A stretch of DNA of 64,000 nt, from the IMG/VR virus record IMGVR_UViG_3300005329_000012, positions 1-64,000 of that record; one strand, given 5' to 3'. Made by a program: the position numbers and the translations under genes. Under the pieces are notes generated by a model that saw only the letters and a program-made list of their open reading frames with translations, searched no databases and was not told where the DNA came from. Source of the stretch: a virus. Below are positions 1 through 64,000 of the stretch, one piece after another; position 1 is the stretch's first letter, and each line of letters starts with the position of its first letter.

Positions 1-123
1 GTCGAGGTACGCGTCGATCTGGTTGAGGAGCCAGCGGGTCGCGAAGGTCCAGGTACCCTCCTTGACCTCGTGCGGTCGCGGCCAGCACTCCCGGAGGTAC
101 CGCTCGGCGCGCTCACTTGCCAC
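1..123 (-). CDS. Hypothetical protein, 3' end beyond window edge
   Basis: Last gene of the leftward operon, cut by the left window edge. A GTG at 123-121 overlaps the stop of the preceding gene (115-113) and opens a frame with no stop to position 1. About 41 residues are visible, rich in charged and aromatic residues (starts V/M-A-S-E-R-A-E-R-Y-L-R). No family is recognised. The start rests on translational coupling, because no good Shine-Dalgarno sequence precedes it. Too short for confident assignment, but the frame has the expected GC-rich third positions. Confidence 0.5.
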   Translation of the reverse strand, partial: MASERAERYLRECWPRPHEVKEGTWTFATRWLLNQIDAYLD

Positions 124-532
124 TCAGGGACGCCTGCACGGCGCGGATGTCGTCCACCAGGCCGACGAGCAGCATTTCGAGCCCGTCGCGCTCCGAGATG
201 TGCGCGCCGCTCGCGAGGTCCGGCCGCTGGAGCAGCATGCGGAGGGCCTTGAGCTTGAGGGCGACGTTGTGGTACGTCATCTCGAAGTCCACGGTCAGGT
301 GGTAGGAGTCGCCGTCGCGCAGCTCGGGGACGGTGCCGCTGTCGGCGAGGGCGGCGATCCAGTCCCGGTCGCGCTCGACCTGCTCGGCGTCGAACCAGAG
401 GTCGATCTTGACGTTCTCGACGCGGTCGGCCATCGACCCGGGCACCCACACCGGCTCGCTCGTGGCGACCACGCGCTCCAGCGGGGCGGCGACCGCCTTG
501 CGCGCCTTCCGCTTCGCGAGGAAGCCCATCAT
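113..532 (-). CDS. Hypothetical protein (139 aa)
   Basis: The start ATG at 532-530 overlaps the stop of the kinase-like gene (ATGA), which indicates coupled translation. The N-terminus is basic (MMGFLAKRKARK). The body is mixed alpha/beta, with an acidic-aromatic stretch around residues 42-60 and a leucine-rich helix near 90-105. A longer frame extends upstream but lies inside the kinase gene, so it is rejected as start. No domain is recognised. The position directly behind a P-loop kinase suggests a linked accessory role, but nothing in the sequence proves it. Confidence 0.75.
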   Translation of the reverse strand: MMGFLAKRKARKAVAAPLERVVATSEPVWVPGSMADRVENVKIDLWFDAEQVERDRDWIAALADSGTVPELRDGDSYHLTVDFEMTYHNVALKLKALRMLLQRPDLASGAHISERDGLEMLLVGLVDDIRAVQASLSGK

Positions 533-1149
533 TCGGCGCTCGGCTCGGGCTTGTACATCGGCTGCGAGAGCAGGCGCTCCATGCCCTCGTACATGCCCGC
601 GATGACGTTCGCGGGCACGGCCCGGTCGCCGAGCCCCACCCGCTCCGACTGGCGCTCGATCGCGCGCGCGAGGCCGCAGTCGACCGACACGACCTGGACC
701 TCGTAGCCGTAGATGTCGGCCAGGACGAGGTACGGGTGGGCCTGCCACTCCTGGATGTTCGTGTTGTCCACGATGATCGCGGGCACGCCGTTGATCATGT
801 GGCGCGCGCAGTCGCGCTGCGTCGCCTTGTGGAAGCGCGCGTTGTCGGCGGCGTCGAAGACGTAGACGCGCGCGTTGTCGGCGGCGTCGAAGACGTAGAC
901 GTCGGTTTCCGTGACGCTGACCGCGTTGCCGCACTCGGGGCAGGACGTGTTCGCGCCGATGTGCCCGTGGATCGAGCAGACCCGCTGCGACTCCAGGCGG
1001 TGGTCGTCGGTGCTGATCGTCACCACGACCGGGAGCAGTTCGTCCGGGCGCGAGCCGTGCGCCCGCTCGTACTCCTCGATCATCCGGGCGATCGTGCTCT
1101 TGCCCGAGCCCGGGACGCCCTGCATCACGTAGAGGACCTTCTCGGTCAT
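529..1149 (-). CDS. P-loop polynucleotide-kinase-like protein with inserted zinc ribbon
   Basis: ATG at 1149 follows a good Shine-Dalgarno (gaggagg). Walker A GVPGSGKST lies at residues 11-19. STDDHR near 46-51 and DNTNIQEW near residue 130 match the AAA_33 / T4 polynucleotide kinase / N4BP2-type kinase family, which phosphorylates nucleic acid or nucleoside ends. A Cys/His cluster at residues 58-73 (C..H.H...C..C) sits between these motifs and resembles a zinc ribbon. Residues 84-94 and 95-105 are an exact 11-residue tandem duplication (VYVFDAADNAR twice) encoded by a perfect 33-bp repeat, so the protein is 206 aa rather than 195. Substrate cannot be told. Likely cytoplasmic nucleic-acid repair or modification. 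Confidence 0.8.
   Translation of the reverse strand: MTEKVLYVMQGVPGSGKSTIARMIEEYERAHGSRPDELLPVVVTISTDDHRLESQRVCSIHGHIGANTSCPECGNAVSVTETDVYVFDAADNARVYVFDAADNARFHKATQRDCARHMINGVPAIIVDNTNIQEWQAHPYLVLADIYGYEVQVVSVDCGLARAIERQSERVGLGDRAVPANVIAGMYEGMERLLSQPMYKPEPSAE
835..900. repeat. Perfect 33-bp tandem duplication inside the kinase-like gene
   Basis: Positions 835-867 and 868-900 are identical 33-bp units. The duplication keeps frame and adds one copy of an 11-residue segment after the zinc cluster. No base differs between copies, so it is either recent, still unstable, or an assembly artefact. Confidence 0.95.
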
Positions 1150-1364
1150 GCGAGCCTCCTCAGCTGGTCGGACCAGAAGCACGTCCTGACACCGTTCGGC
1201 AGCGCGAGCACGACCATGCTCCCGACGCCGGACGTGAGCCCGTCGACCGTCGCCGTGCGGCCGTCGCCCGAGCGCACGATGCGCACCGCGTCGCCCGCCT
1301 TGAGGCGCCTGCCGCCGCGGTCGCGCGCGAGAGTGGGCCGGAGGAAGCGGGGCCTAGTCGCCAT
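1146..1364 (-). CDS. Small basic beta-rich protein (72 aa)
   Basis: Ends with an ATGA overlap onto the kinase-like gene, and its own start (1364) lies inside the end of the upstream gene. The N-terminal third is very basic (MATRPRFLRPTLARDRGGRR). The rest alternates hydrophobic strands (DAVRIVRSGDG, GSMVVLAL), resembling a small SH3/KOW-like barrel. A nucleic-acid-binding role is only inferred from charge and fold impression. Confidence 0.7.
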   Translation of the reverse strand: MATRPRFLRPTLARDRGGRRLKAGDAVRIVRSGDGRTATVDGLTSGVGSMVVLALPNGVRTCFWSDQLRRLA

Positions 1365-1752
1365 CGTTCATGTACTCCTCGTACCGCGGGTCTGTCTCGA
1401 CGGCCGTCCGGCCCTCGGGCGTGAGCCCCCACGCGACCTCCAGCTCCCCGGCGTCGTCCACGACCACGTCGGGCTTCGCCAGCCCGCGGAAGCACATGTC
1501 GATCAGGGTCATGAAGGTCGTCGTCTGCCGGTAGTGGTTGATGAGGGTCTGGACCTCCTCGGTGGTCGGCATCGGCTTCTCGTCGCGCTCGCGCGCCTGG
1601 ATGAACCGGACCATCATGAAGTCCTCGTCGCCCTGCGCCTCGTCGCCGCCGTTGAGCAGCGCCAGCCACCCCCGGAAGCCCTCCGGGTCCTCGGCCAGCC
1701 GGGCCGCCGACTCGGGCGTCAGCTTGTAAGCCTCGGTGTCGAAGTCATCCAC
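1354..1752 (-). CDS. Hypothetical acidic protein (132 aa)
   Basis: The middle gene of the leftward operon overlaps both neighbours by 8 to 11 bases, typical of coupled phage genes. The protein is acidic, with a short N-terminal helix and a central predicted helix (EEVQTLINHYRQTTTFMTLI). No catalytic motif, membrane segment or signal peptide is visible. Family unknown. Confidence 0.75.
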   Translation of the reverse strand: MDDFDTEAYKLTPESAARLAEDPEGFRGWLALLNGGDEAQGDEDFMMVRFIQARERDEKPMPTTEEVQTLINHYRQTTTFMTLIDMCFRGLAKPDVVVDDAGELEVAWGLTPEGRTAVETDPRYEEYMNDGD

Positions 1753-2113
1753 TGGGCGCCGACCTCAGGATCGTCTTGAGGGCCTCGGTCTCGTGCTTCT
1801 CCAGAAGGTGGAAGCGCGGGTCGGCCTTGGAGGACGTGCGGACCTCGCCGGGGTAGTCGCGCTTGACGGCCGACCAGAGCACGACCGTCTCGACGCCCTC
1901 GCTCAGCGCGCGCGCGGCGACCTCGTCGCCGTCCGGGCCGAAGCCCAGGTCGTAGTCGGTCACGACGACGTCCCACGGCCCCTCGTTGGCGACCGAGTAC
2001 ACGGCCTCGTGGCCGTTCGTCGCGGTCCGCCCGACGCGGAAGCCCGCGTCGGCGATCTCGTCCTCGGCGATGGCTGCGAAGGACGGGTAGTCCTCGCAGA
2101 GCAGAATCCTCAT
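1745..2113 (-). CDS. Stand-alone response-regulator receiver (REC) domain protein
   Basis: A 122-residue protein made of one receiver domain. Acidic pair E7-D8 after strand 1 (MRILLCEDY), phosphoacceptor candidate D53 in VVTDYDLG, S81 in LWSA at the Thr/Ser position and K106 near the C-terminus match the conserved REC site. No DNA-binding or enzymatic output domain follows. Host histidine kinases normally phosphorylate such domains, so it could intercept or mimic host signalling (inference). The ATG at 2113 is preferred over a longer frame because a TATACT box ends 6 bases before it. First gene of the leftward operon. Confidence 0.8.
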   Translation of the reverse strand: MRILLCEDYPSFAAIAEDEIADAGFRVGRTATNGHEAVYSVANEGPWDVVVTDYDLGFGPDGDEVAARALSEGVETVVLWSAVKRDYPGEVRTSSKADPRFHLLEKHETEALKTILRSAPSG

Positions 2114-2125
2114 GCACTCAGTATA
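2114..2125 (-). promoter_or_regulatory. Predicted leaderless promoter for the receiver-domain operon
   Basis: On the minus strand TATACT is followed by GAGTGC and then the ATG. A TANNNT box 6 bases before the start codon would place transcription initiation at or next to the A of ATG, the usual arrangement for actinobacterial leaderless mRNAs. The spacer is identical to that before the gene starting at 33961. Confidence 0.6.
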
Positions 2126-2149
2126 CGCGTTTCGGAGGGGAACGAACAC

Positions 2150-2159
2150 GTAAGGTGCG
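2150..2159 (+). promoter_or_regulatory. Start-associated element (GTAAGGTGCG)
   Basis: One instance of the recurring GTAA-type element, ending directly at the ATG of the gene at 2160. It lies in the 46-bp divergent region shared with the leftward receiver gene. GGAGGGG further upstream is too distant to be that gene's ribosome site. Confidence 0.5.
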
Positions 2160-4118
2160 ATGGCGACCCTTGTCACCCCGCAGAACGAGGTCTACCAGCG
2201 GCTCCTCGCGCTCGGGTGGGACCTCAAGCGGATCGACTTCAAGGGCGGCCAGTACGTCGCCCGCGGCTCAAACGACGACGCCGGGCTGGAGGTCGAGCGC
2301 ACGGGCAAGACGCCCGAGCAGGCGCTCCTCGGCGTGTTCACCTACGCCCAGCGCGCCGCGGAGATCAGGCGGTTCGCCGCTCTGAGGAGGCTCGGCGCCT
2401 GGCAGGCCGACTTCACCTCGCAGAAGTCGGAGATCGCCAAGGCGTACCGCGCGCTCCCCGCGTTCGACGCGGGCGCGATCGACGCCTGGACGGCGCTCGC
2501 GGCCGAGAGCAAGGCGCAGGCCGACGCCGTGCGCAAGCAGATCCAGGTCTCCTACGAGGACGACCCCGAGCCGTACGACAGCGCGCGCGAGATGGCCGAC
2601 GACGTGAAGCTGCGGCAGAAGCTCACCGTCTCCCGCTTCGGGCTCGACCACCCGGTCTGGACGCCCGAGCAGGTGCTCGACTTCAGGACCGTGCACGACG
2701 CGGTCGGCCATGTGCAGAGCGGCGGCGACTTCACCTGGCGCGGCGAGAACATGGCCTTCGCGACCCACGCCCCGCTCGTGTCCCCGCTCGCGCAGGAGGC
2801 GCTGTTCGTGGAGGTCCTCGGCAGGGCCGCCTACAACGACGACTTCCGCGGCGTCGGCCCCGAGAAGGTCGGCCTCATGACCGAGTTCCTCAGGCCCGCG
2901 CAGGCGGCCGAGGGGCACCACGTCGGCGTCCCGCACGGCACCATGGCCGTCCCCTACCAGGACGAGCAGGCCCAGCGCGAGGCGGACGAGAACGCCCGCC
3001 AGCGCGCGGTCTACGACCAGCAGGTGCTCAAGGACCTGCCGAAGGGTCCGTTCGACCTCCCCTCCGTCTCGGACGGTTGGAAGGCGAAGCCGCGCCCGGC
3101 GTTCAAGCCGCGCCGCGGCGTCTACGACTGGGCCGCCGACCCGGGCTGGAGGACCGCCGACACCGCCGTCGACCGCCTGAGGGAGATCCACGGCGACCTC
3201 CCGGCCGACCCCGACTACGGCGACCTCGCGTACCAGCCGGACGAGCGCAAGGTGTACTGGAACGTGGGCGACGGCTACCCGCAGGACGCGATCGACGAGG
3301 GCACGCGCCGCTTCGAGGCCGACCCGGGCGTCGACTCGGTCGAGGTCGCCGACGAGGGGCCGCACGTCCCCGGCGGCTGGGTCAGCGTCGCCATGCCGGT
3401 CGTGCGCCCGCAGTACGTGGACCAGGCCCTCCAGGCCATCCACCCGGACGAGCTGCACCAGGGCGAGTGGAAGGCGGCCGAGGGCACGCACTGCCCGAAC
3501 CCGAAGTGCCCGCACGTGCTCACGCCGGACGAGGAGGCGCAGATCCAGCAGACCGGGTACTTCACCTGCCCGGAGTGCCACGGCGAGTTCAACATGATGG
3601 AGGACGAGGGCTGGACCCGCGCCGGGCTCGGCCTGACGCAGATGGGCTGGATCGGCGAGCAGGCGGTCCTCGACCAGGGGACGATCCCCGGCCTCGGGAC
3701 CTTCCGCGCCGCCCACTCGGGCGGGAAGTGGCCCATCGACGCGATCCTCGACGGCGAGGACGGCGTGGCCTACGGCTGCGAGATCAAGAGCAACCACTCA
3801 CAGGCGCAGGAGCGGTTCAAGGTCGGCAAGAAGGAGGAGCGCGACAGGAAGATCGCCTACTGCCTCGCACACGGGCTCCAGCCCGCGCTGGTGGGCGTCC
3901 GCCTCAACTTCTACACCGACGCGGCCGACGTGTTCTTCCGGCCCGGCCTGACCGACACCTGGATCGGCAACAGCCAGATGCGCCACGTGGCGACGCTCGA
4001 CTTCTCGAAGCTGAACCCGTTCCTCGCCCCGACGCCGCAGGCCCAGGCCGAGGCCGTCGAGGGCGCCGACATCCCCGACCAGTCGCTCCAGACGGAGGAC
4101 GACGACATCCCGTTTTGA
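2160..4118 (+). CDS. Large protein with zinc ribbon and C-terminal PD-(D/E)XK-like nuclease domain
   Basis: A 652-residue protein. The N-terminal third carries a clustered His/Glu motif: H179-D180-x-x-G-H184, then GEN near 197 and FATH near 204, looking like a metal site. Residues about 443-475 hold a CxxxxC...CxxC zinc ribbon. Near the C-terminus D527 (WPIDAIL), E541 and K543 (GCEIKS) fit the D...ExK core of PD-(D/E)XK nucleases, followed by a basic helix. The combination suggests a DNA-processing or virion-internal protein. Upstream of the capsid genes such a protein could travel in the head (inference). It could also be a Holliday-junction-type or homing nuclease. Confidence 0.6.
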   Translation: MATLVTPQNEVYQRLLALGWDLKRIDFKGGQYVARGSNDDAGLEVERTGKTPEQALLGVFTYAQRAAEIRRFAALRRLGAWQADFTSQKSEIAKAYRALPAFDAGAIDAWTALAAESKAQADAVRKQIQVSYEDDPEPYDSAREMADDVKLRQKLTVSRFGLDHPVWTPEQVLDFRTVHDAVGHVQSGGDFTWRGENMAFATHAPLVSPLAQEALFVEVLGRAAYNDDFRGVGPEKVGLMTEFLRPAQAAEGHHVGVPHGTMAVPYQDEQAQREADENARQRAVYDQQVLKDLPKGPFDLPSVSDGWKAKPRPAFKPRRGVYDWAADPGWRTADTAVDRLREIHGDLPADPDYGDLAYQPDERKVYWNVGDGYPQDAIDEGTRRFEADPGVDSVEVADEGPHVPGGWVSVAMPVVRPQYVDQALQAIHPDELHQGEWKAAEGTHCPNPKCPHVLTPDEEAQIQQTGYFTCPECHGEFNMMEDEGWTRAGLGLTQMGWIGEQAVLDQGTIPGLGTFRAAHSGGKWPIDAILDGEDGVAYGCEIKSNHSQAQERFKVGKKEERDRKIAYCLAHGLQPALVGVRLNFYTDAADVFFRPGLTDTWIGNSQMRHVATLDFSKLNPFLAPTPQAQAEAVEGADIPDQSLQTEDDDIPF

Positions 4119-4123
4119 CCGCT

Positions 4124-4780
4124 ATGATCGAGGACATGTTCGACGGCGGCCACAGGCGCGTCTCGCGCCAGGTCGAGGCCCTCGGCTGGAAGGACCTCGC
4201 GGTCCCGGCCGCCGGGCTCGCGCTCATGGCGCCGTTCGCCAACCCGCCCTCGGCCCAGGCCGCGCCGTCCGCCAAGGCCCCGATCCACCGCGTGGCCCCG
4301 AAGAAGAAGGTCGCCCCCAAGCCGAAGCCCGTCACGGCGCAGCAGGCGTGGGCGCAGATGAGCGCCGCCGCGGCCTACATCGCGGGCCGCCCGGTGGAGC
4401 TGCGCCGGGAGACGCCCGAGTTCATCCGCGACAACGTGGGCTGGGCCAACGCCTACGTCGTGCTCGACGGGACGACCACGGTCCATGTCGGCCCGACCAT
4501 CGCGGGCTACATGGACTACCCCAACTCGGGGACGTTCTCGATGGGCGTCGCGGAGCTGATCCACGAGGCCACGCACCTGAAGCTGTTCTTCGAGGACGGC
4601 GGCCCGCAGGCGGCGCCGAACTCCTACACTCGCGCGGCCGACGAGTCCGTGACCAACCGCGCGGCCATCGCCATGGCGCCCGACATCTTCAAGCGGTTCT
4701 TCCCGTGGGTCAACCCGACCGCGGTCCAGTACGGCATCAACCGCGGCCTGCTCGAACTGACGCCGCCGCAGTACCACTAG
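4124..4780 (+). CDS. Secreted or membrane-tethered HExxH metallopeptidase
   Basis: A 218-residue protein with a hydrophobic N-terminal segment (residues about 25-45, ending in an Ala-rich AQA site) that looks like a signal peptide with a long n-region, or an anchor. A Lys/Pro-rich linker follows. The catalytic zinc motif H147-E148-A-T-H151 sits in a helix (VAELIHEATHLKLFF), and glutamates near AADESVTNR could supply the third ligand, as in gluzincins. It starts 6 bases after the preceding stop with no clear Shine-Dalgarno, implying coupling. Likely acts outside the cytoplasm; substrate unknown. Confidence 0.65.
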   Translation: MIEDMFDGGHRRVSRQVEALGWKDLAVPAAGLALMAPFANPPSAQAAPSAKAPIHRVAPKKKVAPKPKPVTAQQAWAQMSAAAAYIAGRPVELRRETPEFIRDNVGWANAYVVLDGTTTVHVGPTIAGYMDYPNSGTFSMGVAELIHEATHLKLFFEDGGPQAAPNSYTRAADESVTNRAAIAMAPDIFKRFFPWVNPTAVQYGINRGLLELTPPQYH

Positions 4781-4815
4781 CGTTCATGACGTTCCGCCCC
4801 CGTCGGTAACGGCCG

Positions 4816-4827
4816 AAGATTAATCTT
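4816..4827. promoter_or_regulatory. AT-rich perfect 12-bp palindrome next to a start codon
   Basis: AAGATTAATCTT is a perfect palindrome ending one base before the ATG at 4829, in DNA otherwise near 70% GC. It contains TAATCT, a possible -10 box. It could be an operator or promoter core for the small-gene operon that follows. Confidence 0.4.
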
Positions 4828-4828
4828 A

Positions 4829-5326
4829 ATGGCGGACGAGCCGATCATCCTGGAGGAGACTAGGCTTCCGGGCGGCATGACCCGCTGGGCGCCCGCGGGC
4901 GTCGAGAGGCCGCGGGAGCTAACGCCGCAGGAGAAGATCGCGCTGGAGCGCAGGGACGCGCTCCTCACGCAGAAGGCCGAGAGTCGCGAGCCGACGTGCT
5001 GGCGGCACGACTGCGACAGGCCCGCGACGGTCTGGGTCCGGGAGGTCTCGTTCGACTTCAAGGGCGAGAGGGCCGAGCCCCTGCACCACACGGCCGTGTC
5101 GAGCGCCGACTACTCCGGCCCCGTGCCGGGCTTCTGCCGCTTCCACCTGGGGACCGGCCCCTCCGAGCTGGCGCAGGCCGTGTACTTCTCGCGCCCCGAG
5201 ATGTACTGGGGCGTCCGGCCGAACAGGTGGTTCGTGAGCTTCACCGACGGCACCAAGCAGGGCGGCGCGGCCGTCAGCATCGACCCGAAGCAGGAGTCGC
5301 CGAAGATCGTACAGGAGTCGCTATGA
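4829..5326 (+). CDS. Hypothetical protein with Cys/His cluster (165 aa)
   Basis: First of four small genes overlapping head to tail. The N-terminus is acidic, and a helix around 35-55 is rich in Lys and Glu. A pair C..H.C near residues 57-61 and CRFH near 105 could bind a metal. No signal peptide or known domain. Start set by the ATG after the AT-rich palindrome. The end overlaps the next start (ATGA). Confidence 0.7.
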   Translation: MADEPIILEETRLPGGMTRWAPAGVERPRELTPQEKIALERRDALLTQKAESREPTCWRHDCDRPATVWVREVSFDFKGERAEPLHHTAVSSADYSGPVPGFCRFHLGTGPSELAQAVYFSRPEMYWGVRPNRWFVSFTDGTKQGGAAVSIDPKQESPKIVQESL

Positions 5327-5502
5327 CCGAGAAGCACTGGACCCACGTCACCGGCCTGAACCAGAGCGCCCCGCAGCCCGCGTCGCACCTGTGCAACTGC
5401 ATCGGCTGCTGCCGCGAGTGCGGCATGTGCCGCACCGACCCGAGGCACACGCCCGACCTGTGCAAGCGCACGGTCGCGTGGCTCCAGGAGCGGCCCAGGT
5501 GA
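5323..5502 (+). CDS. Cysteine-rich small protein (59 aa)
   Basis: The ATG overlaps the previous stop (ATGA). Residues 23-37 are packed with cysteines (CNCIGCCRECGMC), and one more Cys lies near residue 48, enough for one or two zinc sites. Such mini zinc-binding proteins are common accessory genes in actinobacteriophages, usually of unknown function. The tail overlaps the next GTG start. Confidence 0.7.
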   Translation: MTEKHWTHVTGLNQSAPQPASHLCNCIGCCRECGMCRTDPRHTPDLCKRTVAWLQERPR

Positions 5503-5747
5503 GGCGCCTGCTCTACGGGCCGCCGAACTGGCTCGTCAACAAGTTCAGCTCGGAGGACCGGCGCGCCTTCGGCTTCTGGTCGGTCGTCTTCGCCATCGCC
5601 GGGACGCCGTTCCTCGGCTCGCAGGTCCTCTGGGTCTCCCTCCTGAGCGTGATCGCCCTGGTGCCCAACTTCACCAGCGAGACGCCGGTCGAGGTCGAGG
5701 AGAAGGACAAGCGCGAGATCAAGAAAGCGGCCGGATCAAGCGCGTAA
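5499..5747 (+). CDS. Small two-helix membrane protein (82 aa)
   Basis: GTG at 5499 overlaps the previous stop (GTGA). Two hydrophobic helices (about residues 24-40 and 42-58) form a hairpin, preceded by a basic N-terminus and followed by a highly charged tail (EVEEKDKREIKK). Topology fits a small inner-membrane protein; holin-like by size but not next to the endolysin. Function unknown. Confidence 0.65.
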   Translation: MRRLLYGPPNWLVNKFSSEDRRAFGFWSVVFAIAGTPFLGSQVLWVSLLSVIALVPNFTSETPVEVEEKDKREIKKAAGSSA

Positions 5748-5753
5748 AGGGCA

Positions 5754-6038
5754 ATGGCCGAGAAGAAGACAGCCAAGAAGAAGGACCAGAGCGGCCGTGT
5801 CGCGGTGCTCCTGACGCACGTCAACATCCCGCTCGTGCTCAGGGCCAACCCGACCGAGGAGGAGGTCCTCGGCTTCGTGAAGGAGCAGAACCGGCGCTAC
5901 CACAACGGCGACCCCGGCGGCCCGAGCGGCCTCCCGGCGGTCCTGGTGCGCGAGGCCGCGTTCTTCGACGAGGAGTCCCCGACGGACGAGTACGACTTCG
6001 AGAAGGGCGAGCGGATCGACCTGGAGTCGGCCCTCTAA
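5754..6038 (+). CDS. Hypothetical protein with basic N-terminus (94 aa)
   Basis: Starts seven bases after the previous stop. A GTAAAGGGCA element resembling the recurring start-associated sequence overlaps that stop. The N-terminus is Lys-rich (MAEKKTAKKKDQ); the rest is a short mixed fold with an acidic C-terminus. No domain recognised. Confidence 0.7.
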   Translation: MAEKKTAKKKDQSGRVAVLLTHVNIPLVLRANPTEEEVLGFVKEQNRRYHNGDPGGPSGLPAVLVREAAFFDEESPTDEYDFEKGERIDLESAL

Positions 6039-6057
6039 AGGGCCGCCCTTCCGCGCG

Positions 6058-6067
6058 GTAACAGGCG
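6058..6067 (+). promoter_or_regulatory. Start-associated element (GTAACAGGCG)
   Basis: Abuts the ATG at 6068, 20 bases after the previous stop. A near copy (TAACAGGCG) abuts the ATG at 50253. Confidence 0.45.
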
Positions 6068-6541
6068 ATGGCCAGCATCATCTGGAACAAGGGCGAGCGC
6101 AGCGTCGTAGACGGCTGGCTCGGCGGGCAGAGCAACTACCTCACCCCCGCGATCGTCCCCACGGCGGGCGCGAACTGGGGCCTCGGCCTCGGCTCCCGGG
6201 TGGGCGGCGTCGGCGCGACCAAGGCCGACGTCATGGCGCAGATCCTGGAGATCGGCACCGCGACCCCGGCCGGGTACGCGCGCGCGTCCATCTCCCGCGA
6301 CCAGACCGCTGGCGGCTGGCCCGCCTCGACCCTCCAGAGCGGCAGCTACGCCTCCACGACGGCCCAGAAGTCCTTCAACTTCTCCGGCGCCCCGAGCCCG
6401 AACGGCGCGACCCTCTGGTTCGTCGCTGGCTCGACGACGACCAACCAGGACAACGCGCTGTTCGGCGCCGACACGGCGGCCACCCGCACGTTCGGCAACG
6501 GCGACATCGAGCGCGTCACGCCCACCTACAAGCAGACCTAG
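6068..6541 (+). CDS. Probable minor virion protein (157 aa)
   Basis: Composition is typical of phage tail or decoration proteins: rich in Gly, Ser, Thr and Ala, nearly without Cys, with beta-strand-like repeats (SGSYASTTAQKSFNFSG). It precedes a fibre-like and a LamG-like gene, which suggests a shared role in surface structures. No catalytic residue or membrane segment. Assignment rests on composition and neighbours. Confidence 0.6.
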   Translation: MASIIWNKGERSVVDGWLGGQSNYLTPAIVPTAGANWGLGLGSRVGGVGATKADVMAQILEIGTATPAGYARASISRDQTAGGWPASTLQSGSYASTTAQKSFNFSGAPSPNGATLWFVAGSTTTNQDNALFGADTAATRTFGNGDIERVTPTYKQT

Positions 6542-6568
6542 TCCCCGCTTCCGGGCGGTATCGACCGC

Positions 6569-6580
6569 GTAAGTGGCGAG
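6569..6580 (+). promoter_or_regulatory. Start-associated element (GTAAGTGGCGAG)
   Basis: Abuts the ATG at 6581 with no other ribosome-binding site, so the element itself (GGCGAG) may pair with 16S rRNA or mark a leaderless start. Confidence 0.5.
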
Positions 6581-7741
6581 ATGACGACGAACTACCCCGG
6601 CGCGCTCGACACCACGGCCGTCCTCAAGAACGACGCGACGGACGGCACCGTCACCCAGGTCACGCACGCGCAGCAGCACAACAACGTCGCCGACGCGATC
6701 ATCGCCGTCGAGACGGAGCTGGGCGCGAACCCCAGCGGCGGCTTCGCCACCGTCGCCGCAGCGATCGCGACGCTGGACCCGAGCAGCGGCGGCTTCGTCG
6801 CCAGGAGCCCCGGCGCCGGGCAGGTGGTCCTCCCGACCGCCGACGTGCTCGCGCTGGCCGTGCGCGCCTTCAACGCGGGCCAGACGTCGCTCCTGTTCGA
6901 GGCGCAGAACGCCGCGGGCTCGACCGTCCTCTACATCGACAAGCTCGGCAACTTCAGCGCCACGAGCCTGGCGGTCGGCGGCACCCCGCTCGCCTCGACC
7001 CACCTTAGCGACTCGGCCGCGCTCGCGCGCCTCGCCTCGCCGACCCTCACGGGCGACCCGAAGGCGCCGACCCCCGCGACCTCGGACAACGACACGTCCA
7101 TCGCCACGACCGCCTACGTCAAGGCGCAGGCGTACGCGACGCTCAACAGCCCCACGTTCACCGGCACCCCGGCCGCGCCGACGGCCGCGGGCGGCACGAA
7201 CACGACGCAGATCGCCACGACGGCGTTCGTCCAGGCCGCGCTCTCTGGCGTCGTGTCGGTGCGGACGTCTTCGTTCCCGGTCGACCTCCGCAACCCGGAC
7301 AACACGGGCAACGCCTGGCCGCGGGTCGAGACCATGACGGCGTGGGAGTCGTACTACTGGGGGCTCACCAACGACGTGGTCGGCTCGGTCTACGGCCTCG
7401 TCCGGGTCCCCGAGAACCTGGCGGGCACCCCGGCCGCCAAGATCGCCATCGAGATCAGCTCCAGCGCCACGACCGGCGTCACCAGCATGGCGGTCGCGAC
7501 GGCGTCCGTCCCGGACGGCTCGTCGCTCAACCCGGCGTCGCTCGCCTTCGAGACCACGCAGAACGTCACCACGCCCGCGACGGCCCACGCTCGCAAGAAG
7601 GTCACGTTCACGCTGACCACGCCCCCGGCCGCCGGGGACCTGATGATCGTGCGCGTCTACCACGCGGGCACGGACGGCTCCGACACGCTGGCCGTCCCCA
7701 CGAGGCTGCACGGCGCCTGGCTCGTCTGTGACGTGACGTAA
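6581..7741 (+). CDS. Tail-fibre-like protein with fibre repeats
   Basis: A 386-residue protein. The N-terminal 70 residues are helical (THAQQHNNVADAIIAVETEL), as in trimerising phage fibre attachment regions. Around residues 145-225 come two copies of the classic phage tail-fibre repeat: SPTLTGDPKAPTP...IATTAYVKAQA, then SPTFTGTPAAPTA...IATTAFVQAAL. The C-terminal 150 residues are beta-rich and may form a binding domain. Probably an adhesion or side-fibre protein. It is far from the baseplate cluster, like the LamG gene after it. Confidence 0.75.
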   Translation: MTTNYPGALDTTAVLKNDATDGTVTQVTHAQQHNNVADAIIAVETELGANPSGGFATVAAAIATLDPSSGGFVARSPGAGQVVLPTADVLALAVRAFNAGQTSLLFEAQNAAGSTVLYIDKLGNFSATSLAVGGTPLASTHLSDSAALARLASPTLTGDPKAPTPATSDNDTSIATTAYVKAQAYATLNSPTFTGTPAAPTAAGGTNTTQIATTAFVQAALSGVVSVRTSSFPVDLRNPDNTGNAWPRVETMTAWESYYWGLTNDVVGSVYGLVRVPENLAGTPAAKIAIEISSSATTGVTSMAVATASVPDGSSLNPASLAFETTQNVTTPATAHARKKVTFTLTTPPAAGDLMIVRVYHAGTDGSDTLAVPTRLHGAWLVCDVT

Positions 7742-7750
7742 GGAGGCGGC

Positions 7751-8431
7751 ATGGCTTTTCAGGTGAGCGGAACGGGCGGCGGCTACGCGGGCGGCGACAT
7801 CCTGCGCCTGAACGTCTTCACCATCTCGGCCTGGCTCTACGGCTCGAACGGCAACCCGCTGTCGAACGGCTTTGTCGCGGGGCGCCAGGCCACCACCGCC
7901 AGCGGCTCGATGCAGTACGCGCTCGCGACGCCCGGCGGCCTCCAGTGCATCGTCGCGAACCACGAGCTGTCCCAGAACTGGGGCACGGCCTTCCAGTCGT
8001 GGGGCGGCAGCGCGGGCGCCTGGTACCACGTGTACGGGTGGCACGACGGGAGCACCATCTTCGCCAGCCTGAAGCAGCTGGGCGGGTCGCAGGGCACGGC
8101 CAGCGCCTCGCACGGCACCGCCGCGCTGGACGTCTCGGGCGAGTTCACGATCGGCGACAACGGCGGCAACTCCTGGACCTACTCGCCCGGCGCGATCGCG
8201 GAGGTCGCGGTCTGGAACGTGGTCCTGAACGCGAACGAGCTGGCGTCGCTCGACGCGAAGATCCCGCCCACGAAGATCAGGCCGCAGAGCCTCGTCGGCT
8301 ACTGGCCGTGCTACGGGCGCACGTCCGAGTCGAACCAGGCGACCTCCTCGTCGCGCGAGGGCACGGCCATGAACCAGCGGTTCGGCGGCGCGGTGGTCGA
8401 CATCGGGCGCCACGCCCCCGTCGGCCGCTAG
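7751..8431 (+). CDS. LamG/concanavalin-like jelly-roll virion protein
   Basis: A 226-residue protein with an ideal ribosome site (aaggagg). The pattern FTISAWLYGS...GAWYHVYGWHDGSTIFASLKQLGG...EFTIGDN...AIAEVAVWNVVLNANELASL is that of LamG / concanavalin A-like domains, which bind sugars. It probably decorates the particle or helps adsorb to cell-wall glycans. Its stop shares a base with the next GTG start. Confidence 0.75.
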   Translation: MAFQVSGTGGGYAGGDILRLNVFTISAWLYGSNGNPLSNGFVAGRQATTASGSMQYALATPGGLQCIVANHELSQNWGTAFQSWGGSAGAWYHVYGWHDGSTIFASLKQLGGSQGTASASHGTAALDVSGEFTIGDNGGNSWTYSPGAIAEVAVWNVVLNANELASLDAKIPPTKIRPQSLVGYWPCYGRTSESNQATSSSREGTAMNQRFGGAVVDIGRHAPVGR

Positions 8432-8625
8432 TGGCCGAGGTCTACAACATGGTCGCGCGCGTCCGCCGCGACGACCTCGCGGGCGCGGACATCCGCGTCT
8501 CCAGCGCGTACCAGGGCCGCGAGCTACAGATCACGTTCCAGGACGAGAGCCCGGCCAACGTGGCCCGGGCCATCGACGCCATGATCAGGGCGCTCGTCGT
8601 GGCCCGCCGGGCCGTCAAGTCCTAG
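8431..8625 (+). CDS. Hypothetical small protein (64 aa)
   Basis: GTG at 8431 overlaps the TAG of the LamG-like gene by one base. It is a basic short alpha/beta protein (MVARVRRDDL, then a helix ending VVARRAVKS). The stop codon directly abuts the stop of the convergent leftward gene. No family recognised. Confidence 0.65.
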   Translation: MAEVYNMVARVRRDDLAGADIRVSSAYQGRELQITFQDESPANVARAIDAMIRALVVARRAVKS

Positions 8626-8940
8626 CTAGGACCAGAACCCGAAGCGGTCCGTCTCCTTCTGGCCGCACCGCTTGCAGGTGCGCTGCCGGATCTTCACGGC
8701 GCGGTGGCCCGTGTGCGCCCACGAGCGGCCCCACACGCGGCGGACCTCCTCGCGGAGCACGACGGGCTCGCCCCACCTGTGCACGTGCTTCTTCCTGCGC
8801 CTGCGCGCGCCGCGCCGGGGGACCTCCTCCTCCGGCGCGAGCGGCATCTGGCGGTAGGCCCTGCGGGCGATGCCGTCCTGGGACCAGGACGACGGGTCGC
8901 TCTTGAGGGCCTTCGCCTCGCGGTCGGACCGGCGGATCAC
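8626..8940 (-). CDS. Basic protein with possible zinc knuckle (104 aa)
   Basis: A GTG at 8940 overlaps the stop of the upstream small gene and has GGAAGG 7 bases before it, so it is preferred to a longer frame starting at 8988. The protein is very basic (RRGARRRRKKHVHRW). Near the C-terminus CKRCG, with histidines in HVHRW and HTGH, may form a zinc knuckle. Nucleic-acid binding is inferred from charge. It runs opposite to its surroundings as part of a two-gene leftward unit. Confidence 0.65.
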   Translation of the reverse strand: MIRRSDREAKALKSDPSSWSQDGIARRAYRQMPLAPEEEVPRRGARRRRKKHVHRWGEPVVLREEVRRVWGRSWAHTGHRAVKIRQRTCKRCGQKETDRFGFWS

Positions 8941-9113
8941 CGCCAGCACCTTCCGATGTGGGAGTTGCGCGAGCGCGACGACTCGCACGTGACGATCTTG
9001 TAGCAGTTGGGGCAGCGCCCCGTGGTCCGCTCGACGCCGTCCCGCTTCATCGTGGCGGCGCGTTCACGGTCCCTCTGCGCGCGGCGCTTCGCAGCGCCCT
9101 GCTCGCTGGACAT
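8937..9113 (-). CDS. Small zinc-binding basic protein (58 aa)
   Basis: Starts at the ATG at 9113 after AAGGAG at 6-base spacing and ends in TGA overlapping the next GTG. The N-terminal half is Arg/Lys-rich (AAKRRAQRDRERAATMKR). The C-terminal half has CPNC, then C and C-terminal HIGRC, a likely treble-clef or HNH-type zinc site without obvious catalytic residues. Probably a small nucleic-acid-binding protein. Confidence 0.65.
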   Translation of the reverse strand: MSSEQGAAKRRAQRDRERAATMKRDGVERTTGRCPNCYKIVTCESSRSRNSHIGRCWR

Positions 9114-9128
9114 GCATGGCTCCTTTCC

Positions 9129-9147
9129 AGGCTAGGGTATCTAGCCT
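9129..9147. promoter_or_regulatory. Inverted repeat in a divergent intergenic region
   Basis: AGGCTAG and CTAGCCT form a perfect 7-bp inverted repeat around GGTAT, just upstream of the leftward gene's ribosome site. The 112-bp region (9114-9225) separates divergent units and is locally AT-enriched. An operator or promoter overlap is plausible. No convincing -35 box was found. Confidence 0.4.
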
Positions 9148-9215
9148 ATCTGGTAGTCACGCATGTCACCTCCCTCGGGTCGCATCGCACCCATTATCGG
9201 GACCGAAGCGGGGAT

Positions 9216-9225
9216 GTAAAGAGCG
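9216..9225 (+). promoter_or_regulatory. Start-associated element (GTAAAGAGCG)
   Basis: Abuts the ATG of the 1608-residue gene at 9226. Confidence 0.45.
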
Positions 9226-12200
9226 ATGGAACTCTGGTGGGGACGGGTGGCGGCGGGCGACATGCCCCAGTTCCGCGACCCCGGCGGCGAGGTCTGGACG
9301 TGGGACCCGACCACGCATACGTACGTCAAGCGGCCCGAGAAGGCCATCCCCGACCGCTCGCACGCCTCGGGCGGCGACAACGAGCTGTTTGACCCGGCGA
9401 CGCAGACCGAGCTGCCGAAGAACCCCCTCATGGAGGGTTACATGGCGCGCACGGCCGACTTCGACTTCGGCGGTGAGGCTCCCGAGCCCGACGTCGTGTA
9501 CATGCTCCCGCCCGGCACCGACTGGGTCGTGTGGGAGGACGTGAACGGCGCGCTCAGGACCATGACCGACGAGGAGGTCGTGGAGATGGCCCGGGAGAAC
9601 CTGCGCCAGTTCGGCGGCTCCGACGTCGACCTGCTGCGCCACGACCCCCAGACGCCCGAGCAGGCGTGGGAGGTCATCAACGAGATCTGGGAGGGCGACC
9701 CGGGCGGCCGGGGCTGGCAGCTCCGCGTGCCGCAGGGCGCCCAGTGGGTCCAGATCGAGTTCCCTGGCGAGGACGACCCGCGCTGGGGCGGCGCCGACCC
9801 CCGCGTCGCGCACTTCGGCTCCGGGCAGCCGCCCGCGGGCCTGGAGGTCCGCCAGCCGGACACGGCCGTCTTCGGCGACGAGCAGATGACGGACGCCCTC
9901 AAGGAGATCGACCGCCACCTGAACCCGGACGACAGGCCCGGCGACACGACGTTCCCCGAGCACTGGGGAGCGGCCTTCGCCGAGCCCGGCCAGGTCCTCT
10001 GCCCGAACTGCCAGACGTCGACCGAGTTGCCCCAGTGCCCCCAGTGCGGCAAGGGGCTCAAGCCCGAGTGGGACAAGCGCGGGGAGACCGACCCGAACGA
10101 GACCGACTTCGCGGGCCAGGTCGTGAGGCACCCAGACGGCATGCCCGACCGCGCGCCCAAGCGCAACCGCATGAAGACGGACGACACGTACCCGAGCATG
10201 CTGTCGTCCTGGAGGCCGCGCCCCGGCGAGAAGGTGCACCTGCTCGGCCAGGAGACCGTGACCGGGACGTACATGGGTCCTGCGAACCTCGGCGGCGGCA
10301 CGATGGCGTCCGTCCTCTGGGACTCGGGCGACCGGAGCCCGGTGGCGTACGCCCAGCTGACGTCCGGCCCCGCCGCGCCGGACAGCATGGGCGTATACCC
10401 GGTCGCCAAGCAGGCGGCCGACGACTGGGGCCTCGACGCCTTCAGCGACCGGACCGAGGTCGGCAAGTGGATCCAGGACGTCACCGGCCAGCTCCACGCG
10501 ACCGCGGACTACGGCGGCGAGAACCACGAGCAGCTCGCGCAGGAGTGGGGCCTGGACTGGAACAGCGACATCGGCGCGCTCGGCTCGGTCTTCGACGACG
10601 GCTCGGCCGACACGCAGTGGGTCAAGCAGGGCTTCCAGTTCGACCCGAAGGCGGTCGAGCCCAACCTCCAGTCGATCTTCCAGCAGCCGCTCGGAGGCAA
10701 GCTCGTGCACCTGAACCCGCCCGCGGGCGAGGCGCAGCAGAAGGAGGACGCCTTCCAGCCGTTCGAGATCAGGGCGGGCCAGTGGATCTTCCCGCCCGGC
10801 GTCCCCGCGGCGACCGGCGTCGCGTGGGTCAAGGAGCGCAGCGACGGCGTCCAGTTCCGGCCCGGCATGGTCCTGGTCGCGGAGCACCTTCAGCCCGACG
10901 ACTTCCACCTGTACTCGCAGCGCCCGGCCGCGATCATCACCGCCACGGGCGGCTCGACCTCGCACGCCGCGCTCATCGCGCGCGAGCAGGGGTGGCCGGT
11001 CGTGATCGGCATCGGCGGCGACGCCTACAGCAAAATCGAGACCGGCAACTACGTAAAGGTTGACAACGCGGGGCAGACGACGAACCCGCGAACAATCACA
11101 GTGATGCCCACGCCAAACCAGCAGAACTCACAGTCGGTCTGGGACTCCATCCTGAGGTACCGCCAGGACCAGGAGCGAAACCAGCCCTCCCTCAGGCCGT
11201 CCCTCCCGGGCGCCTTCGGGGGCCTCGTCCAGGCCGTCGCGGCCCGGGTGGCCGCCGCCCCCTCCCTCGACTCGTGCCCCGACTGCGGCGGCCCGCTGAC
11301 GGAGCGCGGCGACGAGAAGATCTGCCACGACTGCGGCACCAGGCAGCCGATCATCGCGCTCAGGGCGGCCACGGCCGCCGTCAAGGCGCCGATGGTCAAC
11401 AGCGCGACCGGCGAGCCCTTCGAGGGTCTCCTGGTCGTCGCGTCCGTGCACGGCCAGGGCGTCGGCTACCTCGTGGGCGAGCCGTACGGCGAGGGCTACC
11501 GCACCGACTACATCTACGTCGACCCGTCCTTCCGGCGCGGCGGCATCGGCAAGCAGCTCGCCGCCACCGCGCGCGAGAACGGCCTCATCCCCTACGTCAC
11601 CCAGCCCGACCAGGTCTACAGCGACTCCGGCGCGGCCCTCGCGGGCGCGCTCTACGGCCACCACTCGCTCTCGCGCACCGCGCGCAGGGCGGTCGGCGGA
11701 CCGGCGCTCGCCGTACCGGCCGAGGCGCTCCTCGGCGGCGGTGCCGCCGCTGGCGGCGCTGCGGGCGGCGGCGGCCTCATGGCCGGTCTCATGGGCGGCG
11801 GCGAGGGCGTCAGTGGCATCGGCGGCCTGATGCGCGGCGCGATGAACCCCGGCAGCTTCCTCCAGGGCCAGGGCCTCAGGAGCCTCATCCCGGGCCAGGG
11901 AGGCCCGGCAGGCCCGAGCCCGAACGCGAGCGTCCCGCCGGAGGGTCCGACGGGCGCGGGCACGTTCGCGCACTTCCTCTACGCCGACACGTTCGGCGAG
12001 GAGGAGACCGGCAGGGCCACCAAGAACCGCGGGGAGAACAGCGACCCCGACACCGCTTCGAGCACCGGCATCGAGGGCGAGAAGGAGCACGGCGACTCGC
12101 CCGAGCAGCTCAAGGACGTGGACGGCGGCCCCGCGAAGGGCATGTCCGACGCCACGGACCCGTACGGCGACCCCGACCACTGGAGCGACGAGCAGAAGGA

Positions 12201-14052
12201 CGCCGTCCGCGCCTTCGAGGTCAACCTCCCGCTCATCCAGGACTTCGCGGAGAGCGAGGACTCGGGCGCCGACCACCCGATCATCCAGGCGATCGACGCG
12301 ATGCTGGAGGACGCTTTCCCCGGCTACAAGGAGCTGGGAGACGGAGGAGAGGAGCCGGATGGTGAACAGGTGGAGTCGCTTGAGGAGCTTTCAGGAAAGG
12401 ATCTCGACGGCGACGACGAGGCTGGAGAGGGCGAGGAGCACAAGGACGCCGTACAGGAAGGTCCCGATGAGGATGAGGACGAGGAAGACGAGCTGAGCAA
12501 GCTCGGCGGCGCCCCGGTCGTGGACATGGGCGGCTACGGGATCATCGACCCGTACTCGCGCCCCGGCCAGGGCGGCGGGCAGCTCGGCGAGATGGGCCTG
12601 GTGACGGACGCCCAGGGCAACGTCGTCGGGCAGTTCATCCGCCACAACGACAACGGCACGATCAAGATCCTGACCGGCGAGGGCTACAAGGACGTGGACC
12701 CGCGCTCGGTCACGGTCCAGAAGGCCGCGAGCGAGCTGTTCCGGCACGCCGACTTCGCCCCGCCGTTCGGCAACGACGCGCAGCAGACGCCTCCCGTCAC
12801 GGGAGTGCCGACCTGCCCGACGTGCGGCCAGAACCACATGCCGGGCACGCCGTGCCCGACGGGCGGCGTCCAGCAGCCCCAGGCGCAGCCGATGGTCGGC
12901 ATGCAGCCGATGGTGCAGCCGGGCGTCCAGCCCAAGGTCGTGACGCACGCGACCGAGTCGCACATCGCCAAGTGGGCCGACACGGAGGGCAACCCCCTCA
13001 AGGTCGGCGCCGACTACGAGCTTCGCTCCCCCGGCTACGCTGTCCCCGACTACGTCGTCGTGGACCACGTCCTGCCGGACAAGCTGGTCTACACGATCAC
13101 GTCCGGCGACATGAAGTACCGGGACAGCCTCACGGCGAAGGAGGTCCGCACCCAGGGCCTTGAGTTCGCCCCGAAGGTCGAGGGGCCGACCTCGAAGGAC
13201 GGCTTCGAGGCAACCGCGGCGCACGGGGACTTCCCCGACGACGGCGGCTTCGCCCCGGGCCTCGGCCCCGACGCCGACCTGCCGATGGAGCTTCCCGAGG
13301 ACTTCCCGCTCGTCTGCCCGAACTGCGGCGGCGGCGCCAGGGCTGGCGCCACGGCCTGCCCGCACTGCGGCTCGCGCGACATCAAGCCCGGCATCGAGAG
13401 CCCGATCTACGACGAGGCCCCGGTCAGGCCCGGAGCCGACCCGATCCCCCAGGTGGACGACCTGACCGAGCCCCCGACCAGGGTGAGCACGGCGATCATC
13501 CCGGGCCAGGGGCAGGGCGGCGCCTACCCCGACGCGGGCCATCTCGCGGAGTGGGAGGCGGCGACCCGCAACCAGAGCGACGCCGAGCTGAGGCAGATGA
13601 TCTCCTCGGGCAAGCTCAGTCCCGAGGCCGTGGCCTTCGTGCAGCAGAAGCTCCAGGAGCGCGCGCGCATGCAGCCGCAGCGCCCGAGCTACCGCGAGAC
13701 GCTCCAGGACCAGGCGGGCCGCGGCCTGCCGATGGGCCAGTACTACCCGCCCGGCGACCCGCGCAGGACGCAGGGCTCCGCCGAGCCCGAGGCGTTCGAG
13801 GGCCTGGAGGACTACACCGGCTCGTTCAAGGGCGACAGCCCGGACGACCGCTCGTGGCTCATGGAGGGCTCGCCCGGGCAGGGCGTGGACGTGGACCCGG
13901 CCCTGATGGCGAAGCTGGCGGGCAAGGACTTCTCGCCGCGCGAGCAGCGCGAGTTCATCGACGAGAGCGGCGAAGCCCGCAACCTGGGCAAGCTCGACCT
14001 CGACGGCACGCACTACATCGCTGACGAGACCGACAGCGCCTTCAACTGGTAG
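9226..14052 (+). CDS. Giant multidomain protein: PEP-utiliser swivelling domain, GNAT-like motif, four zinc ribbons
   Basis: A 1608-residue protein. Residues about 258-280: zinc ribbon (CPNC...CPQC). Residues about 545-600: TGGSTSHAALIAREQGWPVV matches the swivelling phosphohistidine domain of PEP synthase, pyruvate phosphate dikinase and rifampicin phosphotransferase, with H580 as the phospho-acceptor; no ATP-grasp or PEP-barrel partner is visible. Residues 683-705: second zinc ribbon. Residues about 761-786: VDPSFRRGGIGKQL, the acetyl-CoA loop of GNAT acetyltransferases. Residues 838-868 are Gly-rich and 920-1090 very acidic. Two more zinc ribbons lie near 1196 and 1364-1382. The position before collar and capsid genes suggests a virion or assembly protein, perhaps ejected (inference). 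Confidence 0.6.
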   Translation: MELWWGRVAAGDMPQFRDPGGEVWTWDPTTHTYVKRPEKAIPDRSHASGGDNELFDPATQTELPKNPLMEGYMARTADFDFGGEAPEPDVVYMLPPGTDWVVWEDVNGALRTMTDEEVVEMARENLRQFGGSDVDLLRHDPQTPEQAWEVINEIWEGDPGGRGWQLRVPQGAQWVQIEFPGEDDPRWGGADPRVAHFGSGQPPAGLEVRQPDTAVFGDEQMTDALKEIDRHLNPDDRPGDTTFPEHWGAAFAEPGQVLCPNCQTSTELPQCPQCGKGLKPEWDKRGETDPNETDFAGQVVRHPDGMPDRAPKRNRMKTDDTYPSMLSSWRPRPGEKVHLLGQETVTGTYMGPANLGGGTMASVLWDSGDRSPVAYAQLTSGPAAPDSMGVYPVAKQAADDWGLDAFSDRTEVGKWIQDVTGQLHATADYGGENHEQLAQEWGLDWNSDIGALGSVFDDGSADTQWVKQGFQFDPKAVEPNLQSIFQQPLGGKLVHLNPPAGEAQQKEDAFQPFEIRAGQWIFPPGVPAATGVAWVKERSDGVQFRPGMVLVAEHLQPDDFHLYSQRPAAIITATGGSTSHAALIAREQGWPVVIGIGGDAYSKIETGNYVKVDNAGQTTNPRTITVMPTPNQQNSQSVWDSILRYRQDQERNQPSLRPSLPGAFGGLVQAVAARVAAAPSLDSCPDCGGPLTERGDEKICHDCGTRQPIIALRAATAAVKAPMVNSATGEPFEGLLVVASVHGQGVGYLVGEPYGEGYRTDYIYVDPSFRRGGIGKQLAATARENGLIPYVTQPDQVYSDSGAALAGALYGHHSLSRTARRAVGGPALAVPAEALLGGGAAAGGAAGGGGLMAGLMGGGEGVSGIGGLMRGAMNPGSFLQGQGLRSLIPGQGGPAGPSPNASVPPEGPTGAGTFAHFLYADTFGEEETGRATKNRGENSDPDTASSTGIEGEKEHGDSPEQLKDVDGGPAKGMSDATDPYGDPDHWSDEQKDAVRAFEVNLPLIQDFAESEDSGADHPIIQAIDAMLEDAFPGYKELGDGGEEPDGEQVESLEELSGKDLDGDDEAGEGEEHKDAVQEGPDEDEDEEDELSKLGGAPVVDMGGYGIIDPYSRPGQGGGQLGEMGLVTDAQGNVVGQFIRHNDNGTIKILTGEGYKDVDPRSVTVQKAASELFRHADFAPPFGNDAQQTPPVTGVPTCPTCGQNHMPGTPCPTGGVQQPQAQPMVGMQPMVQPGVQPKVVTHATESHIAKWADTEGNPLKVGADYELRSPGYAVPDYVVVDHVLPDKLVYTITSGDMKYRDSLTAKEVRTQGLEFAPKVEGPTSKDGFEATAAHGDFPDDGGFAPGLGPDADLPMELPEDFPLVCPNCGGGARAGATACPHCGSRDIKPGIESPIYDEAPVRPGADPIPQVDDLTEPPTRVSTAIIPGQGQGGAYPDAGHLAEWEAATRNQSDAELRQMISSGKLSPEAVAFVQQKLQERARMQPQRPSYRETLQDQAGRGLPMGQYYPPGDPRRTQGSAEPEAFEGLEDYTGSFKGDSPDDRSWLMEGSPGQGVDVDPALMAKLAGKDFSPREQREFIDESGEARNLGKLDLDGTHYIADETDSAFNW

Positions 14053-14063
14053 CGTCCTAGCCC

Positions 14064-14075
14064 CTAAGGGGTGAC
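14064..14075 (+). promoter_or_regulatory. Start-associated element (CTAAGGGGTGAC)
   Basis: Abuts the ATG at 14076, first of three collar paralogues. AAGGGGTGA also resembles an extended Shine-Dalgarno. Confidence 0.5.
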
Positions 14076-14861
14076 ATGGCGCCCCGTTGGAGCAACCCGT
14101 CCGGAGAGCGAGGCGGCCGGAGGTTCAGGGTCTGGCCCGACGGGGCGGACCACTACAACCACTCCGAGCACACCGCGAACTGGGACATGATCGACGCCAT
14201 CATCGGCGTCCCCGAGGACGGCTCCGAGTGGCCGACGACGACAGGCGTCGACGGCGGCATCTACCAGGAGGTCCAGGCGCTCCAGCTCACGACCCTGCCG
14301 CTCGGCATGGTCATCCCGTGGTTCAGGGTCTCCGCAGGCGTGCCGGTCCCCGGCGCGTTCGAGGTATGCGACGGCCGGACCATCACCCAGGCCAGCCACG
14401 ACTTCGGCGCCATCGGCTCCATCACCCTCCCCGACATGAGGAACCGCTTCGCGCTCGGGGCCTCGGCGGCCAAGTCGATCGGCGACCCCGCCGTCGCGTA
14501 CGACCACGCCGACGTCAACACCGCGGCGGGCGCGCCCGGCCCGCAGGGGCTCGGCGGCTCGAACACGCAGACCCTCACGGTGGCCCAGATGGCCGCCCAC
14601 ACCCACTCGGGCAGCAAGACCGGCTGGGGGCCGCACGGGCTGTACTACGGGTACCAGACGCCGCTCAACACGGCCGACTACGACATCGTGCGGGGACCCG
14701 GCGGCGGCATGCAGCCCGACTCGGGCGACGGCGGCTGGGAGGTCGGGCGGCACCGGCACATCATCAACAGCCTCACGCCGGTCGGCGCGGGGACCGCGCA
14801 CGAGAACCGGCCGAGGCACTACGGCCTGATCTTCCTGGCGAAGGTGAGGCACGGTGGCTGA
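14076..14861 (+). CDS. Tail-collar-domain fibre protein, paralogue 1
   Basis: A 261-residue protein. It begins with a motif shared by the next two genes (RWSNPSG...FRVWP...NWD.IDAIIG), probably a particle-attachment segment. The central phage tail-collar pattern follows: VIPWFR, FEVCDGRTI, LPDMRNRFALGA, then AAHTHSGSKTGW and an AHENRP..YGLIFLAKV end. Collar-domain proteins form short trimeric fibre tips that contact the host surface. Overlaps paralogue 2 by 8 bp. Confidence 0.8.
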   Translation: MAPRWSNPSGERGGRRFRVWPDGADHYNHSEHTANWDMIDAIIGVPEDGSEWPTTTGVDGGIYQEVQALQLTTLPLGMVIPWFRVSAGVPVPGAFEVCDGRTITQASHDFGAIGSITLPDMRNRFALGASAAKSIGDPAVAYDHADVNTAAGAPGPQGLGGSNTQTLTVAQMAAHTHSGSKTGWGPHGLYYGYQTPLNTADYDIVRGPGGGMQPDSGDGGWEVGRHRHIINSLTPVGAGTAHENRPRHYGLIFLAKVRHGG

Positions 14862-15759
14862 CCGCTGGAGCAACCCGTCCGCGGGCGAGGGCGTCAACAG
14901 GTTCCGCGTCTGGCCGCTGGCGACCGACAGCTACGACAGCGACGAGTTCGCGGCCAACTGGGACAAGCTGGACGCGATCCTCGGCTACCCGCTGGAGGGC
15001 ACCTGGCCGCCCACGCTCGGCGTCGGCGGCGGCATCTACCGCGAGATCGAGATCGCCAAGGACGCGGCGGTCCCGCTCGGCGTCGTCTTCCCGTGGTACC
15101 GCCCGCACTCGTCCATCGCCCTGCCCTCGGGCGCGGTCCCGTGCGACGGCTCGGCCATCACGGCCGCGAACCACAGCTTCCCCGGCGGCGGCACCATCAC
15201 CGTCCCGGACCTCCGCAACGCCTTCGTGCTCGGCGCCGACGCCAGCAAGGCCGCCGGGGCCGCGGCGGCCGCGGCGGGCACCCCGGCCGCGGACACGGCC
15301 GCTGGCGCCCCCGGCCCGCAGGCGACGGGCGGCTCCAACGCGGTCGCCATGACCAAGGACTCGCTCCCGCTGCACAAGCACACGGGGAGCCTCACCGGCT
15401 GGTCGCCGAGGCTCCTGGACTACTTCAACCAGGGCGGCTGGAACGGCGCGACCTACGCGGAGCAGACCGCCAACAACTACCAGGTGCTCGACAACCGCGA
15501 CGAGGCCATCGCGCAGTGCGGCCCGCCGGGCTGCTACTGGTCCCCCGACAACTTCGGCCCGGTGATCACCGCGGTCGGCAACTTCGAGTACCAGGGCGCG
15601 GGCGGCTCCAACGCCTCCGCGGGCGCGGGCGGCTGGGACGACGGCCAGGACCGCCACTCCCTCGGCGCGCTGTCGAGCGAGGGGTCGGGCGCCGCGCACG
15701 AGAACCGGCCGCAGTACGTCGGCCTGATCTGGCTCGTGAAGGTGAAGGTGAGCGACTGA
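14854..15759 (+). CDS. Tail-collar-domain fibre protein, paralogue 2
   Basis: The GTG start at 14854 overlaps paralogue 1. Its 301 residues repeat the same plan: RWSNPS, NWDKLDAILG, FPWYRP, VPCDGSAI, VPDLRNAFVLGA, LHKHTGSLTGW and AHENRPQYVGLIWLVKV. The segment after the HxH strand is longer than in paralogues 1 and 3 and carries extra Asn/Gly-rich sequence, the expected place for receptor-specific divergence. Ends in an ATGA-type overlap with paralogue 3. Confidence 0.8.
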   Translation: MADRWSNPSAGEGVNRFRVWPLATDSYDSDEFAANWDKLDAILGYPLEGTWPPTLGVGGGIYREIEIAKDAAVPLGVVFPWYRPHSSIALPSGAVPCDGSAITAANHSFPGGGTITVPDLRNAFVLGADASKAAGAAAAAAGTPAADTAAGAPGPQATGGSNAVAMTKDSLPLHKHTGSLTGWSPRLLDYFNQGGWNGATYAEQTANNYQVLDNRDEAIAQCGPPGCYWSPDNFGPVITAVGNFEYQGAGGSNASAGAGGWDDGQDRHSLGALSSEGSGAAHENRPQYVGLIWLVKVKVSD

Positions 15760-16532
15760 TGGCCGACCGCTGGAGCAACCCCTCCGGGGCGCACGACATC
15801 GAGCGGTTCCGCGTCTGGCCCGCCGGGACGGACTCGTACGACCACGCCGAGCTGGCCGACAACTGGGACAAGCTCGACGCCATCATCGGCATCCCGTCCA
15901 CGGGCATCTGGCCCTCGTCCGAGGGCCTGGGCGGCGGCATCTACGGCGAGATCACCAGCGCCAAGGCGGCGGCCATCCCCGTCGGCGCCTGCTTCCCCTG
16001 GTTCCGCCCGAGCACGAGCATGGCGGTCCCCGAGGGCTACGTCATCTGCGACGGCCAGACCGTCAGCGACCACGAGGTACTGAACGTGACCGGCTCGTTC
16101 AGCGCGCCGGACCTGCGCAACCGCTTCATCATCGGCGCGTCGGCGACCACGCCGGTCGGCACCGCGAGCGCGGACGCCGCGTCGGCCAACGTCAACATCA
16201 CCCTCGGCGCCCCCGGCCCGGGCGGCGTCGGCGGCCTCAACTCCGTCGTCCTGACGGCGGACAACCTGGCCCCGCACCAGCACGCGGGCAGCGTCACCGG
16301 CTGGTCCCCGCCCAAGAAGACCTGGTACCAGGACGTCGGCGAGGCGGGCCAGTACGAGGTCCAGAAGGCCGGGCCGGGCAAGACCGTCGGCCAGGGCGGC
16401 GGCGGCTACGGCGCCGGGCGGCACCGCCACTACCTGAACGACCTGGCGGCCGACGGCGGCGGCAAGCCGCACGAGAACCGGCCCCGCTGGGTCGGCCTGA
16501 TCTGGATCATGAAGGTCCGGAACGCCAGGTAG
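15759..16532 (+). CDS. Tail-collar-domain fibre protein, paralogue 3
   Basis: The ATG at 15759 overlaps the TGA of paralogue 2. Its 257 residues have the same RWSNPSG head, FPWFRP, VICDGQTV, APDLRNRFIIGA, PHQHAGSVTGW and HENRPRWVGLIWIMKV landmarks. Together the three form a tandem family that arose by duplication. They may assemble as a heteromeric fibre or provide alternative tips (inference). Confidence 0.8.
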   Translation: MADRWSNPSGAHDIERFRVWPAGTDSYDHAELADNWDKLDAIIGIPSTGIWPSSEGLGGGIYGEITSAKAAAIPVGACFPWFRPSTSMAVPEGYVICDGQTVSDHEVLNVTGSFSAPDLRNRFIIGASATTPVGTASADAASANVNITLGAPGPGGVGGLNSVVLTADNLAPHQHAGSVTGWSPPKKTWYQDVGEAGQYEVQKAGPGKTVGQGGGGYGAGRHRHYLNDLAADGGGKPHENRPRWVGLIWIMKVRNAR

Positions 16533-16563
16533 GCGAACACTAGTTTCGCGCGGCCCGCGAGCC

Positions 16564-16575
16564 GTAAGTAGCGAC
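16564..16575 (+). promoter_or_regulatory. Start-associated-type element with a leader (GTAAGTAGCGAC)
   Basis: Same core as at 52471, but 26 bases upstream of the ATG at 16602, which has its own GAGAG ribosome site. The separation argues that the element acts in transcription, not as a ribosome site. Confidence 0.5.
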
Positions 16576-16601
16576 ACTCCCTCCCACGAGACTGAGAGAC
16601 G

Positions 16602-17465
16602 ATGACAGAGAAGACGTTCTACCGAAGCGCGGACATCGACAAGGGCGAGGCCGTGAAGAGCCTGCTCGAAGCGAATCCGGGCGCCACGATCGTCCGGGTG
16701 GACACCAAGAGGGCCACGCCGAGCGAGGCCCGCTTCGCGAGCGTCCGAACCGGCACCGAGATCTACGCCGCGACCATCCGCGTCGCGGAGGACGACGACA
16801 GCTCCGACGACAAGCCGAGCGACGACTCGTCCGGCGACGGCGGGGAGAAGAAGAACCCGTTCGCCGACAAGGGCGACGGCGGCTCCGACGACGGCGGCAG
16901 CGACGACAAGGGCTCCGACGACAAGGGCGGCGACGCCCTCGACCTGACCGGAGACGGAGACGGCGACGGCGGCGACAAGCCCGAGAAGCTCACGGGCGAC
17001 GCCGGGATCATCGACCTGCTCCAGCAGCTCGTGGACGCCGTCAAGGGCGGCGCGAGCCTCGGAGCGCCGGACGACGGCGCGCTCCCCGGCGACGACCTCG
17101 GACCCGTCGGCGGCGACCTGCCGCCCGGCGGCGACGCATCGGTCCTCCCCGACGCCCCGACGGCGGACGTCGGCGCGCCGGTACCCGGCACCCCGCTCCC
17201 CCCGCCCGTCAAGCCGAAGCCCGGCCCCGGCGGCCCCGCCTTCGCGAGCGTGCAGTCGCGCGTCGCGTCGTCCGGGACGGCCGAGCTGGTGCTCCGCGAC
17301 GTGACGTCGGCGGTCAAGACGAAGGACATCCTGGACCAGGCGGCCCAGGACTTCCCGGACCACAAGGTCACGAAGGTCCGCCGCAACGGCACAGAGAAGA
17401 TCAAGGGCGTCGAGGTCAACCTCCCGGCGAACGAGATCGCCCTGGTCACGCTCGTCAGGAAGTAG
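16602..17465 (+). CDS. Acidic low-complexity protein, probable capsid-assembly or internal head protein
   Basis: A 287-residue protein in three parts. The N-terminal 65 residues form a small alpha/beta domain (TEIYAATIRVA). Residues about 66-120 are disordered repeats of Asp, Ser, Gly and Lys (DDKGSDDKGGD), then a Pro/Gly-rich linker reaches about 210. The C-terminal 75 residues are again alpha/beta and basic (KVTKVRRNGTEKIKGVEV), ending in strands like the N-terminal domain. Directly upstream of the prohead protease, it may assist assembly. Not a recognised family. Confidence 0.6.
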   Translation: MTEKTFYRSADIDKGEAVKSLLEANPGATIVRVDTKRATPSEARFASVRTGTEIYAATIRVAEDDDSSDDKPSDDSSGDGGEKKNPFADKGDGGSDDGGSDDKGSDDKGGDALDLTGDGDGDGGDKPEKLTGDAGIIDLLQQLVDAVKGGASLGAPDDGALPGDDLGPVGGDLPPGGDASVLPDAPTADVGAPVPGTPLPPPVKPKPGPGGPAFASVQSRVASSGTAELVLRDVTSAVKTKDILDQAAQDFPDHKVTKVRRNGTEKIKGVEVNLPANEIALVTLVRK

Positions 17466-17472
17466 GCGAGCG

Positions 17473-19920
17473 GTGGCGCACCGCAAGTACGCAAGGTCGG
17501 AGGTACTCGGGGTCAAGTCGTCCGCCGAGCGGGCGGCGGCCCCGAGCCTCTCGGCCTTCTCGTCGTTCGACGACTACAAGACGGACGACGGCTTCCTGTA
17601 CGTGCGCGTGCGCGCGATCAGCTCGCGCGTCAACAAGAACCACGACGGCTGGCCCAGCGAGGAGCTGAGCAAGGCGTACCGGACGTTCGTCGGCAAGCCG
17701 ATCTTCGTCGACCACCACAACACGGACCCGAAGAAGGCCCGCGGCGTGGTCGTGGACGCGGCCCTGCACGTCGAGGACGACCTCGACAAGACGGCGAGCC
17801 TCGACCCGTACTACGCGTCGGCCCCCGAGAACCACCTGCCGCCCACCTGGATCGAGCTTCTGCTCGAAGTGGACGCCAAGCGGTACCCGAAGCTGGCGAA
17901 GGCGATCGTGGCGGGCGACATCGACGGCGTCTCCATGGGCGCCAACGTCGAGCGGAGCATCTGCTCGCACTGCGCGAACGTCGCGCGCTCGCCGGAGGAG
18001 TACTGCACCCACGTCCGGTCCAAGGGCGCGTACTTCGACTACTACGGCCCGGACGGCACCAAGACCTCGAAGAAGGCGTACGAGGACTGCTACGACATCG
18101 GCTTCTTCGAGCTGAGCTTCGTGTTCGACCCGGCCGACGAGACCGCGCTCAAGATCGACCACAAGATGGCCGCCAGGCGGCAGGCCATGGTGGACGTCTA
18201 CGCCGAGACCGACGGCCCGAGGACCGCGATGGCGAAGGTCGCCGCGGCCCTGGAGCCCGTCCCCGAGTGGGAGGGCGAGCCCGCCGAGCTGGGCGAGCCG
18301 TACAACCCCGAGAACCTCGCGGAGGCGCCCGCGGGCGACGACGAGGCCGCCACGGCGAGGGCCTGGAGGGTCGAGCAGTACATCCGCGCGGGCTACACGC
18401 CCGAGGAGGCCGAGGCCCTGGCCGACGCCACCGCCGGGCACCCCGGCCAGACCGGCGAGGGCAACGTCTACCCCGACGTCATGCGCACGATCGAGCAGGG
18501 CGCCACGCCGGACCAGGCCCGGAGGATCTGGGCCAGGACGCACGGCCTGGAGATCGACACCGCGGTCGCGGACGACGAGTTCCTCTGGAGCAAGACCGCC
18601 GAGCAGAACCCGCCGCCCCAGAGCGACATGACGACCGCCCCCGAGGACGTCGACACGCTCAGGCAGGACAAGACGTGCCCGATCTGCGGCTCGGACATGG
18701 AGGACGGCATCTGCGAGGTCTGCAACTACGAGGAGCCCCCGGAGGGCTTCGACAACCCGGACCTGGAGAAGGCGAAGGAGACCGACCTGCGCGAGGAGCA
18801 GCAGGCGGGCGAGGAGGCCCTCCAGCAGACGCAGGCCCAGACGCCCGGCGCCGCGACGCCCGGCGAGGGCTCGCAGATGGGTCCCGAGGGCGCGCCCGGC
18901 ATGACGCAGCCCATCCAGGCCAGCACAGCTTTCCCCGCCGCTGCGGACCCTGTAACTGATGACAAGACCTCCGAGCGCACCGCCGCCCGGACCAACACGC
19001 AGGAGAGGCCCATCCTCCCTGCGACTCGGAAGCTGACGGACAAGCCCAAGAACCCCAAGACGGTCAAGGACTCGAAGCAGCCGGTAGAGAGCAACCGAAA
19101 GGACAAGATGACAGAGACCACCCAGAAGGTTGCCGACGGAGCCACCCCCGTGGGGGAGGGCGTCCAGGCGGACAAGCGCGTGGACGTCGAGGGCGTGGGC
19201 GCCACCAGCCCGGACCCGCTGTCGGGAATCGAGCACCAGAACGTCGAGACCGAGACCGCCGACTTCACCGCGCCGAAGACCGACACGTGGTCCGGCGAGG
19301 AGGGCGACTCGCTCCAGAGCGCCGACGCCGTGACGTCGGACACCGGCGACTTCGCCACCGTCTCCTCCACCGAGAAGACGGCCGACGAGAAGACAGCCGA
19401 CATCGAGGTCATCGAGACCATCCCGTCGGGGAACGGCTTCCCCGACCACGACCCGTCCCACGTGGACCTGGAGGCCCTCCTGGCCGAGGAGGTCGGCGAC
19501 CGGACGGAGACCGACTCCACCGGCACGGCGTTCCGCTCCCTGGAGCAGGCCCCGGCCGTCACGAAGGGCGAGTCGGGCAACGACCTCGGGGGACCCGTGG
19601 GCGTCGCGCTCGCGAAGGCCCAGCTCCTCAAGGCCGTCAAGGTCGCGGAGGCGGAAGTGGACCTCGGGCTCATCGAGGCCGAGGCCAAGTTCGACCGCGT
19701 GGCCGAGCTGGAGGAGACCCCCGCGGAGGCGCTGGACGCCACCCTGGAAGCCCTCGCGAAGGTCAAGACGGCCGGACTCCGCAGGCCGAAGGCCGCCTCG
19801 CAGCGCACCGCCTCGGCGGGGCGCATGCCGAGCTTCCGCGCGCCGGGCGAGGGCTTCCTCGTCGAGGCCGCGGCCACCGACGCCGAGATCGACCGGCAGG
19901 TGGAGGACGCGATCTTCTAG
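17473..19920 (+). CDS. Prohead (capsid maturation) protease with C-terminal scaffold region
   Basis: GTG start; 815 residues. The N-terminal 230 residues look like a phage prohead serine protease: YVRVRAISSRVNKNHDGWP, then H81/H82 in FVDHHNTDP, and S154 in IDGVSMGANV as candidate nucleophile. Cys pairs follow (CSHCANVA...CTHV), and a CPICG...CEVC zinc ribbon lies near residues 400-420. The last 270 residues are acidic, coiled-coil-prone and disordered, typical of scaffold. Just upstream of decoration-like and major capsid genes, as in other capsid modules. It probably cleaves scaffold and capsid N-termini inside the prohead. Confidence 0.75.
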   Translation: MAHRKYARSEVLGVKSSAERAAAPSLSAFSSFDDYKTDDGFLYVRVRAISSRVNKNHDGWPSEELSKAYRTFVGKPIFVDHHNTDPKKARGVVVDAALHVEDDLDKTASLDPYYASAPENHLPPTWIELLLEVDAKRYPKLAKAIVAGDIDGVSMGANVERSICSHCANVARSPEEYCTHVRSKGAYFDYYGPDGTKTSKKAYEDCYDIGFFELSFVFDPADETALKIDHKMAARRQAMVDVYAETDGPRTAMAKVAAALEPVPEWEGEPAELGEPYNPENLAEAPAGDDEAATARAWRVEQYIRAGYTPEEAEALADATAGHPGQTGEGNVYPDVMRTIEQGATPDQARRIWARTHGLEIDTAVADDEFLWSKTAEQNPPPQSDMTTAPEDVDTLRQDKTCPICGSDMEDGICEVCNYEEPPEGFDNPDLEKAKETDLREEQQAGEEALQQTQAQTPGAATPGEGSQMGPEGAPGMTQPIQASTAFPAAADPVTDDKTSERTAARTNTQERPILPATRKLTDKPKNPKTVKDSKQPVESNRKDKMTETTQKVADGATPVGEGVQADKRVDVEGVGATSPDPLSGIEHQNVETETADFTAPKTDTWSGEEGDSLQSADAVTSDTGDFATVSSTEKTADEKTADIEVIETIPSGNGFPDHDPSHVDLEALLAEEVGDRTETDSTGTAFRSLEQAPAVTKGESGNDLGGPVGVALAKAQLLKAVKVAEAEVDLGLIEAEAKFDRVAELEETPAEALDATLEALAKVKTAGLRRPKAASQRTASAGRMPSFRAPGEGFLVEAAATDAEIDRQVEDAIF
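19108..19920 (+). CDS. Predicted in-frame nested scaffold protein (270 aa)
   Basis: An ATG at 19108, in frame with the protease gene (codon 546), follows AAAGGA at good spacing. It begins MTETTQKVADG, much like the starts of nearby genes. The product would be the acidic, helix-rich scaffold region alone. This matches the known lambda arrangement, where scaffold Nu3 is translated from inside protease gene C. Initiation here is an inference from the sequence. Confidence 0.5.
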   Translation: MTETTQKVADGATPVGEGVQADKRVDVEGVGATSPDPLSGIEHQNVETETADFTAPKTDTWSGEEGDSLQSADAVTSDTGDFATVSSTEKTADEKTADIEVIETIPSGNGFPDHDPSHVDLEALLAEEVGDRTETDSTGTAFRSLEQAPAVTKGESGNDLGGPVGVALAKAQLLKAVKVAEAEVDLGLIEAEAKFDRVAELEETPAEALDATLEALAKVKTAGLRRPKAASQRTASAGRMPSFRAPGEGFLVEAAATDAEIDRQVEDAIF

Positions 19921-19944
19921 ATCCGTCTGTTCATGACGAACTTC

Positions 19945-19966
19945 GAGGGGGCCGGGAGGCCCCCTC
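19945..19966 (+). terminator. GC-rich hairpin terminator after the protease/scaffold gene
   Basis: A 9-bp perfect stem (GAGGGGGCC/GGCCCCCTC) with a GGGA loop, followed by GTTGT. The rest of the 155-bp gap (19921-20075) holds a possible leader with GTAAGG near 20023 before the next gene. Confidence 0.7.
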
Positions 19967-20075
19967 GTTGTCTGGCCAGAAGAACCGACTGTCCATGACC
20001 CTCTTTTTCCGGGGACGGCGACAGGTAAGGAATGCAAGCACCACCACCCCTGAGACCAAAGGACACACTGAAACC

Positions 20076-20624
20076 ATGCTCCGACTGACGAACCTGGCGA
20101 ACAAGTACCAGCGCCGGACGCTCAGGCCCCTGTACGCGCAGACGCAGGCTTACCCCTACGACGCGCAGCTGGACGCCTCGTTCGACCGCTCGGTCATGTT
20201 CGACTCCGCGACCCCTGCGGTTGCCGCCTCCAAGGCCGCAATCCTCCCGGGTCTCGTCGCGTCGAAGCTCGCCGGGGAGGTCGTGACCCTCTCGACTTCC
20301 GGCGCGGGCACCGACCGCGACTTCGGCCTGTTCGCCAACTTCGTTGGCGGCGAGCTGAGCGACATCCCCTCCGACTTCGACCGGGTTGGCGTCTGGCGCG
20401 GCGCTGGCGGCGTGTTCGAGGTCCTGGCCCCGGTCTTCTCCGACGCGGCTTCGCTCTCGACCATCGCTGGCCAGGAGGCTGGCGCGGCGGCGAACGAGGT
20501 CTACGGCATCGCCAACGCGAAGGGGCAGCTGGAGTTCTCGCAGGGCGCCTCCGACACCGAGGACACGGCGCGCCTCATCAAGTACCTGTCGGCCAACGCG
20601 ATCATCGTGGAGCTGCTGGTCTAG
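20076..20624 (+). CDS. Probable capsid decoration/stabilising protein (182 aa)
   Basis: Immediately upstream of the major capsid gene, where phages often encode the head decoration protein. It is rich in Ala, Ser, Gly and Phe, with no Cys. The stretch VGVWRGAGGVFEVLAPVF with flanking strands suggests a beta-tulip or barrel trimer. A longer upstream frame is rejected because it runs through the terminator and lacks a good ribosome site. It lies on its own transcript segment between terminators. Assignment is mainly positional. Confidence 0.6.
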   Translation: MLRLTNLANKYQRRTLRPLYAQTQAYPYDAQLDASFDRSVMFDSATPAVAASKAAILPGLVASKLAGEVVTLSTSGAGTDRDFGLFANFVGGELSDIPSDFDRVGVWRGAGGVFEVLAPVFSDAASLSTIAGQEAGAAANEVYGIANAKGQLEFSQGASDTEDTARLIKYLSANAIIVELLV

Positions 20625-20661
20625 GGCTTCCTGAGCCAACGACCACAGAAAGAGACAGAAG

Positions 20662-21717
20662 ATGACTCTCACAGCACGCACCGCGAAGTCCTCCGAGGAC
20701 TACGTCGAGAAGCTCGCCTCGCTGCCGAAGCTCACCAAGGCCGAGAAGCAGCAGCGCCTCGCGACGATCCTCGCCGACAAGGCCAGCGGCATGCACCGCC
20801 TCGGCCAGGGCATGATCGGCCCCATCCAGATCCGCCTGCGGTACGAGGGCATGGTCCGCAACGTCCTCCTGGAGGACACGCTGGAGCGCGGCCCGCTCAT
20901 GCCGTACGACATCCTCGACGACCTGGGAATGGCCTACATCCTGAACTCCACGGATGCCGAGGTCAAGATCCAGATGTTCGAGGGCAAGCAGGCGTTCCCC
21001 GCCCTGTTCCGCATCGCGTCGTTCCCGAAGATCCGCAAGGAGGATCTGTACTACCTTCGGGTCAACGCCGTCGAGTACGCGCAGGACGAGTCCCGCCAGG
21101 CCATCCAGAAGCAGGAGGACTACAAGCTCATCCAGCTCCTGGAGACCGCGATCGTCGAGCATGGCGCTGCCGGGCAGACCCCGGTCGGCGGCATCGCGAC
21201 GGGCATCTCGGCCGGTCCTTCCACGGACCTCACCGAGAAGACCGTCCTCGTCGGCGCGAACAACCCGCTGGAGCCGGTGGACTTCTACAGCGCGGTCTCG
21301 ATGATCGAGATCGAGCAGCTGGAGGCGTCCAGGGTTCTCGCTCACCCGCAGGACATCCGCGACCTCTACACCTGGGACATCAACGTCACGGGCTGGAGCT
21401 TCAAGGACAAGGTCTTCGCGGGCGAGAAGATCACCAGCTTCGGTGAGTTCCAGGTCCAGAAGTCGGTCATGGTCCCGCAGGGCGAGACCTTCCTGACCGC
21501 GGACCCGGAGTTCGTGGGCGTCTTCCCGGTGATGTACTCCCTCGACGTCGAGGAGAACCACCAGGTCGAGCAGTTCCACAAGGGCTGGGTCATGGACGAG
21601 CTGGTCGGCATGATGATCCTGAACGCCAGGGGCATCGCGCGAGTCCGCAAGGACGACGACAACAGCCCGGACAGCGGCATCGTCACCAACATCGCGGAGC
21701 GCGGCCTCTACACCTAG
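20662..21717 (+). CDS. Major capsid protein (HK97-fold type)
   Basis: A 351-residue protein behind a strong ribosome site (agaaagagacagaag). It has a charged helical N-terminal arm (SSEDYVEKLASLPKLTKAEKQQR), suited to proteolytic removal. Features resemble HK97-fold capsids of large myophages: YEGMVRNVLLEDTLERGPLMPYDI, a spine-helix region near 145-165, and a C-terminal half containing DINVTGWSFKDKVFAGEKI and the VMVPQGETFLTADPEFVGVFPV beta sheet. Flanked by terminators, consistent with its own abundant transcript. Substrate of the upstream protease. Confidence 0.8.
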   Translation: MTLTARTAKSSEDYVEKLASLPKLTKAEKQQRLATILADKASGMHRLGQGMIGPIQIRLRYEGMVRNVLLEDTLERGPLMPYDILDDLGMAYILNSTDAEVKIQMFEGKQAFPALFRIASFPKIRKEDLYYLRVNAVEYAQDESRQAIQKQEDYKLIQLLETAIVEHGAAGQTPVGGIATGISAGPSTDLTEKTVLVGANNPLEPVDFYSAVSMIEIEQLEASRVLAHPQDIRDLYTWDINVTGWSFKDKVFAGEKITSFGEFQVQKSVMVPQGETFLTADPEFVGVFPVMYSLDVEENHQVEQFHKGWVMDELVGMMILNARGIARVRKDDDNSPDSGIVTNIAERGLYT

Positions 21718-21745
21718 GCCCCGCGCCTCACCCCCAACAGGTGCC

Positions 21746-21776
21746 GAAGGCCCCCGCAAGGGGGCCTTCTTCTTTG
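21746..21776 (+). terminator. Strong intrinsic terminator after the major capsid gene
   Basis: A perfect 10-bp stem (GAAGGCCCCC/GGGGGCCTTC) with a GCAA loop, followed by TTCTTT, the best U-tract terminator in the window. Confidence 0.9.
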
Positions 21777-21790
21777 GCCGAATAGCAAGC

Positions 21791-22168
21791 ATGGAACCCG
21801 AAGCGAAGCAGACCGACTACGCGCCCGTGGCGCTCGTCCTCGGGCTCGCGCTCGTGGGCCTGCTGGCGGTCACGGCGGTCCTCGGCTGGGCGCTGCTGGC
21901 CCAGGACCCGGAGGTCAGGACCGTCGTCAAGACGGTGCAGGCCAAGCCCAAGCCCGGGAGCGTCCTGATCGGCCTCCCGCGCCGGGCCGACTTCGACAGC
22001 GTGCAGGCCAACCCGGCGGTCCCGTTCGCCATCGTCTGCACGGCGTACTCGAACCGGCCGACCCAGGCCACGACCGGCCCGGACACCTACACCAAGAAGA
22101 TGATCGGCTTCCGGGTCGTCACCGACTGCGTGACGGTGCCCGCGGACCCGAAGGCGCCGAAGTCCTGA
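21791..22168 (+). CDS. Single-pass membrane protein (125 aa)
   Basis: An acidic N-terminus is followed by one long hydrophobic helix (residues about 11-38), a KAKPKPG linker and an exported-looking beta domain with two cysteines (IVCTAYS and TDCVTV) that could pair outside the cell. N-in/C-out topology is likely. It sits between two terminators directly after the capsid gene. Possibly a superinfection or host-surface protein; no family recognised. Confidence 0.65.
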   Translation: MEPEAKQTDYAPVALVLGLALVGLLAVTAVLGWALLAQDPEVRTVVKTVQAKPKPGSVLIGLPRRADFDSVQANPAVPFAIVCTAYSNRPTQATTGPDTYTKKMIGFRVVTDCVTVPADPKAPKS

Positions 22169-22174
22169 CAAGCG

Positions 22175-22196
22175 GAGGGGGCCTCCCGGCCCCCTC
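22175..22196 (+). terminator. GC-rich hairpin terminator
   Basis: A 9-bp stem (GAGGGGGCC/GGCCCCCTC) with a TCCC loop. The stem sequence is identical to those at 19945 and 57265. Confidence 0.75.
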
Positions 22197-22348
22197 GCTA
22201 GATCCGGCCACCTCCTTTCGTTCCGAAGGCTGTGTCCTCGCACATTATGCGCTTGGGCGCGGGAAAACACAGGGCTGCGCCCGAATAAGGTACGCAGCAC
22301 CGGCCCGGGGCAATCACGCCCCGGTAGAGCAGCCCAAGGAGGCTAGCT
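22197..22348 (+). promoter_or_regulatory. Intergenic leader with hairpin before the 22349 gene
   Basis: 152 bases without a gene. The segment 22225-22290 is locally AT-richer and includes CGAATAAGGT, like the GAATAAGG elements before several other genes. A perfect 7-bp hairpin (CCGGGGC/GCCCCGG, loop AATCAC) lies at 22305-22324, then AAGGAGG before the ATG. Probably a promoter and structured leader. Confidence 0.5.
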
Positions 22349-23011
22349 ATGACAGAAAGGCAGAGGGGCAAGGGCGGCAAGTTCGTCGCCAAGGAGGCCC
22401 CGGCCCAGGCAGAGCAGGTCGACGCCGCCGAGCTGGCGGAGTTCCGCGCGTGGCAGGAGAGCCAGAAGGCGGGCGCCGTGGAGACGGAGAAGGCCCCCGA
22501 GGTCCCCGAGGCCGAGCAGGTCGAGACCGGGGGTCGGCAGGCCAAGACGATCCGCAACCTCACGAACGCGCTGGTCCACCTGCGCCTGCACGGCGCGGAC
22601 ATGGAGAAGCCGTACAGGATCGAGCTGGCGCAGCGCGGCAGGCGCGGCGACTGGGCGACGGTCCCGGCCAAGCTCACCGCGAGCGGCACGTTCATCTCGG
22701 GCGCCGACAGGCTGTTCGAGATCATCCCGCTCAGCGAGGCGCGGGCGATCCAGTACGGACCGAGGCCCGGCTCGTCCGACCAGCCGGTCACGGTGGTCAG
22801 GCACGACGAGCACATCGTCAGCCGCCGGGCCAACTGGGACGGCCAGGGCAAGGCCCCGGCCCAGGAGCGCGGCGGCGGGGCGGGACCGCAGCTCGTGGAC
22901 GCCCTCGGGGCGGACGCGGACGTGCACGCGAACATCCGCGCGGGCGAGTCGGCCCTGCCGGACGGCGCCTTCCCGACGAAGGTGACGACCGAGCGCGTCA
23001 GGGAGGGCTAG
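22349..23011 (+). CDS. Hypothetical protein, possibly head or neck associated (220 aa)
   Basis: An excellent ribosome site (AAGGAGG) precedes the ATG. The N-terminal 60 residues are charged, Ala/Glu-rich and helical (AELAEFRAWQESQKAG). The middle is beta-rich (KPYRIELAQRGRRGDWATVPAKL), and the tail is Gly/Ala-rich and disordered. No enzymatic motif or membrane segment. The position between the capsid and endolysin genes does not settle its role. Confidence 0.65.
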   Translation: MTERQRGKGGKFVAKEAPAQAEQVDAAELAEFRAWQESQKAGAVETEKAPEVPEAEQVETGGRQAKTIRNLTNALVHLRLHGADMEKPYRIELAQRGRRGDWATVPAKLTASGTFISGADRLFEIIPLSEARAIQYGPRPGSSDQPVTVVRHDEHIVSRRANWDGQGKAPAQERGGGAGPQLVDALGADADVHANIRAGESALPDGAFPTKVTTERVREG

Positions 23012-23033
23012 CAAAGCGGGGCGGTCCTCGCGC

Positions 23034-23043
23034 GTAAATGGCG
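23034..23043 (+). promoter_or_regulatory. Start-associated element (GTAAATGGCG)
   Basis: Abuts the ATG at 23044. The element also contains an in-frame ATG at 23038; by analogy with the other sites the second ATG is taken as the start. Confidence 0.45.
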
Positions 23044-23937
23044 ATGGCCGTCCCCTTCTACCCCTGCAAGACCGGCACGAAGGGTCCTCACGTCGAGGGC
23101 TACGGGCGCGCGATGGCGCGCGCGCTGGAGAAGCTCCCCTGGTGGAAGCGGGTCCCGGTCAAGCGCCGCTGGGGCTGGTGGCACCGGCACCTGGCGAACG
23201 AGCTGAAGAAGGGCGAGGGCTGGAAGCAGGACGGCGCATACGACAAGAAGCTGCACGCGCTCCTGCTCGACCACGGCGCCTTCGACGCCTACGCCGAGGC
23301 GCTGGTCCGGCAGCACCACCCGGCCAAGCCGAAGCCCAAGCCGAAGCCGCCGGTCGGCGACGACCTCTCCCGCGTCAAGGCCGCCCTCGTGGCGTTCTGC
23401 CGCACCGGCCTGGCGCACCCCTGGAACTGGAACTACACGCAGAACCGCCCGGTGGACGTCACCGTCGACCCCGCGGGGCACGTGAACTCGGACTGCTCGG
23501 GCTCGATCATCCAGGCGTTCCGCTGGGCGCGCGACAAGACCGGCGTCAACTTCCGCGACCCGGGCGGCTTCAACTGGAGCGGCTACGGGAACACGAACTG
23601 GTACCTCAGGAGCCACCCGCGCGTCAGCGGCCAGTACTTCGTGGGCGACTGCGCCTTCTACGGGCACGGCTCGACCACGACGCACGTGACGATGTGCATC
23701 CGGGCGGGCGACGCGCGGACCTCGCGCTGGTGGAGCTTCGGCTCCGAGCCGCCGCAGGAGCGCGCGCTCTACTACCGCACGGACTTCATGTTCGTGGTCA
23801 GGCCCCTCGCCGACATCGGCGTGGTCCGCAGGGCGATCAACGTCGTCCGCGGCCTGTTCTCCGTGGCGGCCGAGCCGCCCCCGGAGGCGTTCCTGGGCGA
23901 CCCGGGCGACGGCGAAGCGGCACCGCCCGCGGAGTAG
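23044..23937 (+). CDS. Endolysin: NlpC/P60-type peptidoglycan endopeptidase
   Basis: About 297 residues. The N-terminal 90 residues (GTKGPHVEGYGRAMARALEK...WKQDGAYDKKLHALLLDHG) resemble a peptidoglycan-binding helical domain that recurs in actinophage lysins. A KPKPKPKPP linker follows, then the catalytic domain with C151 (NSDCSGSIIQAF) and H214 (THVTMCI), the Cys-His pair of NlpC/P60 enzymes cutting stem peptides. No signal peptide, so export would need a holin; a holin candidate lies far away at 56793. The C-terminal 30 residues are acidic and disordered. Confidence 0.8.
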   Translation: MAVPFYPCKTGTKGPHVEGYGRAMARALEKLPWWKRVPVKRRWGWWHRHLANELKKGEGWKQDGAYDKKLHALLLDHGAFDAYAEALVRQHHPAKPKPKPKPPVGDDLSRVKAALVAFCRTGLAHPWNWNYTQNRPVDVTVDPAGHVNSDCSGSIIQAFRWARDKTGVNFRDPGGFNWSGYGNTNWYLRSHPRVSGQYFVGDCAFYGHGSTTTHVTMCIRAGDARTSRWWSFGSEPPQERALYYRTDFMFVVRPLADIGVVRRAINVVRGLFSVAAEPPPEAFLGDPGDGEAAPPAE

Positions 23938-24041
23938 CCCCTCCCTGGCCCCCTCTGGCCCCCTCTGGGCCGCCGCGGGCTCGCCCGGGCGGTTTCATCC
24001 AGGCGGACCCGCGGGGCCAGAGGTTGCCACTCAGGCCCGCG

Positions 24042-24446
24042 CTACCAGGCGAGCCCGCCCGACGGCCTGCACTGCCACGGCGACCAGTCCCGGCCGCTCG
24101 CGACGAAGTAGCGGTGCGCGGCGCGGGCCTGGGCGTACGCGCCCCTGCCGTGGCCGTACCTCGCCCTCTCGGACCGCCCCATCTGGAAGATCCCGAGGTA
24201 CTGGCCGTTGCTGGCCCACGTCCTGAGGTTGCTCTCGCACCTGGCGACGCGGACGGCCTCCGGGCCGTACCTCGGCCCGAACACGTCCATGATCGCTCTC
24301 CGCACCTGCTGCTGTCCTGCCTGCGCGCTGTCGTAGCCTGCCGCGGCGCCCAGCGCGAGCGCCGCCATCGTGACCGTGATGAATCTCCTCATACGCGCTT
24401 CCGGCCCTTCCCGCCGCTCGCTGTCGGCGCCTGGGGCCGGGGGCAT
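24042..24446 (-). CDS. Secreted lysozyme/transglycosylase-like protein
   Basis: ATG at 24446 follows AAGGAGG at ideal spacing. A second in-frame ATG at 24392 has a weaker GGAAG and starts right at the signal peptide (MRRFITVTMAALALG...AQA), so either start is possible. The mature part carries ARCESNLRTW and NGQYLGIFQMG, the Glu-containing active-site and FQ motifs of SLT/Rpf-like muralytic domains that cut glycan strands. It converges on the endolysin gene. The 104-bp gap 23938-24041 holds only GC-rich short repeats (tggccccctc twice). Confidence 0.75.
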   Translation of the reverse strand: MPPAPGADSERREGPEARMRRFITVTMAALALGAAAGYDSAQAGQQQVRRAIMDVFGPRYGPEAVRVARCESNLRTWASNGQYLGIFQMGRSERARYGHGRGAYAQARAAHRYFVASGRDWSPWQCRPSGGLAW

Positions 24447-24472
24447 CTGCCCGTCCTCCTTCTGTACGTAGC

Positions 24473-24496
24473 GAGGCCCCGGCGAACCGGGGCCTC
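24473..24496 (-). terminator. Hairpin terminator downstream of the leftward 24533-24940 gene
   Basis: A perfect 10-bp stem (GAGGCCCCGG/CCGGGGCCTC) with a four-base loop, between two leftward genes. No U-tract, as usual in high-GC genomes. Confidence 0.7.
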
Positions 24497-24532
24497 TGGT
24501 CTACGTGTTATGTTGCCGGTCGGCGCGGGGAC

Positions 24533-24940
24533 CTAGCTGTACGCGTCCAGGTACGACGTCGCCAGGTTGACCTTGGCGATCCCGAGCCGGGTGTACGCCG
24601 TGGCCGCCGCGTAGCTGCCCGACCTGGCGTAGGTGAACGCCGTGGCGTAGGCCGCGAGGCCCTGGCGGTAGGCGGTCGCCGCCTTGCGGAGCACCGTCGC
24701 GCACGGGGCGGGCGCCGACTGGATCACGACCAGCGCGCTGACGACCTTGGCCCTGGCGGGCGACCAGAGGTCGGCCTGGGCCAGGCCGATCCCGGACGAG
24801 GCCAGCTTGTTCGCCTTGATCAGCGCGTTGATGGAGCCGAGGTTGGAGCAGGCGCTCCGGGACTGCGCGGCGGGCGCGGCCTGGGCCGTGGGGACCGCCA
24901 GCGCGGCGGCGAGCGCCGCCAGTACGATGAGCTTCTTCAT
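24533..24940 (-). CDS. Secreted helical protein (135 aa)
   Basis: ATG at 24940 with AAAGGA upstream. A textbook signal peptide (MKKLIVLAALAAALAVPTAQA) precedes a mature part of Ala-rich helices with two cysteines (SACSNLG and APCATVL) that could form a disulfide. Repeated YATAFTYARSGSYAAATAY-type helices suggest a four-helix bundle. Exported during infection; no family recognised. Middle of a leftward set of secreted proteins beside the endolysin. Confidence 0.75.
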   Translation of the reverse strand: MKKLIVLAALAAALAVPTAQAAPAAQSRSACSNLGSINALIKANKLASSGIGLAQADLWSPARAKVVSALVVIQSAPAPCATVLRKAATAYRQGLAAYATAFTYARSGSYAAATAYTRLGIAKVNLATSYLDAYS

Positions 24941-24942
24941 GC

Positions 24943-25191
24943 CTATCCTTTCTCGCAGGCCCAGCCGTCCTTGTCGGCGTCGAGCCTCCTGTTGTACTTC
25001 ATGGCCAGGGCGTACGCCCTGCTCCCGCGCTTGACCCCGTTCGGGTACTTCCTCGTGAGGGACGCGCAGTTCTTGTAGAGGGACGGGCCGGTCGCAGCCT
25101 GGGCCGTGTCGGTCAGCCACAGCGCGAGCAGCGTCATCAGGGTGCCGACGACGTAGCCCGCGATCAGGCCGACTCGGACAGAGAGCGACAT
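24943..25191 (-). CDS. Membrane-anchored or secreted Excalibur-domain protein (82 aa)
   Basis: The N-terminal hydrophobic segment (residues about 7-27) acts as a signal or anchor. Residues 38-80 match the Excalibur calcium-binding domain: LYKNCASLTRKYPNGVKRG, then LDADKDGWACE with calcium ligands D71, D73 and D75 and a second Cys (C79) that would pair with C42. These domains are common on surface proteins and nucleases of Gram-positive bacteria. A stand-alone phage copy probably acts at the cell surface. Ends 3 bases before the next leftward gene starts. Confidence 0.8.
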   Translation of the reverse strand: MSLSVRVGLIAGYVVGTLMTLLALWLTDTAQAATGPSLYKNCASLTRKYPNGVKRGSRAYALAMKYNRRLDADKDGWACEKG

Positions 25192-25211
25192 GAGGCGGTG
25201 CTCCCGGTCGG

Positions 25212-25502
25212 TCACGCCGGGACCTTCGGCGGGATGATCTCGCCCGTGTAGAGGAACACCGACGCGATGACCACGCGGTCGGCGATCGCGGCCTCGACGT
25301 CGAAGTCGTCGTCGTCCGCGCCCTCGGCGTACGCCTCGACGCCCCACTCGGCGTTGGCCCACATGCCCGCGAGCATCTGGCTGTCCTGCCGGTCGATGCA
25401 GTCGGTGATGTTGTGGAGCCCGTAGGCGTTCCACGCGTCGAACCGGCCCTCGGCCGCCTCCAGCGCCGCCCACTGCTCCTCGGTCAGGATGAAGTCGCTC
25501 AC
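25212..25502 (-). CDS. Hypothetical acidic protein (96 aa)
   Basis: GTG at 25502 overlaps the stop of the upstream gene (GTGA). A helical N-terminal half (EEQWAALEAAEGRFDAWNAY) leads to an acidic run (GADDDDFDVEAAI) and a hydrophobic strand (VVIASVFLYTG). Coupled to the zinc/OB-like gene, so the two may work together. No recognised family. Confidence 0.7.
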   Translation of the reverse strand: MSDFILTEEQWAALEAAEGRFDAWNAYGLHNITDCIDRQDSQMLAGMWANAEWGVEAYAEGADDDDFDVEAAIADRVVIASVFLYTGEIIPPKVPA

Positions 25503-26833
25503 GCGGTTGCCTCCTCGGCCAGCTTCGGCCTGTTGATGGTGGTCTCCTTGACGCCCTTGTACTCGCCGTGGCCCTTGACGGTCCACTTGCCGGTGACGGT
25601 CGCGCCGACCTCCAGCGAGTAGGAGCCGAACCACTTGAAGACGTTGCCGTCGGCGTCCTTGAGCTTCGTGATGAAGGTGGTGCCGTAGTCGCCGGGGTGC
25701 TCGAAGACCGAGGCGACGGTCAGGGTCAGCTCCAGCCGGTCCTTGGGCTGGCCGACGTGCTCGCTCGCGGCGTCGTCCTTCGCGCGCTCGGCCCGCTCGA
25801 CCTCGCGCTCCAGGAAGCGCGTGTGGGCGACGGGGAGGTAGGCGAGGACGCCGAGGCCGCGCGACGGGGCGAAGTCCCCGGCGCAGGCGACGAGCATGTT
25901 GTGGTCGAAGTCGCTGGCCTTGCCCTCGTCCACGAGGCGGGCGAAGTGCTCGCGGCCCCAGGCCAGCGCCTCGGCCGCGCGCTCGCCGTCCGCGGGGACC
26001 AGCTCGAAGTAGAGCGGCTTGCCGTCCCACGTCTTGCCGTAGTCCTCCCAGTTCTGGAGCGCCTGCGCCTTCGTGGCGGGGTGGTTCGGGTTGTAGTCGC
26101 TCGCGGCGACCCAGCCGACGGTGCGGAGGCACCCGGCGACGTGCGCGAGGAACTCCTCGGTGCCGACCTGCTGCTTCGCGCGCGGGCCGTAGGACTCCTC
26201 CTCGGAGAGCGCCTCGGTCGCGTCGCTGATGTAGGTGAGCCAGCGGGCGATGTCGTGGGGGTCGGCGCCCAGGAAGTCGCGGAGGCAGTTGGCGCCCACC
26301 TGCTTGATCTCGCCGCCCGCGCGGGAGACGAGGTAGGTCTTCGCGCGGTCGCGGTCGAGGTTGCAGTGGTCGCAGCGCGTCGCGGTCTCCACCTTCGCGA
26401 AGGACTGGAGGTTGAGCGCGTCCGCGGCGGGCGTCTTGCTGATCATGACGCCGCCCGGCTCGACCGTGAGGGTGGCGACGAACGTCCACCCCTCCAGGAC
26501 GACCGTCTCGGCGTCGAGGACGAAGTAGTAGTACTTGGACTTCGCGGGCGGGACGTAGCCCAGCTCGACCGCGGCGATCATCGGGTCGATCGTCCGCTCG
26601 ACGACCTCGACCTCGTTGTCCACGCGGTAGCTGACCTTCCCGGCCTTGAGCTTCGCGGCCCGCTTCGCGAGCTTGTCGAGCTTCTCGCGGAGCGACTCGG
26701 CGTTGCCCGCGGGGATGCGGTAGACGACGCCGCCGACGGCGGACTGTGCCTCGCGCACCTGCAACGCGAGCGCCTCGTTCTCGGGCGCGTCGCGGAGGGC
26801 GAGTTGGAGCTGGTGTACCTCTCTCGCTGTCAT
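25499..26833 (-). CDS. Zinc-finger protein with C-terminal OB-fold-like region (444 aa)
   Basis: The N-terminal helical region (LREKLDKLAKRAAKLKAG) is followed by a conserved-looking zinc module near residues 165-205: TRCDHCNLDRDRAKTYLV...VGANCLRDFLG. Near the C-terminus strands such as YGTTFITKLKDADGNVFKWFGS and TVTGKWTVKGHGEYKG look like an OB fold, which often binds nucleic acid. No catalytic residues seen. This gene type recurs in phages and plasmids without known function. It runs against the flanking structural genes and has its own predicted leaderless promoter. Confidence 0.65.
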   Translation of the reverse strand: MTAREVHQLQLALRDAPENEALALQVREAQSAVGGVVYRIPAGNAESLREKLDKLAKRAAKLKAGKVSYRVDNEVEVVERTIDPMIAAVELGYVPPAKSKYYYFVLDAETVVLEGWTFVATLTVEPGGVMISKTPAADALNLQSFAKVETATRCDHCNLDRDRAKTYLVSRAGGEIKQVGANCLRDFLGADPHDIARWLTYISDATEALSEEESYGPRAKQQVGTEEFLAHVAGCLRTVGWVAASDYNPNHPATKAQALQNWEDYGKTWDGKPLYFELVPADGERAAEALAWGREHFARLVDEGKASDFDHNMLVACAGDFAPSRGLGVLAYLPVAHTRFLEREVERAERAKDDAASEHVGQPKDRLELTLTVASVFEHPGDYGTTFITKLKDADGNVFKWFGSYSLEVGATVTGKWTVKGHGEYKGVKETTINRPKLAEEATA

Positions 26834-26846
26834 TGACCTAAGTGTA
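26834..26846 (-). promoter_or_regulatory. Predicted leaderless promoter for the zinc/OB-like gene
   Basis: On the minus strand TACACT is followed by 7 bases and the ATG at 26833. No Shine-Dalgarno is present, consistent with a leaderless start. Confidence 0.55.
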
Positions 26847-26869
26847 GCCGCCGCTGGAGCCCGCCGCCT

Positions 26870-26925
26870 CCCCCGTTTGGGGGGTCTGCCAGTTTCGGCC
26901 TCCGTCCGTCACGTAAGGGGTAGAC
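26870..26925 (+). promoter_or_regulatory. Divergent control region: hairpin plus GTAAGGGG element
   Basis: A perfect hairpin CCCCCGTTTGGGGG (26870-26883) lies between the leftward promoter and GTAAGGGGTAGAC (26913-26925). The same hairpin recurs at 59504-59517, also upstream of a leftward leaderless gene. About 113 bases of leader follow, ending in GAGGAGAGAGGAGAC before the ATG at 27039. Confidence 0.5.
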
Positions 26926-27038
26926 AAAGAGACCGCGACGGCGCAGCCGCACATCGAGGGTTCCAGGGCGAGTCCCCGGCATGACGATCAGGCGAAGCCT
27001 AGCGGTGAACGAGGGGCAACCGAGGAGAGAGGAGACAG

Positions 27039-27902
27039 ATGGCATTCGGATACGAGCGCGTCGGGCGCATCTTCCTCAACAACTCCATGGTCCTGAACGC
27101 GTACCTGTACACGACAGACGACCAGACCCTCGTCCCGCAGGCCAGCATCAGCGGCGTCAAGTTCACCGTCCTCAAGCCCACGGACGAGCCGGACACGCCG
27201 ACGGTCCTCGACGACGACGGCGACGTGGTCGCCGACGGCGCGGGCCAGTACGTGGTCAGCGCTGCCGTCAACGACACCGAGGGCGAGTACCGCGCCTTCG
27301 CGACCTTCACGTACGACGACGGGACCCTCACCGGCCTCACCAAGAGCGTCCCGGTCTTCTACGACGTCATCGACGTCTTCGAGCGCGCGGGCGAGAGCCC
27401 GCTCGACCCGGCCGTGGACATGGCCTGGCTCAAGCTGGAGGACTGCTTCGACTCCGAGTTCGGCGGCCCCTGGCTCCGCGACATGACCCTCCGCGTCTTC
27501 GACAAGACCAAGATCCGCGAGCTGGCCCCGTCGGTCATGCTCCAGATCAACTCGCAGATGCCCTTCACCGACTACACGATCGACGGCTACCCGTGGGCGT
27601 CCGGCGACTCCACCGCGCTGTTCGGCCAGGGGCTCCTGGTCGAGGCGATCCGGCACCTAATCCGCTCCTACACGGAGCAGCCGGACATCGTGTCGAGCCC
27701 GGTCGCGTTCATGGACCGCAAGCGGTACGCCGACGCCTGGAAAGCCGTCCTCGACATCGAGACGCCCCTCTGGGAGCGGTGGCTCACGCGCTACAAGCTG
27801 CGGAGCTACGACCTCACGCACGCGTCGCTCCTCCTCGGCTCGAAGGCCGGGCGCATGCTGCCCGCGCCGCTGCGGTCGAGGAACGTCGGCAGAGGCTACT
27901 AA
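27039..27902 (+). CDS. Probable head-tail connector (neck) protein (287 aa)
   Basis: First gene of the long tail operon. The N-terminal 110 residues form a beta-rich domain (YLYTTDDQTLVPQASISGVKF...YRAFATFTY). The rest is helical with aromatic residues. The position before closure-like proteins and the sheath gene, and the lack of enzymatic motifs, point to a neck or adaptor. No close family recognised. Confidence 0.55.
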   Translation: MAFGYERVGRIFLNNSMVLNAYLYTTDDQTLVPQASISGVKFTVLKPTDEPDTPTVLDDDGDVVADGAGQYVVSAAVNDTEGEYRAFATFTYDDGTLTGLTKSVPVFYDVIDVFERAGESPLDPAVDMAWLKLEDCFDSEFGGPWLRDMTLRVFDKTKIRELAPSVMLQINSQMPFTDYTIDGYPWASGDSTALFGQGLLVEAIRHLIRSYTEQPDIVSSPVAFMDRKRYADAWKAVLDIETPLWERWLTRYKLRSYDLTHASLLLGSKAGRMLPAPLRSRNVGRGY

Positions 27903-27908
27903 CCTCCC

Positions 27909-28619
27909 GTGTACATCAACTCTGTCAAGGAGGTCGGCCCCCCGTACACCCCGCAGGAGATCAAGCGCCTGCGCCGGGAGAACATGGACATGTGCCGCAA
28001 GATGGGCCAGCCGGTCGTGCTCCGGCACATGTGGAACGAGGCCGACGCCGACGCGGGCTTCGCCGAGCGGTGCCCGGCCTGCTTCGACGCCGCCTACGAC
28101 CAGCCCCGCAACGACTGCCCGGTCTGCTTCGGCTTCATGTTCGTGAGCGCCGAGAAGACGATCGACCCCGACGTGTACATCGACCGCAACGGCCAGCTCG
28201 TGACGACCCCGACGCCGCCCGCCGACTACGTGCGGGCGCCCAGGTACGGCGGCTTCGCCGAGAGCGTCCTCACCTGGCTCATGGAGCCGGACGTGGCCGT
28301 GGACGTCTTCCGCATCAGCGACCAGGGCACCATGATCAGGACCTACGACGCGACCGGCGTCGCGCCGTGGTTCCCGATGCTGTCGGACAACGACCTCTGC
28401 GTCAACGTGCAGCTCGCCGAGAACGACTACTCGATCATCGGCCAGGGCGACGACCGCTTCCAGCTCAAGATGGTCCAGCCGATCACCGTCCGCGGCTTCG
28501 GCAAGCGCGGCAGGCCCCCGGGCGCGGGCGGCCAGGCGTACCGCGTCGCCCAGAGCTTCCAGATGGCGAAGGCGCCCGCGAAGAACTCCCTCTACGACGT
28601 GCCCCTGGACGTGGCGTGA
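27909..28619 (+). CDS. Probable neck/head-closure protein with zinc site (236 aa)
   Basis: GTG at 27909. Residues about 55-78 contain CPACFD...CPVCFG, a four-Cys zinc site. Later regions are beta-rich (VAVDVFRISDQGTMIRTYD, QLKMVQPITVRGFGKR), typical of small barrel neck proteins. A structural zinc site is unusual in this role. The stop overlaps the next GTG. Confidence 0.55.
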   Translation: MYINSVKEVGPPYTPQEIKRLRRENMDMCRKMGQPVVLRHMWNEADADAGFAERCPACFDAAYDQPRNDCPVCFGFMFVSAEKTIDPDVYIDRNGQLVTTPTPPADYVRAPRYGGFAESVLTWLMEPDVAVDVFRISDQGTMIRTYDATGVAPWFPMLSDNDLCVNVQLAENDYSIIGQGDDRFQLKMVQPITVRGFGKRGRPPGAGGQAYRVAQSFQMAKAPAKNSLYDVPLDVA

Positions 28620-29011
28620 GGGCCGCCGCCGCGGAGAGCCAGCGCAAGGTCAAGCGGCACGCCGTCCAGGCGGCGAACGCCCGCATGCGCTCGGAGGTCC
28701 TGGAGGACGCCCTGCGGTCGCTCCTGAAGAACGACGCGGCCACCGCCGACGGCGAGCTGGCGGGCGGCTGGAACCCGTGGGTGCTCGACGCGACCGACGG
28801 CTTCGGCGCCACCCTGCGCGTCGAGGACCCGATCGCCATGGAGGTCCTGAGGACCCCGGCGCTGCTCACGCGCGCGCGGGAGATCATGACGGAGGAGTTC
28901 GGCCGCGCGCTGTTCGAGTCCGACGAGACCGCGGGCTTCTACCAGGCGCTCCTGGAGGACATCGTCGAGCGCCCCGAGGGTGCCATCTACGTAGCGGAGA
29001 CGGTGCACTAG
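28616..29011 (+). CDS. Probable neck or tail-completion protein (131 aa)
   Basis: GTG at 28616 overlaps the previous stop (GTGA); the longer frame upstream is a shadow. A very basic helical N-terminus (AAAAESQRKVKRHAVQAANARM) leads to a mixed domain and a helix-rich C-terminus ending with the stop at 29011. Same operon as the connector and sheath. Confidence 0.6.
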   Translation: MRAAAAESQRKVKRHAVQAANARMRSEVLEDALRSLLKNDAATADGELAGGWNPWVLDATDGFGATLRVEDPIAMEVLRTPALLTRAREIMTEEFGRALFESDETAGFYQALLEDIVERPEGAIYVAETVH

Positions 29012-29796
29012 TGGCGCTCAGGACCACCGACCTCGGCGTAGCGAGTCACAAGCGGCTCGTCTACCGCAACGTCGTCGCGGCCCTGAAGGCCGCGTTCGAC
29101 GGCAGCTACGACCGCGAGCGCCAGCTCGCCGGGATCAAGGTCACGCAGACGTACCCGAACAAGGAGCTGGACTTCCCGGCGATCGTCGTGGACTACCAGC
29201 CGCAGAAGGTCGTCGCCGCGGGCGTCGGCCACCTGGAGATCTTCCCGGACCCGCAGGGCAACCTCCGCAAGTGGAAGCACAGCCGCTTCGAGGGCTCGCT
29301 CGCGCTCCACATCTACGCCCTCTCGACGCTCGACCGCGACATCATCGAGGACGCGGTGGCCGAGCTGGTCAGGTTCGGCAGCCTGGACGACCAGCTGAAC
29401 AGGTTCTACGAGGTCGTCTACCCGTCGGACGAGGAGATGGAGGCCACGAAGGACGTCGAGGACGCCTACAGCTTCGGCCTGTTCGACCAGCTCATGCTCG
29501 ACTCCGACCAGCTGTTCGCCGTCGGCAACTCGGCCACGATCGCGCCGTGGAGCCCGGAGGACGTGCTCGTCTACGCGGGCGGCTGGACCGTCAACCTCCA
29601 CGGCGGCTACTACAACTGCTTCCCGCGCCACGACTGGTCCCTGGTGCGCCGCGTGGACATCCAGGCGTTCGAGGGCACGTTCGACTCGCCGCCCGTCGCG
29701 ACGGCGGCGTTCAGCTGGGACTCGGAGGACGAGGGCGCCGCGAGCGGCTCGGGCTACGCGTCCTCTGAGGAGTCGTATACCGACGCCAGCCCGTGA
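29011..29796 (+). CDS. Probable tail terminator/completion protein (261 aa)
   Basis: GTG at 29011 shares one base with the previous TAG. The pattern of a helical start (HKRLVYRNVVAALKAAF), strands with KVTQTYPNKELDFPAIVVDY, and a later helix (DIIEDAVAELVRFG) resembles tail-terminator proteins that cap the tube. It directly precedes the sheath, where such a gene is expected. The C-terminal 20 residues are Ser/Glu-rich and disordered. Confidence 0.6.
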   Translation: MALRTTDLGVASHKRLVYRNVVAALKAAFDGSYDRERQLAGIKVTQTYPNKELDFPAIVVDYQPQKVVAAGVGHLEIFPDPQGNLRKWKHSRFEGSLALHIYALSTLDRDIIEDAVAELVRFGSLDDQLNRFYEVVYPSDEEMEATKDVEDAYSFGLFDQLMLDSDQLFAVGNSATIAPWSPEDVLVYAGGWTVNLHGGYYNCFPRHDWSLVRRVDIQAFEGTFDSPPVATAAFSWDSEDEGAASGSGYASSEESYTDASP

Positions 29797-29812
29797 TCGG
29801 GACTAAGAAACC

Positions 29813-29828
29813 GCGGGCTGCGGCCCGC
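29813..29828 (+). terminator. Hairpin before the sheath gene
   Basis: A 6-bp stem (GCGGGC/GCCCGC) with a TGCG loop in the 59-bp gap, followed by CTAAGATACGAG, a possible -10-like element for the sheath transcript. Confidence 0.4.
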
Positions 29829-29855
29829 TAAGATACGAGACCGCAAAGGAGCATC

Positions 29856-31895
29856 TTGGCCCTTCCCTACACAAAGCCCGGAGTCAGCATCAGCGAGGTC
29901 GTCTCGCCCCAGCTGGCGCCGGTTCTGCTCGATCCGAACGTCATCGCCATCGTCGGTCCCGGGCGGGGCTACGAGGAGCACGTCGAGGTCTTCGTTCTGG
30001 ACGACAACACGGCGGTCGCGCTCGCGGCCACGGGCGTCGACCCCTCCACCGTGGTAGTCCGCGACGCCGCGGACGTCACCCTCACCCCCTTCACCCCCTC
30101 CGTCTACGGCGTCACGCCCGGCGTGGACGTCCTGGCGGACTACGACGTCGACACGACCGCGCTGGCCACGACCGGCCTGGTGAAGGTCGTGCGCTCCATG
30201 CAGACGGCGATCGCCAACGGCGAGCGCGTCACGGTCTACTACGAGACGAGCGGCACGCCGACCCAGGCGGACGGCGAGACCGTCCAGTTCGCCCTCTCGG
30301 CCCTCGACTCCTTCACCTTCACCCAGGGCACCGTCTCGGGCATCCAGGACGGCACGATCTTCGTCGTCAGCGACGGCCTGCTCGTCAAGGCCACCGACTA
30401 CAACCTGGACGACCCCGACGACCCGACGACCCTCGTGTGGATCAACACGTCCGCGCGCTCGAAGAAGTACCAGACCGTCTGGCTCGACTTCTCCGTGACG
30501 GGCGGCGCGACCTACACGGACGTCGCCCTCCAGCTCAACAACCTGACGCCGGTCGCGCTCCCCGCGAGCGTCGTCGGCGCCTCGCTCGTGGTCAAGACCG
30601 CGCCCGGCAACGGCGCAGCGGCCCCGGCCTCGAACGCCGTCGCCTACGACCGCTCGACGACCGAGGAGGACGACTACACGATCACCGGCACGGGCGCCGC
30701 GACGGCCATCCGCCGCTCGCAGGGCTCGACCACGATCGGCGGCCAGAGCGACAGGCTCACGGTGCGCGTCTCCTACCGGGCGACGCCGACCGACTACTTC
30801 CTCCCGACGCGCTGCTTCTCGCAGAACGACGTCGAGCAGAAGTTCGGCCCGGCCTTCGACTCGGCTGGCAACGTCCAGAACCCGCTCGCGCTCGGCACGC
30901 TGTTCGCGTTCCAGAACGGCGCGACGCAGATCGTGGCCCAGGCCCTTTTCTCGGGCACGCTCGACTCCCCGGCCGCGCCCACGGGCGCCGTCGGCGACTG
31001 GTCGGTCTCGCTGGAGCGCCTGCGCTCCGTGCAGGACATCAGCGTGATCGTCCCGATCCTGGCCTCCGGCCTCTCGACCCAGCTGAGCGACTCGCTCGCC
31101 CTCTCGGTCTTCCAGGCGGTGCAGTCGCACCTGCGCTACATGGCGGCCCAGGAGAACCAGTTCATCGTCGCCGTGCTCGGCGAGGACGGCACGGACAGCG
31201 TGCTCGCCACCCCGGCCACCCTCCAGGCGCACGCCGAGGGGCTCGGGCAGGGCTTCAGCTCGGAGGCGGTCTCGCTCGTCTCCCCGAGCGTCTACACCTA
31301 CGCGAACCCGGTCACGGGCGCGACCAACGACATCGGCGGCCAGTACGTCGCCGCCGCGATCGCGGGCATGGCGGCCCGGTACCCGGTGCAGATGCCGCTC
31401 ACGCGCAAGCGCGTCAACGGCGTCACGTCGCTCAAGACGGTCCGCACCGAGACCCAGAAGGACCAGGACGCCCAGAGCGGCCTCATGGTCGTGGAGAACA
31501 AGCGCGGGCGCATCCAGGTCCGCCACTCCATCACCACCAACCAGGACACGCGCGCGCAGCAGGAGTTCTCGGTCGTCCGGGCCAAGTACTGGATGATGAA
31601 GAACCTCGTCGAGGCGCTCGACACGCAGGCCGTCGGCCAGCTGATCCTCGACGCGGAGAGCAACTTCCTCGTCCAGGTGCTCGTCTCGGCCGAGCTGGAG
31701 CTGCTCATCCAGCAGGGCGCGATCGTCTCCTACGACGGCGTGTCGGTCAGGCAGGACCCGTCCGACGCGACGGCCCTCCAGGTGCGGTTCTCGTACCTCC
31801 CGGCCTACCCGCTCAACCACATCAACATCAGCTTCTCGATCAGCGCCGCGCAGGGCGTCGAGTTCGAGCAGTCCACCGCGACGCAGGGCTTCTAA
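29856..31895 (+). CDS. Contractile tail sheath protein
   Basis: TTG start with AAAGGAG upstream; 679 residues. The N-terminal YTKPGVSISEV is the typical sheath start. The C-terminal half holds the conserved core (GGQYVAAAIAGMAARYPVQMPLT and TNQDTRAQQEFSVVRAKYW), ending in strands for the interlocking mesh (HINISFSI). A variable middle region lies outside the core. Polymerises around the tube and contracts on injection. Defines the phage as a myovirus. Confidence 0.9.
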   Translation: MALPYTKPGVSISEVVSPQLAPVLLDPNVIAIVGPGRGYEEHVEVFVLDDNTAVALAATGVDPSTVVVRDAADVTLTPFTPSVYGVTPGVDVLADYDVDTTALATTGLVKVVRSMQTAIANGERVTVYYETSGTPTQADGETVQFALSALDSFTFTQGTVSGIQDGTIFVVSDGLLVKATDYNLDDPDDPTTLVWINTSARSKKYQTVWLDFSVTGGATYTDVALQLNNLTPVALPASVVGASLVVKTAPGNGAAAPASNAVAYDRSTTEEDDYTITGTGAATAIRRSQGSTTIGGQSDRLTVRVSYRATPTDYFLPTRCFSQNDVEQKFGPAFDSAGNVQNPLALGTLFAFQNGATQIVAQALFSGTLDSPAAPTGAVGDWSVSLERLRSVQDISVIVPILASGLSTQLSDSLALSVFQAVQSHLRYMAAQENQFIVAVLGEDGTDSVLATPATLQAHAEGLGQGFSSEAVSLVSPSVYTYANPVTGATNDIGGQYVAAAIAGMAARYPVQMPLTRKRVNGVTSLKTVRTETQKDQDAQSGLMVVENKRGRIQVRHSITTNQDTRAQQEFSVVRAKYWMMKNLVEALDTQAVGQLILDAESNFLVQVLVSAELELLIQQGAIVSYDGVSVRQDPSDATALQVRFSYLPAYPLNHINISFSISAAQGVEFEQSTATQGF

Positions 31896-31906
31896 GGGGC
31901 TAACGA

Positions 31907-32482
31907 ATGGCAACCAGCACCACCGCACTCGACACACTCCCCCGGCAGTTCCGCGTCGGCGGCTCCGGCTTCACGGCCTTCCAGTGGAAGGGCCACGTGA
32001 TCGGGTTCGCCCAGAGCGTCCAGCACACGGCGCCGCAGCCCGTCGCCCCGCCGTCGCCGGTCCAGCCGCTCGACCAGCAGTACCCGATGCAGATCCTCGT
32101 CCCGGCCGCCATCGGCGCCGGAACGCTCCGCGTCCAGCTGTTCGAGATGTACAACAAGAAGGTCTGGGACCAGATCATGAAGATCACGGACACCCTCGAC
32201 CCCTCGACGGCTGGCGTCAAGGACGTCTACAACGACCTCTCGGAGATCTTCCTGCGCCTCAGCGCGCTGGCCTCGCCGGTCACGTGCACCAAGATCGTCT
32301 ACCCGCCCGGCACGGGCGTGCGCGGAGGCCCCGGCGTCCGCCACTACGCCGACGTGTACTTCAACTGCATGATCACCGACGTCCGCGACGACGAGACGAT
32401 CGAGATCGGCACCATGGAGGTCATCAAGAACATGACCATCATGTACACGCACTCCAGGCGCATCTTCGACAACAACGCCTAG
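31907..32482 (+). CDS. Tail tube protein
   Basis: A 191-residue protein immediately after the sheath, the standard place and size for the inner tube subunit. Beta-rich pattern (FRVGGSGFTAFQWKGHVIGFA...RVQLFEMYNKKVWDQIMK). Its TAAGGGGCTAAC leader resembles the start-associated element. A terminator follows at 32509. Confidence 0.8.
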   Translation: MATSTTALDTLPRQFRVGGSGFTAFQWKGHVIGFAQSVQHTAPQPVAPPSPVQPLDQQYPMQILVPAAIGAGTLRVQLFEMYNKKVWDQIMKITDTLDPSTAGVKDVYNDLSEIFLRLSALASPVTCTKIVYPPGTGVRGGPGVRHYADVYFNCMITDVRDDETIEIGTMEVIKNMTIMYTHSRRIFDNNA

Positions 32483-32508
32483 CAGGCGCATTACACCCCC
32501 GCCGCTGC

Positions 32509-32535
32509 GAGGCCCCTCACGGGGCCTCGTTCATT
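32509..32535 (+). terminator. Intrinsic terminator after the tube gene
   Basis: A perfect 8-bp stem (GAGGCCCC/GGGGCCTC) with a TCAC loop, then GTTCATT. Likely sets sheath/tube abundance above the downstream genes. Confidence 0.75.
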
Positions 32536-32538
32536 CGA

Positions 32539-32550
32539 ATAAGGGGTGTG
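32539..32550 (+). promoter_or_regulatory. Start-associated-type element (ATAAGGGGTGTG)
   Basis: GAATAAGGGG variant abutting the ATG at 32551; related GAATAAGG/AAG forms precede 60136 and 63401. Confidence 0.45.
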
Positions 32551-33054
32551 ATGACTACAGCACCCGAAGCAGACCAGGACTACGGGGCCGCCGAGGGTCC
32601 GCCCGGGTTCGAGTTCGGCCACGACGGGACGGGCGCCCCGGTGCTCAACGCCGTCGAGGCCGACAGGTTCCCGGACCGCTCGCAGGAGGCCGTCAGCGGG
32701 CTCCTCTGGCTCGGCTACCTCACGGAGGAGGCCCACCTGTTCGGGCACTCCTTCACGCTCAAGACGCTCACGCGCGGCGACCGCCTCTCCGTCTCCCTGA
32801 TCACCAAGGAGTGGGACGAGACGCTCGGCATGAACGACGCCTACCAGGCGGCGGTCGTGGCCGCCAGCCTGCTCGCGTACGACGGCAAGCCCGTCGCCGA
32901 CCTCGACAAGCGGGCCGACCGGCAGCAGCAGATCCGCGCGACGTTCGACGTCGTGCGCGGCTGGTACGACCCCGTGCTGGAGGCCCTGTACGAGCGGGCC
33001 GTCCTGCTCAACAACCGCCAGGCCGCGGCCTTCGTAGCCCTCCAGGGAAAATAG
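32551..33054 (+). CDS. Tail assembly chaperone, short form
   Basis: A 167-residue acidic helical protein between the tube and tape measure genes, the usual site of the tail assembly chaperone pair. It ends at TAG 33052-33054 directly after a slippery heptamer. The short form would be the main product; ribosomes slipping back one base make the long form. Chaperones of this type coat the tape measure while the tube assembles around it. Confidence 0.85.
   Translation: MTTAPEADQDYGAAEGPPGFEFGHDGTGAPVLNAVEADRFPDRSQEAVSGLLWLGYLTEEAHLFGHSFTLKTLTRGDRLSVSLITKEWDETLGMNDAYQAAVVAASLLAYDGKPVADLDKRADRQQQIRATFDVVRGWYDPVLEALYERAVLLNNRQAAAFVALQGK
33045..33051 (+). promoter_or_regulatory. Programmed -1 frameshift site (GGGAAAA)
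   Basis: Read as G-GGA-AAA in the zero frame, immediately before the TAG stop. Both tRNAs can re-pair after a -1 slip. The -1 frame stays open to 33413. Confidence 0.85.
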
Positions 33055-33413
33055 ACGGCGGCTCAGAGAGCGCCCTCGCTCTTTGCCGCCTAGCGTTCGA
33101 GCAGGGGGTTCTCGTCGGCGACCTCAACGAGGTCCAGCAGCTCGCGCTCGTCGCCGTCCTCAGCAGGCAGGGCGAGGAGAGGTTCGAGGAGCGTTGGCGC
33201 GACTTCATCATGAGCGCGATCGCGGCGCACCCGGAGAACGCGCGCAGGTACGTCAGGCTCCTGGGCGGCGAGCCCGAGGCCGAGGGCGAGTTCGCGCCCG
33301 AGCTGACCGACGACGAGATGCAGGAGTACGTGCCGCTCCAGGAGCGCGAGGACTTCGCCGAGACGATGCGCGACCTGTCGAAGTTCGGCTTCGCCGTCGT
33401 GGACGACGACTAG
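33051..33413 (+). CDS. Frameshift extension of the tail assembly chaperone (long form)
   Basis: Entering the -1 frame at 33051 adds 120 residues (IDGGSESALALCRLAFEQG...) to the 167-residue short form, giving a 287-residue fusion. No good start codon or ribosome site serves this frame alone. The extension is acidic and helical with a Glu-rich end (EMQEYVPLQEREDFAETMRD), as in known G-T type extensions. Long-form chaperones bind tape measure and tube subunits. The last 4 bases overlap the stop of the opposite-strand gene. Confidence 0.8.
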   Translation: MDGGSESALALCRLAFEQGVLVGDLNEVQQLALVAVLSRQGEERFEERWRDFIMSAIAAHPENARRYVRLLGGEPEAEGEFAPELTDDEMQEYVPLQEREDFAETMRDLSKFGFAVVDDD

Positions 33414-33961
33414 ACGGCGCCGTGTTCGCGGTCGTAGAGCCCGCGGGCGGCGTGCGCCCTGGTCGGCGAGGTCGAGACGGTGGCGCCGCGGCTCGCCGGG
33501 CGGACGGTCGTCTTCCTGACCGGCGCCTTTCGCTCCGGCCTGAGACGGGGAGGCCCGACCGGAGCCGGGGGTCCGGTCCTGGCGGGCGGCCTGGTCGGCG
33601 CGGGGCCGTGGGCGACGGGCTGGTAGCCGCCGCGCTTGGGCATGGGCACCGGCATGAGCGCGCGGCCCTCGCTCTGGAGCTTCGGGCGCGGCCGGTTGTA
33701 CGGGCGCCAGATCCAGCCCATGATGCCCAGGCAGACGGCGCCCCAGGCGACCGCGATCGGCGGCGCCGCGAGCGTGACGAGCCAGCTAACCACGACCGGC
33801 ACGGAGGCGGCGACCCGCCACAGGACCGGGAGCGCGCGGCGCTTCGGCTCGGCGGGCTCGGGGGCGGCCACCTTCGTCATGACGAGCGTCGGCTGCTCGC
33901 GCTCGCGCTTGCGGGCGATGTACTCCTCGTAGGAGTCGAGCGGGCGGTGGTAGTCCTCCAT
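33410..33961 (-). CDS. Two-helix membrane protein inserted antisense in the tail operon (183 aa)
   Basis: ATG at 33961 is preferred over an upstream one because CATAAT lies 6 bases before it. A charged N-terminal 44 residues, two adjoining hydrophobic helices (about 45-67 and 68-86) and a Pro/Arg-rich disordered tail (RPPARTGPPAPVGPPRLRP) are visible. It sits between chaperone and tape measure genes, which are normally adjacent, so it looks like a moron acquired later. Perhaps active at the host membrane early in infection. Confidence 0.7.
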   Translation of the reverse strand: MEDYHRPLDSYEEYIARKREREQPTLVMTKVAAPEPAEPKRRALPVLWRVAASVPVVVSWLVTLAAPPIAVAWGAVCLGIMGWIWRPYNRPRPKLQSEGRALMPVPMPKRGGYQPVAHGPAPTRPPARTGPPAPVGPPRLRPERKAPVRKTTVRPASRGATVSTSPTRAHAARGLYDREHGAV

Positions 33962-33973
33962 GCACTCATTATG
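33962..33973 (-). promoter_or_regulatory. Predicted leaderless promoter for the antisense membrane gene
   Basis: CATAAT, then GAGTGC, then ATG on the minus strand. The ten bases TGAGTGCATG are identical to those at the receiver gene start (2113). Confidence 0.6.
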
Positions 33974-34032
33974 CCCCGCGGGGCGGGCGAACGGGGGATA
34001 GAGCGACCTGTCCAAAGGACTAGATCAAGCCT

Positions 34033-34045
34033 GTAAGGGGTGACG
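34033..34045 (+). promoter_or_regulatory. Start-associated element (GTAAGGGGTGACG)
   Basis: Abuts the ATG of the tape measure gene. TCAAGC precedes it, as at 42242. Confidence 0.5.
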
Positions 34046-36187
34046 ATGGCGCCGGACGACAACAGGATCCAGATCGACCTCAAGCTGCTCCAGGACAAGA
34101 ACCTGGAGCTGCTCAGGGACTTCTCGGACAAGTTCGAGCAGTCCGTCACCAACCTGGTGAAGCGGATCGACGACCTGGAGGCGGGTCGCAAGCCGACGAC
34201 GACGGGCGCCGCGGGCCAGCTGAGCGGGCGCCAGTCCGACGCGCGCGACGTCGGCGAGGCGATGGAGAGCGGCACCACCAGGGGCCTCTGGCGCCCGGGC
34301 ATGCCGGTCAACAGCGCGTGGGAGTTCGCGGCCCTCCCGGCGGCCCAGCGTTGGGAGCTGGAGCGCCAGGCGCAGCGGTACGGCGGGCCTCCCGGCTCGG
34401 TCCCCGGCGGCCCGTCCGGCCCCCTCGGCCCGCAGCCGAACCCGCAGGCGAGCGTGGCCCCGCGGCCGGGCATCGGCGGCGCGCGGTACGGCTTCGACAC
34501 GCCGGACATGAACGACTACGAGCGCGCGAGCTTCCGCCTCGGCCAGGTCGGCGAGGGCGGCCTCGCGACGACTCGGTACATGTCGCACCTGTTCCAGCGC
34601 ATGGGCCAGAGCGGCAGGCTCGGCTTCCGCGGCCAGATGGTGCAGAACCCGGAGACGGGCGAGCTGGAGTTCGGCGAGGACACGAACACCCTCGGCCGCG
34701 CGATGACCCGCTTCGGCGGTCGCGTCGGCCAGGCGGCCCTCATCGGCACGTACGGGATGCAGTCGCTCCAGACCGCGCAGGGCATGGTCCCGATGCTCGG
34801 CGACCTCATGCCGGGCCAGATGGGCGAGCTGGCCGGTTACGGCACGGAGGTCGGCCGGAGCCGCGCGGGCCTCCTCGGGACGCCCTACCTGAGCCCGGCG
34901 TGGCGCACCGGCCTCTCGGCGCAGTACGAGGCGTTCCGCCGGTCGCGCTGGGGCAGCTTCAACTGGAACCCGCTCAAGGGCTTCGGCCTCATCTCCGACC
35001 CGAACTACTCGCGCCAGCAGGCCGAGGAGGCGCTGAACATCACCAACCAGTTCGGCTGGACCGGCGGGCAGCAGGACCGCGCCCTCGACATGATGCAGCA
35101 CTACACCAGGCGGTACGGCGGCGCGATCCCGCAGGAGACGATCATGCGCCTGATGGAGCCGGTCCTCAGGTACGGGACGTCGTCGCAGACGGAGGTCGCC
35201 AACTCCCTCGACCAGATGGCCGAGGCGGCCAAGAGCGCCCACATGAGCCTGACCGAGTTCTCGCAGCGCGCCACCGCGGCGGCCGAGGAGCTTTCGACCG
35301 CCCTCGGCATCAGCGGCCCGGCCGCGCTGAACCAGGTGTCGGCCTACGTCGGGGCGACCGGCCAGACACCGGAGAACGCCGCCGCCGTGCTCGGCAACAC
35401 GCGCAACCTCGTCATCGGCGCCGCCATGAGCGGCAAGGGCCTCTACGCCACGGCCCACAGCGGCCCCGGCGCGCTCGTGCAGGCCCAGAACGCGATCCTC
35501 GGCCCGCTCGCCGACCCGAACCACTGGCGCGGCATGAACAAGGCCGAGCGGGCGCAGGCGATGGAGCAGCTCCAGATCTACTACATGAGCGACCCGTCGC
35601 TGCTGGGCGGCAAGACGCCCGACCAGTTCGTGCGGCAGATCAACCTCCAGCAGGAGACCGGCGTCACCGAGGCGCAGGGCTCGCAGGCCCGGTGGCTCAT
35701 CGACCAGGGGCGGGCGTTCAGCGGCCCCGACTTCGCGCTGAGCGGCGACCGGATGCAGAGCATCCTCAGGATGGGCGGCGCGTCCGCCAACGACATCCAG
35801 GGCTTCATGGAGGCCGCGCGGACCGGCCACACCGGCAACGCCAAGATCAGCGGGCTCATCAAGGACCTCGACCTCGGCGAGGTCAGCGGCAAGCGCGAGA
35901 TCAGCCTCCTCGCGAAGCGCCTGCTCGGCGCCAACGTCGAGGCGGCCGGGAAGGACGCCAACAACAGGACCCGCGTGGACATCAAGGTCGCGCCGCCGTA
36001 CGACGAGATCTTCAAGGCGCTCGTCAACGGCGACGACGCGTCCAGCCGCAACTCGCGCAAGGGCTTCGGCCGCGCGGCGTCGGGCGCGGGCGACATGCTC
36101 CTCGACCTCGGCAAGGGCCTCGGCCCGATGGGCCTCCCGGTGGACGCGGCTGGCCTGGCGGCGAAGGGCCTGGGCTCGATCTTCTAG
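34046..36187 (+). CDS. Tape measure protein
   Basis: 713 residues, starting at the ATG after the start-associated element (a GTG 6 bases earlier is less likely). The N-terminal 50 residues form a coiled coil (LKLLQDKNLELLRDFSDKFE). The middle is Ala/Gly/Met-rich with hydrophobic stretches (GQAALIGTYGMQSLQTAQ), and the rest is long helical sequence. Position after the chaperone frameshift pair and before the hub genes is diagnostic. Sets tail length and probably contacts the host membrane. Short for a myophage, so the tail may be about 100 nm (inference). Confidence 0.8.
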   Translation: MAPDDNRIQIDLKLLQDKNLELLRDFSDKFEQSVTNLVKRIDDLEAGRKPTTTGAAGQLSGRQSDARDVGEAMESGTTRGLWRPGMPVNSAWEFAALPAAQRWELERQAQRYGGPPGSVPGGPSGPLGPQPNPQASVAPRPGIGGARYGFDTPDMNDYERASFRLGQVGEGGLATTRYMSHLFQRMGQSGRLGFRGQMVQNPETGELEFGEDTNTLGRAMTRFGGRVGQAALIGTYGMQSLQTAQGMVPMLGDLMPGQMGELAGYGTEVGRSRAGLLGTPYLSPAWRTGLSAQYEAFRRSRWGSFNWNPLKGFGLISDPNYSRQQAEEALNITNQFGWTGGQQDRALDMMQHYTRRYGGAIPQETIMRLMEPVLRYGTSSQTEVANSLDQMAEAAKSAHMSLTEFSQRATAAAEELSTALGISGPAALNQVSAYVGATGQTPENAAAVLGNTRNLVIGAAMSGKGLYATAHSGPGALVQAQNAILGPLADPNHWRGMNKAERAQAMEQLQIYYMSDPSLLGGKTPDQFVRQINLQQETGVTEAQGSQARWLIDQGRAFSGPDFALSGDRMQSILRMGGASANDIQGFMEAARTGHTGNAKISGLIKDLDLGEVSGKREISLLAKRLLGANVEAAGKDANNRTRVDIKVAPPYDEIFKALVNGDDASSRNSRKGFGRAASGAGDMLLDLGKGLGPMGLPVDAAGLAAKGLGSIF

Positions 36188-36188
36188 C

Positions 36189-38009
36189 ATGGCGCTCGAA
36201 CTCGTAGGGCAGCAGTCGATCGCGGTCGACCAGGCGGTCGAGCCCGCGCTGCGCTTCAGCCACCCGCAGATGGACACGGACCTCGTGATCCGGTCCGGCG
36301 CGAACTCCATCAAGTGGAGCTACGAGCTGAACACGCAGAGCACGCCGACCCTCGGCGGCGAGGTCGTGCAGATCCTCTCGTGCTTCGTCGGCCCGATCAC
36401 GATCGAGGGGATGGCCGCGGGCCTCCCGACCGACGGCTCGAAGGCGCGCTCGACCGGCTGGGCTGGGGGCTACACGCCCGCCGACGAGGCCCAGGACATC
36501 GTGCGCTGGTTCCTCCGCTACATGCACATGGCGGGCGGCGTGCAGGATCCGGGCGACTCCGACCGCAACCAGGCCGCGGTCCGGTTCACCTACGTCGCGC
36601 GCGGGTGGAGCTTCTTCATCATGCCGACGCAGCTCAGCGGCTTCGACTTCTCGGCCGACCAGGCGGGCGTCCCGTGGTCGATCACGGCCGAGATCGTGTC
36701 CGACGCCGGGCTCGACTACTTCCAGGCGGCGACGATGAACACCTTCACCGACTCGCTGACGGACCACGCCCTGCTCCAGACGGCCATCACGCCGGGCTTC
36801 GACTTCTCGCAGAACCCGTTCATCAACCCGACCCTGGCGGCGCCGGGCCTGGACAGCCTGGCCCAGCGGCTCGGCGACAACTTCCAGACGCTCGTGGCCT
36901 CGTGGGCGGGCTCGAACTTCATGACCTGGGGCTTCAACCCGCTCGGCGACCCGGGCGACATCAACAAGACCGACCCGTACTCGGTCTGGAACCAGCTCCT
37001 CGGCGGCGAGTACCTCGGCCAGATCCCGTCCGGCGGCTACACCGACTACCTCGGCAGCGCCTTCAACTCGTCGGTCTCGTCGGACGGCACCGACGGCGGC
37101 TCGGCGGTAACGATCGGCGGCGCCCAGGCCCCGCAGTGGGTGTCCGACGTGCTCAGCGGCCTCGGCTACCAGGCGACGCAGGAGAACGTCTGCTTCATGA
37201 AGTCCTGGTGGTCCGCCGAGGGCGGGGGCACCGGGTCGAGCAAGGCGAAGTTCAACTGGCTCAACGTCAACGCGGGGCCGCCGTCGCCCCCGGGCACGGA
37301 CTTCTTCGTGTCCTCGAACGGCGTGCACATCGCCATCTTCCCCGACTACAAGACGGGCGTCGAGACGACCATTAAGTTCATCCGGGACACGGGGAACTAC
37401 AACGACATCCTGGAGGCGCTCAAGAGCGGCAACCCGCTCCTGAACTGGCCGACCACCGGGCTCGTGAAGTGGGTCGGCCCGGGCGGCGGGAACTACGGCG
37501 GCAACATCTACCAGGCGACCAAGCGGTGCGTCCAGGCGGCGCTCGACGCGGCGGACGCGCAGGTCGGCGACCAGGGCGGCAAGCGCGGCAAGATCCTGGA
37601 GTACATCCTCGCGGCCGAGGGCAACAAGGCGAACTGGCACTACGCGTTCGGCGGCCCGGCGGGCAGGAGCGAGTTCGGCGTGGACCCGTCCAGGCGGACG
37701 CCGATCTACACCGACTGCTCGGGCTACACGGCCCTCTGCTACGACGCCATCGGCATCCGCATCCCGGCCCAGAGCGACTCGCAGGGCCAGCTCTCGACCG
37801 CGCGCCACGTGACGGAGAACTACAAGTGCGGCGACCTCTGCATCTACCCCGGCCACGTCACGATCGTCGCCACGGCGGGCAGCGCGTCCTCGGCCACGGT
37901 GTCGAGCTTCGGCGGCGACCCGCCGAGCTACGACGACCAGCCCGCCAGGCGGCAGGGCGTCAACTACCGCGGCGACCTGGAGTACGTCGTGAGGATCCTG
38001 GCGGACTGA
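36189..38009 (+). CDS. Tail-associated lysin with glycosidase-like and NlpC/P60 domains
   Basis: 606 residues. The N-terminal 215 residues are a tail structural domain (ELNTQSTPTLGGEVVQIL). Residues about 333-420 (MKSWWSAEGGG...FPDYKTGVETTIKFI...YNDILEAL) resemble the transglycosylase-like module found in mycobacteriophage tape measures, with E343 as candidate acid. The C-terminal domain carries C510 in TDCSGYTALCYDA and a histidine in YPGHVTIVA near 556, the NlpC/P60 pair. It would open the cell wall during injection. Starts one base after the tape measure stop. Confidence 0.75.
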   Translation: MALELVGQQSIAVDQAVEPALRFSHPQMDTDLVIRSGANSIKWSYELNTQSTPTLGGEVVQILSCFVGPITIEGMAAGLPTDGSKARSTGWAGGYTPADEAQDIVRWFLRYMHMAGGVQDPGDSDRNQAAVRFTYVARGWSFFIMPTQLSGFDFSADQAGVPWSITAEIVSDAGLDYFQAATMNTFTDSLTDHALLQTAITPGFDFSQNPFINPTLAAPGLDSLAQRLGDNFQTLVASWAGSNFMTWGFNPLGDPGDINKTDPYSVWNQLLGGEYLGQIPSGGYTDYLGSAFNSSVSSDGTDGGSAVTIGGAQAPQWVSDVLSGLGYQATQENVCFMKSWWSAEGGGTGSSKAKFNWLNVNAGPPSPPGTDFFVSSNGVHIAIFPDYKTGVETTIKFIRDTGNYNDILEALKSGNPLLNWPTTGLVKWVGPGGGNYGGNIYQATKRCVQAALDAADAQVGDQGGKRGKILEYILAAEGNKANWHYAFGGPAGRSEFGVDPSRRTPIYTDCSGYTALCYDAIGIRIPAQSDSQGQLSTARHVTENYKCGDLCIYPGHVTIVATAGSASSATVSSFGGDPPSYDDQPARRQGVNYRGDLEYVVRILAD

Positions 38010-39061
38010 TGGCCTTCCGCCGACCCACCGACGACGACCGCCTCCCGTTCTACGCGAAGGGGACCGTCGACCGCAAGCCGCCGTTCCGGGCGACCGGCCA
38101 GGGGCTCAGCGTCGTGGACCCGGGGGCCAAGGCGGCCAGCGAGATCACGTCCAACGCGTCGCTCAGCGCTAACGTCACGGCCGCGAACGGCTCGAAGTAC
38201 CTGGAGAAGATCTACCTCTACGTCGCGCGCGTCTCCACCGGCTGGTCGCTCTCGGGCGACTTCGCCCAGGCGCTCAAGTCCCGCAGCTTCTACCCGCGCA
38301 ACCTGAGCCAGGGCGACTTCGTGATCGAGGGCATCTGCCCGAGCCAGGACGAGTACGACAAGCTCGTGGAGTTCGTCCAGGCGCACCACCTGCGCATCGT
38401 GGACGACAGCACCGACCAGGACTTCTCCGAGTCGGCGGACCAGACCGAGAGCGTCAAGTTCCGCATGGCGCCGTCCGGCCGCCCCGGCACGTACCGCCAC
38501 GCGCCGAAGATCAGCTGGGACGTGGCCGTCACCAACATCGCCGCCGGGCACGAGCGGTTCAAGTTCCAGCCCGCGTTCACCCTCACCTGCAAGGTGCTGA
38601 ACGACGACCTCCAGGGCGACGACGACGTCGAGTTCGACATCATGACCAACCTGGAGTACAAGCAGGTGTTCACCGACGCCTTCGGCGACCTGTACCACCC
38701 GACGGCCACAGGCCCGGCCTTCTCGGCCGCGCTCGCGCCCGACACCCAGACCAAGTGGGACTTCACGGGCGGCGGCAACGGGGAAGCCGGGACCGGCGGG
38801 GGCGGGGGCGGCGGGTGCGACCGCGCGGCCGTCTTCGGCGACCACGGCGACGGGAAGTGGGGCTACAGCAGCGACACGGAGTACATGGAGAAGAACAACC
38901 CCATGACGGGCTCGAACTTCGCGCCCGGCGTGGCCGCCCCGGTGAAGTTCCCCGGCGGCTGCCGCGGCCCCGGCTCGGACAACGCCTACGACGGGTCGTA
39001 CATCAGGGACGGCGTGGACGGCGCGGGCAACCGCTACGACGACAAGGGGCTCAAGCGGTGA
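38009..39061 (+). CDS. Baseplate/hub structural protein (350 aa)
   Basis: ATG overlaps the previous TGA. The region around residues 60-235 is a compact mixed fold (SKYLEKIYLYVARVSTGWSLSGDF). Low-complexity GGGNGEAGTGGGGGGGC at about 252-268 leads to a C-terminal tail rich in Gly and Asp, perhaps a flexible or exported extension. Located between the tail lysin and the hub protein. No family recognised. Confidence 0.6.
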   Translation: MAFRRPTDDDRLPFYAKGTVDRKPPFRATGQGLSVVDPGAKAASEITSNASLSANVTAANGSKYLEKIYLYVARVSTGWSLSGDFAQALKSRSFYPRNLSQGDFVIEGICPSQDEYDKLVEFVQAHHLRIVDDSTDQDFSESADQTESVKFRMAPSGRPGTYRHAPKISWDVAVTNIAAGHERFKFQPAFTLTCKVLNDDLQGDDDVEFDIMTNLEYKQVFTDAFGDLYHPTATGPAFSAALAPDTQTKWDFTGGGNGEAGTGGGGGGGCDRAAVFGDHGDGKWGYSSDTEYMEKNNPMTGSNFAPGVAAPVKFPGGCRGPGSDNAYDGSYIRDGVDGAGNRYDDKGLKR

Positions 39062-41661
39062 GGAGGCTCGTCTACGCCCCCAAGGTCTGGGTCTTCATCC
39101 GGTCCTCGAACATCCTCGACGAGAAGGGCGACCCGAGGATCTACGACGTGTCCAGCGACATCGTGCGCGGCTCCGTCACGCAGAACCTCGGCGACCTCTC
39201 GAAGGCGCGCTTCGAGCTGCGCAACCGCTTCCGCAAGTGGATCAGGAGCCCGAGCGACGGCTCGAAGCAGATCTTCCTGCCGATGGACCTCGTCACGATC
39301 TGGATGCAGCGCATCCCGGGCCACCCGGTCCAGGTCTTCACCGGCTACCTCGACTCGGTCCCGTACTACCAGGCGTACCCGGGCAACGCGATCTTCGAGG
39401 CGTCCTGCACGCTCAAGAAGCTGGCGTTCAACTGGTTCGACCCGGGCCTGCCGGTGTTCCGCAACTGGATGCAGGCGAACGGCTGGGCCTACGACCCGAC
39501 GACCGGGAACGTGCTCGCCCAGACGCAGGGGAACACGAACTCCCCGAAGATCGCCTCGGACGCGAGCTTCGCCGACCTGCTCGGCCGGTTCCTGGTGGAC
39601 ATCGCCGGGTGGTCGCCGAAGGACATCGTGATCAGCAACATGCCGGTCGGCATCGCGGCCAAGGCGACCGAGCTGTACACGTCGGTCGAGGACGCGACCG
39701 AGCAGACCCTCCAGGACCTCAGCGGCCTGATGGGCAAGCTCCTCGGCGTGAGCGGCGTGACCGGCGTGGACAACAGCCCCGACGCCGCCCCGGACGACGA
39801 CAGCGTGGCCGAGGCGGTCAAGAACTCCCTGCCGTCGGCGACCCTGGCCGAGGTCAGGAAGGTCTCGGCGGCGGCCACCGCCAGCAGCCTGCCGCCGTGG
39901 CTCCTCATCTTCGCGGGCCTGCTCGCAACCCACTTCCGCCCCGACTACCACGTCACCGACACCAGCAACCCGGCGTGGGGCTACGGGCTCTACGCCCTGC
40001 GGCCCAACTCGGGCGGCCTCCTCAGCGGCGTGCCGATCATCGGCAGCGGCAACGACCAGATCGACGGCGTGGCCCCCGAGCGGGTGATGGACCCGACCCT
40101 CTCGGCGACCCTGTTCGCCAAGCGGCTCAACAAGAACAGGACCGACAAGGCCGACAAGGCCCTCGGCGGCGACGTGCAGGCCGCGCGCGAGTGGGTCGAG
40201 GCGGCGCTGGGCCGGAACGTCAGCCCGCCGGACACGCTCGACAACCTCTACAAGGTCGCGCTCCAGGCGTCCGGCACGCAGAAGACCGACGTCGGCAAGC
40301 CGTCGGCGACGATCAGCGTGGACGTGAAGAACACGCCGCTCACGGGCGACTTCGTCAAGGCACGCGTCACCCCGGCCGACTTCAAGGTCATCCAGTCGGG
40401 CAGCCTCAAGGACGCCGTGCCCGAGCTAGGCGCCGCGCTCATCCAGGCCAAGTCGATCGCGCCGAACATCCAGGTCCGCGGCGGCACGACCAACCCGCTC
40501 GACCTCGTGCTCACCGGCAGCGAGAAGGACCTCGCGCGCCTCTGGAGCTTCTACAAGGGGAAGCCCGAGTACCAGCGGATCGAGCTGCTCACCGCGAGCA
40601 CGCACGTCGCCCTGGACAACGGTGTCACGAGCGGCATCCCGCTCACGATCGGCAACCCGCCCGCGATGCTCGTCAAGGTCAACGTGCCGCTGTTCGACAA
40701 GCTCGGGACGCTCACGCTCACCGACCCGCTCCTCGGCGGCGACGCGGTGGACGCCGCGGGCGTCGAGGGAGGCATCACCTTCAAGCAGCTGGCCGCCTTC
40801 AGCGCCAACGCCGCGTTCGCGTCCAACTTCGCGTTCCCGGCCGACTTCATCGCGTCGAACGTCCTGGTCGGCGACAAGGCGCTGATGAACGACGTGTCGT
40901 GCCTGAAGGGCGTGCAGCAGTTCTGCGCCGCCAGCCTCCGCACCTTCCGCTCGCTCCCGGACGGCCGCTTCATGGCCTTCTACCCCGACTACTTCGGCGC
41001 GAGCCGCGACCCGTACTGGAAGATCTACGACATCGAGATCGTGGACTTCGGCATCCAGCTCAACGACGACGCCCTGGCGACGCACGTCTACGTCATCGGC
41101 GACTCGTTCGCGGGCGTCGGGGAGATGCAGGAGGCGTTCCAGCAGGCCGCCTCGCGCGGGCTCGCGACCCTGACCCAGCCGGGGATGCTCGACGCCTTCA
41201 TCGTGCCGCTGAACATGACGAACGACGCGCAGGCGCGCGAGGGCGGCGACTCGGACTCGAACGTGACGATGGAGGAGGCGCGGCTCTCCAACGCCTTCAA
41301 CTTCCTGGAGCACTACGGGGCCAGGCCGCACAAGGAGGACCAGCCGCTCATCCGCAACCCGTTCTACGAGTTCCTCATGGCCTGGCAGCGGTTCATGCAG
41401 CTCTGGGCGCAGCAGTTCGCGACGACGGTCCAGTTCTCCTTCCAGCCCGAGGTCATGGCGGGCGGCCTGATCGAGTTCCCGCAGCACCACATCCAGATGT
41501 TCTGCGACTCGGTCACGCACTCGTTCGACTACCAGGGCGGCTTCACCACGCAGGCGACGCTCACCGCGCCGTCCGTCTCGAAGGGCAAGGCGAACGCCTC
41601 GGCGACCGACCTGCCCGGCTTCGCGCTCGGCGGCACGATCAACACGGTGGGCGCGGCGTGA
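39058..41661 (+). CDS. Baseplate hub protein with degenerate lysozyme-like insert (867 aa)
   Basis: GTG overlaps the previous stop (GTGA). The N-terminal region (KARFELRNRFRKW...VFTGYLDSVPY...CTLKKLAFNWF) has the look of gpD/gp27-like hub proteins. Residues about 270-400 (SLPPWLLIFAGLLATHFRPD...AWGYGLYALRP) follow the outline of transglycosylase domains, but the catalytic Glu position reads ATHF instead of ESxF, so it is probably inactive. The C-terminal third resembles hub barrels again (YWKIYDIEIVDFGIQL). Likely the central hub joining tube, spike and tail lysin. Confidence 0.65.
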   Translation: MRRLVYAPKVWVFIRSSNILDEKGDPRIYDVSSDIVRGSVTQNLGDLSKARFELRNRFRKWIRSPSDGSKQIFLPMDLVTIWMQRIPGHPVQVFTGYLDSVPYYQAYPGNAIFEASCTLKKLAFNWFDPGLPVFRNWMQANGWAYDPTTGNVLAQTQGNTNSPKIASDASFADLLGRFLVDIAGWSPKDIVISNMPVGIAAKATELYTSVEDATEQTLQDLSGLMGKLLGVSGVTGVDNSPDAAPDDDSVAEAVKNSLPSATLAEVRKVSAAATASSLPPWLLIFAGLLATHFRPDYHVTDTSNPAWGYGLYALRPNSGGLLSGVPIIGSGNDQIDGVAPERVMDPTLSATLFAKRLNKNRTDKADKALGGDVQAAREWVEAALGRNVSPPDTLDNLYKVALQASGTQKTDVGKPSATISVDVKNTPLTGDFVKARVTPADFKVIQSGSLKDAVPELGAALIQAKSIAPNIQVRGGTTNPLDLVLTGSEKDLARLWSFYKGKPEYQRIELLTASTHVALDNGVTSGIPLTIGNPPAMLVKVNVPLFDKLGTLTLTDPLLGGDAVDAAGVEGGITFKQLAAFSANAAFASNFAFPADFIASNVLVGDKALMNDVSCLKGVQQFCAASLRTFRSLPDGRFMAFYPDYFGASRDPYWKIYDIEIVDFGIQLNDDALATHVYVIGDSFAGVGEMQEAFQQAASRGLATLTQPGMLDAFIVPLNMTNDAQAREGGDSDSNVTMEEARLSNAFNFLEHYGARPHKEDQPLIRNPFYEFLMAWQRFMQLWAQQFATTVQFSFQPEVMAGGLIEFPQHHIQMFCDSVTHSFDYQGGFTTQATLTAPSVSKGKANASATDLPGFALGGTINTVGAA

Positions 41662-42224
41662 GCAGCGTCTTCTCCACCGCGCCGCAGCAGCAGTACGAGT
41701 ACGCGGCGGTCCTGATCGACGACGTCGACATCGAGGTCATGCAGGCGCACGCGCGCGACCGCACGGGCGCGATCATCCAGTGCTCGTACCGCGACCAGCC
41801 CGCCGGGCTCATGGCGATCCCGGCCCCGGGCGAGCGGTGGATCGCCATCCGCAAGGGGTACACGTGGTACCTCGAAAGCAGGATGGCGACGCCGGAGGAG
41901 ATGGCGGGCCTCCAGCAGGGCGACCTCTCGATCGACGCCCCCGGGGACATCTACATCCAGGGCAAGAAGCTCTCGGCGATCGGCGGCAACGTCGTCCAGG
42001 ACTTCGTCGAGCACCCGCTCGTCGGCGACGGGGGCTTCGCCACCGCCGTCCTCACCCACGCGCCCCTGGGCGCCTCCAGCATCACGGTCTTCCTGAACGG
42101 CCTCCTCCTCTGGCCGGACCTGTGGACGTACGACGACGCGACGAAGACGATCACGTTCGACGCGACCATGGGGGAGATCGGCGCTCTCCTCGTCCGCTAC
42201 GAGACCGCGGACGAGGTTAGCTAA
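41658..42224 (+). CDS. Baseplate protein, possibly spike-related (188 aa)
   Basis: GTG overlaps the previous stop. An N-terminal OB-like segment (AHARDRTGAIIQCSYRDQPAGLMAIPAPGERW) fits gpV/gp5-type spike starts. A short repetitive strand region (LSIDAPGDIYIQGKKLSAI) suggests a beta-helix step. The C-terminal part is a small sheet domain (ITVFLNGLLLWPDLWTYD). Placement before the gp25-like gene supports a hub/spike role. Confidence 0.6.
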   Translation: MSSVFSTAPQQQYEYAAVLIDDVDIEVMQAHARDRTGAIIQCSYRDQPAGLMAIPAPGERWIAIRKGYTWYLESRMATPEEMAGLQQGDLSIDAPGDIYIQGKKLSAIGGNVVQDFVEHPLVGDGGFATAVLTHAPLGASSITVFLNGLLLWPDLWTYDDATKTITFDATMGEIGALLVRYETADEVS

Positions 42225-42241
42225 CGCGCCCTCTCAAGCGC

Positions 42242-42254
42242 GTAAGGGGTGAGC
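42242..42254 (+). promoter_or_regulatory. Start-associated element (GTAAGGGGTGAGC)
   Basis: TCAAGCGC precedes the element and the ATG at 42255 follows it directly. One of the two best matches to the full consensus. Confidence 0.5.
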
Positions 42255-42722
42255 ATGACCTGGAGTCTACAGATCAGGAACGGGGACCTCAACTTCGCTG
42301 GCCCGGGCGGCTTCGCCGTCGTCTCGGGGACGCAGAAGCTCGTCCAGGACATCCGCCACTGGCTGCTTGAGCCGCGCGGCACCGACCCGATGCACGCCGA
42401 CTACGGCTCGACGCTCGACGGCGGGCAGCTCTCCGACGGCTCGATCGTCGGCTCCTCGATCGGCGGCGTCTTTTCGGCCGAGGACACCCTCGTCATCGAG
42501 GCCGAGATCAGGCGGGTGCTCAACGCCTACCAGCTGCGCCAGGCCCAGCGCCTCCAGACGGAGGTCACGAGGTTCGGCGGCAAGAACACCTTCTCCACCG
42601 GGGAGATCCTCCGCACCGTCAACGCCGTCGAGGTTAAGCAGCTCGGCGACACGGCCGTCGTGACGATCTCCATCACCACCGCCAACGGCGACAACGTCAA
42701 GTTCGTCCAGCCCCTCGCGTAG
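42255..42722 (+). CDS. Baseplate wedge protein, gp25-like
   Basis: 155 residues, start at the ATG after the element. FAVVSGTQKLVQDIRHWLLEPRGTDPMHADYGSTL is the conserved signature region of T4 gp25 / phage P2 W-like wedge proteins, here in outline. Helps nucleate sheath assembly at the baseplate. Followed 3 bases later by the J-like wedge gene, the usual pairing. Confidence 0.85.
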   Translation: MTWSLQIRNGDLNFAGPGGFAVVSGTQKLVQDIRHWLLEPRGTDPMHADYGSTLDGGQLSDGSIVGSSIGGVFSAEDTLVIEAEIRRVLNAYQLRQAQRLQTEVTRFGGKNTFSTGEILRTVNAVEVKQLGDTAVVTISITTANGDNVKFVQPLA

Positions 42723-42725
42723 CCC

Positions 42726-45122
42726 ATGTTCACAGTCGAGCAGATCACCCAGAACATCATCAACCAGCTCCAGCTGCTCGACCCGTCGGTCAGCGCGGAG
42801 GTCGGCACCCCGGAGCGGAAGCTCATCGAGGCCACGGCCGAGATGGCCGCCAGCTCGCAGGTCGACTTCACGGTCCTCAACCAGCAGCACGACCTCGACG
42901 CGATGGCGGGCGGCAGGCTCGACGCCTACCTCTCGGTCTTCAACTTCTCCCGCCAGTCGGCCGTCCCGGCGTACGGCTCGGTCACGTTCAGCAGGACGAC
43001 GGCGGCCACCAACGCCATCACCATCCCGCTCGGGACGCAGGTGCAGGCCCTCATCGACGACCTCCTGTTCCCGACCGTCACCTACGTCACGGTCCAGCAG
43101 GCGGTCCTGGAGGCCGGGCAGCTCAGCGTGGTCGTGCCGGTCCAGGCGACCGTCGCGGGCACGATCGGCAACGTGGACGCGGGCCAGGTCACGGGCTTTG
43201 GCGGCCTGAGGTCGATCAACGGCATCACGAACGTCACCAACGCGGCCCCGCTCGTCGGCGGCCTCGACGCCGAGAACGACGCGGCCTACAAGACGCGCTT
43301 CCAGAACACCTTCCTCCGCAACATCAGCGGCACGACGGACATGTTCCTCGCGCTCGCGGTCGCGATGAGCGGCGTCACCAAGGCGAACGTCGTCGGCCCG
43401 ATGAGCCGGTACCAGGAGTACGTCCAGGTGCCCGCCGCGCGCGACGTGGCGCTGGAGACGCAGGCTGGCGGCTACGACGACGACGGCACGCTGTTCCCGC
43501 ACAAGCGGACGACGGCCCAGAGCACGGTCCCGTACTCGAAGTACACCTGGCCGACCAACTTCTACCTCACCAACTCGACGCTCGACCCGGCGACCGCGGT
43601 GTTCTTCCGGCCGGACGTGGACTTCGTGTTCAACTCGCCGCCGGTCGACGCGTCGGCCGCGGGCACGAACGAGGTCCAGACCATCACCAGGACCGCCACG
43701 GGCGGCACCTTCACGATCTCGTTCAACGGCGTCGAGACGGGCGTGATCGGCGCGGGCGCCGCGGCCCCGACGGCGGCGGCCCTCCAGACGGCCCTCCGGG
43801 CGCTGGCCACGGTCGGCGACGGCAACGTGAACGTCACGGGCTCCGACGGCGGCCCGTTCACCGTCACCTTCGTCAACGAGCTGGGCGGTGCGGACGTGCC
43901 GACCCTGGTCATCGACGCCGCGCTCGCGACCGGCGGCACCGTCACGGTCGGCGTCACCACGCCGGGCGCCGCGGGCGCGCAGGCGGACGACACCCCGGCC
44001 ACGAGCCCGAACGTGACCCTGCTCAACCCGTACGACGCGGAGGCGAACCCCTTCGGCAACGCGCTGGCGGCCACGGGCGAGATCCTGCTCCTGGAGCACG
44101 CCTACATGAGCGTCAACTCCAGGAACGACATCGAGTTCGGCATCCTCAACTGCGTGGACATCTTCGTGGACGGCCAGAACATCGCCGCGGCCAGCTCGAC
44201 CGAGGTCCTCCCGGGCGACACGCACAACGTCCAGAACACCAACGCGCTCCTCTGGACGTACCAGAAGCTGACGGCCCCGAAGGTCGTCAACTTCCGGCGC
44301 AAGATCGACTCGGCGCCGTGCGGCATCGGCAACCGCCTCCAGCCGCTCTACTGGCAGCCGGTCGTGGACCTCCCCGACACGATCCAGGTCGGCGCGGCCC
44401 TGTTCTTCCGGGCGAACTACTACAACCCCGGCGACGCGACGTACTACAACCAGTACGACCCCGCGACGGGGACGTACAGCTACAAGGCGCACTACGCGAC
44501 CGCGGTCGAGGTCAACTCGCACCACGGCTCCGTGCGCGCGCGCAACGGGATCGAGTGGTTCCTGGCCGGGAACAACTACCTCCCGGGCCAGCTCCCGGAG
44601 GACGGCGAGGTCTACTCGGGCAACAAGATCGACGAGCTGTTCGGGACGGCGTTCACGGTGGACTCGTACCTCTACGACCAGAACGTCAGCGACCTCCAGG
44701 CGATCACGGAGAAGAACAAGCAGGTCACGCAGGACGTGCTCGTGCACCGCGCCAAGCTCCGCTACTTCCGCCCGATCGTGACGGTCATGTACACGCTCGG
44801 CGCGACCCGGTCGACGGTCGACGCCTCGATCAGCGCCGCGCTCTCGACGTACTACCGGAACCAGTACTTCGGCAGCGCCGTGCAGCTCAGCGACATCCTC
44901 CAGGTCATCCACAACGTGCCCGGCGTGGACAACGTGCGGTGGACGAACGACACGCCGAGCGGGAACAAGCTGGAGGAGGTCGGCGCCGACGGCTCGACCC
45001 TCGACGGCGGCCCGTACTACGTGACGACCGACTTCTTCCTCCAGGACAACGAGCTTCCGGCCGTCCCGAGCCGGAACCAGATCACCATCTCGGTCAGGGC
45101 TCAGAACACCTGGGGAACCTAG
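42726..45122 (+). CDS. Baseplate J-like wedge protein with Ig-like insert (798 aa)
   Basis: The N-terminus (ERKLIEATAEMAASSQVDFT) and the region near residues 150-235 (TVAGTIGNVDAGQVT...LVGGLDAENDAAYKTRFQN) match baseplate J/gp6-like proteins that form the wedge ring. Residues about 315-425 (NEVQTITRTATGGTFTISFN...GPFTVTFVNELG) are a beta module common as an add-on in phage virion proteins, likely surface-exposed. The C-terminal region includes another J-like segment (YFRPIVTVMYTLG). Larger than typical J proteins because of the insert. Confidence 0.85.
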   Translation: MFTVEQITQNIINQLQLLDPSVSAEVGTPERKLIEATAEMAASSQVDFTVLNQQHDLDAMAGGRLDAYLSVFNFSRQSAVPAYGSVTFSRTTAATNAITIPLGTQVQALIDDLLFPTVTYVTVQQAVLEAGQLSVVVPVQATVAGTIGNVDAGQVTGFGGLRSINGITNVTNAAPLVGGLDAENDAAYKTRFQNTFLRNISGTTDMFLALAVAMSGVTKANVVGPMSRYQEYVQVPAARDVALETQAGGYDDDGTLFPHKRTTAQSTVPYSKYTWPTNFYLTNSTLDPATAVFFRPDVDFVFNSPPVDASAAGTNEVQTITRTATGGTFTISFNGVETGVIGAGAAAPTAAALQTALRALATVGDGNVNVTGSDGGPFTVTFVNELGGADVPTLVIDAALATGGTVTVGVTTPGAAGAQADDTPATSPNVTLLNPYDAEANPFGNALAATGEILLLEHAYMSVNSRNDIEFGILNCVDIFVDGQNIAAASSTEVLPGDTHNVQNTNALLWTYQKLTAPKVVNFRRKIDSAPCGIGNRLQPLYWQPVVDLPDTIQVGAALFFRANYYNPGDATYYNQYDPATGTYSYKAHYATAVEVNSHHGSVRARNGIEWFLAGNNYLPGQLPEDGEVYSGNKIDELFGTAFTVDSYLYDQNVSDLQAITEKNKQVTQDVLVHRAKLRYFRPIVTVMYTLGATRSTVDASISAALSTYYRNQYFGSAVQLSDILQVIHNVPGVDNVRWTNDTPSGNKLEEVGADGSTLDGGPYYVTTDFFLQDNELPAVPSRNQITISVRAQNTWGT

Positions 45123-45139
45123 TGAGGGGCAGGTAGCAG

Positions 45140-47185
45140 GTGCCCACCCTGACGGAGATCGCGAGCGGCAACGCGAGCCTGACGCAGACCGTCTTCACGA
45201 CGGACAACCTCGTCGTGGAGCCGCTGAACGGCCCGCAGTCCGTCGAGGACCTGATGGACCGCTTCCCGGAGGAGGTCTACCACCAGGGCCGCGACACGCA
45301 CCTGTTCCGCCTGCTCCAGGCGCTCTGCGGCGACTCGGGCGCGGGGCTCGCGAAGAAGCAGGCGTACGCCGCGCGGCTCAAGTACGAGGCCGAGTTCGTC
45401 AGCTTCGACATCCTGAACGACGTCTACGTCGCCCAGTTCCAGTTCCAGCGCCTCCGCAGCGAGACGTACACGTACAACGCCGACGCCGACGCGCTCACGC
45501 CGACGCAGTGGAACCTCGTCGAGCTGGCCGACCAGCGGTACTACCAGCGCGTGGCGAAGTTCTGGACCGCGGTCCGGTACGGCAACAACGGCGAGGGCAT
45601 CCGCCTGGCCGCCGAGAGCGGCACGGGCGTCACGTGCGACATCAGCCCGCAGTACCGCTTCATCTTCGACCAGTACAGCGACCTCGCGCTCGGGCTCAAG
45701 CCCGACGGCATCACGCCAGCGTGCGAGGAGGTCGCGGTGCTCCCGCGCTTCGACCCGGGCAACGACGTCTCGTACGTCACGCCCTACGAGCGCGTCTGGG
45801 AGTTCACGTCCCCGACCCTGGACGGCGGCGTCAGCCGCCCGGTGCCCGCGCCGGTCGCGCAGTTCGCGGCCGAGCTGTCCTACGTCCCGCCGCCCCAGGC
45901 GAAGATCGACGTCGTCGGCTCCGCGACCGGCGCGGGCGAGACGATCGCCATCCCGCCGCACCTGCCCGGCGACCTGATCCTGATCGTGGCGGCCAACAAG
46001 AACCGGCAGCCGACCATCCCCGCCGCGGGCGGGACCGTCCCGGCGTTCTCCTCCCCGAACCCCACGGAGACGTCCTCGCAGACGATGGGCCTCTACCTCC
46101 TGGTGGGCACGGCGGTCGCGACCGACTCCGGCCACACGTCCGGCACCTGGGCTGGCGCCGCGGGCCTGAACGCGCTCGTGCTCCGGCCGACCAACGGCAC
46201 CATCGCCCCCGGCAACTTCAGCGTCTACCGCTGGAACGAGCGCGGCGAGCCGCAGAGCCCGTACGTGACCTGGCCGTCGCTGGACCTCGACAACGAGAAC
46301 GGCACGTCCGCGGTCGTCCGCATGGTGACCCAGTCGGAGACGACGGACAGCAACCTCGACGCCCCGCCGGTCGGCTACACGTGGGCCGCGGGCGTCGGCC
46401 TGCCGTTCGCCAAGCCGTACGGGCTGGCGACGCACTACCGCGCGGCCGTGCTCGACGACCCGCCCGAGGAGCGCACCCGCGGCACCAGCTCGAACGGGCC
46501 GCTCGGCTTCGTCGCCTACAGCTTCGAGGTCAAGATCGCGCCGAACCCCGGCGCCTACGTCGAGACCAAGCCCGCGCGCGAGGAGCGGTACACGGTCGAG
46601 AGCGACCAGCTGCTCGTCAAGGATCCGTTCTTCCGCCTGCTTCCCGAGATCGAGCGCAACGCCGTCGAGCTGATCGACCGCCTGCGGCCGGTCTCGTCGG
46701 CCGTCACCTTCAAGCCCGAGACCGCCAGGTACGACATCGTGCCGATCGAGACGCCGCCCGTCGCCTCCTCCGAGAGGATGAACGTGACGCGGTTCGTCAC
46801 CGGCAACGCCTCGGTGCCGTGGCCCGACACGGACCCGGAGAGCAACCTGTTCATGGTCGCGGGCGTCGAGACCGAGCCCGGCAACTACTACGGGATGAAC
46901 CGCGACCTCCCGGTGGTCTTCCTGGACGTCGAGAGCGAGCACGCCTACACGGGCGAGGCCCTGCTCGACCCGACGTACGGCAGCAACAGCTTCTACACCG
47001 CGGTCAACAACGTGTCGCCCTACGAGCAGTACCGCTCGGAGCACACGGGCGCGTTCTTCCCGGTCATCGGGGCGATCTTCCCGTTCCTGCTCAACGTCCT
47101 GCCGTCGGCGGGCTTCACCGCCGAGCAGGCCGTCGCCAGCCAGAACACCCCGCTCGTCTTCGAGGGGAGCTTCCTTGACAGCTAA
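45140..47185 (+). CDS. Baseplate/tail protein (681 aa)
   Basis: GTG start after GAGGGGCAGG. The N-terminal 115 residues (LMDRFPEEVYHQGRDTHLFRLLQALCGDSGAGLAKKQ) resemble tail protein I / gp7-like wedge components. Residues about 255-370 form a separate beta domain (KIDVVGSATGAGETIAI...LILIVAANKNRQPT) like those on phage surface proteins. Follows the J-like gene as expected for the wedge or fibre-attachment subunit. Overlaps the next TTG start. Confidence 0.65.
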   Translation: MPTLTEIASGNASLTQTVFTTDNLVVEPLNGPQSVEDLMDRFPEEVYHQGRDTHLFRLLQALCGDSGAGLAKKQAYAARLKYEAEFVSFDILNDVYVAQFQFQRLRSETYTYNADADALTPTQWNLVELADQRYYQRVAKFWTAVRYGNNGEGIRLAAESGTGVTCDISPQYRFIFDQYSDLALGLKPDGITPACEEVAVLPRFDPGNDVSYVTPYERVWEFTSPTLDGGVSRPVPAPVAQFAAELSYVPPPQAKIDVVGSATGAGETIAIPPHLPGDLILIVAANKNRQPTIPAAGGTVPAFSSPNPTETSSQTMGLYLLVGTAVATDSGHTSGTWAGAAGLNALVLRPTNGTIAPGNFSVYRWNERGEPQSPYVTWPSLDLDNENGTSAVVRMVTQSETTDSNLDAPPVGYTWAAGVGLPFAKPYGLATHYRAAVLDDPPEERTRGTSSNGPLGFVAYSFEVKIAPNPGAYVETKPAREERYTVESDQLLVKDPFFRLLPEIERNAVELIDRLRPVSSAVTFKPETARYDIVPIETPPVASSERMNVTRFVTGNASVPWPDTDPESNLFMVAGVETEPGNYYGMNRDLPVVFLDVESEHAYTGEALLDPTYGSNSFYTAVNNVSPYEQYRSEHTGAFFPVIGAIFPFLLNVLPSAGFTAEQAVASQNTPLVFEGSFLDS

Positions 47186-50100
47186 CCTGCTCGTCAACGC
47201 GGTCTACCCGATCGAGTACTTCACGCTCCCGGGCGTGGACGAGGTCCAGTACCCGGACAAGTTCTGGTGGGCCAGCAAGCAGCGGTTCGCCGCGCTGTTC
47301 CCGGGCTCGGACGGCTCCGTCTACACCCCGCCCGACCAGGGCGGCCAGTACACCAAGGAGGTCCTGGAGATCGACCTCGGCCGCATCCGCGAGGTCAACT
47401 ACGTCAACATGGACGTGCTCCGGGTGCCGGTCGACGTCACCATCGAGTACGACGCGATCTCCGCGCCGGACCGCACGTCGCTCTGGACGCCGGTCGCCCC
47501 GGTCGAGGGCCAGCCCTTCGACGACCGGGTGTTCTTCGACGCCGGGAACCGGGCGGCGTGGCTCAACGCCGACTACGTGTTCGCTACCAAGCGCGGGAAC
47601 ATGGTCCACACGCGGTACCTCCGCTTCACGTTCACCCGGCGCACGGACGCCTGGCCGGTCGCGACCAGCTCGCAGTTCAAGTGGGCGGTCATGGTCAAGC
47701 ACATGCGGATCGGCCGCTTCATCTCGTCGGCCAAGGACACCGTGGGGCCGCTGCTCGCGCAGGACACCCCGGCCGACCTGGAGGCGTACGTCGTCCCCTC
47801 GACGGACAACGCGCTCACGCGCGAGGTCAAGCAGCAGTTCCGCGTCCCGGCCTCGGCCGCGCGCGGCGGCGACGTGTGGCCCAACATCCTCGGCTTCGGC
47901 CTCCTGGCGCAGGTCGAGCCGGTGCTGACGGAGGGGACCGAGATGCCGACCGAGTCGGACGTCAGCCTGTCGTGGTCGCTGTGGGACGTGTCCGACGGCC
48001 TCGCCCCGAACCGGCTCCTCACCGGCATCCACGAGGGCAGCTACGACGTCGGGCTCAACTGGATCAACTGGTACCTGGAGGACCAGGACGCGATCCCGAC
48101 CAACCCGGACACGCTCTACGAGTTCCGCGTCCTCAGCCTGAACGACACGACGGTCAACCAGGTCTCGCTGACCCAGCAGTTCCTCTCCAGCACCCCGCTC
48201 CCGGGCACGCTCGCGTTCGTCAGCGGCGACGCCACGGTGGCCGCCACCGCCCCGCAGGACCTCGTGCTGACCGAGGGCGCGTGGGTCCAGACGCCCGCGA
48301 CCGGCGTGGCGCTCCAGGTGGACTCCATGACGAGCGACGTCGAGTTCGAGCTGACGACCGGCTTCCCGAGCGCGAGCGCGCCGACCGCGACCGCGAGCCG
48401 CGTCTACCCGGTCTCGAAGTACGACCCGGTGGTCGGCGACTACGTGCAGGACGGCTCGCGCAACCTCGTGATGCGCGTCTGGGCGGACGTGGCCGACGAG
48501 GGCCGCGACTTCCTCGGCAACTCGTACCGCTACGGCGTCCGGCGCGAGAAGGCGCAGTACGTCGTGGACGGCAACAAGGCGGGCTGGATGAGCGACCCGG
48601 TCCCGAGCCCGGACGGCGTCGAGAGCCTCTACTTCGACCTCCGCGAGTGGAGCACGGACGACAACGAGTACCTGCTGCGCCTGATCGACGGCGTGCTCAT
48701 CTCGGCCCGCACCCCGGGCGTCAAGATGAACGCCTACTACTCGCGCGAGAACGTGCAGGGCGACAAGCCGGTGCTGCCGGACGAGTGGGACCACCTGCTC
48801 TGGACGCCGGTCGCGCAGACGTCGTGGACGCTCCGCTCCAACGAGCACATCGAGTTCCCGCAGCCGGTCCGGTGCGCCTACGTCAAGCTGGAGTTCACGA
48901 GCCTGAACCCGCTCCCGTGGCGCGTGCCGACCTTCCCGCCGCTCCCGCCGAAGGTCTACCGCCGCTTCCCGACGTGGGTCGAGGACCAGTTCACCAACTC
49001 GCAGCTCCGCAACGTGGTCGAGGACTGGTGGCTCCGCTCGAAGACGCCGGTCCAGACGCAGGTCCTCGACGACCTCACCGACCCGGTGCTGGAGTTCGAG
49101 TACAAGGAGCGCGAGTTCTTCTCCGCGCTGGCGCTCGGCGAGGTCAAGGAGTCGCAGCTCATCAACACGAACCTCGTGAACACCGACGAGCGCAGCGTCT
49201 TCGACCCGGTGACGGGCTCGAAGATCTTCCTGTCCTACTCGGACAAGTACAAGTCGACCCTGCTCGCGAGCGTCGACCAGGACTCCGTGCTCGGCCGGAT
49301 GGTCGTGCAGCGGTTCGACCCGTTCGCCTCGGGCACCACCGAGCGGCAGGTGAACCCCGTGCCGCTCGACGCCATCCCGACGGTCTCCAGCACCAACAAC
49401 CGCGTCTCCGAGGCGTACTCCCACCTGGTCGGCGTCCCGATGCGGTTCAACCGCACCTGCCGCCACGTGTACCGCGAGGACGCCGCGGAGTTCAACCGCA
49501 AGGCGTACTTCGTCGGCATCGACGAGGTACAGTTCATCCGCAACCGCTACACGGTCAAGCACGACGACGACATCATCAAGGACGTGCTCGCCGACGACGT
49601 GCTGCTGGAGGACAACACCTGGGAGCGCGAGACCGGCACGCAGATCGAGGACGGCCAGACGGTCTACGTCACCTACCAGAACGACACGCAGTACACCGAC
49701 GAGGCCGTGACCCTGACGGGCACCCTCCCGGTCAAGCTGGAGGGCCAGGGCGGCACCCTCGCGAACGTCCTCGTCTACAGCAGCCCCTCGAAGCTCGGCG
49801 TCCAGTACTGGCAGAACGACGACTGGGTCGTGGACCACAAGCGCGACGAGGACGGCGTGCTCACCCACTGGATCTCCCGCTCGGTCTACACCCAGCGCAT
49901 GGGCGTCCCGGAGCAGCCGACGGTCTACGCGGACGCGGCCGTGGTCGTCGGGCGCGCGGCCATCCCGGCCCCGCCGACCGAGGACTCGGGCGTGGTCGTG
50001 GGCGCGGGCACCGTCCTGGCGGACGAGGGTCCGTACGCCCCGAGCTACGGCACCGGCACCTACGGCGGCCCCGGCCCGGCGCCGGGCGGCCAGTACGACA

Positions 50101-50246
50101 ACATGGCGAGCGCCTACGCGGACGCCGCGACCTCGGTCGGCGACGGCGACGCCTCCGTCACCGACGAGGGCATCCAGCACGACGACGGCGCGACCGCGAC
50201 CGGCGTGGCGGTCCTCTCTGGCGCCGAGGACTTCACGGACGTATAA
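47175..50246 (+). CDS. Large baseplate or fibre protein (1023 aa)
   Basis: TTG start at 47175 with GAGGGGAG upstream; it overlaps the previous gene by 11 bases. Beta-rich with many aromatic residues, no cysteines, and repeated jelly-roll-like stretches (LRFTFTRRTDAWPVATSS, CAYVKLEFTS). The last 110 residues are Gly/Ala/Asp-rich low complexity. Probably peripheral baseplate or fibre base. No family recognised. Confidence 0.6.
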   Translation: MTANLLVNAVYPIEYFTLPGVDEVQYPDKFWWASKQRFAALFPGSDGSVYTPPDQGGQYTKEVLEIDLGRIREVNYVNMDVLRVPVDVTIEYDAISAPDRTSLWTPVAPVEGQPFDDRVFFDAGNRAAWLNADYVFATKRGNMVHTRYLRFTFTRRTDAWPVATSSQFKWAVMVKHMRIGRFISSAKDTVGPLLAQDTPADLEAYVVPSTDNALTREVKQQFRVPASAARGGDVWPNILGFGLLAQVEPVLTEGTEMPTESDVSLSWSLWDVSDGLAPNRLLTGIHEGSYDVGLNWINWYLEDQDAIPTNPDTLYEFRVLSLNDTTVNQVSLTQQFLSSTPLPGTLAFVSGDATVAATAPQDLVLTEGAWVQTPATGVALQVDSMTSDVEFELTTGFPSASAPTATASRVYPVSKYDPVVGDYVQDGSRNLVMRVWADVADEGRDFLGNSYRYGVRREKAQYVVDGNKAGWMSDPVPSPDGVESLYFDLREWSTDDNEYLLRLIDGVLISARTPGVKMNAYYSRENVQGDKPVLPDEWDHLLWTPVAQTSWTLRSNEHIEFPQPVRCAYVKLEFTSLNPLPWRVPTFPPLPPKVYRRFPTWVEDQFTNSQLRNVVEDWWLRSKTPVQTQVLDDLTDPVLEFEYKEREFFSALALGEVKESQLINTNLVNTDERSVFDPVTGSKIFLSYSDKYKSTLLASVDQDSVLGRMVVQRFDPFASGTTERQVNPVPLDAIPTVSSTNNRVSEAYSHLVGVPMRFNRTCRHVYREDAAEFNRKAYFVGIDEVQFIRNRYTVKHDDDIIKDVLADDVLLEDNTWERETGTQIEDGQTVYVTYQNDTQYTDEAVTLTGTLPVKLEGQGGTLANVLVYSSPSKLGVQYWQNDDWVVDHKRDEDGVLTHWISRSVYTQRMGVPEQPTVYADAAVVVGRAAIPAPPTEDSGVVVGAGTVLADEGPYAPSYGTGTYGGPGPAPGGQYDNMASAYADAATSVGDGDASVTDEGIQHDDGATATGVAVLSGAEDFTDV

Positions 50247-50252
50247 CAGGCG

Positions 50253-52460
50253 ATGCCCTTCCCCGTAGGAGACACCTTCGACGACCCGCGCGGGCGCTGG
50301 AACGTCCCGACCCCGTGGGACGACTCCATCACGGAGGAGGTCGCCAACCCCTCGGCGGCCGACTTCCTGGCGACGCAGGAGCACGTCGACCTGCGCTCGT
50401 TCCGCGTCGCGGCGGACTCCCTCGCGGTGCCGCAGTACCCCGACCTGGACACGGTGCCCCAGGACCCGTACCTGGACGACGTCTTCCAGACGAACCTTGA
50501 GGTCAAGCTCGGCGACATCTTCTCCGAGGACTGGCTGACCGACACCCACAGCGGCCTGACGCACTCGTACAGGGGCGCGTGGGACGTGACGGTCGCCTAC
50601 TCGTCGGGGGACGTGGTGGAGTACAAGGGGAAGCACTACTCCGCGACCGGCAGCACGACCGGCGAGGCGCCGACCGGCATCGGCGCGCCGTGGAGCGAGA
50701 CGTTCTTCTACGGGAAGATCGCGTCGCGCGGCGGCTGGTACGGCCTCCAGGTCACGACCGACGGCTCGGCGCTGGACACCGCGCTCCGCAGCTCGATCCC
50801 CGGCGACGCGGTCGACATCTCGAACGAGGACAAGCTCTCGATCGTCTTCCCGGACTGGCACACGTTCACGGCCGCGACGAGCACGGTCCAGCTCACGTCG
50901 AGCCCCGACGGCTCGTTCGGGACGGCGGCCTTCAACTCGGCCGCGGTCGCGTTCACCGGCAACACCGCGACCCTCCCGGAGCTGAGGCTGGCCCTGTCCG
51001 GCTTCACGTCCGGCGCGGGCACGGGCTTCACCCTGTCGTCCGTCTCGGGCATCAAGATCACGCTGAAGGGCTCGCCCGGCGCGGCCCAGACGATCACCGT
51101 CATGGCCGTCAGGGCCGTGAAGGACTCCTGGGTGCCGAGCGCGCTCGACTTCGACACGCGCTGGGGCATCATCACCCCGCCGGTCACGCTCGACGGCGCC
51201 GCCTACGCGGGCAGCGTCGCCAGGGCGTTCGAGTTCATCCGCGGCAACGGCACGCCGGACGACCCGTTCCCGGTGGACGGCGCCTACACGCTGTTCTTCA
51301 GCGGCGGGGGCGGGACCTCCCCGGCCGACGCCGTGCCGCCGCTGGTCAACACGCTCGCGATCATCCTCCGCGAGACCAAGATCTCCGACTCCGACGACGG
51401 CTCCGCGATCGTGGTCAGGCTCAAGTGGAACGAGGACACGCTGGAGTTCGAGGCGCAGCGGCGCGACACGGCCGCGGGCGTCACGAGCTACACGACGCTC
51501 TACCAGGAGACGATCAGCGCGCAGGGGCCGGACCCCAACTCCCTGTACGCCTGGAACGTCAAGCTGGTCGGCAAGAGCCTCGACTCGCGCGTGCTCCAGG
51601 TCAACCGCTCGCACGACACCGTAAGCACGGTCTGGACGCTCGACACGCAGAGCAGCGACGACTGGACCTTCCGCAACGGCCGCGTCGGCTTCATGGCCGA
51701 CCTGCTCAACCGGGACGCCTACGTCTCCGAGCTGACGCAGGCGCCGGTCGGCTACGCCACCCTGACGACGCGCGTCTACGAGGCCAGGACGCCCGTGGAC
51801 GGGGCGCGCCTCCAGGCGGTCTTCGCGCCGGACGGCGACCTGTTCCAGACGCTCGACGGCCCGGACGCCTTCCGCGACCAGACCAAGACCGTCTCGGGCG
51901 CGGGCGGCATCCGCACGCTCTCCGGGCTCGACACGAACCAGTTCGTCGTGGACGACTGGTACGAGACGTACCTGGAGGCGCAGATCTGGGTGCCCGCCAA
52001 CGTCTCCCGGGCCAACCAGCCCACCATCTCGCTCCAGTCGGGCGGCTCCTCGTACCCGCTCGTGATGCCGAGCCTCCAGCCGTCGCAGTGGAACTCGCTC
52101 CGCTTCGAGCTGCGCCGCTTCAAGGACCTCATCACCGGCCTGCCGTACAGCTTCAACTTCGGCCCCGGCGAGGCGCCGGACACCCCGCTCGGCTTCTTCT
52201 GGGTCGACTCGGTCGTCATCGGCCGCCGCCGGGTCTCCTGGAGCGTTCGCGCGGTCGAGAACGGCCCGTGGCGGCGCTTCTACGGCCTGGTCAACGACCC
52301 GAAGGGCGCGGTCCACTTCAACCCCGACGAGAGGGGCCGGTTCCTCCAGCTGAGGGCCGAGGCGCTGACCAACGACGCCTGGGTCAGCGAGTTCACCCTG
52401 TTCCCGCACTACGCCGAGCTGGGCCTGCCGCTGTACGACCGCGGGTTCGAAACCCGCTAG
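50253..52460 (+). CDS. Fibre-like protein with chitin-binding-type module (735 aa)
   Basis: Starts 6 bases after the previous gene, next to TAACAGGCG. Residues about 106-155 (YRGAWDVTVAYSSGDVVEYKGKHYSA...APWS) match the carbohydrate-binding ChtBD3/CBM5-12 outline (W, GDVV, Y, W). The rest consists of several beta-sandwich segments (YTLFFSGGGG, LRFELRRFKDLITGLPYSF). It probably binds cell-wall sugar as a receptor-binding or side-fibre protein. The 3' end contains GCGGGTTCGAAACCCGC, a hairpin covering the last codons. Confidence 0.65.
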   Translation: MPFPVGDTFDDPRGRWNVPTPWDDSITEEVANPSAADFLATQEHVDLRSFRVAADSLAVPQYPDLDTVPQDPYLDDVFQTNLEVKLGDIFSEDWLTDTHSGLTHSYRGAWDVTVAYSSGDVVEYKGKHYSATGSTTGEAPTGIGAPWSETFFYGKIASRGGWYGLQVTTDGSALDTALRSSIPGDAVDISNEDKLSIVFPDWHTFTAATSTVQLTSSPDGSFGTAAFNSAAVAFTGNTATLPELRLALSGFTSGAGTGFTLSSVSGIKITLKGSPGAAQTITVMAVRAVKDSWVPSALDFDTRWGIITPPVTLDGAAYAGSVARAFEFIRGNGTPDDPFPVDGAYTLFFSGGGGTSPADAVPPLVNTLAIILRETKISDSDDGSAIVVRLKWNEDTLEFEAQRRDTAAGVTSYTTLYQETISAQGPDPNSLYAWNVKLVGKSLDSRVLQVNRSHDTVSTVWTLDTQSSDDWTFRNGRVGFMADLLNRDAYVSELTQAPVGYATLTTRVYEARTPVDGARLQAVFAPDGDLFQTLDGPDAFRDQTKTVSGAGGIRTLSGLDTNQFVVDDWYETYLEAQIWVPANVSRANQPTISLQSGGSSYPLVMPSLQPSQWNSLRFELRRFKDLITGLPYSFNFGPGEAPDTPLGFFWVDSVVIGRRRVSWSVRAVENGPWRRFYGLVNDPKGAVHFNPDERGRFLQLRAEALTNDAWVSEFTLFPHYAELGLPLYDRGFETR

Positions 52461-52470
52461 CTCCGAGCGG

Positions 52471-52482
52471 GTAAGTAGCGAC
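52471..52482 (+). promoter_or_regulatory. Start-associated-type element with a leader (GTAAGTAGCGAC)
   Basis: 12-mer identical to that at 16564. The ATG is 60 bases further on behind its own ribosome site (GGCAGGAGGAC), so this copy is not acting as a ribosome site. Confidence 0.55.
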
Positions 52483-52541
52483 ATCAGTGGTTCCCGCGCC
52501 GCGGTGGCGCGGACGAAACTGGGCAGGAGGACAACACTGAC

Positions 52542-53462
52542 ATGGCAACGAACGTATACATCCGAGGGCTGAGCAGGCGCGGCTTCCGCGTGAAGTCCGT
52601 CGGCGGCACCATCAAGACCGTCAAGTTCGTCAAGGACGCGACGGCGGTCAACAACGTCCAGGTCGACATCGACGACCCGGCCACGCAGCAGGTCCTCTCG
52701 CGCGAGCGGGACAACTTCATCCGCGTGGCGAGCGCCACCGCCAACACGACGTCGATCATCGGCCTCGACCGACGCGGCTTCCGCCTCACGAGCGGCGGCA
52801 CGACCTCGAAGGTCAAGGTCGGCAACGTCGCCGTGACGACCGTGGACCTCGGCGACTACCGCGTCGCCCGCGTCCTGAGGCGCGAGAAGCGCGACTGGCT
52901 CCGCAGCACGTCGGTCTCGTCCGTGGCCATCCGCGGCCTGACCGAGGCGCAGGCGAGCTTCAACCTCTCCCGCGAGGCCGCCGCGACGGCGGTCCTCAAC
53001 TCGACCGGCACGGCCCCGGCCGACGGCGCGACCGTCACCATCAACGACCGCACCTACACCTGGAAGACCGCCCTCACCCCGACGGCGGGCCAGGTGCTCA
53101 TCGGCGTGTCCTCGGACACGGCGCTCGACAACCTCGTGGCCGCCGTCAACGGCGCCGCGGGCTCGGGCACCACGTACGCGGCGGGCACCCTCAAGCCGAC
53201 CGGCGTCACCGCTGGCGCGCGGGCGGGCACGGGGGCGACCGGCACCGTGACCTTCACGGCCGCCGTCACCGGCTCGACCGGCAACACGTTCGCCTCGACC
53301 GAGACGTCGGCGCAGAACGCCTTCACCAACGGGGCCACCTTCACGGGCGGCAGCTCGGTGGACAAGGTGCGCAAGAGCGCCACGGTCACGGTGGACCCGC
53401 GGCTCGCCAAGAACTACCAGCAGCTCCGCAGGCACTACCGGAGCTGGGTCGAGTCCGCGTAG
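52542..53462 (+). CDS. Virion protein with internal repeats (306 aa)
   Basis: Two N-terminal repeats begin IRGLSRRGFRVKSVGGTIKTV and IIGLDRRGFRLTSGGTTSKV (residues about 4 and 67), each followed by basic strands and a VLSRERDNF / VLRREKRDW segment. Residues about 150-275 form a beta module rich in Thr, Ala and Gly (VTINDRTYTWKTALTP) common in phage structural proteins. Ends in a basic helix. Own promoter element and ribosome site suggest high expression. Perhaps a tail-decorating protein. Confidence 0.65.
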   Translation: MATNVYIRGLSRRGFRVKSVGGTIKTVKFVKDATAVNNVQVDIDDPATQQVLSRERDNFIRVASATANTTSIIGLDRRGFRLTSGGTTSKVKVGNVAVTTVDLGDYRVARVLRREKRDWLRSTSVSSVAIRGLTEAQASFNLSREAAATAVLNSTGTAPADGATVTINDRTYTWKTALTPTAGQVLIGVSSDTALDNLVAAVNGAAGSGTTYAAGTLKPTGVTAGARAGTGATGTVTFTAAVTGSTGNTFASTETSAQNAFTNGATFTGGSSVDKVRKSATVTVDPRLAKNYQQLRRHYRSWVESA

Positions 53463-53505
53463 ACCAGTTTCCCCACCATACCTCACAGGAAACGGAGGAA
53501 AGCTG

Positions 53506-53760
53506 ATGAAGAAGCTGTTCGCACTGCTCGCCGTCGTCGGCACTCTCCTGGTGGCAGGCTTCACCGGAGCGACGGCAGCGGCACCGGCCGCGTCCAACGT
53601 CGGCGCGATCGCGTACAACGTCGACCCAGGGGGCGGGTCCCCGACCTCGTTCTTCTACTACTCGCGCGTGTACACGTTCTACGACGGGTACTGGCACTGG
53701 CTCAACTGCGAGTGGGTCATCTACTCGGACGGCAGCGCGATCCTGAACCGCTGCTGGTAA
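53506..53760 (+). CDS. Small secreted protein (84 aa)
   Basis: A strong ribosome site (GGAGGAAAG) precedes the ATG. Signal peptide of about 25 residues (MKKLFALLAVVGTLLVAGFT). The mature part is about 58 residues, rich in Tyr and Trp (FFYYSRVYTFYDGYWHWL), with two cysteines likely disulfide-bonded. No Cys at the cleavage site, so not a lipoprotein. Possibly a surface-exclusion factor; unknown family. A terminator follows at 53786. Confidence 0.7.
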   Translation: MKKLFALLAVVGTLLVAGFTGATAAAPAASNVGAIAYNVDPGGGSPTSFFYYSRVYTFYDGYWHWLNCEWVIYSDGSAILNRCW

Positions 53761-53785
53761 GCGCCTAGCAAGCAGACCGGCGAAA

Positions 53786-53809
53786 GAGAGGCCCCGGAAG
53801 GGGCCTCTC
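53786..53809 (+). terminator. Intrinsic terminator
   Basis: A perfect 10-bp stem (GAGAGGCCCC/GGGGCCTCTC) with a GGAA loop, ending the virion-gene transcript after the small secreted protein. Confidence 0.85.
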
Positions 53810-53828
53810 ACTCGTCGAAAACCCGTTC

Positions 53829-54392
53829 ATGACGAAGATGTGGCGCCGCTGGGCTAGGGCCAGGTCCCGGATGGGCCAGAGCCGAGCGCACTCAGGCGGC
53901 CGGGTGCTGGGGATGGTGGCGTTCGCCGCCGTGGTCCTGGCGGACGGCCTCACGAAGCTCCTCCTCCCGAGCGAGACGCAGGTCGAGGACCACGGCCGCT
54001 GGAGCATGGTCCTGCACGGGGACCACGCCGGGAGCCTGTGGCCGGGCTGGGTCCCGCTCGCGGGCTACCTGTGCTTCCTCGCCTTCGCCCTCTGGCCGCC
54101 GACGCGCGTCGCCGGGTGCGCGGTCCTCGCGGCCTCGCTCTCGAACCGGCTCTGGACTCTCGCGCCGGGCGGCGTGCCCAACCCGTTCGTGGCCGACGGC
54201 CGCGACGGCGCTGGTGCGCTCGACCGCCTCGTCGGCGCCGGGTGGGTCTCCTACAACGTGGCCGACGTGGTCATCATCGTCGGCTGCTGGGCCATCGTCG
54301 CCCTGGTGGCCGTCTACACCGCGCGGGCCGCGCTCCGGGTCGGCGCAGAGTGGCGTTCTCTGCGCGCCGCGGAGGCGGGCGGGAAAGGGTAA
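53829..54392 (+). CDS. LspA (signal peptidase II)-like membrane protein
   Basis: 187 residues with four hydrophobic helices (about 26-46, 72-90, 92-110 and 142-163). Landmarks agree with lipoprotein signal peptidase: D39-G-L-T-K43 at the end of helix 1, L-D132-R133, and YNVAD146 opening the last helix. The paired aspartates D132/D146 fit the catalytic pair. The Asn of the usual GNxxDR is missing and the loop between the Asp residues is shorter than in bacterial LspA, so activity is uncertain. No clear Shine-Dalgarno. Confidence 0.5.
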   Translation: MTKMWRRWARARSRMGQSRAHSGGRVLGMVAFAAVVLADGLTKLLLPSETQVEDHGRWSMVLHGDHAGSLWPGWVPLAGYLCFLAFALWPPTRVAGCAVLAASLSNRLWTLAPGGVPNPFVADGRDGAGALDRLVGAGWVSYNVADVVIIVGCWAIVALVAVYTARAALRVGAEWRSLRAAEAGGKG

Positions 54393-54412
54393 GGGCGCGG
54401 GCGACCGCGCCC
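54393..54412. terminator. Hairpin between convergent genes
   Basis: An 8-bp stem (GGGCGCGG/CCGCGCCC) with a GCGA loop, right after the LspA-like stop and facing the leftward thioredoxin gene; may end transcription both ways. Confidence 0.55.
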
Positions 54413-54446
54413 CACAGGTGCCCAGAGGCGGCCGGAGAGGGGCCTT

Positions 54447-54725
54447 CTAGCCGACGCGCTCGGTCGGCTTGAGCCCGAGGTCGCGCTCGGCCGCCGCGAA
54501 CATGCGGGCGCCGGTCGTCCGGGCCAGCTCCTCGCCGTCGTGGTCCTCCAGGACGACGGTCGGCAGGCCGCGCACCCCGGCGGCCTCGGCCTGGTCGGGG
54601 TGCTCGTCCACGTCCACGTGCACCAGCTCCAGGCCGTAGCTCTCGGCGAGCCTCTGGATCACCGGCTCCCACGCGCGGCACGGGCCGCACCAGGACGCCT
54701 CGTACTTCACCAGCTTGCGGGTCAC
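54447..54725 (-). CDS. Thioredoxin-like protein (92 aa)
   Basis: GTG at 54725 overlaps the previous stop. Active site W12-C13-G14-P15-C16 follows a beta strand (KLVKYEAS). The later LVHVDVDEHPDQAEAAGVRGLPTVVL contains the conserved cis-proline region. Compact thioredoxin fold. The third gene of the ribonucleotide reductase operon, so the natural electron donor for that enzyme's C-terminal cysteines. Confidence 0.9.
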   Translation of the reverse strand: MTRKLVKYEASWCGPCRAWEPVIQRLAESYGLELVHVDVDEHPDQAEAAGVRGLPTVVLEDHDGEELARTTGARMFAAAERDLGLKPTERVG

Positions 54726-54910
54726 GCGATCCTCCTCGCGGCGAAGGCGGGCTTCCTGCCCTCGGCGGCCATGTCCGCCCGGATCTTCTCGATGGCCCGG
54801 GCGGTCAGCGGGTTCGTCGACGCGGCCTTGTCCAGGCAGATGCTCGGCGAGATCCAGGGGAGCGCCTGGAGCATCAGGCCGCAGTGCTCGTGGCCGCACT
54901 CAGCTCCCAC
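54722..54910 (-). CDS. Hypothetical small protein between reductase and thioredoxin (62 aa)
   Basis: ATG at 54910 lies inside the reductase end (11-bp overlap), and its stop overlaps the thioredoxin GTG. An N-terminal CGHEHC and a later Cys could bind zinc. The second half is a basic helix (ARAIEKIRADMAAEGRKP). The tight packing supports it as a real coupled gene. Perhaps a cofactor or regulator of the reductase; unproved. Confidence 0.65.
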   Translation of the reverse strand: MGAECGHEHCGLMLQALPWISPSICLDKAASTNPLTARAIEKIRADMAAEGRKPAFAARRIA

Positions 54911-56627
54911 AGACGCCCCCGACGCACGACTCCTCGTTCTCCTCGAACACGACGCCGGTCTGGCCGAGCGCGACCTCGTACGGCACGACGCTGAGCGGCT
55001 GGCCGCCGCGGGCGCCGTCCGGGTAGACGGTGATGCCGCGGAGCCTCGGCAGGTAGCGGATCAGCATGTCGCCGAAGTCGCGCTGGTCCCGCCCGTCCGT
55101 GAGCGGGTGCGGGAGGTTGATCGTGCTGCTGATGCCGTGGTCCACGTACCGCTGGACCCACGCCTGGAACGCCACGCGCCGCTCGACGTCGAGCGAGAGC
55201 GAGTAGGCGTCCTCGATGTCCGCCGGGTCTCCCCCGCGGGCGACGTGCCGCTCGGCGGCCGGGTCGATGACGTACTGGAACTGCGTCACGTCGTTGCCGT
55301 CGGACTTCGCCGTCTTGTACCGGCGCTTGTAGGCGACGCAGAACACCGGCTCGATGCCGGTCGTGGTCTCGGCGATGATGCCGATGGTGCCGGTCGGCGC
55401 GATCGCGCGCGTCTTCACCGGGACGGTCAGGCCGTGCTCGCCCGCGTACTCGCGCGCGTAGAGGTCGGCCTCCTCGTAGACCTCCAGCCACTCGGCCAGC
55501 TCGCCGTCCGGGCCGTAGGGCTTCCCGCGCATGACGAGCCACTCGGCGACGCCCATGAGGCCGAGGCCGAGGCGCCGGTTCTTCGAGCGGACCGCGTGGA
55601 CCTCCTCGTACGGCAGGTGCGAGTACACCGTGCCCGCCAGGAGGAACAGCGTCCCGAGGCGGACGGCCTCGCGCATCTCGTCCTTGTCGCCGATGCGGCT
55701 CAGGTTGATGCTCCCGAGGTTGCAGATGTCGTCGCCGTCGGCCGACGTGACCTCCGTGCAGGCGTTCCGCAGGGTCTCGCCCGCGTTGCCGCCCGTGTCG
55801 ACCGAGAAGCCGGGCTCGGCGGTCGTGAGCATGCGGTCGAGCGTGCCCCAGTAGACGGCCTGCGCCAGCTTGTGCCGGATGTGGTCCTCGTTGCCGAACG
55901 CCTCGAAGAACTCGTCGTCGAGGATGACGGACACGTTCGTCATGTCCATCGGGGCGCCGAAGTTGAAGTCGCGCTCCTTGATCGAGCGCACGTCCTCGCT
56001 CCAGTCCTTGACGCGGATGAAGTCCATCACGTCGTCGTGCTTCCAGCTGAGCCCGGCCCAGATCGCCGAGCGGCGCGAGCCGCCCTGCATGACGTTCCGG
56101 CCGATCTCGTTGACGATCTTCATGAGCGCGATCGGGCCGCTCGCGAGGCCGCCGGTCTTGTGGATCGGCTGGCCGCTCGCCCGGACGTCGCTGTAGTCGA
56201 CGCCGATCCCGGCGCCGGTCATCAGGGCCATCCCCGCCTTCCGCATCAGGTCGCTCCAGCCCTCGCGCGAGTCGTCCGCGCGCAGCAGGAGGCAGTTCTG
56301 CGTCTGGTGCAGGGGTCGGCCGGAGGCGTAGAGGTAGCGCCCTCCCGGGAGGAACTTGCGCTGCTCGACCAGGCGCAGGACGCCGTCGAACTCCTCGTCG
56401 CCGGGGCTGTAGCCGAGCGCGCCCATCACGTTCGAGACGACCCTGTGGGCCGTCTCCCGCCACGTCTCCACCGCGCCCGCCTCGTCCCTCATGGCGTACT
56501 TGGCCCGGAACTGCGTCTCCGCCCAGGCCGAAAACTGGTCGGGGTCGGGGGCTTCGGTGTCTGTGTCGGTCGCGTCGTGGAGGTGGCTCGTTTCCTTTGT
56601 TTCTGTCAAAACTTCCGCTGCGGACAT
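54900..56627 (-). CDS. nrdJ: Ribonucleotide reductase, class II (adenosylcobalamin-dependent) type
   Basis: 575 residues; ATG at 56627 after GAAAGAGAAG. Makes deoxyribonucleotides for phage replication. Seen: QNCLLLRADDS with the first redox Cys, GSRRSAIWAGLSWKH, NACTEV with the catalytic Asn-Cys-Glu set, ICNLGSINLSR, and a C-terminal CVGGVC pair that is re-reduced by thioredoxin. No NrdB-like radical subunit or glycyl-radical motif is present, so class II is inferred. The longer frame upstream to 57296 is a shadow. The gene starts beside a CATAAGGGGGG stretch resembling the GAATAAGGGG elements. Confidence 0.85.
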   Translation of the reverse strand: MSAAEVLTETKETSHLHDATDTDTEAPDPDQFSAWAETQFRAKYAMRDEAGAVETWRETAHRVVSNVMGALGYSPGDEEFDGVLRLVEQRKFLPGGRYLYASGRPLHQTQNCLLLRADDSREGWSDLMRKAGMALMTGAGIGVDYSDVRASGQPIHKTGGLASGPIALMKIVNEIGRNVMQGGSRRSAIWAGLSWKHDDVMDFIRVKDWSEDVRSIKERDFNFGAPMDMTNVSVILDDEFFEAFGNEDHIRHKLAQAVYWGTLDRMLTTAEPGFSVDTGGNAGETLRNACTEVTSADGDDICNLGSINLSRIGDKDEMREAVRLGTLFLLAGTVYSHLPYEEVHAVRSKNRRLGLGLMGVAEWLVMRGKPYGPDGELAEWLEVYEEADLYAREYAGEHGLTVPVKTRAIAPTGTIGIIAETTTGIEPVFCVAYKRRYKTAKSDGNDVTQFQYVIDPAAERHVARGGDPADIEDAYSLSLDVERRVAFQAWVQRYVDHGISSTINLPHPLTDGRDQRDFGDMLIRYLPRLRGITVYPDGARGGQPLSVVPYEVALGQTGVVFEENEESCVGGVCGS

Positions 56628-56756
56628 CTTCTCTTTCGGTCGTCGGGATGGGGGAACAGCCCCCCTTATGCGCCGCACCCCGGCGGAAGCATGGGCCGCC
56701 GCCGGGCCGGGCTCCGCAACGTGCGCGCGCGCCCGAAAACGGATTGTAGCGACCCC

Positions 56757-56768
56757 GTAAGGGGCGAG
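56757..56768 (+). promoter_or_regulatory. Start-associated-type element with a leader (GTAAGGGGCGAG)
   Basis: 24 bases upstream of the holin-like GTG, which has its own AAGGAGGT ribosome site. GGATTGTAGCGACC precedes the element. Confidence 0.5.
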
Positions 56769-56792
56769 AGGTACCCTTCGAAGGAGGTACGA

Positions 56793-57218
56793 GTGAGCAA
56801 GTTCAAGGAAGTGTTCAGTTCGGCGGCCAGGGCGTTCGCGATCGCCTTCGGCTCGTCCGCGCTGATCCTGGCTGGCCCGGTGCTGGACGCCGCGGACGTG
56901 AAGACGGCCGTGGCCCTCGGCATCGCGGCGCTGATCGCGTCCATCGCGGCAGGCGTCAAGGCCCTCCAGGAGTACATCCCGCAGATCTCGGTCGGCAGCT
57001 ACGTCAAGCAGCCGTTCGGGGCGTGGATCGACGCGTTCCTCCAGGGCGGCATCGGCGCGTTCGCCGTGCTGCTGTTCAACTGGCTGAGCGCGGGAGACGT
57101 GACCGACTGGAAGAACTGGATCGCCGCAGCCGCGATCGGCGCTCTCCAGGCGGGCCTCCGTGCCCTCCAGGGCGCGGTCACGAAGGGCGAGGACCCCGCC
57201 CCCGCGACGGGCTTCTAG
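56793..57218 (+). CDS. Holin-like membrane protein (141 aa)
   Basis: GTG start with a near-perfect ribosome site. Hydrophobic helices at about 12-30, 38-58, 83-99 and 108-126, a charged start (SKFKEVFSSAARAF) and a short polar tail fit class I or III holins or the actinophage membrane proteins paired with endolysins. Alone on its transcript between the leftward reductase operon and a terminator. About 33 kb from the endolysin, an uncommon separation. Confidence 0.65.
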   Translation: MSKFKEVFSSAARAFAIAFGSSALILAGPVLDAADVKTAVALGIAALIASIAAGVKALQEYIPQISVGSYVKQPFGAWIDAFLQGGIGAFAVLLFNWLSAGDVTDWKNWIAAAAIGALQAGLRALQGAVTKGEDPAPATGF

Positions 57219-57264
57219 GTCGGCAACAGGCCGACTCAAGCTCCGAGCGAGGCAGGGAACGAAC

Positions 57265-57294
57265 GAGGGGGCCGGAAGGCCCCCTCGCCCTTTC
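57265..57294 (+). terminator. Intrinsic terminator after the holin-like gene
   Basis: A 9-bp stem (GAGGGGGCC/GGCCCCCTC) with a GGAA loop, then GCCCTTTC. The stem sequence is shared with the terminators at 19945 and 22175. Confidence 0.8.
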
Positions 57295-57339
57295 AAGGCT
57301 CAAGGCTCGAAACCCTAGGGGACCGAGCCTTGAGCCTTG
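57294..57339. repeat. Perfect 16-bp inverted repeat between convergent genes
   Basis: CAAGGCTCAAGGCTCG (57294-57309) is the exact reverse complement of 57324-57339, with a 14-base centre containing CCCTAGGG. Each arm holds a direct repeat of CAAGGCTC. It sits between the holin terminator and the stop of the leftward gene at 57341, probably the leftward terminator, though no U-tract follows. Confidence 0.9.
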
Positions 57340-57340
57340 G

Positions 57341-58282
57341 CTACGCGCCGACGGCCTCCAGGACCGAGCGCGGCACGAGGACGCCCTCGGTCATGATCTG
57401 CTTAACGGTGGCGACCGCCACCGCGACGCGCTCCTCGGTCGTCCCGTCGAGGCGCTGGAAGTTCATCCCGAACCCGTCGAGCACCTGCCGGAGGGCGTTG
57501 TCCACCCGCGCGGCGTGGCGCTTGGCCGCGTCGGCCTCCTCGCCGGGGACCTCGATCGCCGGGGCCAGCGGGAGGTAGAACGCGAACTTCACGCCCATGT
57601 GCTCCAGCAGGAACGTCAGCGTCGAGAGCGTGGCCTGGAGCTGCTGCATCCTGACCTGCGTGTCCGGCGTGACCAGACCGCTCTGCTGGAGGCCGAGCAT
57701 CACCATCTCGAAGTTCGCGCCCGCGTGGGCGATGTTGCCCAGGGCGGTCCCGTTGACGATGTAGCTCGCGCCGTCGCGGCGCGCCTCGGCCTCGCGGGCC
57801 TGCGAGATCCCCCACGCGAGCAGGTGCTCGCGGTAGCCGCCGAACATGCCGACGGCGTCCCCGAGGGCCTCGACCTCCAGGCCGGGGTTGCCGATCTGCT
57901 GGAGGGCCTCCCGGCCCAGGAACTCGTCCTCGGCCCAGGCCGCGGCGAACCCCTCGACGAACGGGGCCTTGCCCGAGCCCGGCGCGCCGACGACGGCCAC
58001 GCTGACCGGGAACTCCGGTACGACCAGCACGGGGTCGTCGCCGCCCTGCTCGGGCTGCTCGGGCTCCTCGCCTCCGGGCACGACGCCCGCCAGCTCGGCG
58101 TGCGCCTCGCCCGTGTGCGTCACCGGGTCGCGGACCTCGCCCGTCTCCGGGTCGAGGACCTTGCCCGTCGGCACGAAGACCTCGGTGCCGTCGAACGTCT
58201 TCCGCATCTCTCCGGTCATCGCGTAGTCGGCCTGCGGCTGGCCGCCCTCGCCCTCGAACCTCTCCAGGTCCTCCGCACTCAT
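57341..58282 (-). CDS. P-loop-like protein with altered Walker A (313 aa)
   Basis: An acidic N-terminal 90 residues (GGEEPEQPEQGG) precedes VSVAVVGAPGSGKAPFVEGFA, where the GxxGxGK loop ends in Ala-Pro instead of Ser/Thr, so nucleotide hydrolysis may be lost. The remainder is helical (VRMQQLQATLSTLTFLLEHM) with a basic end. End of a three-gene leftward unit, overlapping its upstream neighbour (ATGA). Could be an inactive motor or a nucleotide-binding regulator. Confidence 0.65.
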   Translation of the reverse strand: MSAEDLERFEGEGGQPQADYAMTGEMRKTFDGTEVFVPTGKVLDPETGEVRDPVTHTGEAHAELAGVVPGGEEPEQPEQGGDDPVLVVPEFPVSVAVVGAPGSGKAPFVEGFAAAWAEDEFLGREALQQIGNPGLEVEALGDAVGMFGGYREHLLAWGISQAREAEARRDGASYIVNGTALGNIAHAGANFEMVMLGLQQSGLVTPDTQVRMQQLQATLSTLTFLLEHMGVKFAFYLPLAPAIEVPGEEADAAKRHAARVDNALRQVLDGFGMNFQRLDGTTEERVAVAVATVKQIMTEGVLVPRSVLEAVGA

Positions 58283-58971
58283 GCGTCCTCCTTGAGCTGG
58301 CTGAACGGGAGGAGCCGCGCCGACACCTTGCCGGGGGTCGTGTGCCTGGCGAACACCGTGGCGCTCTCCGGGTTGGCGACCATGAAGCGTGTCGCGGCCT
58401 TCTCGTCCAGCTCGTAGATCGTGTGCTCCACGACTACATCTTCGGCGCCGAGGGCCTGGAACTGCTCGTCCTCGCGCAGGGCTCCCGCGTCGATCGTGGG
58501 CGCCGACGTGCTCGTGGTGCGGCCGAACTTGTAGTCGCCGACCGCGAACTCGAACTTGACCAGGGAGTCATTCTCCTGGATCTCCAGAGTGAACGTCTCG
58601 CCGTCGGTCGTCGCGTTCAGGAGCGTCCACTCCGGGTGGTGCATGGCCAGCCAGGCCCGGACGTCGCCGCCGTAGACGTCGTCGACCTCGGCCTTGTCGG
58701 CCGGGACGACCTTCGTCGCCAGCGGTACCTCGTCGCGGACGACCTCGCTGATCAGCTCCATGATCGGGCCGCGCAGCAGCTCCTTCTGCTGCTTCGCCGC
58801 CTTCTCCTTGATGTCGGCCTCCAGGTACAGCTCGGCAAGCTCCGTAAGCTCCTCGCGGGCCGTGGCGGTCTCGACCTCGGCCAGGACGACCGTCCCCTCG
58901 GGGACCGACTCGTCCTCGACCACCGGGATGCCCGCGACCTCGCCGACCTTCCTCCGCTTCAGGTTCGCCAT
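58279..58971 (-). CDS. Hypothetical protein with helical core (230 aa)
   Basis: ATG at 58971 has GAGAGAGGAGACG upstream and is chosen as start. A GTG at 59040 overlapping the previous stop would add 23 residues and is an alternative. A coiled region (LTELAELYLEADIKEKAAKQQKELL) is followed by a mixed C-terminal domain (WTLLNATTDGETFTLEIQEND) with two helices. No catalytic motif or membrane segment recognised. Confidence 0.65.
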   Translation of the reverse strand: MANLKRRKVGEVAGIPVVEDESVPEGTVVLAEVETATAREELTELAELYLEADIKEKAAKQQKELLRGPIMELISEVVRDEVPLATKVVPADKAEVDDVYGGDVRAWLAMHHPEWTLLNATTDGETFTLEIQENDSLVKFEFAVGDYKFGRTTSTSAPTIDAGALREDEQFQALGAEDVVVEHTIYELDEKAATRFMVANPESATVFARHTTPGKVSARLLPFSQLKEDA

Positions 58972-59036
58972 CGTCTCCTCTCTCGTAGCCGCCAGCCAAG
59001 CCTCGTCCAGCTCGCCGTGCAGCCGCTCCGTCCTGT

Positions 59037-59333
59037 TCACTCCTCGACCAGGACCGTGTTCCGCCCGCACCGCGGGCAGACGTGGTTCCTCCGCTGCTCC
59101 TCGCTCTGGGGCACCGGGTCGTTCGACGTCCAGTTGCAGATCTTCCGCATCGCCTCCCGCGTGTGGCGGCAGTACCCGCGGTACGTCCAGCTCGGGCAGT
59201 CGCAGGTGATGTCCTCCGTCCCCTCCCACGGCGGGATCGACACGGAGTAGGTCTTCTTCGGGTCGGTCGACGACCTGACCTCGACCTCCTGCCACTCCAG
59301 GTTGGACTCGCACTCCTGAGCGAACTGCGTCAC
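59037..59333 (-). CDS. SWIM zinc-finger protein (98 aa)
   Basis: GTG at 59333. C44-x-C46...C55-x-H57 (CDCPSWTYRGYCRH) matches the SWIM finger CxCx(n)CxH, a DNA- or protein-binding zinc module. C86 and C89 (CPRCG) near the end give a half zinc site. The start is supported by TACAAT 6 bases upstream; a longer frame to 59489 crosses the promoter and is rejected. Leads the leftward operon at the border to the replication genes. May regulate or bind DNA. Confidence 0.75.
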   Translation of the reverse strand: MTQFAQECESNLEWQEVEVRSSTDPKKTYSVSIPPWEGTEDITCDCPSWTYRGYCRHTREAMRKICNWTSNDPVPQSEEQRRNHVCPRCGRNTVLVEE

Positions 59334-59345
59334 GCGCCCATTGTA
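59334..59345 (-). promoter_or_regulatory. Predicted leaderless promoter for the SWIM gene
   Basis: TACAAT, GGGCGC, then GTG on the minus strand. No Shine-Dalgarno. Confidence 0.65.
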
Positions 59346-59548
59346 ACCGACGGTTGGGGGACCAAAGGACCTCATTTCCCTCGCGCGCGCGAGAAGGTTC
59401 TTAGCAGTTTTCATGCACCAGTGGTAGGTGTTGAAGGACCAAACTGCTGGACACCACAGGTGTTCGTCGTTCCGGCGCGCTTTCCCCACGTCCGGCCCCG
59501 AACCCCCCGTTTGGGGGACGTCCCCTCCGCGCCGGTCACTATCCGGCC
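59346..59548. promoter_or_regulatory. Divergent intergenic region with hairpin and palindrome
   Basis: 203 bases without a gene between leftward SWIM and rightward replication operons, AT-richer than its surroundings in the centre. It holds CTCGCGCGCGCGAG, a perfect 14-bp palindrome near 59374, two GGACCAAA-type copies, and the hairpin CCCCCGTTTGGGGG at 59504-59517 shared with 26870-26883. Likely promoters and operators; an origin is possible but not shown. Confidence 0.45.
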
Positions 59549-60139
59549 GTGGACCACTGGCTCAACCTTGAGACGTGGGTCGTCGCCGACAACCACTGGG
59601 GCCACGGCAACATCAGGGCCTACGGCGCGCGGCCGGACAACCACTACGAGCTGATGCGGAGCCTCTGGCTCGAACGGGTCGGCGGGCGCGAGTCCGTCCT
59701 GCACCTGGGCGACCTGCTCTGGGGCGGCTTCACCGAGGACCCGCCCTGGTGGGTGCTCGACCTTCCCGGCATGAAGCGGCTGGTGCGCGGCAACCACGAC
59801 AAGTACTCCGCGAAGTGGTACCGGGCCATCGGCTTCGAGGTCATCGGCCGGGGCGACAAGGCCGTCCGGCGCCTGCACCTGCCCGAGCACGACCTGGTGG
59901 TCGCGTTCTCCCACGAGCCCCTGGTCGCCGACCGGGACGACGGCGGCTGGGACGTGAACGTCCACGGCCACGTGCACCAGAACCCGGTGAGGTACGTCAC
60001 GGCCCCGCGCAGCCCCGCCGACTACGTGAACGCCTGCGTCGAGGCCATCGGCTACGGGCCGGTGCGGCTCCGCGAGCTGCTTGAGCGCGCGGGCGCCCTC
60101 GGGAAGCCCGGCGAAACGCCGAATAAGGGCGGCTCATGA
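59549..60139 (+). CDS. Calcineurin-like metallophosphoesterase (196 aa)
   Basis: GTG start. All family blocks are present: D14 and H16 (ADNHWGHG), G53-D54 (LHLGDLLW), G81-N82-H83-D84, S121-H122 (FSHEP) and G140-H-V-H143. Two metal ions are expected in the site. Substrates of phage members include cyclic or terminal phosphates on nucleic acids. First gene of the replication operon, overlapping the next start (ATGA). Confidence 0.9.
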   Translation: MDHWLNLETWVVADNHWGHGNIRAYGARPDNHYELMRSLWLERVGGRESVLHLGDLLWGGFTEDPPWWVLDLPGMKRLVRGNHDKYSAKWYRAIGFEVIGRGDKAVRRLHLPEHDLVVAFSHEPLVADRDDGGWDVNVHGHVHQNPVRYVTAPRSPADYVNACVEAIGYGPVRLRELLERAGALGKPGETPNKGGS

Positions 60140-61023
60140 CACCACCGCGACTCCGGCCTCCCGGCAAGGTTGAGGCCACAGCACTACGGGACCTCTGGGC
60201 AGAACGAGGCTACAGGGTCCCCCACACGCTCACCCCGTCCCAGGAGGCCGTCCTGGAGAGCAACACGCAGTACCGCAAGTCGCGCCGCGACGACGGCGGC
60301 TGCGTGGTCTGCGAGGGGCAGGGCGAACACTACTGGCTCGGCGAGCGGCTGGAGTGCCCCGACGACTCCTTCGGGCACCCCGCGCAGCGCCTCGCGGAGT
60401 GGTACTGGGTGCACAACATCCCGCTCCAGTACCAGCTCCTCGACTGGCGCGACTGGCCGACGGACACCGGCGTCAAGCTCCAGGCGAAGGCGATCGCCGA
60501 GGCGTACCTGGACTCGTACAAGGGGCTGTCCTTCTACGGCCAGGGGCTCAACATCTACTCGAAGACGCAGGGCACCGGCAAGACGTGGGTCGCCACCGCG
60601 ATCCAGAAGGACCTGACCAAGTCCGGCGTGGACACGTGGTTCGTCCGCTTCCTGGACGTCGTCTCCTTGTACGACTGGGAGGACAAGGCGAAGAAGGCCC
60701 TGTACACGGACCGCATCAAGGGCGCGTCGTTCCTGGTGCTGGACGAGGTACAGCCCGGCTGGACGCCGAAGCAGGCGTCGCTCTACCGCGAGAAGCTGGA
60801 GGAGCTGATCCGGCCGCGCGAGAGCGACAACCTCGTGACCGTCCTGACCACCAACATGACCCGCGACGAGCTGGCCGACGAGTACGGCCGCGTGTTCTCC
60901 CTGCTGAGCGCCAAGAACGAGTGGATCAGCCTGGAGGGCGCGGTCGACGCGCGCATCAGCTCCGACCTCTGGCGCCAACAGGCCGAGGCGGGGGAGAACA
61001 ACGAGAGGCCGCCGATCACATGA
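60136..61023 (+). CDS. DnaC-like helicase loader ATPase (295 aa)
   Basis: ATG overlaps the previous TGA. An N-terminal Cys motif (CVVC near residue 55, later C) suggests a zinc site. Walker A KTQGTGKTW lies at about 142-150, Walker B SFLVLDEV at about 197-203, and sensor-like VLTTNM near 236. This is the DnaC/IstB AAA+ pattern. Directly upstream of the DnaB-like gene with a 4-bp overlap, so it likely loads that helicase. Confidence 0.85.
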   Translation: MTPPRLRPPGKVEATALRDLWAERGYRVPHTLTPSQEAVLESNTQYRKSRRDDGGCVVCEGQGEHYWLGERLECPDDSFGHPAQRLAEWYWVHNIPLQYQLLDWRDWPTDTGVKLQAKAIAEAYLDSYKGLSFYGQGLNIYSKTQGTGKTWVATAIQKDLTKSGVDTWFVRFLDVVSLYDWEDKAKKALYTDRIKGASFLVLDEVQPGWTPKQASLYREKLEELIRPRESDNLVTVLTTNMTRDELADEYGRVFSLLSAKNEWISLEGAVDARISSDLWRQQAEAGENNERPPIT

Positions 61024-62285
61024 CAGAGCTGTACGTGGGGCTGGACATCGACGAGCAGATCGTCGCCCACCTGGCGACGCCGGGCGGCGCGAAGATCGCC
61101 GAGGAACTCGACCCGGAGTTCCTGAGCGACGACGCCGCGGAGGCGCTGACGCGCTGGCGCGAGTACAAGGACCAGTACGGCGGGGTCATCCCGCCCGACA
61201 TCCTCGCCGACGAGATGGACTGGGACGGCGAGTTCCCCGAGGCCCTCGGCGAGCCCGAGTACTGGCTCAACGAGGCCCGCACCCGGCAGCTGCGCCGCGA
61301 GGGCGCCGCGGCCATCAAGCGCGCGGGCGCGATGGGGAAGGAGGACCCGGTCGAGGCGTTCACCTGGCTCGGGAAGGAGTCCGTGCGGCTGGTCGAGCTG
61401 GCCGCGCCGCCCACCCGCGCCGTCCGCAGCCTCGGCACCGAGGGCGGCGCCGAGTGGTACCGCCAGCAGACGACCGAGGCGGCCAAGGGCCTCTCGTGGG
61501 GCTTCAAGGACATCGACGAGGCCGTCGGCGGGCTCCGCAACGGCACGCTGAACGTCATCGTCGCCCGGCTCAAGCGGTACAAGAGCTGGCTGGCGCAGAA
61601 GTCGGCCATGGAGACGTTCTACAACGGCAAGCGGGTCACGTTCGCCCCGCTGGAGCTGCCGGTGGGCGAGTTCAAGACGCGGCTCAACTGCATGATCGGC
61701 GACGTGCCGTGGTCGGTCGTCGGCCGCTACGTCGCCGGACCGGAGCACGTCGAGCGGATGGAGGAGGTCGAGGCTTGGATGCGCGAGCAGGCCAACCCGA
61801 TCAACATCGTCAAGCCCGCGCCGGGCGCCGTCACGGCGGCCACCCTGGCGGCCGAGGCGAAGCGGTACGAGAGCGACATCCTCTACGTGGACCAGCTCGA
61901 CTTCATGGAGCGCGACCGCTCCCTCCCGGAGTGGGTCGAGTACGGCCGCATCGCCACGGAGCTGAAGCAGGTGGCGATGGAGCTGGACATCCCGGTCGTC
62001 CTGGTCGTCCAGTTCAACCGGCAGGCCACCGTCAAGAAGTTCGTCGACCTGGGCGCGGAGTTCGTCGGCCACGCCGACAAGATCCCGCAGGTGCTCGACG
62101 TCCTGATGGCGAGCTTCGCCACCGGCCGGATGAAGGACAACGGCATCATCCACTACGGCATCCTGGAGTCCCGGTCGGCCACCGCTCCCCGCGCGTGGGA
62201 GATCAAGGTCGAGCTGGACGACAGAGCCGACTTCGTCCTCTCGCGCGAGCACGACCTCCACGCGGACGACGAGAGTGACGACTAG
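61020..62285 (+). CDS. DnaB-like replicative helicase with atypical Walker A (421 aa)
   Basis: The N-terminal helical domain includes FLSDDAAEALTRWREYKDQYG. The RecA-type core has WGFKDIDEAVGGLRNGTLNVIVA, Walker B DILYVDQLDFM near 286-295 and VVLVVQFNRQ, the DnaB QxNR-type sensor. At the Walker A position the sequence is ARLKRYKSW: Lys-Ser is kept, but the glycine before Lys is Tyr. Either the P-loop is unusual but active, or function is altered. Placement between loader and primase supports the helicase call. Confidence 0.75.
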   Translation: MTELYVGLDIDEQIVAHLATPGGAKIAEELDPEFLSDDAAEALTRWREYKDQYGGVIPPDILADEMDWDGEFPEALGEPEYWLNEARTRQLRREGAAAIKRAGAMGKEDPVEAFTWLGKESVRLVELAAPPTRAVRSLGTEGGAEWYRQQTTEAAKGLSWGFKDIDEAVGGLRNGTLNVIVARLKRYKSWLAQKSAMETFYNGKRVTFAPLELPVGEFKTRLNCMIGDVPWSVVGRYVAGPEHVERMEEVEAWMREQANPINIVKPAPGAVTAATLAAEAKRYESDILYVDQLDFMERDRSLPEWVEYGRIATELKQVAMELDIPVVLVVQFNRQATVKKFVDLGAEFVGHADKIPQVLDVLMASFATGRMKDNGIIHYGILESRSATAPRAWEIKVELDDRADFVLSREHDLHADDESDD

Positions 62286-63399
62286 CTTCCGACGCGGCAA
62301 GCAGGGCCTCCCACGGGAGGCCCGCCGCCCGCGGCTGGACTGGGACGAGGTACGCGAGTCCCTGGCCGCGGACGAGGCCCTGGCGGCGCTCGACGTGGAC
62401 GTGGCCCGGGAGTCGCGCGGCGAGATGTGGGCGTTCTGCCCGCTCCCCGACCACCCCGGCGCCGACCGCTCCGGGAGCAACTTCTCGATCCACGAGGGCT
62501 CCCTCGTCTGGAAGTGCTTCACCTGCGACGAGGGTGGGGCGTTCCCCGAGCTGGTGATCAAGCTCCGCGGCCTGGAGGACGGCCCCGAGGGCTCGGCGTG
62601 GCAGCAGGCGCTCCGGTTCCTGGCCGAGTACTCCGACGTGGCGCTCGACGGCACGGTGGACGAGGTCTACAACAAGCAGGTCGAGCGCGCCGCGAAGGCG
62701 GCCGACTCGTGGGGCGCCCGCCGCCAGCGCGACCGGCGGCAGATGCCCGCGTTCGCGCCCGGCGTCCTCGACCGCATGGGCGGCCCGGCGCCGCTCTCCG
62801 TCCTGGCGAAGTGGCACGTCGACGACGAGGAAGTGGTCGAGGCGTACGGCGTCAGGTACAGCGCGGAGAGCGAGCACCACGGCTACGTCGCCCCGGCGAT
62901 CACGATCCCGCACTTCTTCGGCGGCAGGCTGGTCGGCTACCAGCGCCGCTGGCTCGCCGACGACCGTCCCGACTGGGTCCCGAAGTACACGAACACGGAG
63001 GACTTTCCGAAGGCCGACACCCTGTACGGCTGGGACGTCGCCCTCCCGTTCGCGCGCGCGGGCCACACGACGGCGGTGGTCGAGTCGGCCATGACCGTCC
63101 TGCGGCTGGCGTGCCTCGGAATCCCGGCCGTCGGCACCTTCGGCGCCAGCGTGACGGACGAGCAGATCCGGCTCCTCGGGACGCTGCGCCCCGGGCTGGC
63201 GCTCGCGTACGACAACGACCGGCCCGGCAGGAAGGCCACCCGGCGCATCGCCGACGAGCTGAGCTACCTGCCGCTCGACGTCGTCCCGCCGCCCCGCGGG
63301 GCCAAGGCCGACCTGGCCGACGCCGACGAGGCGGGCGTCCGCGACGCGTTCGCGAGGGCCTATCCTGCGTACGACTCCGACCGAATAAAGGGTGAGTAA
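62275..63399 (+). CDS. DNA primase with zinc finger and TOPRIM domain (374 aa)
   Basis: GTG start overlapping the helicase end by 11 bases. A CHC2-type zinc finger at about 54-86 (FCPLPDH...WKCFTCDEGG) is followed by the catalytic core. TOPRIM begins with VVESAMTVL near 268 and has AYDNDRPGRKA near 311-321, with the metal-binding Glu and Asp-x-Asp. No helicase domain is fused; the separate DnaB-like gene supplies it. Makes RNA primers for phage replication. Confidence 0.9.
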   Translation: MTTSFRRGKQGLPREARRPRLDWDEVRESLAADEALAALDVDVARESRGEMWAFCPLPDHPGADRSGSNFSIHEGSLVWKCFTCDEGGAFPELVIKLRGLEDGPEGSAWQQALRFLAEYSDVALDGTVDEVYNKQVERAAKAADSWGARRQRDRRQMPAFAPGVLDRMGGPAPLSVLAKWHVDDEEVVEAYGVRYSAESEHHGYVAPAITIPHFFGGRLVGYQRRWLADDRPDWVPKYTNTEDFPKADTLYGWDVALPFARAGHTTAVVESAMTVLRLACLGIPAVGTFGASVTDEQIRLLGTLRPGLALAYDNDRPGRKATRRIADELSYLPLDVVPPPRGAKADLADADEAGVRDAFARAYPAYDSDRIKGE

Positions 63400-63400
63400 G

Positions 63401-63523
63401 ATGGCATTCGTGAAGCGAACCCGAGCCGAGTCCTACGAGCCCGTCCAGAAGGACGAGCCCGAGGCCACGCAGAAGGAGATCAAGGAGCCGGAGCCCAAGG
63501 CCCCGGCGTCCCCCGCGAAGTAG
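63401..63523 (+). CDS. Tiny charged protein (40 aa)
   Basis: Starts one base after the primase stop, behind GAATAAAGGGTGAGTAAG. The sequence is Lys, Glu and Pro-rich (MAFVKRTRAESYEPVQ...APASPAK) and looks disordered. The start context matches other genes of this phage. No function proposed. Confidence 0.6.
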   Translation: MAFVKRTRAESYEPVQKDEPEATQKEIKEPEPKAPASPAK

Positions 63524-63524
63524 C

Positions 63525-63530
63525 TACAAT
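63525..63530 (+). promoter_or_regulatory. Possible -10 box (TACAAT) before the last gene
   Basis: TACAAT right after the previous stop, then a 42-base leader with GGAGG at 63562. No clear -35 box, as often in GC-rich actinobacterial promoters. Confidence 0.4.
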
Positions 63531-63572
63531 CTTACCGCAAAGCCACAACACTCAACGTACAGGAGGCATTAG

Positions 63573-64000
63573 GTGGCACAGTTCCGTAGGGGCGCCGACG
63601 CGATCGCGCAGGCGGCCAAGCGCAAGGGAGGCGGCAAGTTCGCCCCGGTCTTCAAGTTCGAGGCCGACGAGACGAAGTACCTCCAGTTCCTCGTCCCGAT
63701 GGAGGACATCCCGACGGTGCTCATGCACCAGTTCATCATCATCGGCTCCCGCGAGGACGGGTCGCCGAAGTACGAGCGGTTCATCTCGCGCCGCGACCCG
63801 GGCCTCGACGGGCCGGACGGGTACGACGAGATCATCGACCGCTTCGGCCTGACGCCGACGGAGCGCAGCGTCGCCCTCGCGGTCGAGGTCGAGCCCGTCT
63901 ACGGCGAGGGCACCGGCCGACGCAAGAAGATCGAGGGCTTCGACCTGGCCATGCGCCAGTTCGAGAAGGACGGCGAGACCGTGGAGGTCCCGGCGTTCCA
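63573..64000 (+). CDS. Candidate single-stranded-DNA-binding protein, 3' end beyond window
   Basis: GTG start with AGGAGG upstream; 142 residues visible. It begins MAQFRRGADAIAQAAKRK, then GGGKFAPVFKFEADETKYLQF and FIIIG, with the look of large phage ssDNA-binding or recombination-mediator proteins that start with a basic arm followed by an OB-like sheet. The end is cut off. Follows the primase, where such a gene is expected. Moderate confidence. Confidence 0.6.
   Translation, partial: MAQFRRGADAIAQAAKRKGGGKFAPVFKFEADETKYLQFLVPMEDIPTVLMHQFIIIGSREDGSPKYERFISRRDPGLDGPDGYDEIIDRFGLTPTERSVALAVEVEPVYGEGTGRRKKIEGFDLAMRQFEKDGETVEVPAF

Follow-up and report, generated by a model that had tools for sequence, protein, structure and literature searches.

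A predicted phosphohistidine swivelling domain without its customary partners in a giant phage head-module protein

Introduction

What is a phosphohistidine swivelling domain, usually found within metabolic enzymes, doing without its customary partners in a giant protein whose gene adjoins the capsid genes of a soil phage? The question is raised by a 1608-residue protein encoded in an 89.5 kb virus contig (IMG/VR record IMGVR_UViG_3300005329_000012), of which the first 64,000 nucleotides, termed the window, were analysed here. An initial annotation made from the DNA alone had proposed that this giant is one dedicated effector for phosphotransfer and acetyltransfer, encoded in an early module or borne on the virion. 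Here, we report that the protein combines domains in a new way, within a family of phage head-module giants that is already known but functionally uncharacterised.

Results

The codon-position GC of the open reading frame (ORF) was 0.70/0.49/0.96, which is the pattern of a genuine high-GC gene. A second IMG/VR contig carries an identical copy of the ORF, and an assembly chimera is therefore unlikely. The actual start could be M13 (position 9262), since the similarity to the giant of the nearest relative, locus L013, starts there. The features of the giant and its neighbours are listed in Table 1.

Table 1 Features of the giant gene and of the adjoining head-module genes in the window
Feature	Position (nt)	Strand	Residues or remarks	Evidence
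Giant mosaic protein	9226..14052	+	1608 aa	ORF (ATG start), codon-position GC
Zinc ribbon 1	10000..10047	+	C259/C262/C271/C274 (aa 259-274)	PF12773 DZR; cysteines retained in L013
Orphan PEP-utiliser swivelling (phosphohistidine) domain, predicted	10798..11076	+	aa 525-617	PF00391, PDB sequence matches, AlphaFold, Foldseek
Active-site motif	10939..10983	+	T572-ATGGSTSH580-AALIAR586; H580 codon 10963-10965	
Zinc ribbon 2	11275..11334	+	C684/C687/C700/C703	pLDDT 91-93; conserved in L013
Minimal GNAT domain, likely	11416..11676	+	about aa 731-817	PF13508 and PF00583 above cut-offs
CoA loop in GNAT	11518-11559	+	VDPSFRRGGIGKQL	Sequence
Acidic linker	11983..12510	+	33% D+E; short conserved segment aa 992-1040	
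CCHC knuckle-like module	12814..12855	+	C1197/C1200/H1204/C1210	Identical spacing in L013, CPMCGQSHIAGTPC
SH3-like barrel	12976..13173	+	aa 1251-1316	blastp to relatives; pLDDT about 96
Zinc ribbon	13315..13368	+	C1364/C1367/C1378/C1381	PF13248 Zn_ribbon_3
C-terminal family motif (proposed anchor)	13906..14034	+	aa 1561-1603, KLAGKDFSPREQREFIDESGEARNLGKLDLDGTHY	HMM
Three tandem tail-collar paralogues	14076-14861, 14854-15759, 15759-16532	+		PHROG tail collar/fibre, Pfam Collar
Prohead maturation protease	17473..19920	+	Long C-terminal extension	phrog_18299 3.6e-22, phrog_2774 1.5e-69
Major capsid protein (MCP)	20662..21717	+	Myrna/Bxz1 type	phrog_2522 3e-97

Residues 545–613 of the giant matched the PEP-utilizers family PF00391 in Pfam with an E value of 4e-16 and 58.8 bits (cut-off 23.1), in agreement with the initial annotation, which had placed the mobile domain of PEP-utilising enzymes around H580. 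A 130-residue piece searched alone against PDB sequences matched PEP synthase chains (6.3e-10) and enzyme I (3e-5 to 2e-4). In an AlphaFold model spanning residues 495–830, for which the input included 42 relatives from viral contigs, residues 525–614 showed pLDDT values of 85–96. Foldseek comparison of the model with the PDB yielded 27 fold matches at E ≤ 0.001, every one a PEP-utiliser or a swivel-bearing pyruvate kinase; they included rifampin phosphotransferase (RPH), pyruvate kinases, enzyme I (EI), and PPDK. Taken together, the Pfam and PDB sequence matches, the pLDDT values, and the Foldseek matches give the predicted swivelling domain good support in both sequence and fold.

The named histidine, H580, was located inside the intact motif TATGGSTSHAALIAR and is the first residue of a helix in the model; at the sequence level, the dikinase hallmark of a swivelling domain with a catalytic His is present. 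An alignment of 43 sequences (the giant included; nearly all the others are proteins having an ATP-grasp domain) contained ten invariant columns, namely G531, P557, T572, G575, G576, T578, H580, A581, A582, and A585. The giant keeps all ten, including the Thr two residues ahead of the His. T/S-x-x-GG-x-x-x-H with a Thr two residues before the His is the motif published for the swivelling domain family (PMC12167813). The bacterial pyruvate kinase 2e28, however, retains ITEEGGLTSHAAVV in its swivel-like extension without an ATP-grasp partner, and the intact motif of the giant is thus no proof of phosphotransfer.

As the initial annotation had stated, neither partner of the swivelling domain is visible in the protein: the ATP-grasp profile PF01326 (PPDK_N) gave no match in the giant or in the whole 89.5 kb record, and a pyruvate- or rifampin-binding domain was not found in the giant. 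PF01326 was also absent from six phage records, which included the source virus and a 150 kb relative, while 13 of 14 control genomes were positive. The source virus and the L013 virus each contained one PF00391 match, and no phage beyond these two turned up when this swivelling domain was searched for; a search of genome contigs found no relative of the domain. Several relatives are 150–168 kb in length. The shorter source record may be incomplete, and a partner gene could therefore be located in the sequence missing from it.

The active-site pattern was found at 80 viral loci, nearly all of which encoded PEP synthase or a phage PPDK-like dikinase with the ATP-grasp on the same protein. The remaining loci comprised one enzyme I-like protein and a few truncated or short ones (L078, L084, and L092), and the long complete ORFs with neither an ATP-grasp nor a PTS-I-type partner were all of the giant family. 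One of the short loci (L092:2048-2428) encodes a swivelling domain on its own, about 110 aa long, and none of the ATP-grasp references used matched within 8.4 kb of this viral contig. Phage PPDK-like dikinases that join an ATP-grasp to a swivelling domain in about 560–870 aa are found repeatedly in viral contigs (L055, L056, L057, and many of L074–L139); all three annotated phages have a protein-tyrosine phosphatase gene near the dikinase gene, and two of them also have the terminase nearby. Three human faecal 'Bacteriophage sp.' records (MT835602, MT837101, and MT838023) were rejected as phage relatives, as they encode ordinary PEP synthase or enzyme I.

The initial annotation had also noticed a GNAT acetyl-CoA loop about 180 residues after H580. 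The loop begins at residue 765, 185 residues past H580, and its RRGGIG fits R/Q-x-x-G-x-G/A. Two Pfam cut-offs were passed over residues of about 731–786, by PF13508 (E 9.5e-7; 29.6 bits, cut-off 27) and by PF00583 (E 1.8e-4; 22.2 bits, cut-off 20.7). The profile match covers only the central part of the domain. While the swivelling region was modelled confidently, the GNAT stretch reached pLDDT values of 49–69, a low-confidence model, and its fold match to the GNAT protein YpeA was weak (Foldseek E about 0.09). These profile matches suggest that the GNAT domain is likely genuine but minimal. A search for further phages with this GNAT returned the source virus only.

All 15 cysteines of the giant lie inside four zinc modules. 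The initial annotation had counted four zinc ribbons; the number holds, with the correction that the third module is CCHC knuckle-like and the other three are double-CxxC ribbons. Seven CxxC motifs were seen against 0.13 expected, a number reached by none of 5000 composition shuffles. The SH3-like barrel is common to many ribbon-type members of the giant family according to blastp. Its Foldseek matches were weak and of the NdhS/KOW/tudor type (best E 0.02); nothing beyond such weak SH3-like matches was obtained for the C-terminal region of the giant.

L013 comes from a 150 kb contig, and its stretch has 58% GC against 70% for the window. The MCPs of the two viruses are 87% identical, whereas the giants share about 38% identity over the longest aligned segment. 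The L013 giant retains the swivelling domain (56% identity) with TATGGMTSHAA, as well as the ribbons; the Arg after the motif is lost (R586 to T), and no GNAT was found in this protein. A weak GNAT, below the cut-off of PF13508 and above that of PF00583, occurs in a different large ORF of the L013 virus, which adjoins a tail-fibre-like ORF. In a related phage, G002 (IMGVR_UViG_3300037222_000100), a GNAT and a CCA-adding tRNA nucleotidyltransferase are parts of one fusion protein. From these finds, GNATs appear to be spread over several large proteins of this phage group. The G002 protein (L143:1-3114, minus strand; at least 1038 aa) is polyvalent-like, with a YunG-like region, the GNAT, and the nucleotidyltransferase with HD.

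Since the GNAT is missing from the L013 giant, which does have the swivelling domain, and both are missing from other family members, the two domains are separate cargo modules in a mosaic, and the proposal of one dedicated phosphotransfer and acetyltransfer effector was not upheld. The swivelling and GNAT folds might have been reused in a head protein as inert modules for binding or spacing, like the SH3-like barrels and Ig-like domains of virions, with the His motif left as a relic or folding aid. Such reuse would suit a fast-evolving mosaic of linkers and many small binding modules, a minimal GNAT with a low-confidence model, and the precedent of 2e28, in which the motif persists without an ATP-grasp. 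However, the motif and the invariant positions were kept while the remainder of the giant diverged to about 38% identity, and in an inert module the His/Thr/Gly loop should relax. We consider structural reuse rather unlikely, though a serious alternative.

A tblastn search of annotated phage records with the whole giant identified no relative. About 200 phage records matched its C-terminal end, weakly (E about 0.05). An HMM was then built from the last 75 residues of 18 relatives, with the giant under study left out. It found the giant at an E value of 2.7e-14 and gave exactly one significant match per record in 9 of 9 records. The match indicates that the giant is a family member although whole-protein searches miss it, and the giant has the family consensus AGRxYSxxEQxxLIDE...ARNLDxLDLxGTHY. 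The motif was considered as a possible general packaging signal and rejected, as it was not found again on other proteins of the same phage. Among the genome contigs, it occurred in one small contig of a Ferruginibacter MAG, which was not taken as evidence of the host.

In Myrna, Tonenili, Pinkcreek, Skog, E3, and Finch, a protein of 600–1270 aa is encoded just ahead of the protease and capsid genes; the counterparts in cultured phages are labelled hypothetical, LysM-like, or endolysin. From the C-terminal motif and the gene position, both read from sequence, we assign the giant to a fast-evolving family that precedes the prohead protease and MCP in Myrna/Bxz1-like (Ceeclamvirinae-related) actinobacteriophage myoviruses. 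Domains identified among 32 family members were LysM (5), double zinc ribbons (4), PEP-utiliser (2), NUDIX (1), and GNAT (1). Two subfamilies were distinguished: a SWIM finger marks the first (16 loci, the cultured Myrna, E3, and Skog among them), and CxxC ribbons mark the second, which is uncultured and contains the giant. The SWIM-finger giants include those of cultured Mycobacterium, Gordonia, and Rhodococcus phages (family loci L012–L049). Neither SWIM nor LysM was found in the giant, and uncultured ribbon-type relatives sharing the C-terminal motif are likewise without SWIM; both domains mark a subfamily rather than the family. The split suggests that a zinc module is needed in this family yet exchangeable. 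Because other members bear LysM, NUDIX, SWIM, or zinc ribbons, the swivelling and GNAT domains seem to be cargo that can be swapped.

The LysM members also raise the possibility that the ancestral job of the family is peptidoglycan binding or lysis at entry, kept by the giant with other domains. LysM was detected in 5 of the 32 members, and the Tonenili, Pinkcreek, and Skog proteins are annotated 'LysM-like endolysin' or 'endolysin'. In contrast, no LysM or lytic domain of Pfam or PHROG was matched in the giant, and the NlpC/P60 domain of this phage sits elsewhere, making a cell-wall entry role very improbable. That NlpC/P60 domain belongs to a tail-region protein at 36189-38009. A tail-fibre protein at 50253-52460 bears a CBM_5_12 carbohydrate-binding module, and the large subunit of ribonucleotide reductase is encoded at 54900-57296 on the minus strand, near replication genes.

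The gene order in the window is giant, collar paralogues, an ORF at 16602, protease, and MCP. The MCP matched 215 phage records, mainly of Myrna/Bxz1-type Mycobacterium phages, plus Gordonia and Rhodococcus phages; among the matches listed, its identity to phages of these three genera was 52–57%. The collar paralogues are 41–45% identical to one another. These tail-type genes are placed inside the head module, with the giant gene on one side and the protease on the other; the corresponding interval of L013 holds two ORFs, and one of these matches the collar paralogues. No portal gene could be placed in the window, and positions 2160-4118 gave no match to the portal region of Myrna.

Since the giant gene stands in the late head module, immediately upstream of the protease and capsid genes, the earlier suggestion of an early-module protein is not supported; the position fits the other half of that suggestion, a virion or head protein. 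It would also suit a giant that acts late in assembly rather than after injection, as a scaffold or inner-head core that is cut by the prohead protease and whose cargo modifies phage or host proteins. The acidic and glycine-rich linkers would fit such processing, and the collar, protease, and capsid genes follow directly downstream. The LysM and 'endolysin' labels within the family, however, point to a role at the cell envelope or in entry, and we regard late-assembly action as unlikely.

Discussion

By sequence and analogy, we tentatively favour, at somewhat less than even confidence, a head-associated, polyvalent-like giant that would attach through its C-terminus, enter with the DNA, and have H580 charged in trans by a host donor. 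The chassis would be a fast-evolving giant that exchanges enzyme-like cargo while its C-terminal motif stays conserved, and that also has zinc modules and an SH3-like domain. The C-terminal motif would attach it to the capsid or portal during assembly, and giant and DNA would then enter the cell together, a route that has been proposed for polyvalent proteins. H580 would receive a phosphoryl group in trans from the host, either from the ATP-grasp part of PEP synthase, PPDK, or an RPH-like dikinase, or from PEP/enzyme I, and this group would be passed to, or drained onto, a host acceptor. Packaging, delivery, phosphorylation in trans, the acceptor, and acetyltransfer by the giant are steps that we infer, and the model of a head-associated giant with a host-charged phosphocarrier draws on HpeH/HpeI (PMC12167813) and on the polyvalent-protein survey (PMC5512222).

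A more specific version seems to us distinctly unlikely: a phosphohistidine carrier delivered by the virion would take its phosphoryl group from a host dikinase or PTS component and would either divert phosphoryl flux or phosphorylate a host molecule, while the same polypeptide also held an acetyltransferase. Against the favoured model, this swivelling domain occurs in two viruses only, L013 has lost the Arg after the motif, and two cargoes without an evident common substrate argue against a single coherent pathway. In the literature searched, we found no description of a phage effector with such phosphohistidine-carrier chemistry and no virion proteomics for the giant or its relatives. The orphan domain suggests either that the ATP-using partner is borrowed from the infected bacterium or that the domain has been given a new job. 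A swappable cargo slot is indicated in a giant head-module protein of cultured cluster C-type actinobacteriophages, so far called 'LysM-like', 'endolysin', or hypothetical. If the giants are packaged, they would be tractable in M. smegmatis phages, where both the cargo and the C-terminal anchor could be tested directly.

The PF00391 fold and the His motif of the mobile domain are common to the giant and to rifampin phosphotransferase, PEP synthase, and PPDK, but the giant is without their ATP-grasp (PF01326) and their pyruvate- or rifampin-binding domain. A precedent for a swivelling domain and an ATP-grasp on separate polypeptides is the two-component dikinase HpeHI, in which the swivel protein HpeH is charged by the separate ATP-grasp protein HpeI with no stable complex, the His being essential (PMC12167813). 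HpeH has a substrate-binding domain and the dedicated HpeI (PMC12167813); no counterpart of either was found for the giant. The pyruvate kinases 2e28 and 3t05, with a C-terminal swivel-like extension, resemble the giant in having a swivelling domain without an ATP-grasp, the motif being intact in 2e28; there, the swivel is fused to a complete enzyme, in contrast to the phage head-module protein here.

Polyvalent proteins of phages and plasmids are multi-enzyme proteins encoded beside phage structural genes and are argued to be packaged and injected; the survey names GNATs both as domains of such proteins and as neighbours of mycobacteriophage structural genes (PMC5512222). The giant is similarly large and multi-domain, with a GNAT and another enzyme-like domain, and their hallmark of several enzyme-like domains in a gene near structural genes is present in it. 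The terms phosphohistidine, swivel, and zinc ribbon are absent from that survey (PMC5512222).

Within the family, about two thirds of the scanned members are recognised by the profiles phrog_2940 and phrog_30974, and the giant was unmatched at the threshold used. The closest described counterparts are Ceeclamvirinae-type proteins, namely Myrna gp96, E3 gp76 ('LysM-like protein'), and Tonenili gp250 ('LysM-like endolysin'), which share with the giant the pre-protease position, the C-terminal motif, and a long mosaic with a zinc module. Compared with them, the giant lacks LysM, has CxxC ribbons in place of SWIM, and carries in addition the swivelling and GNAT domains.
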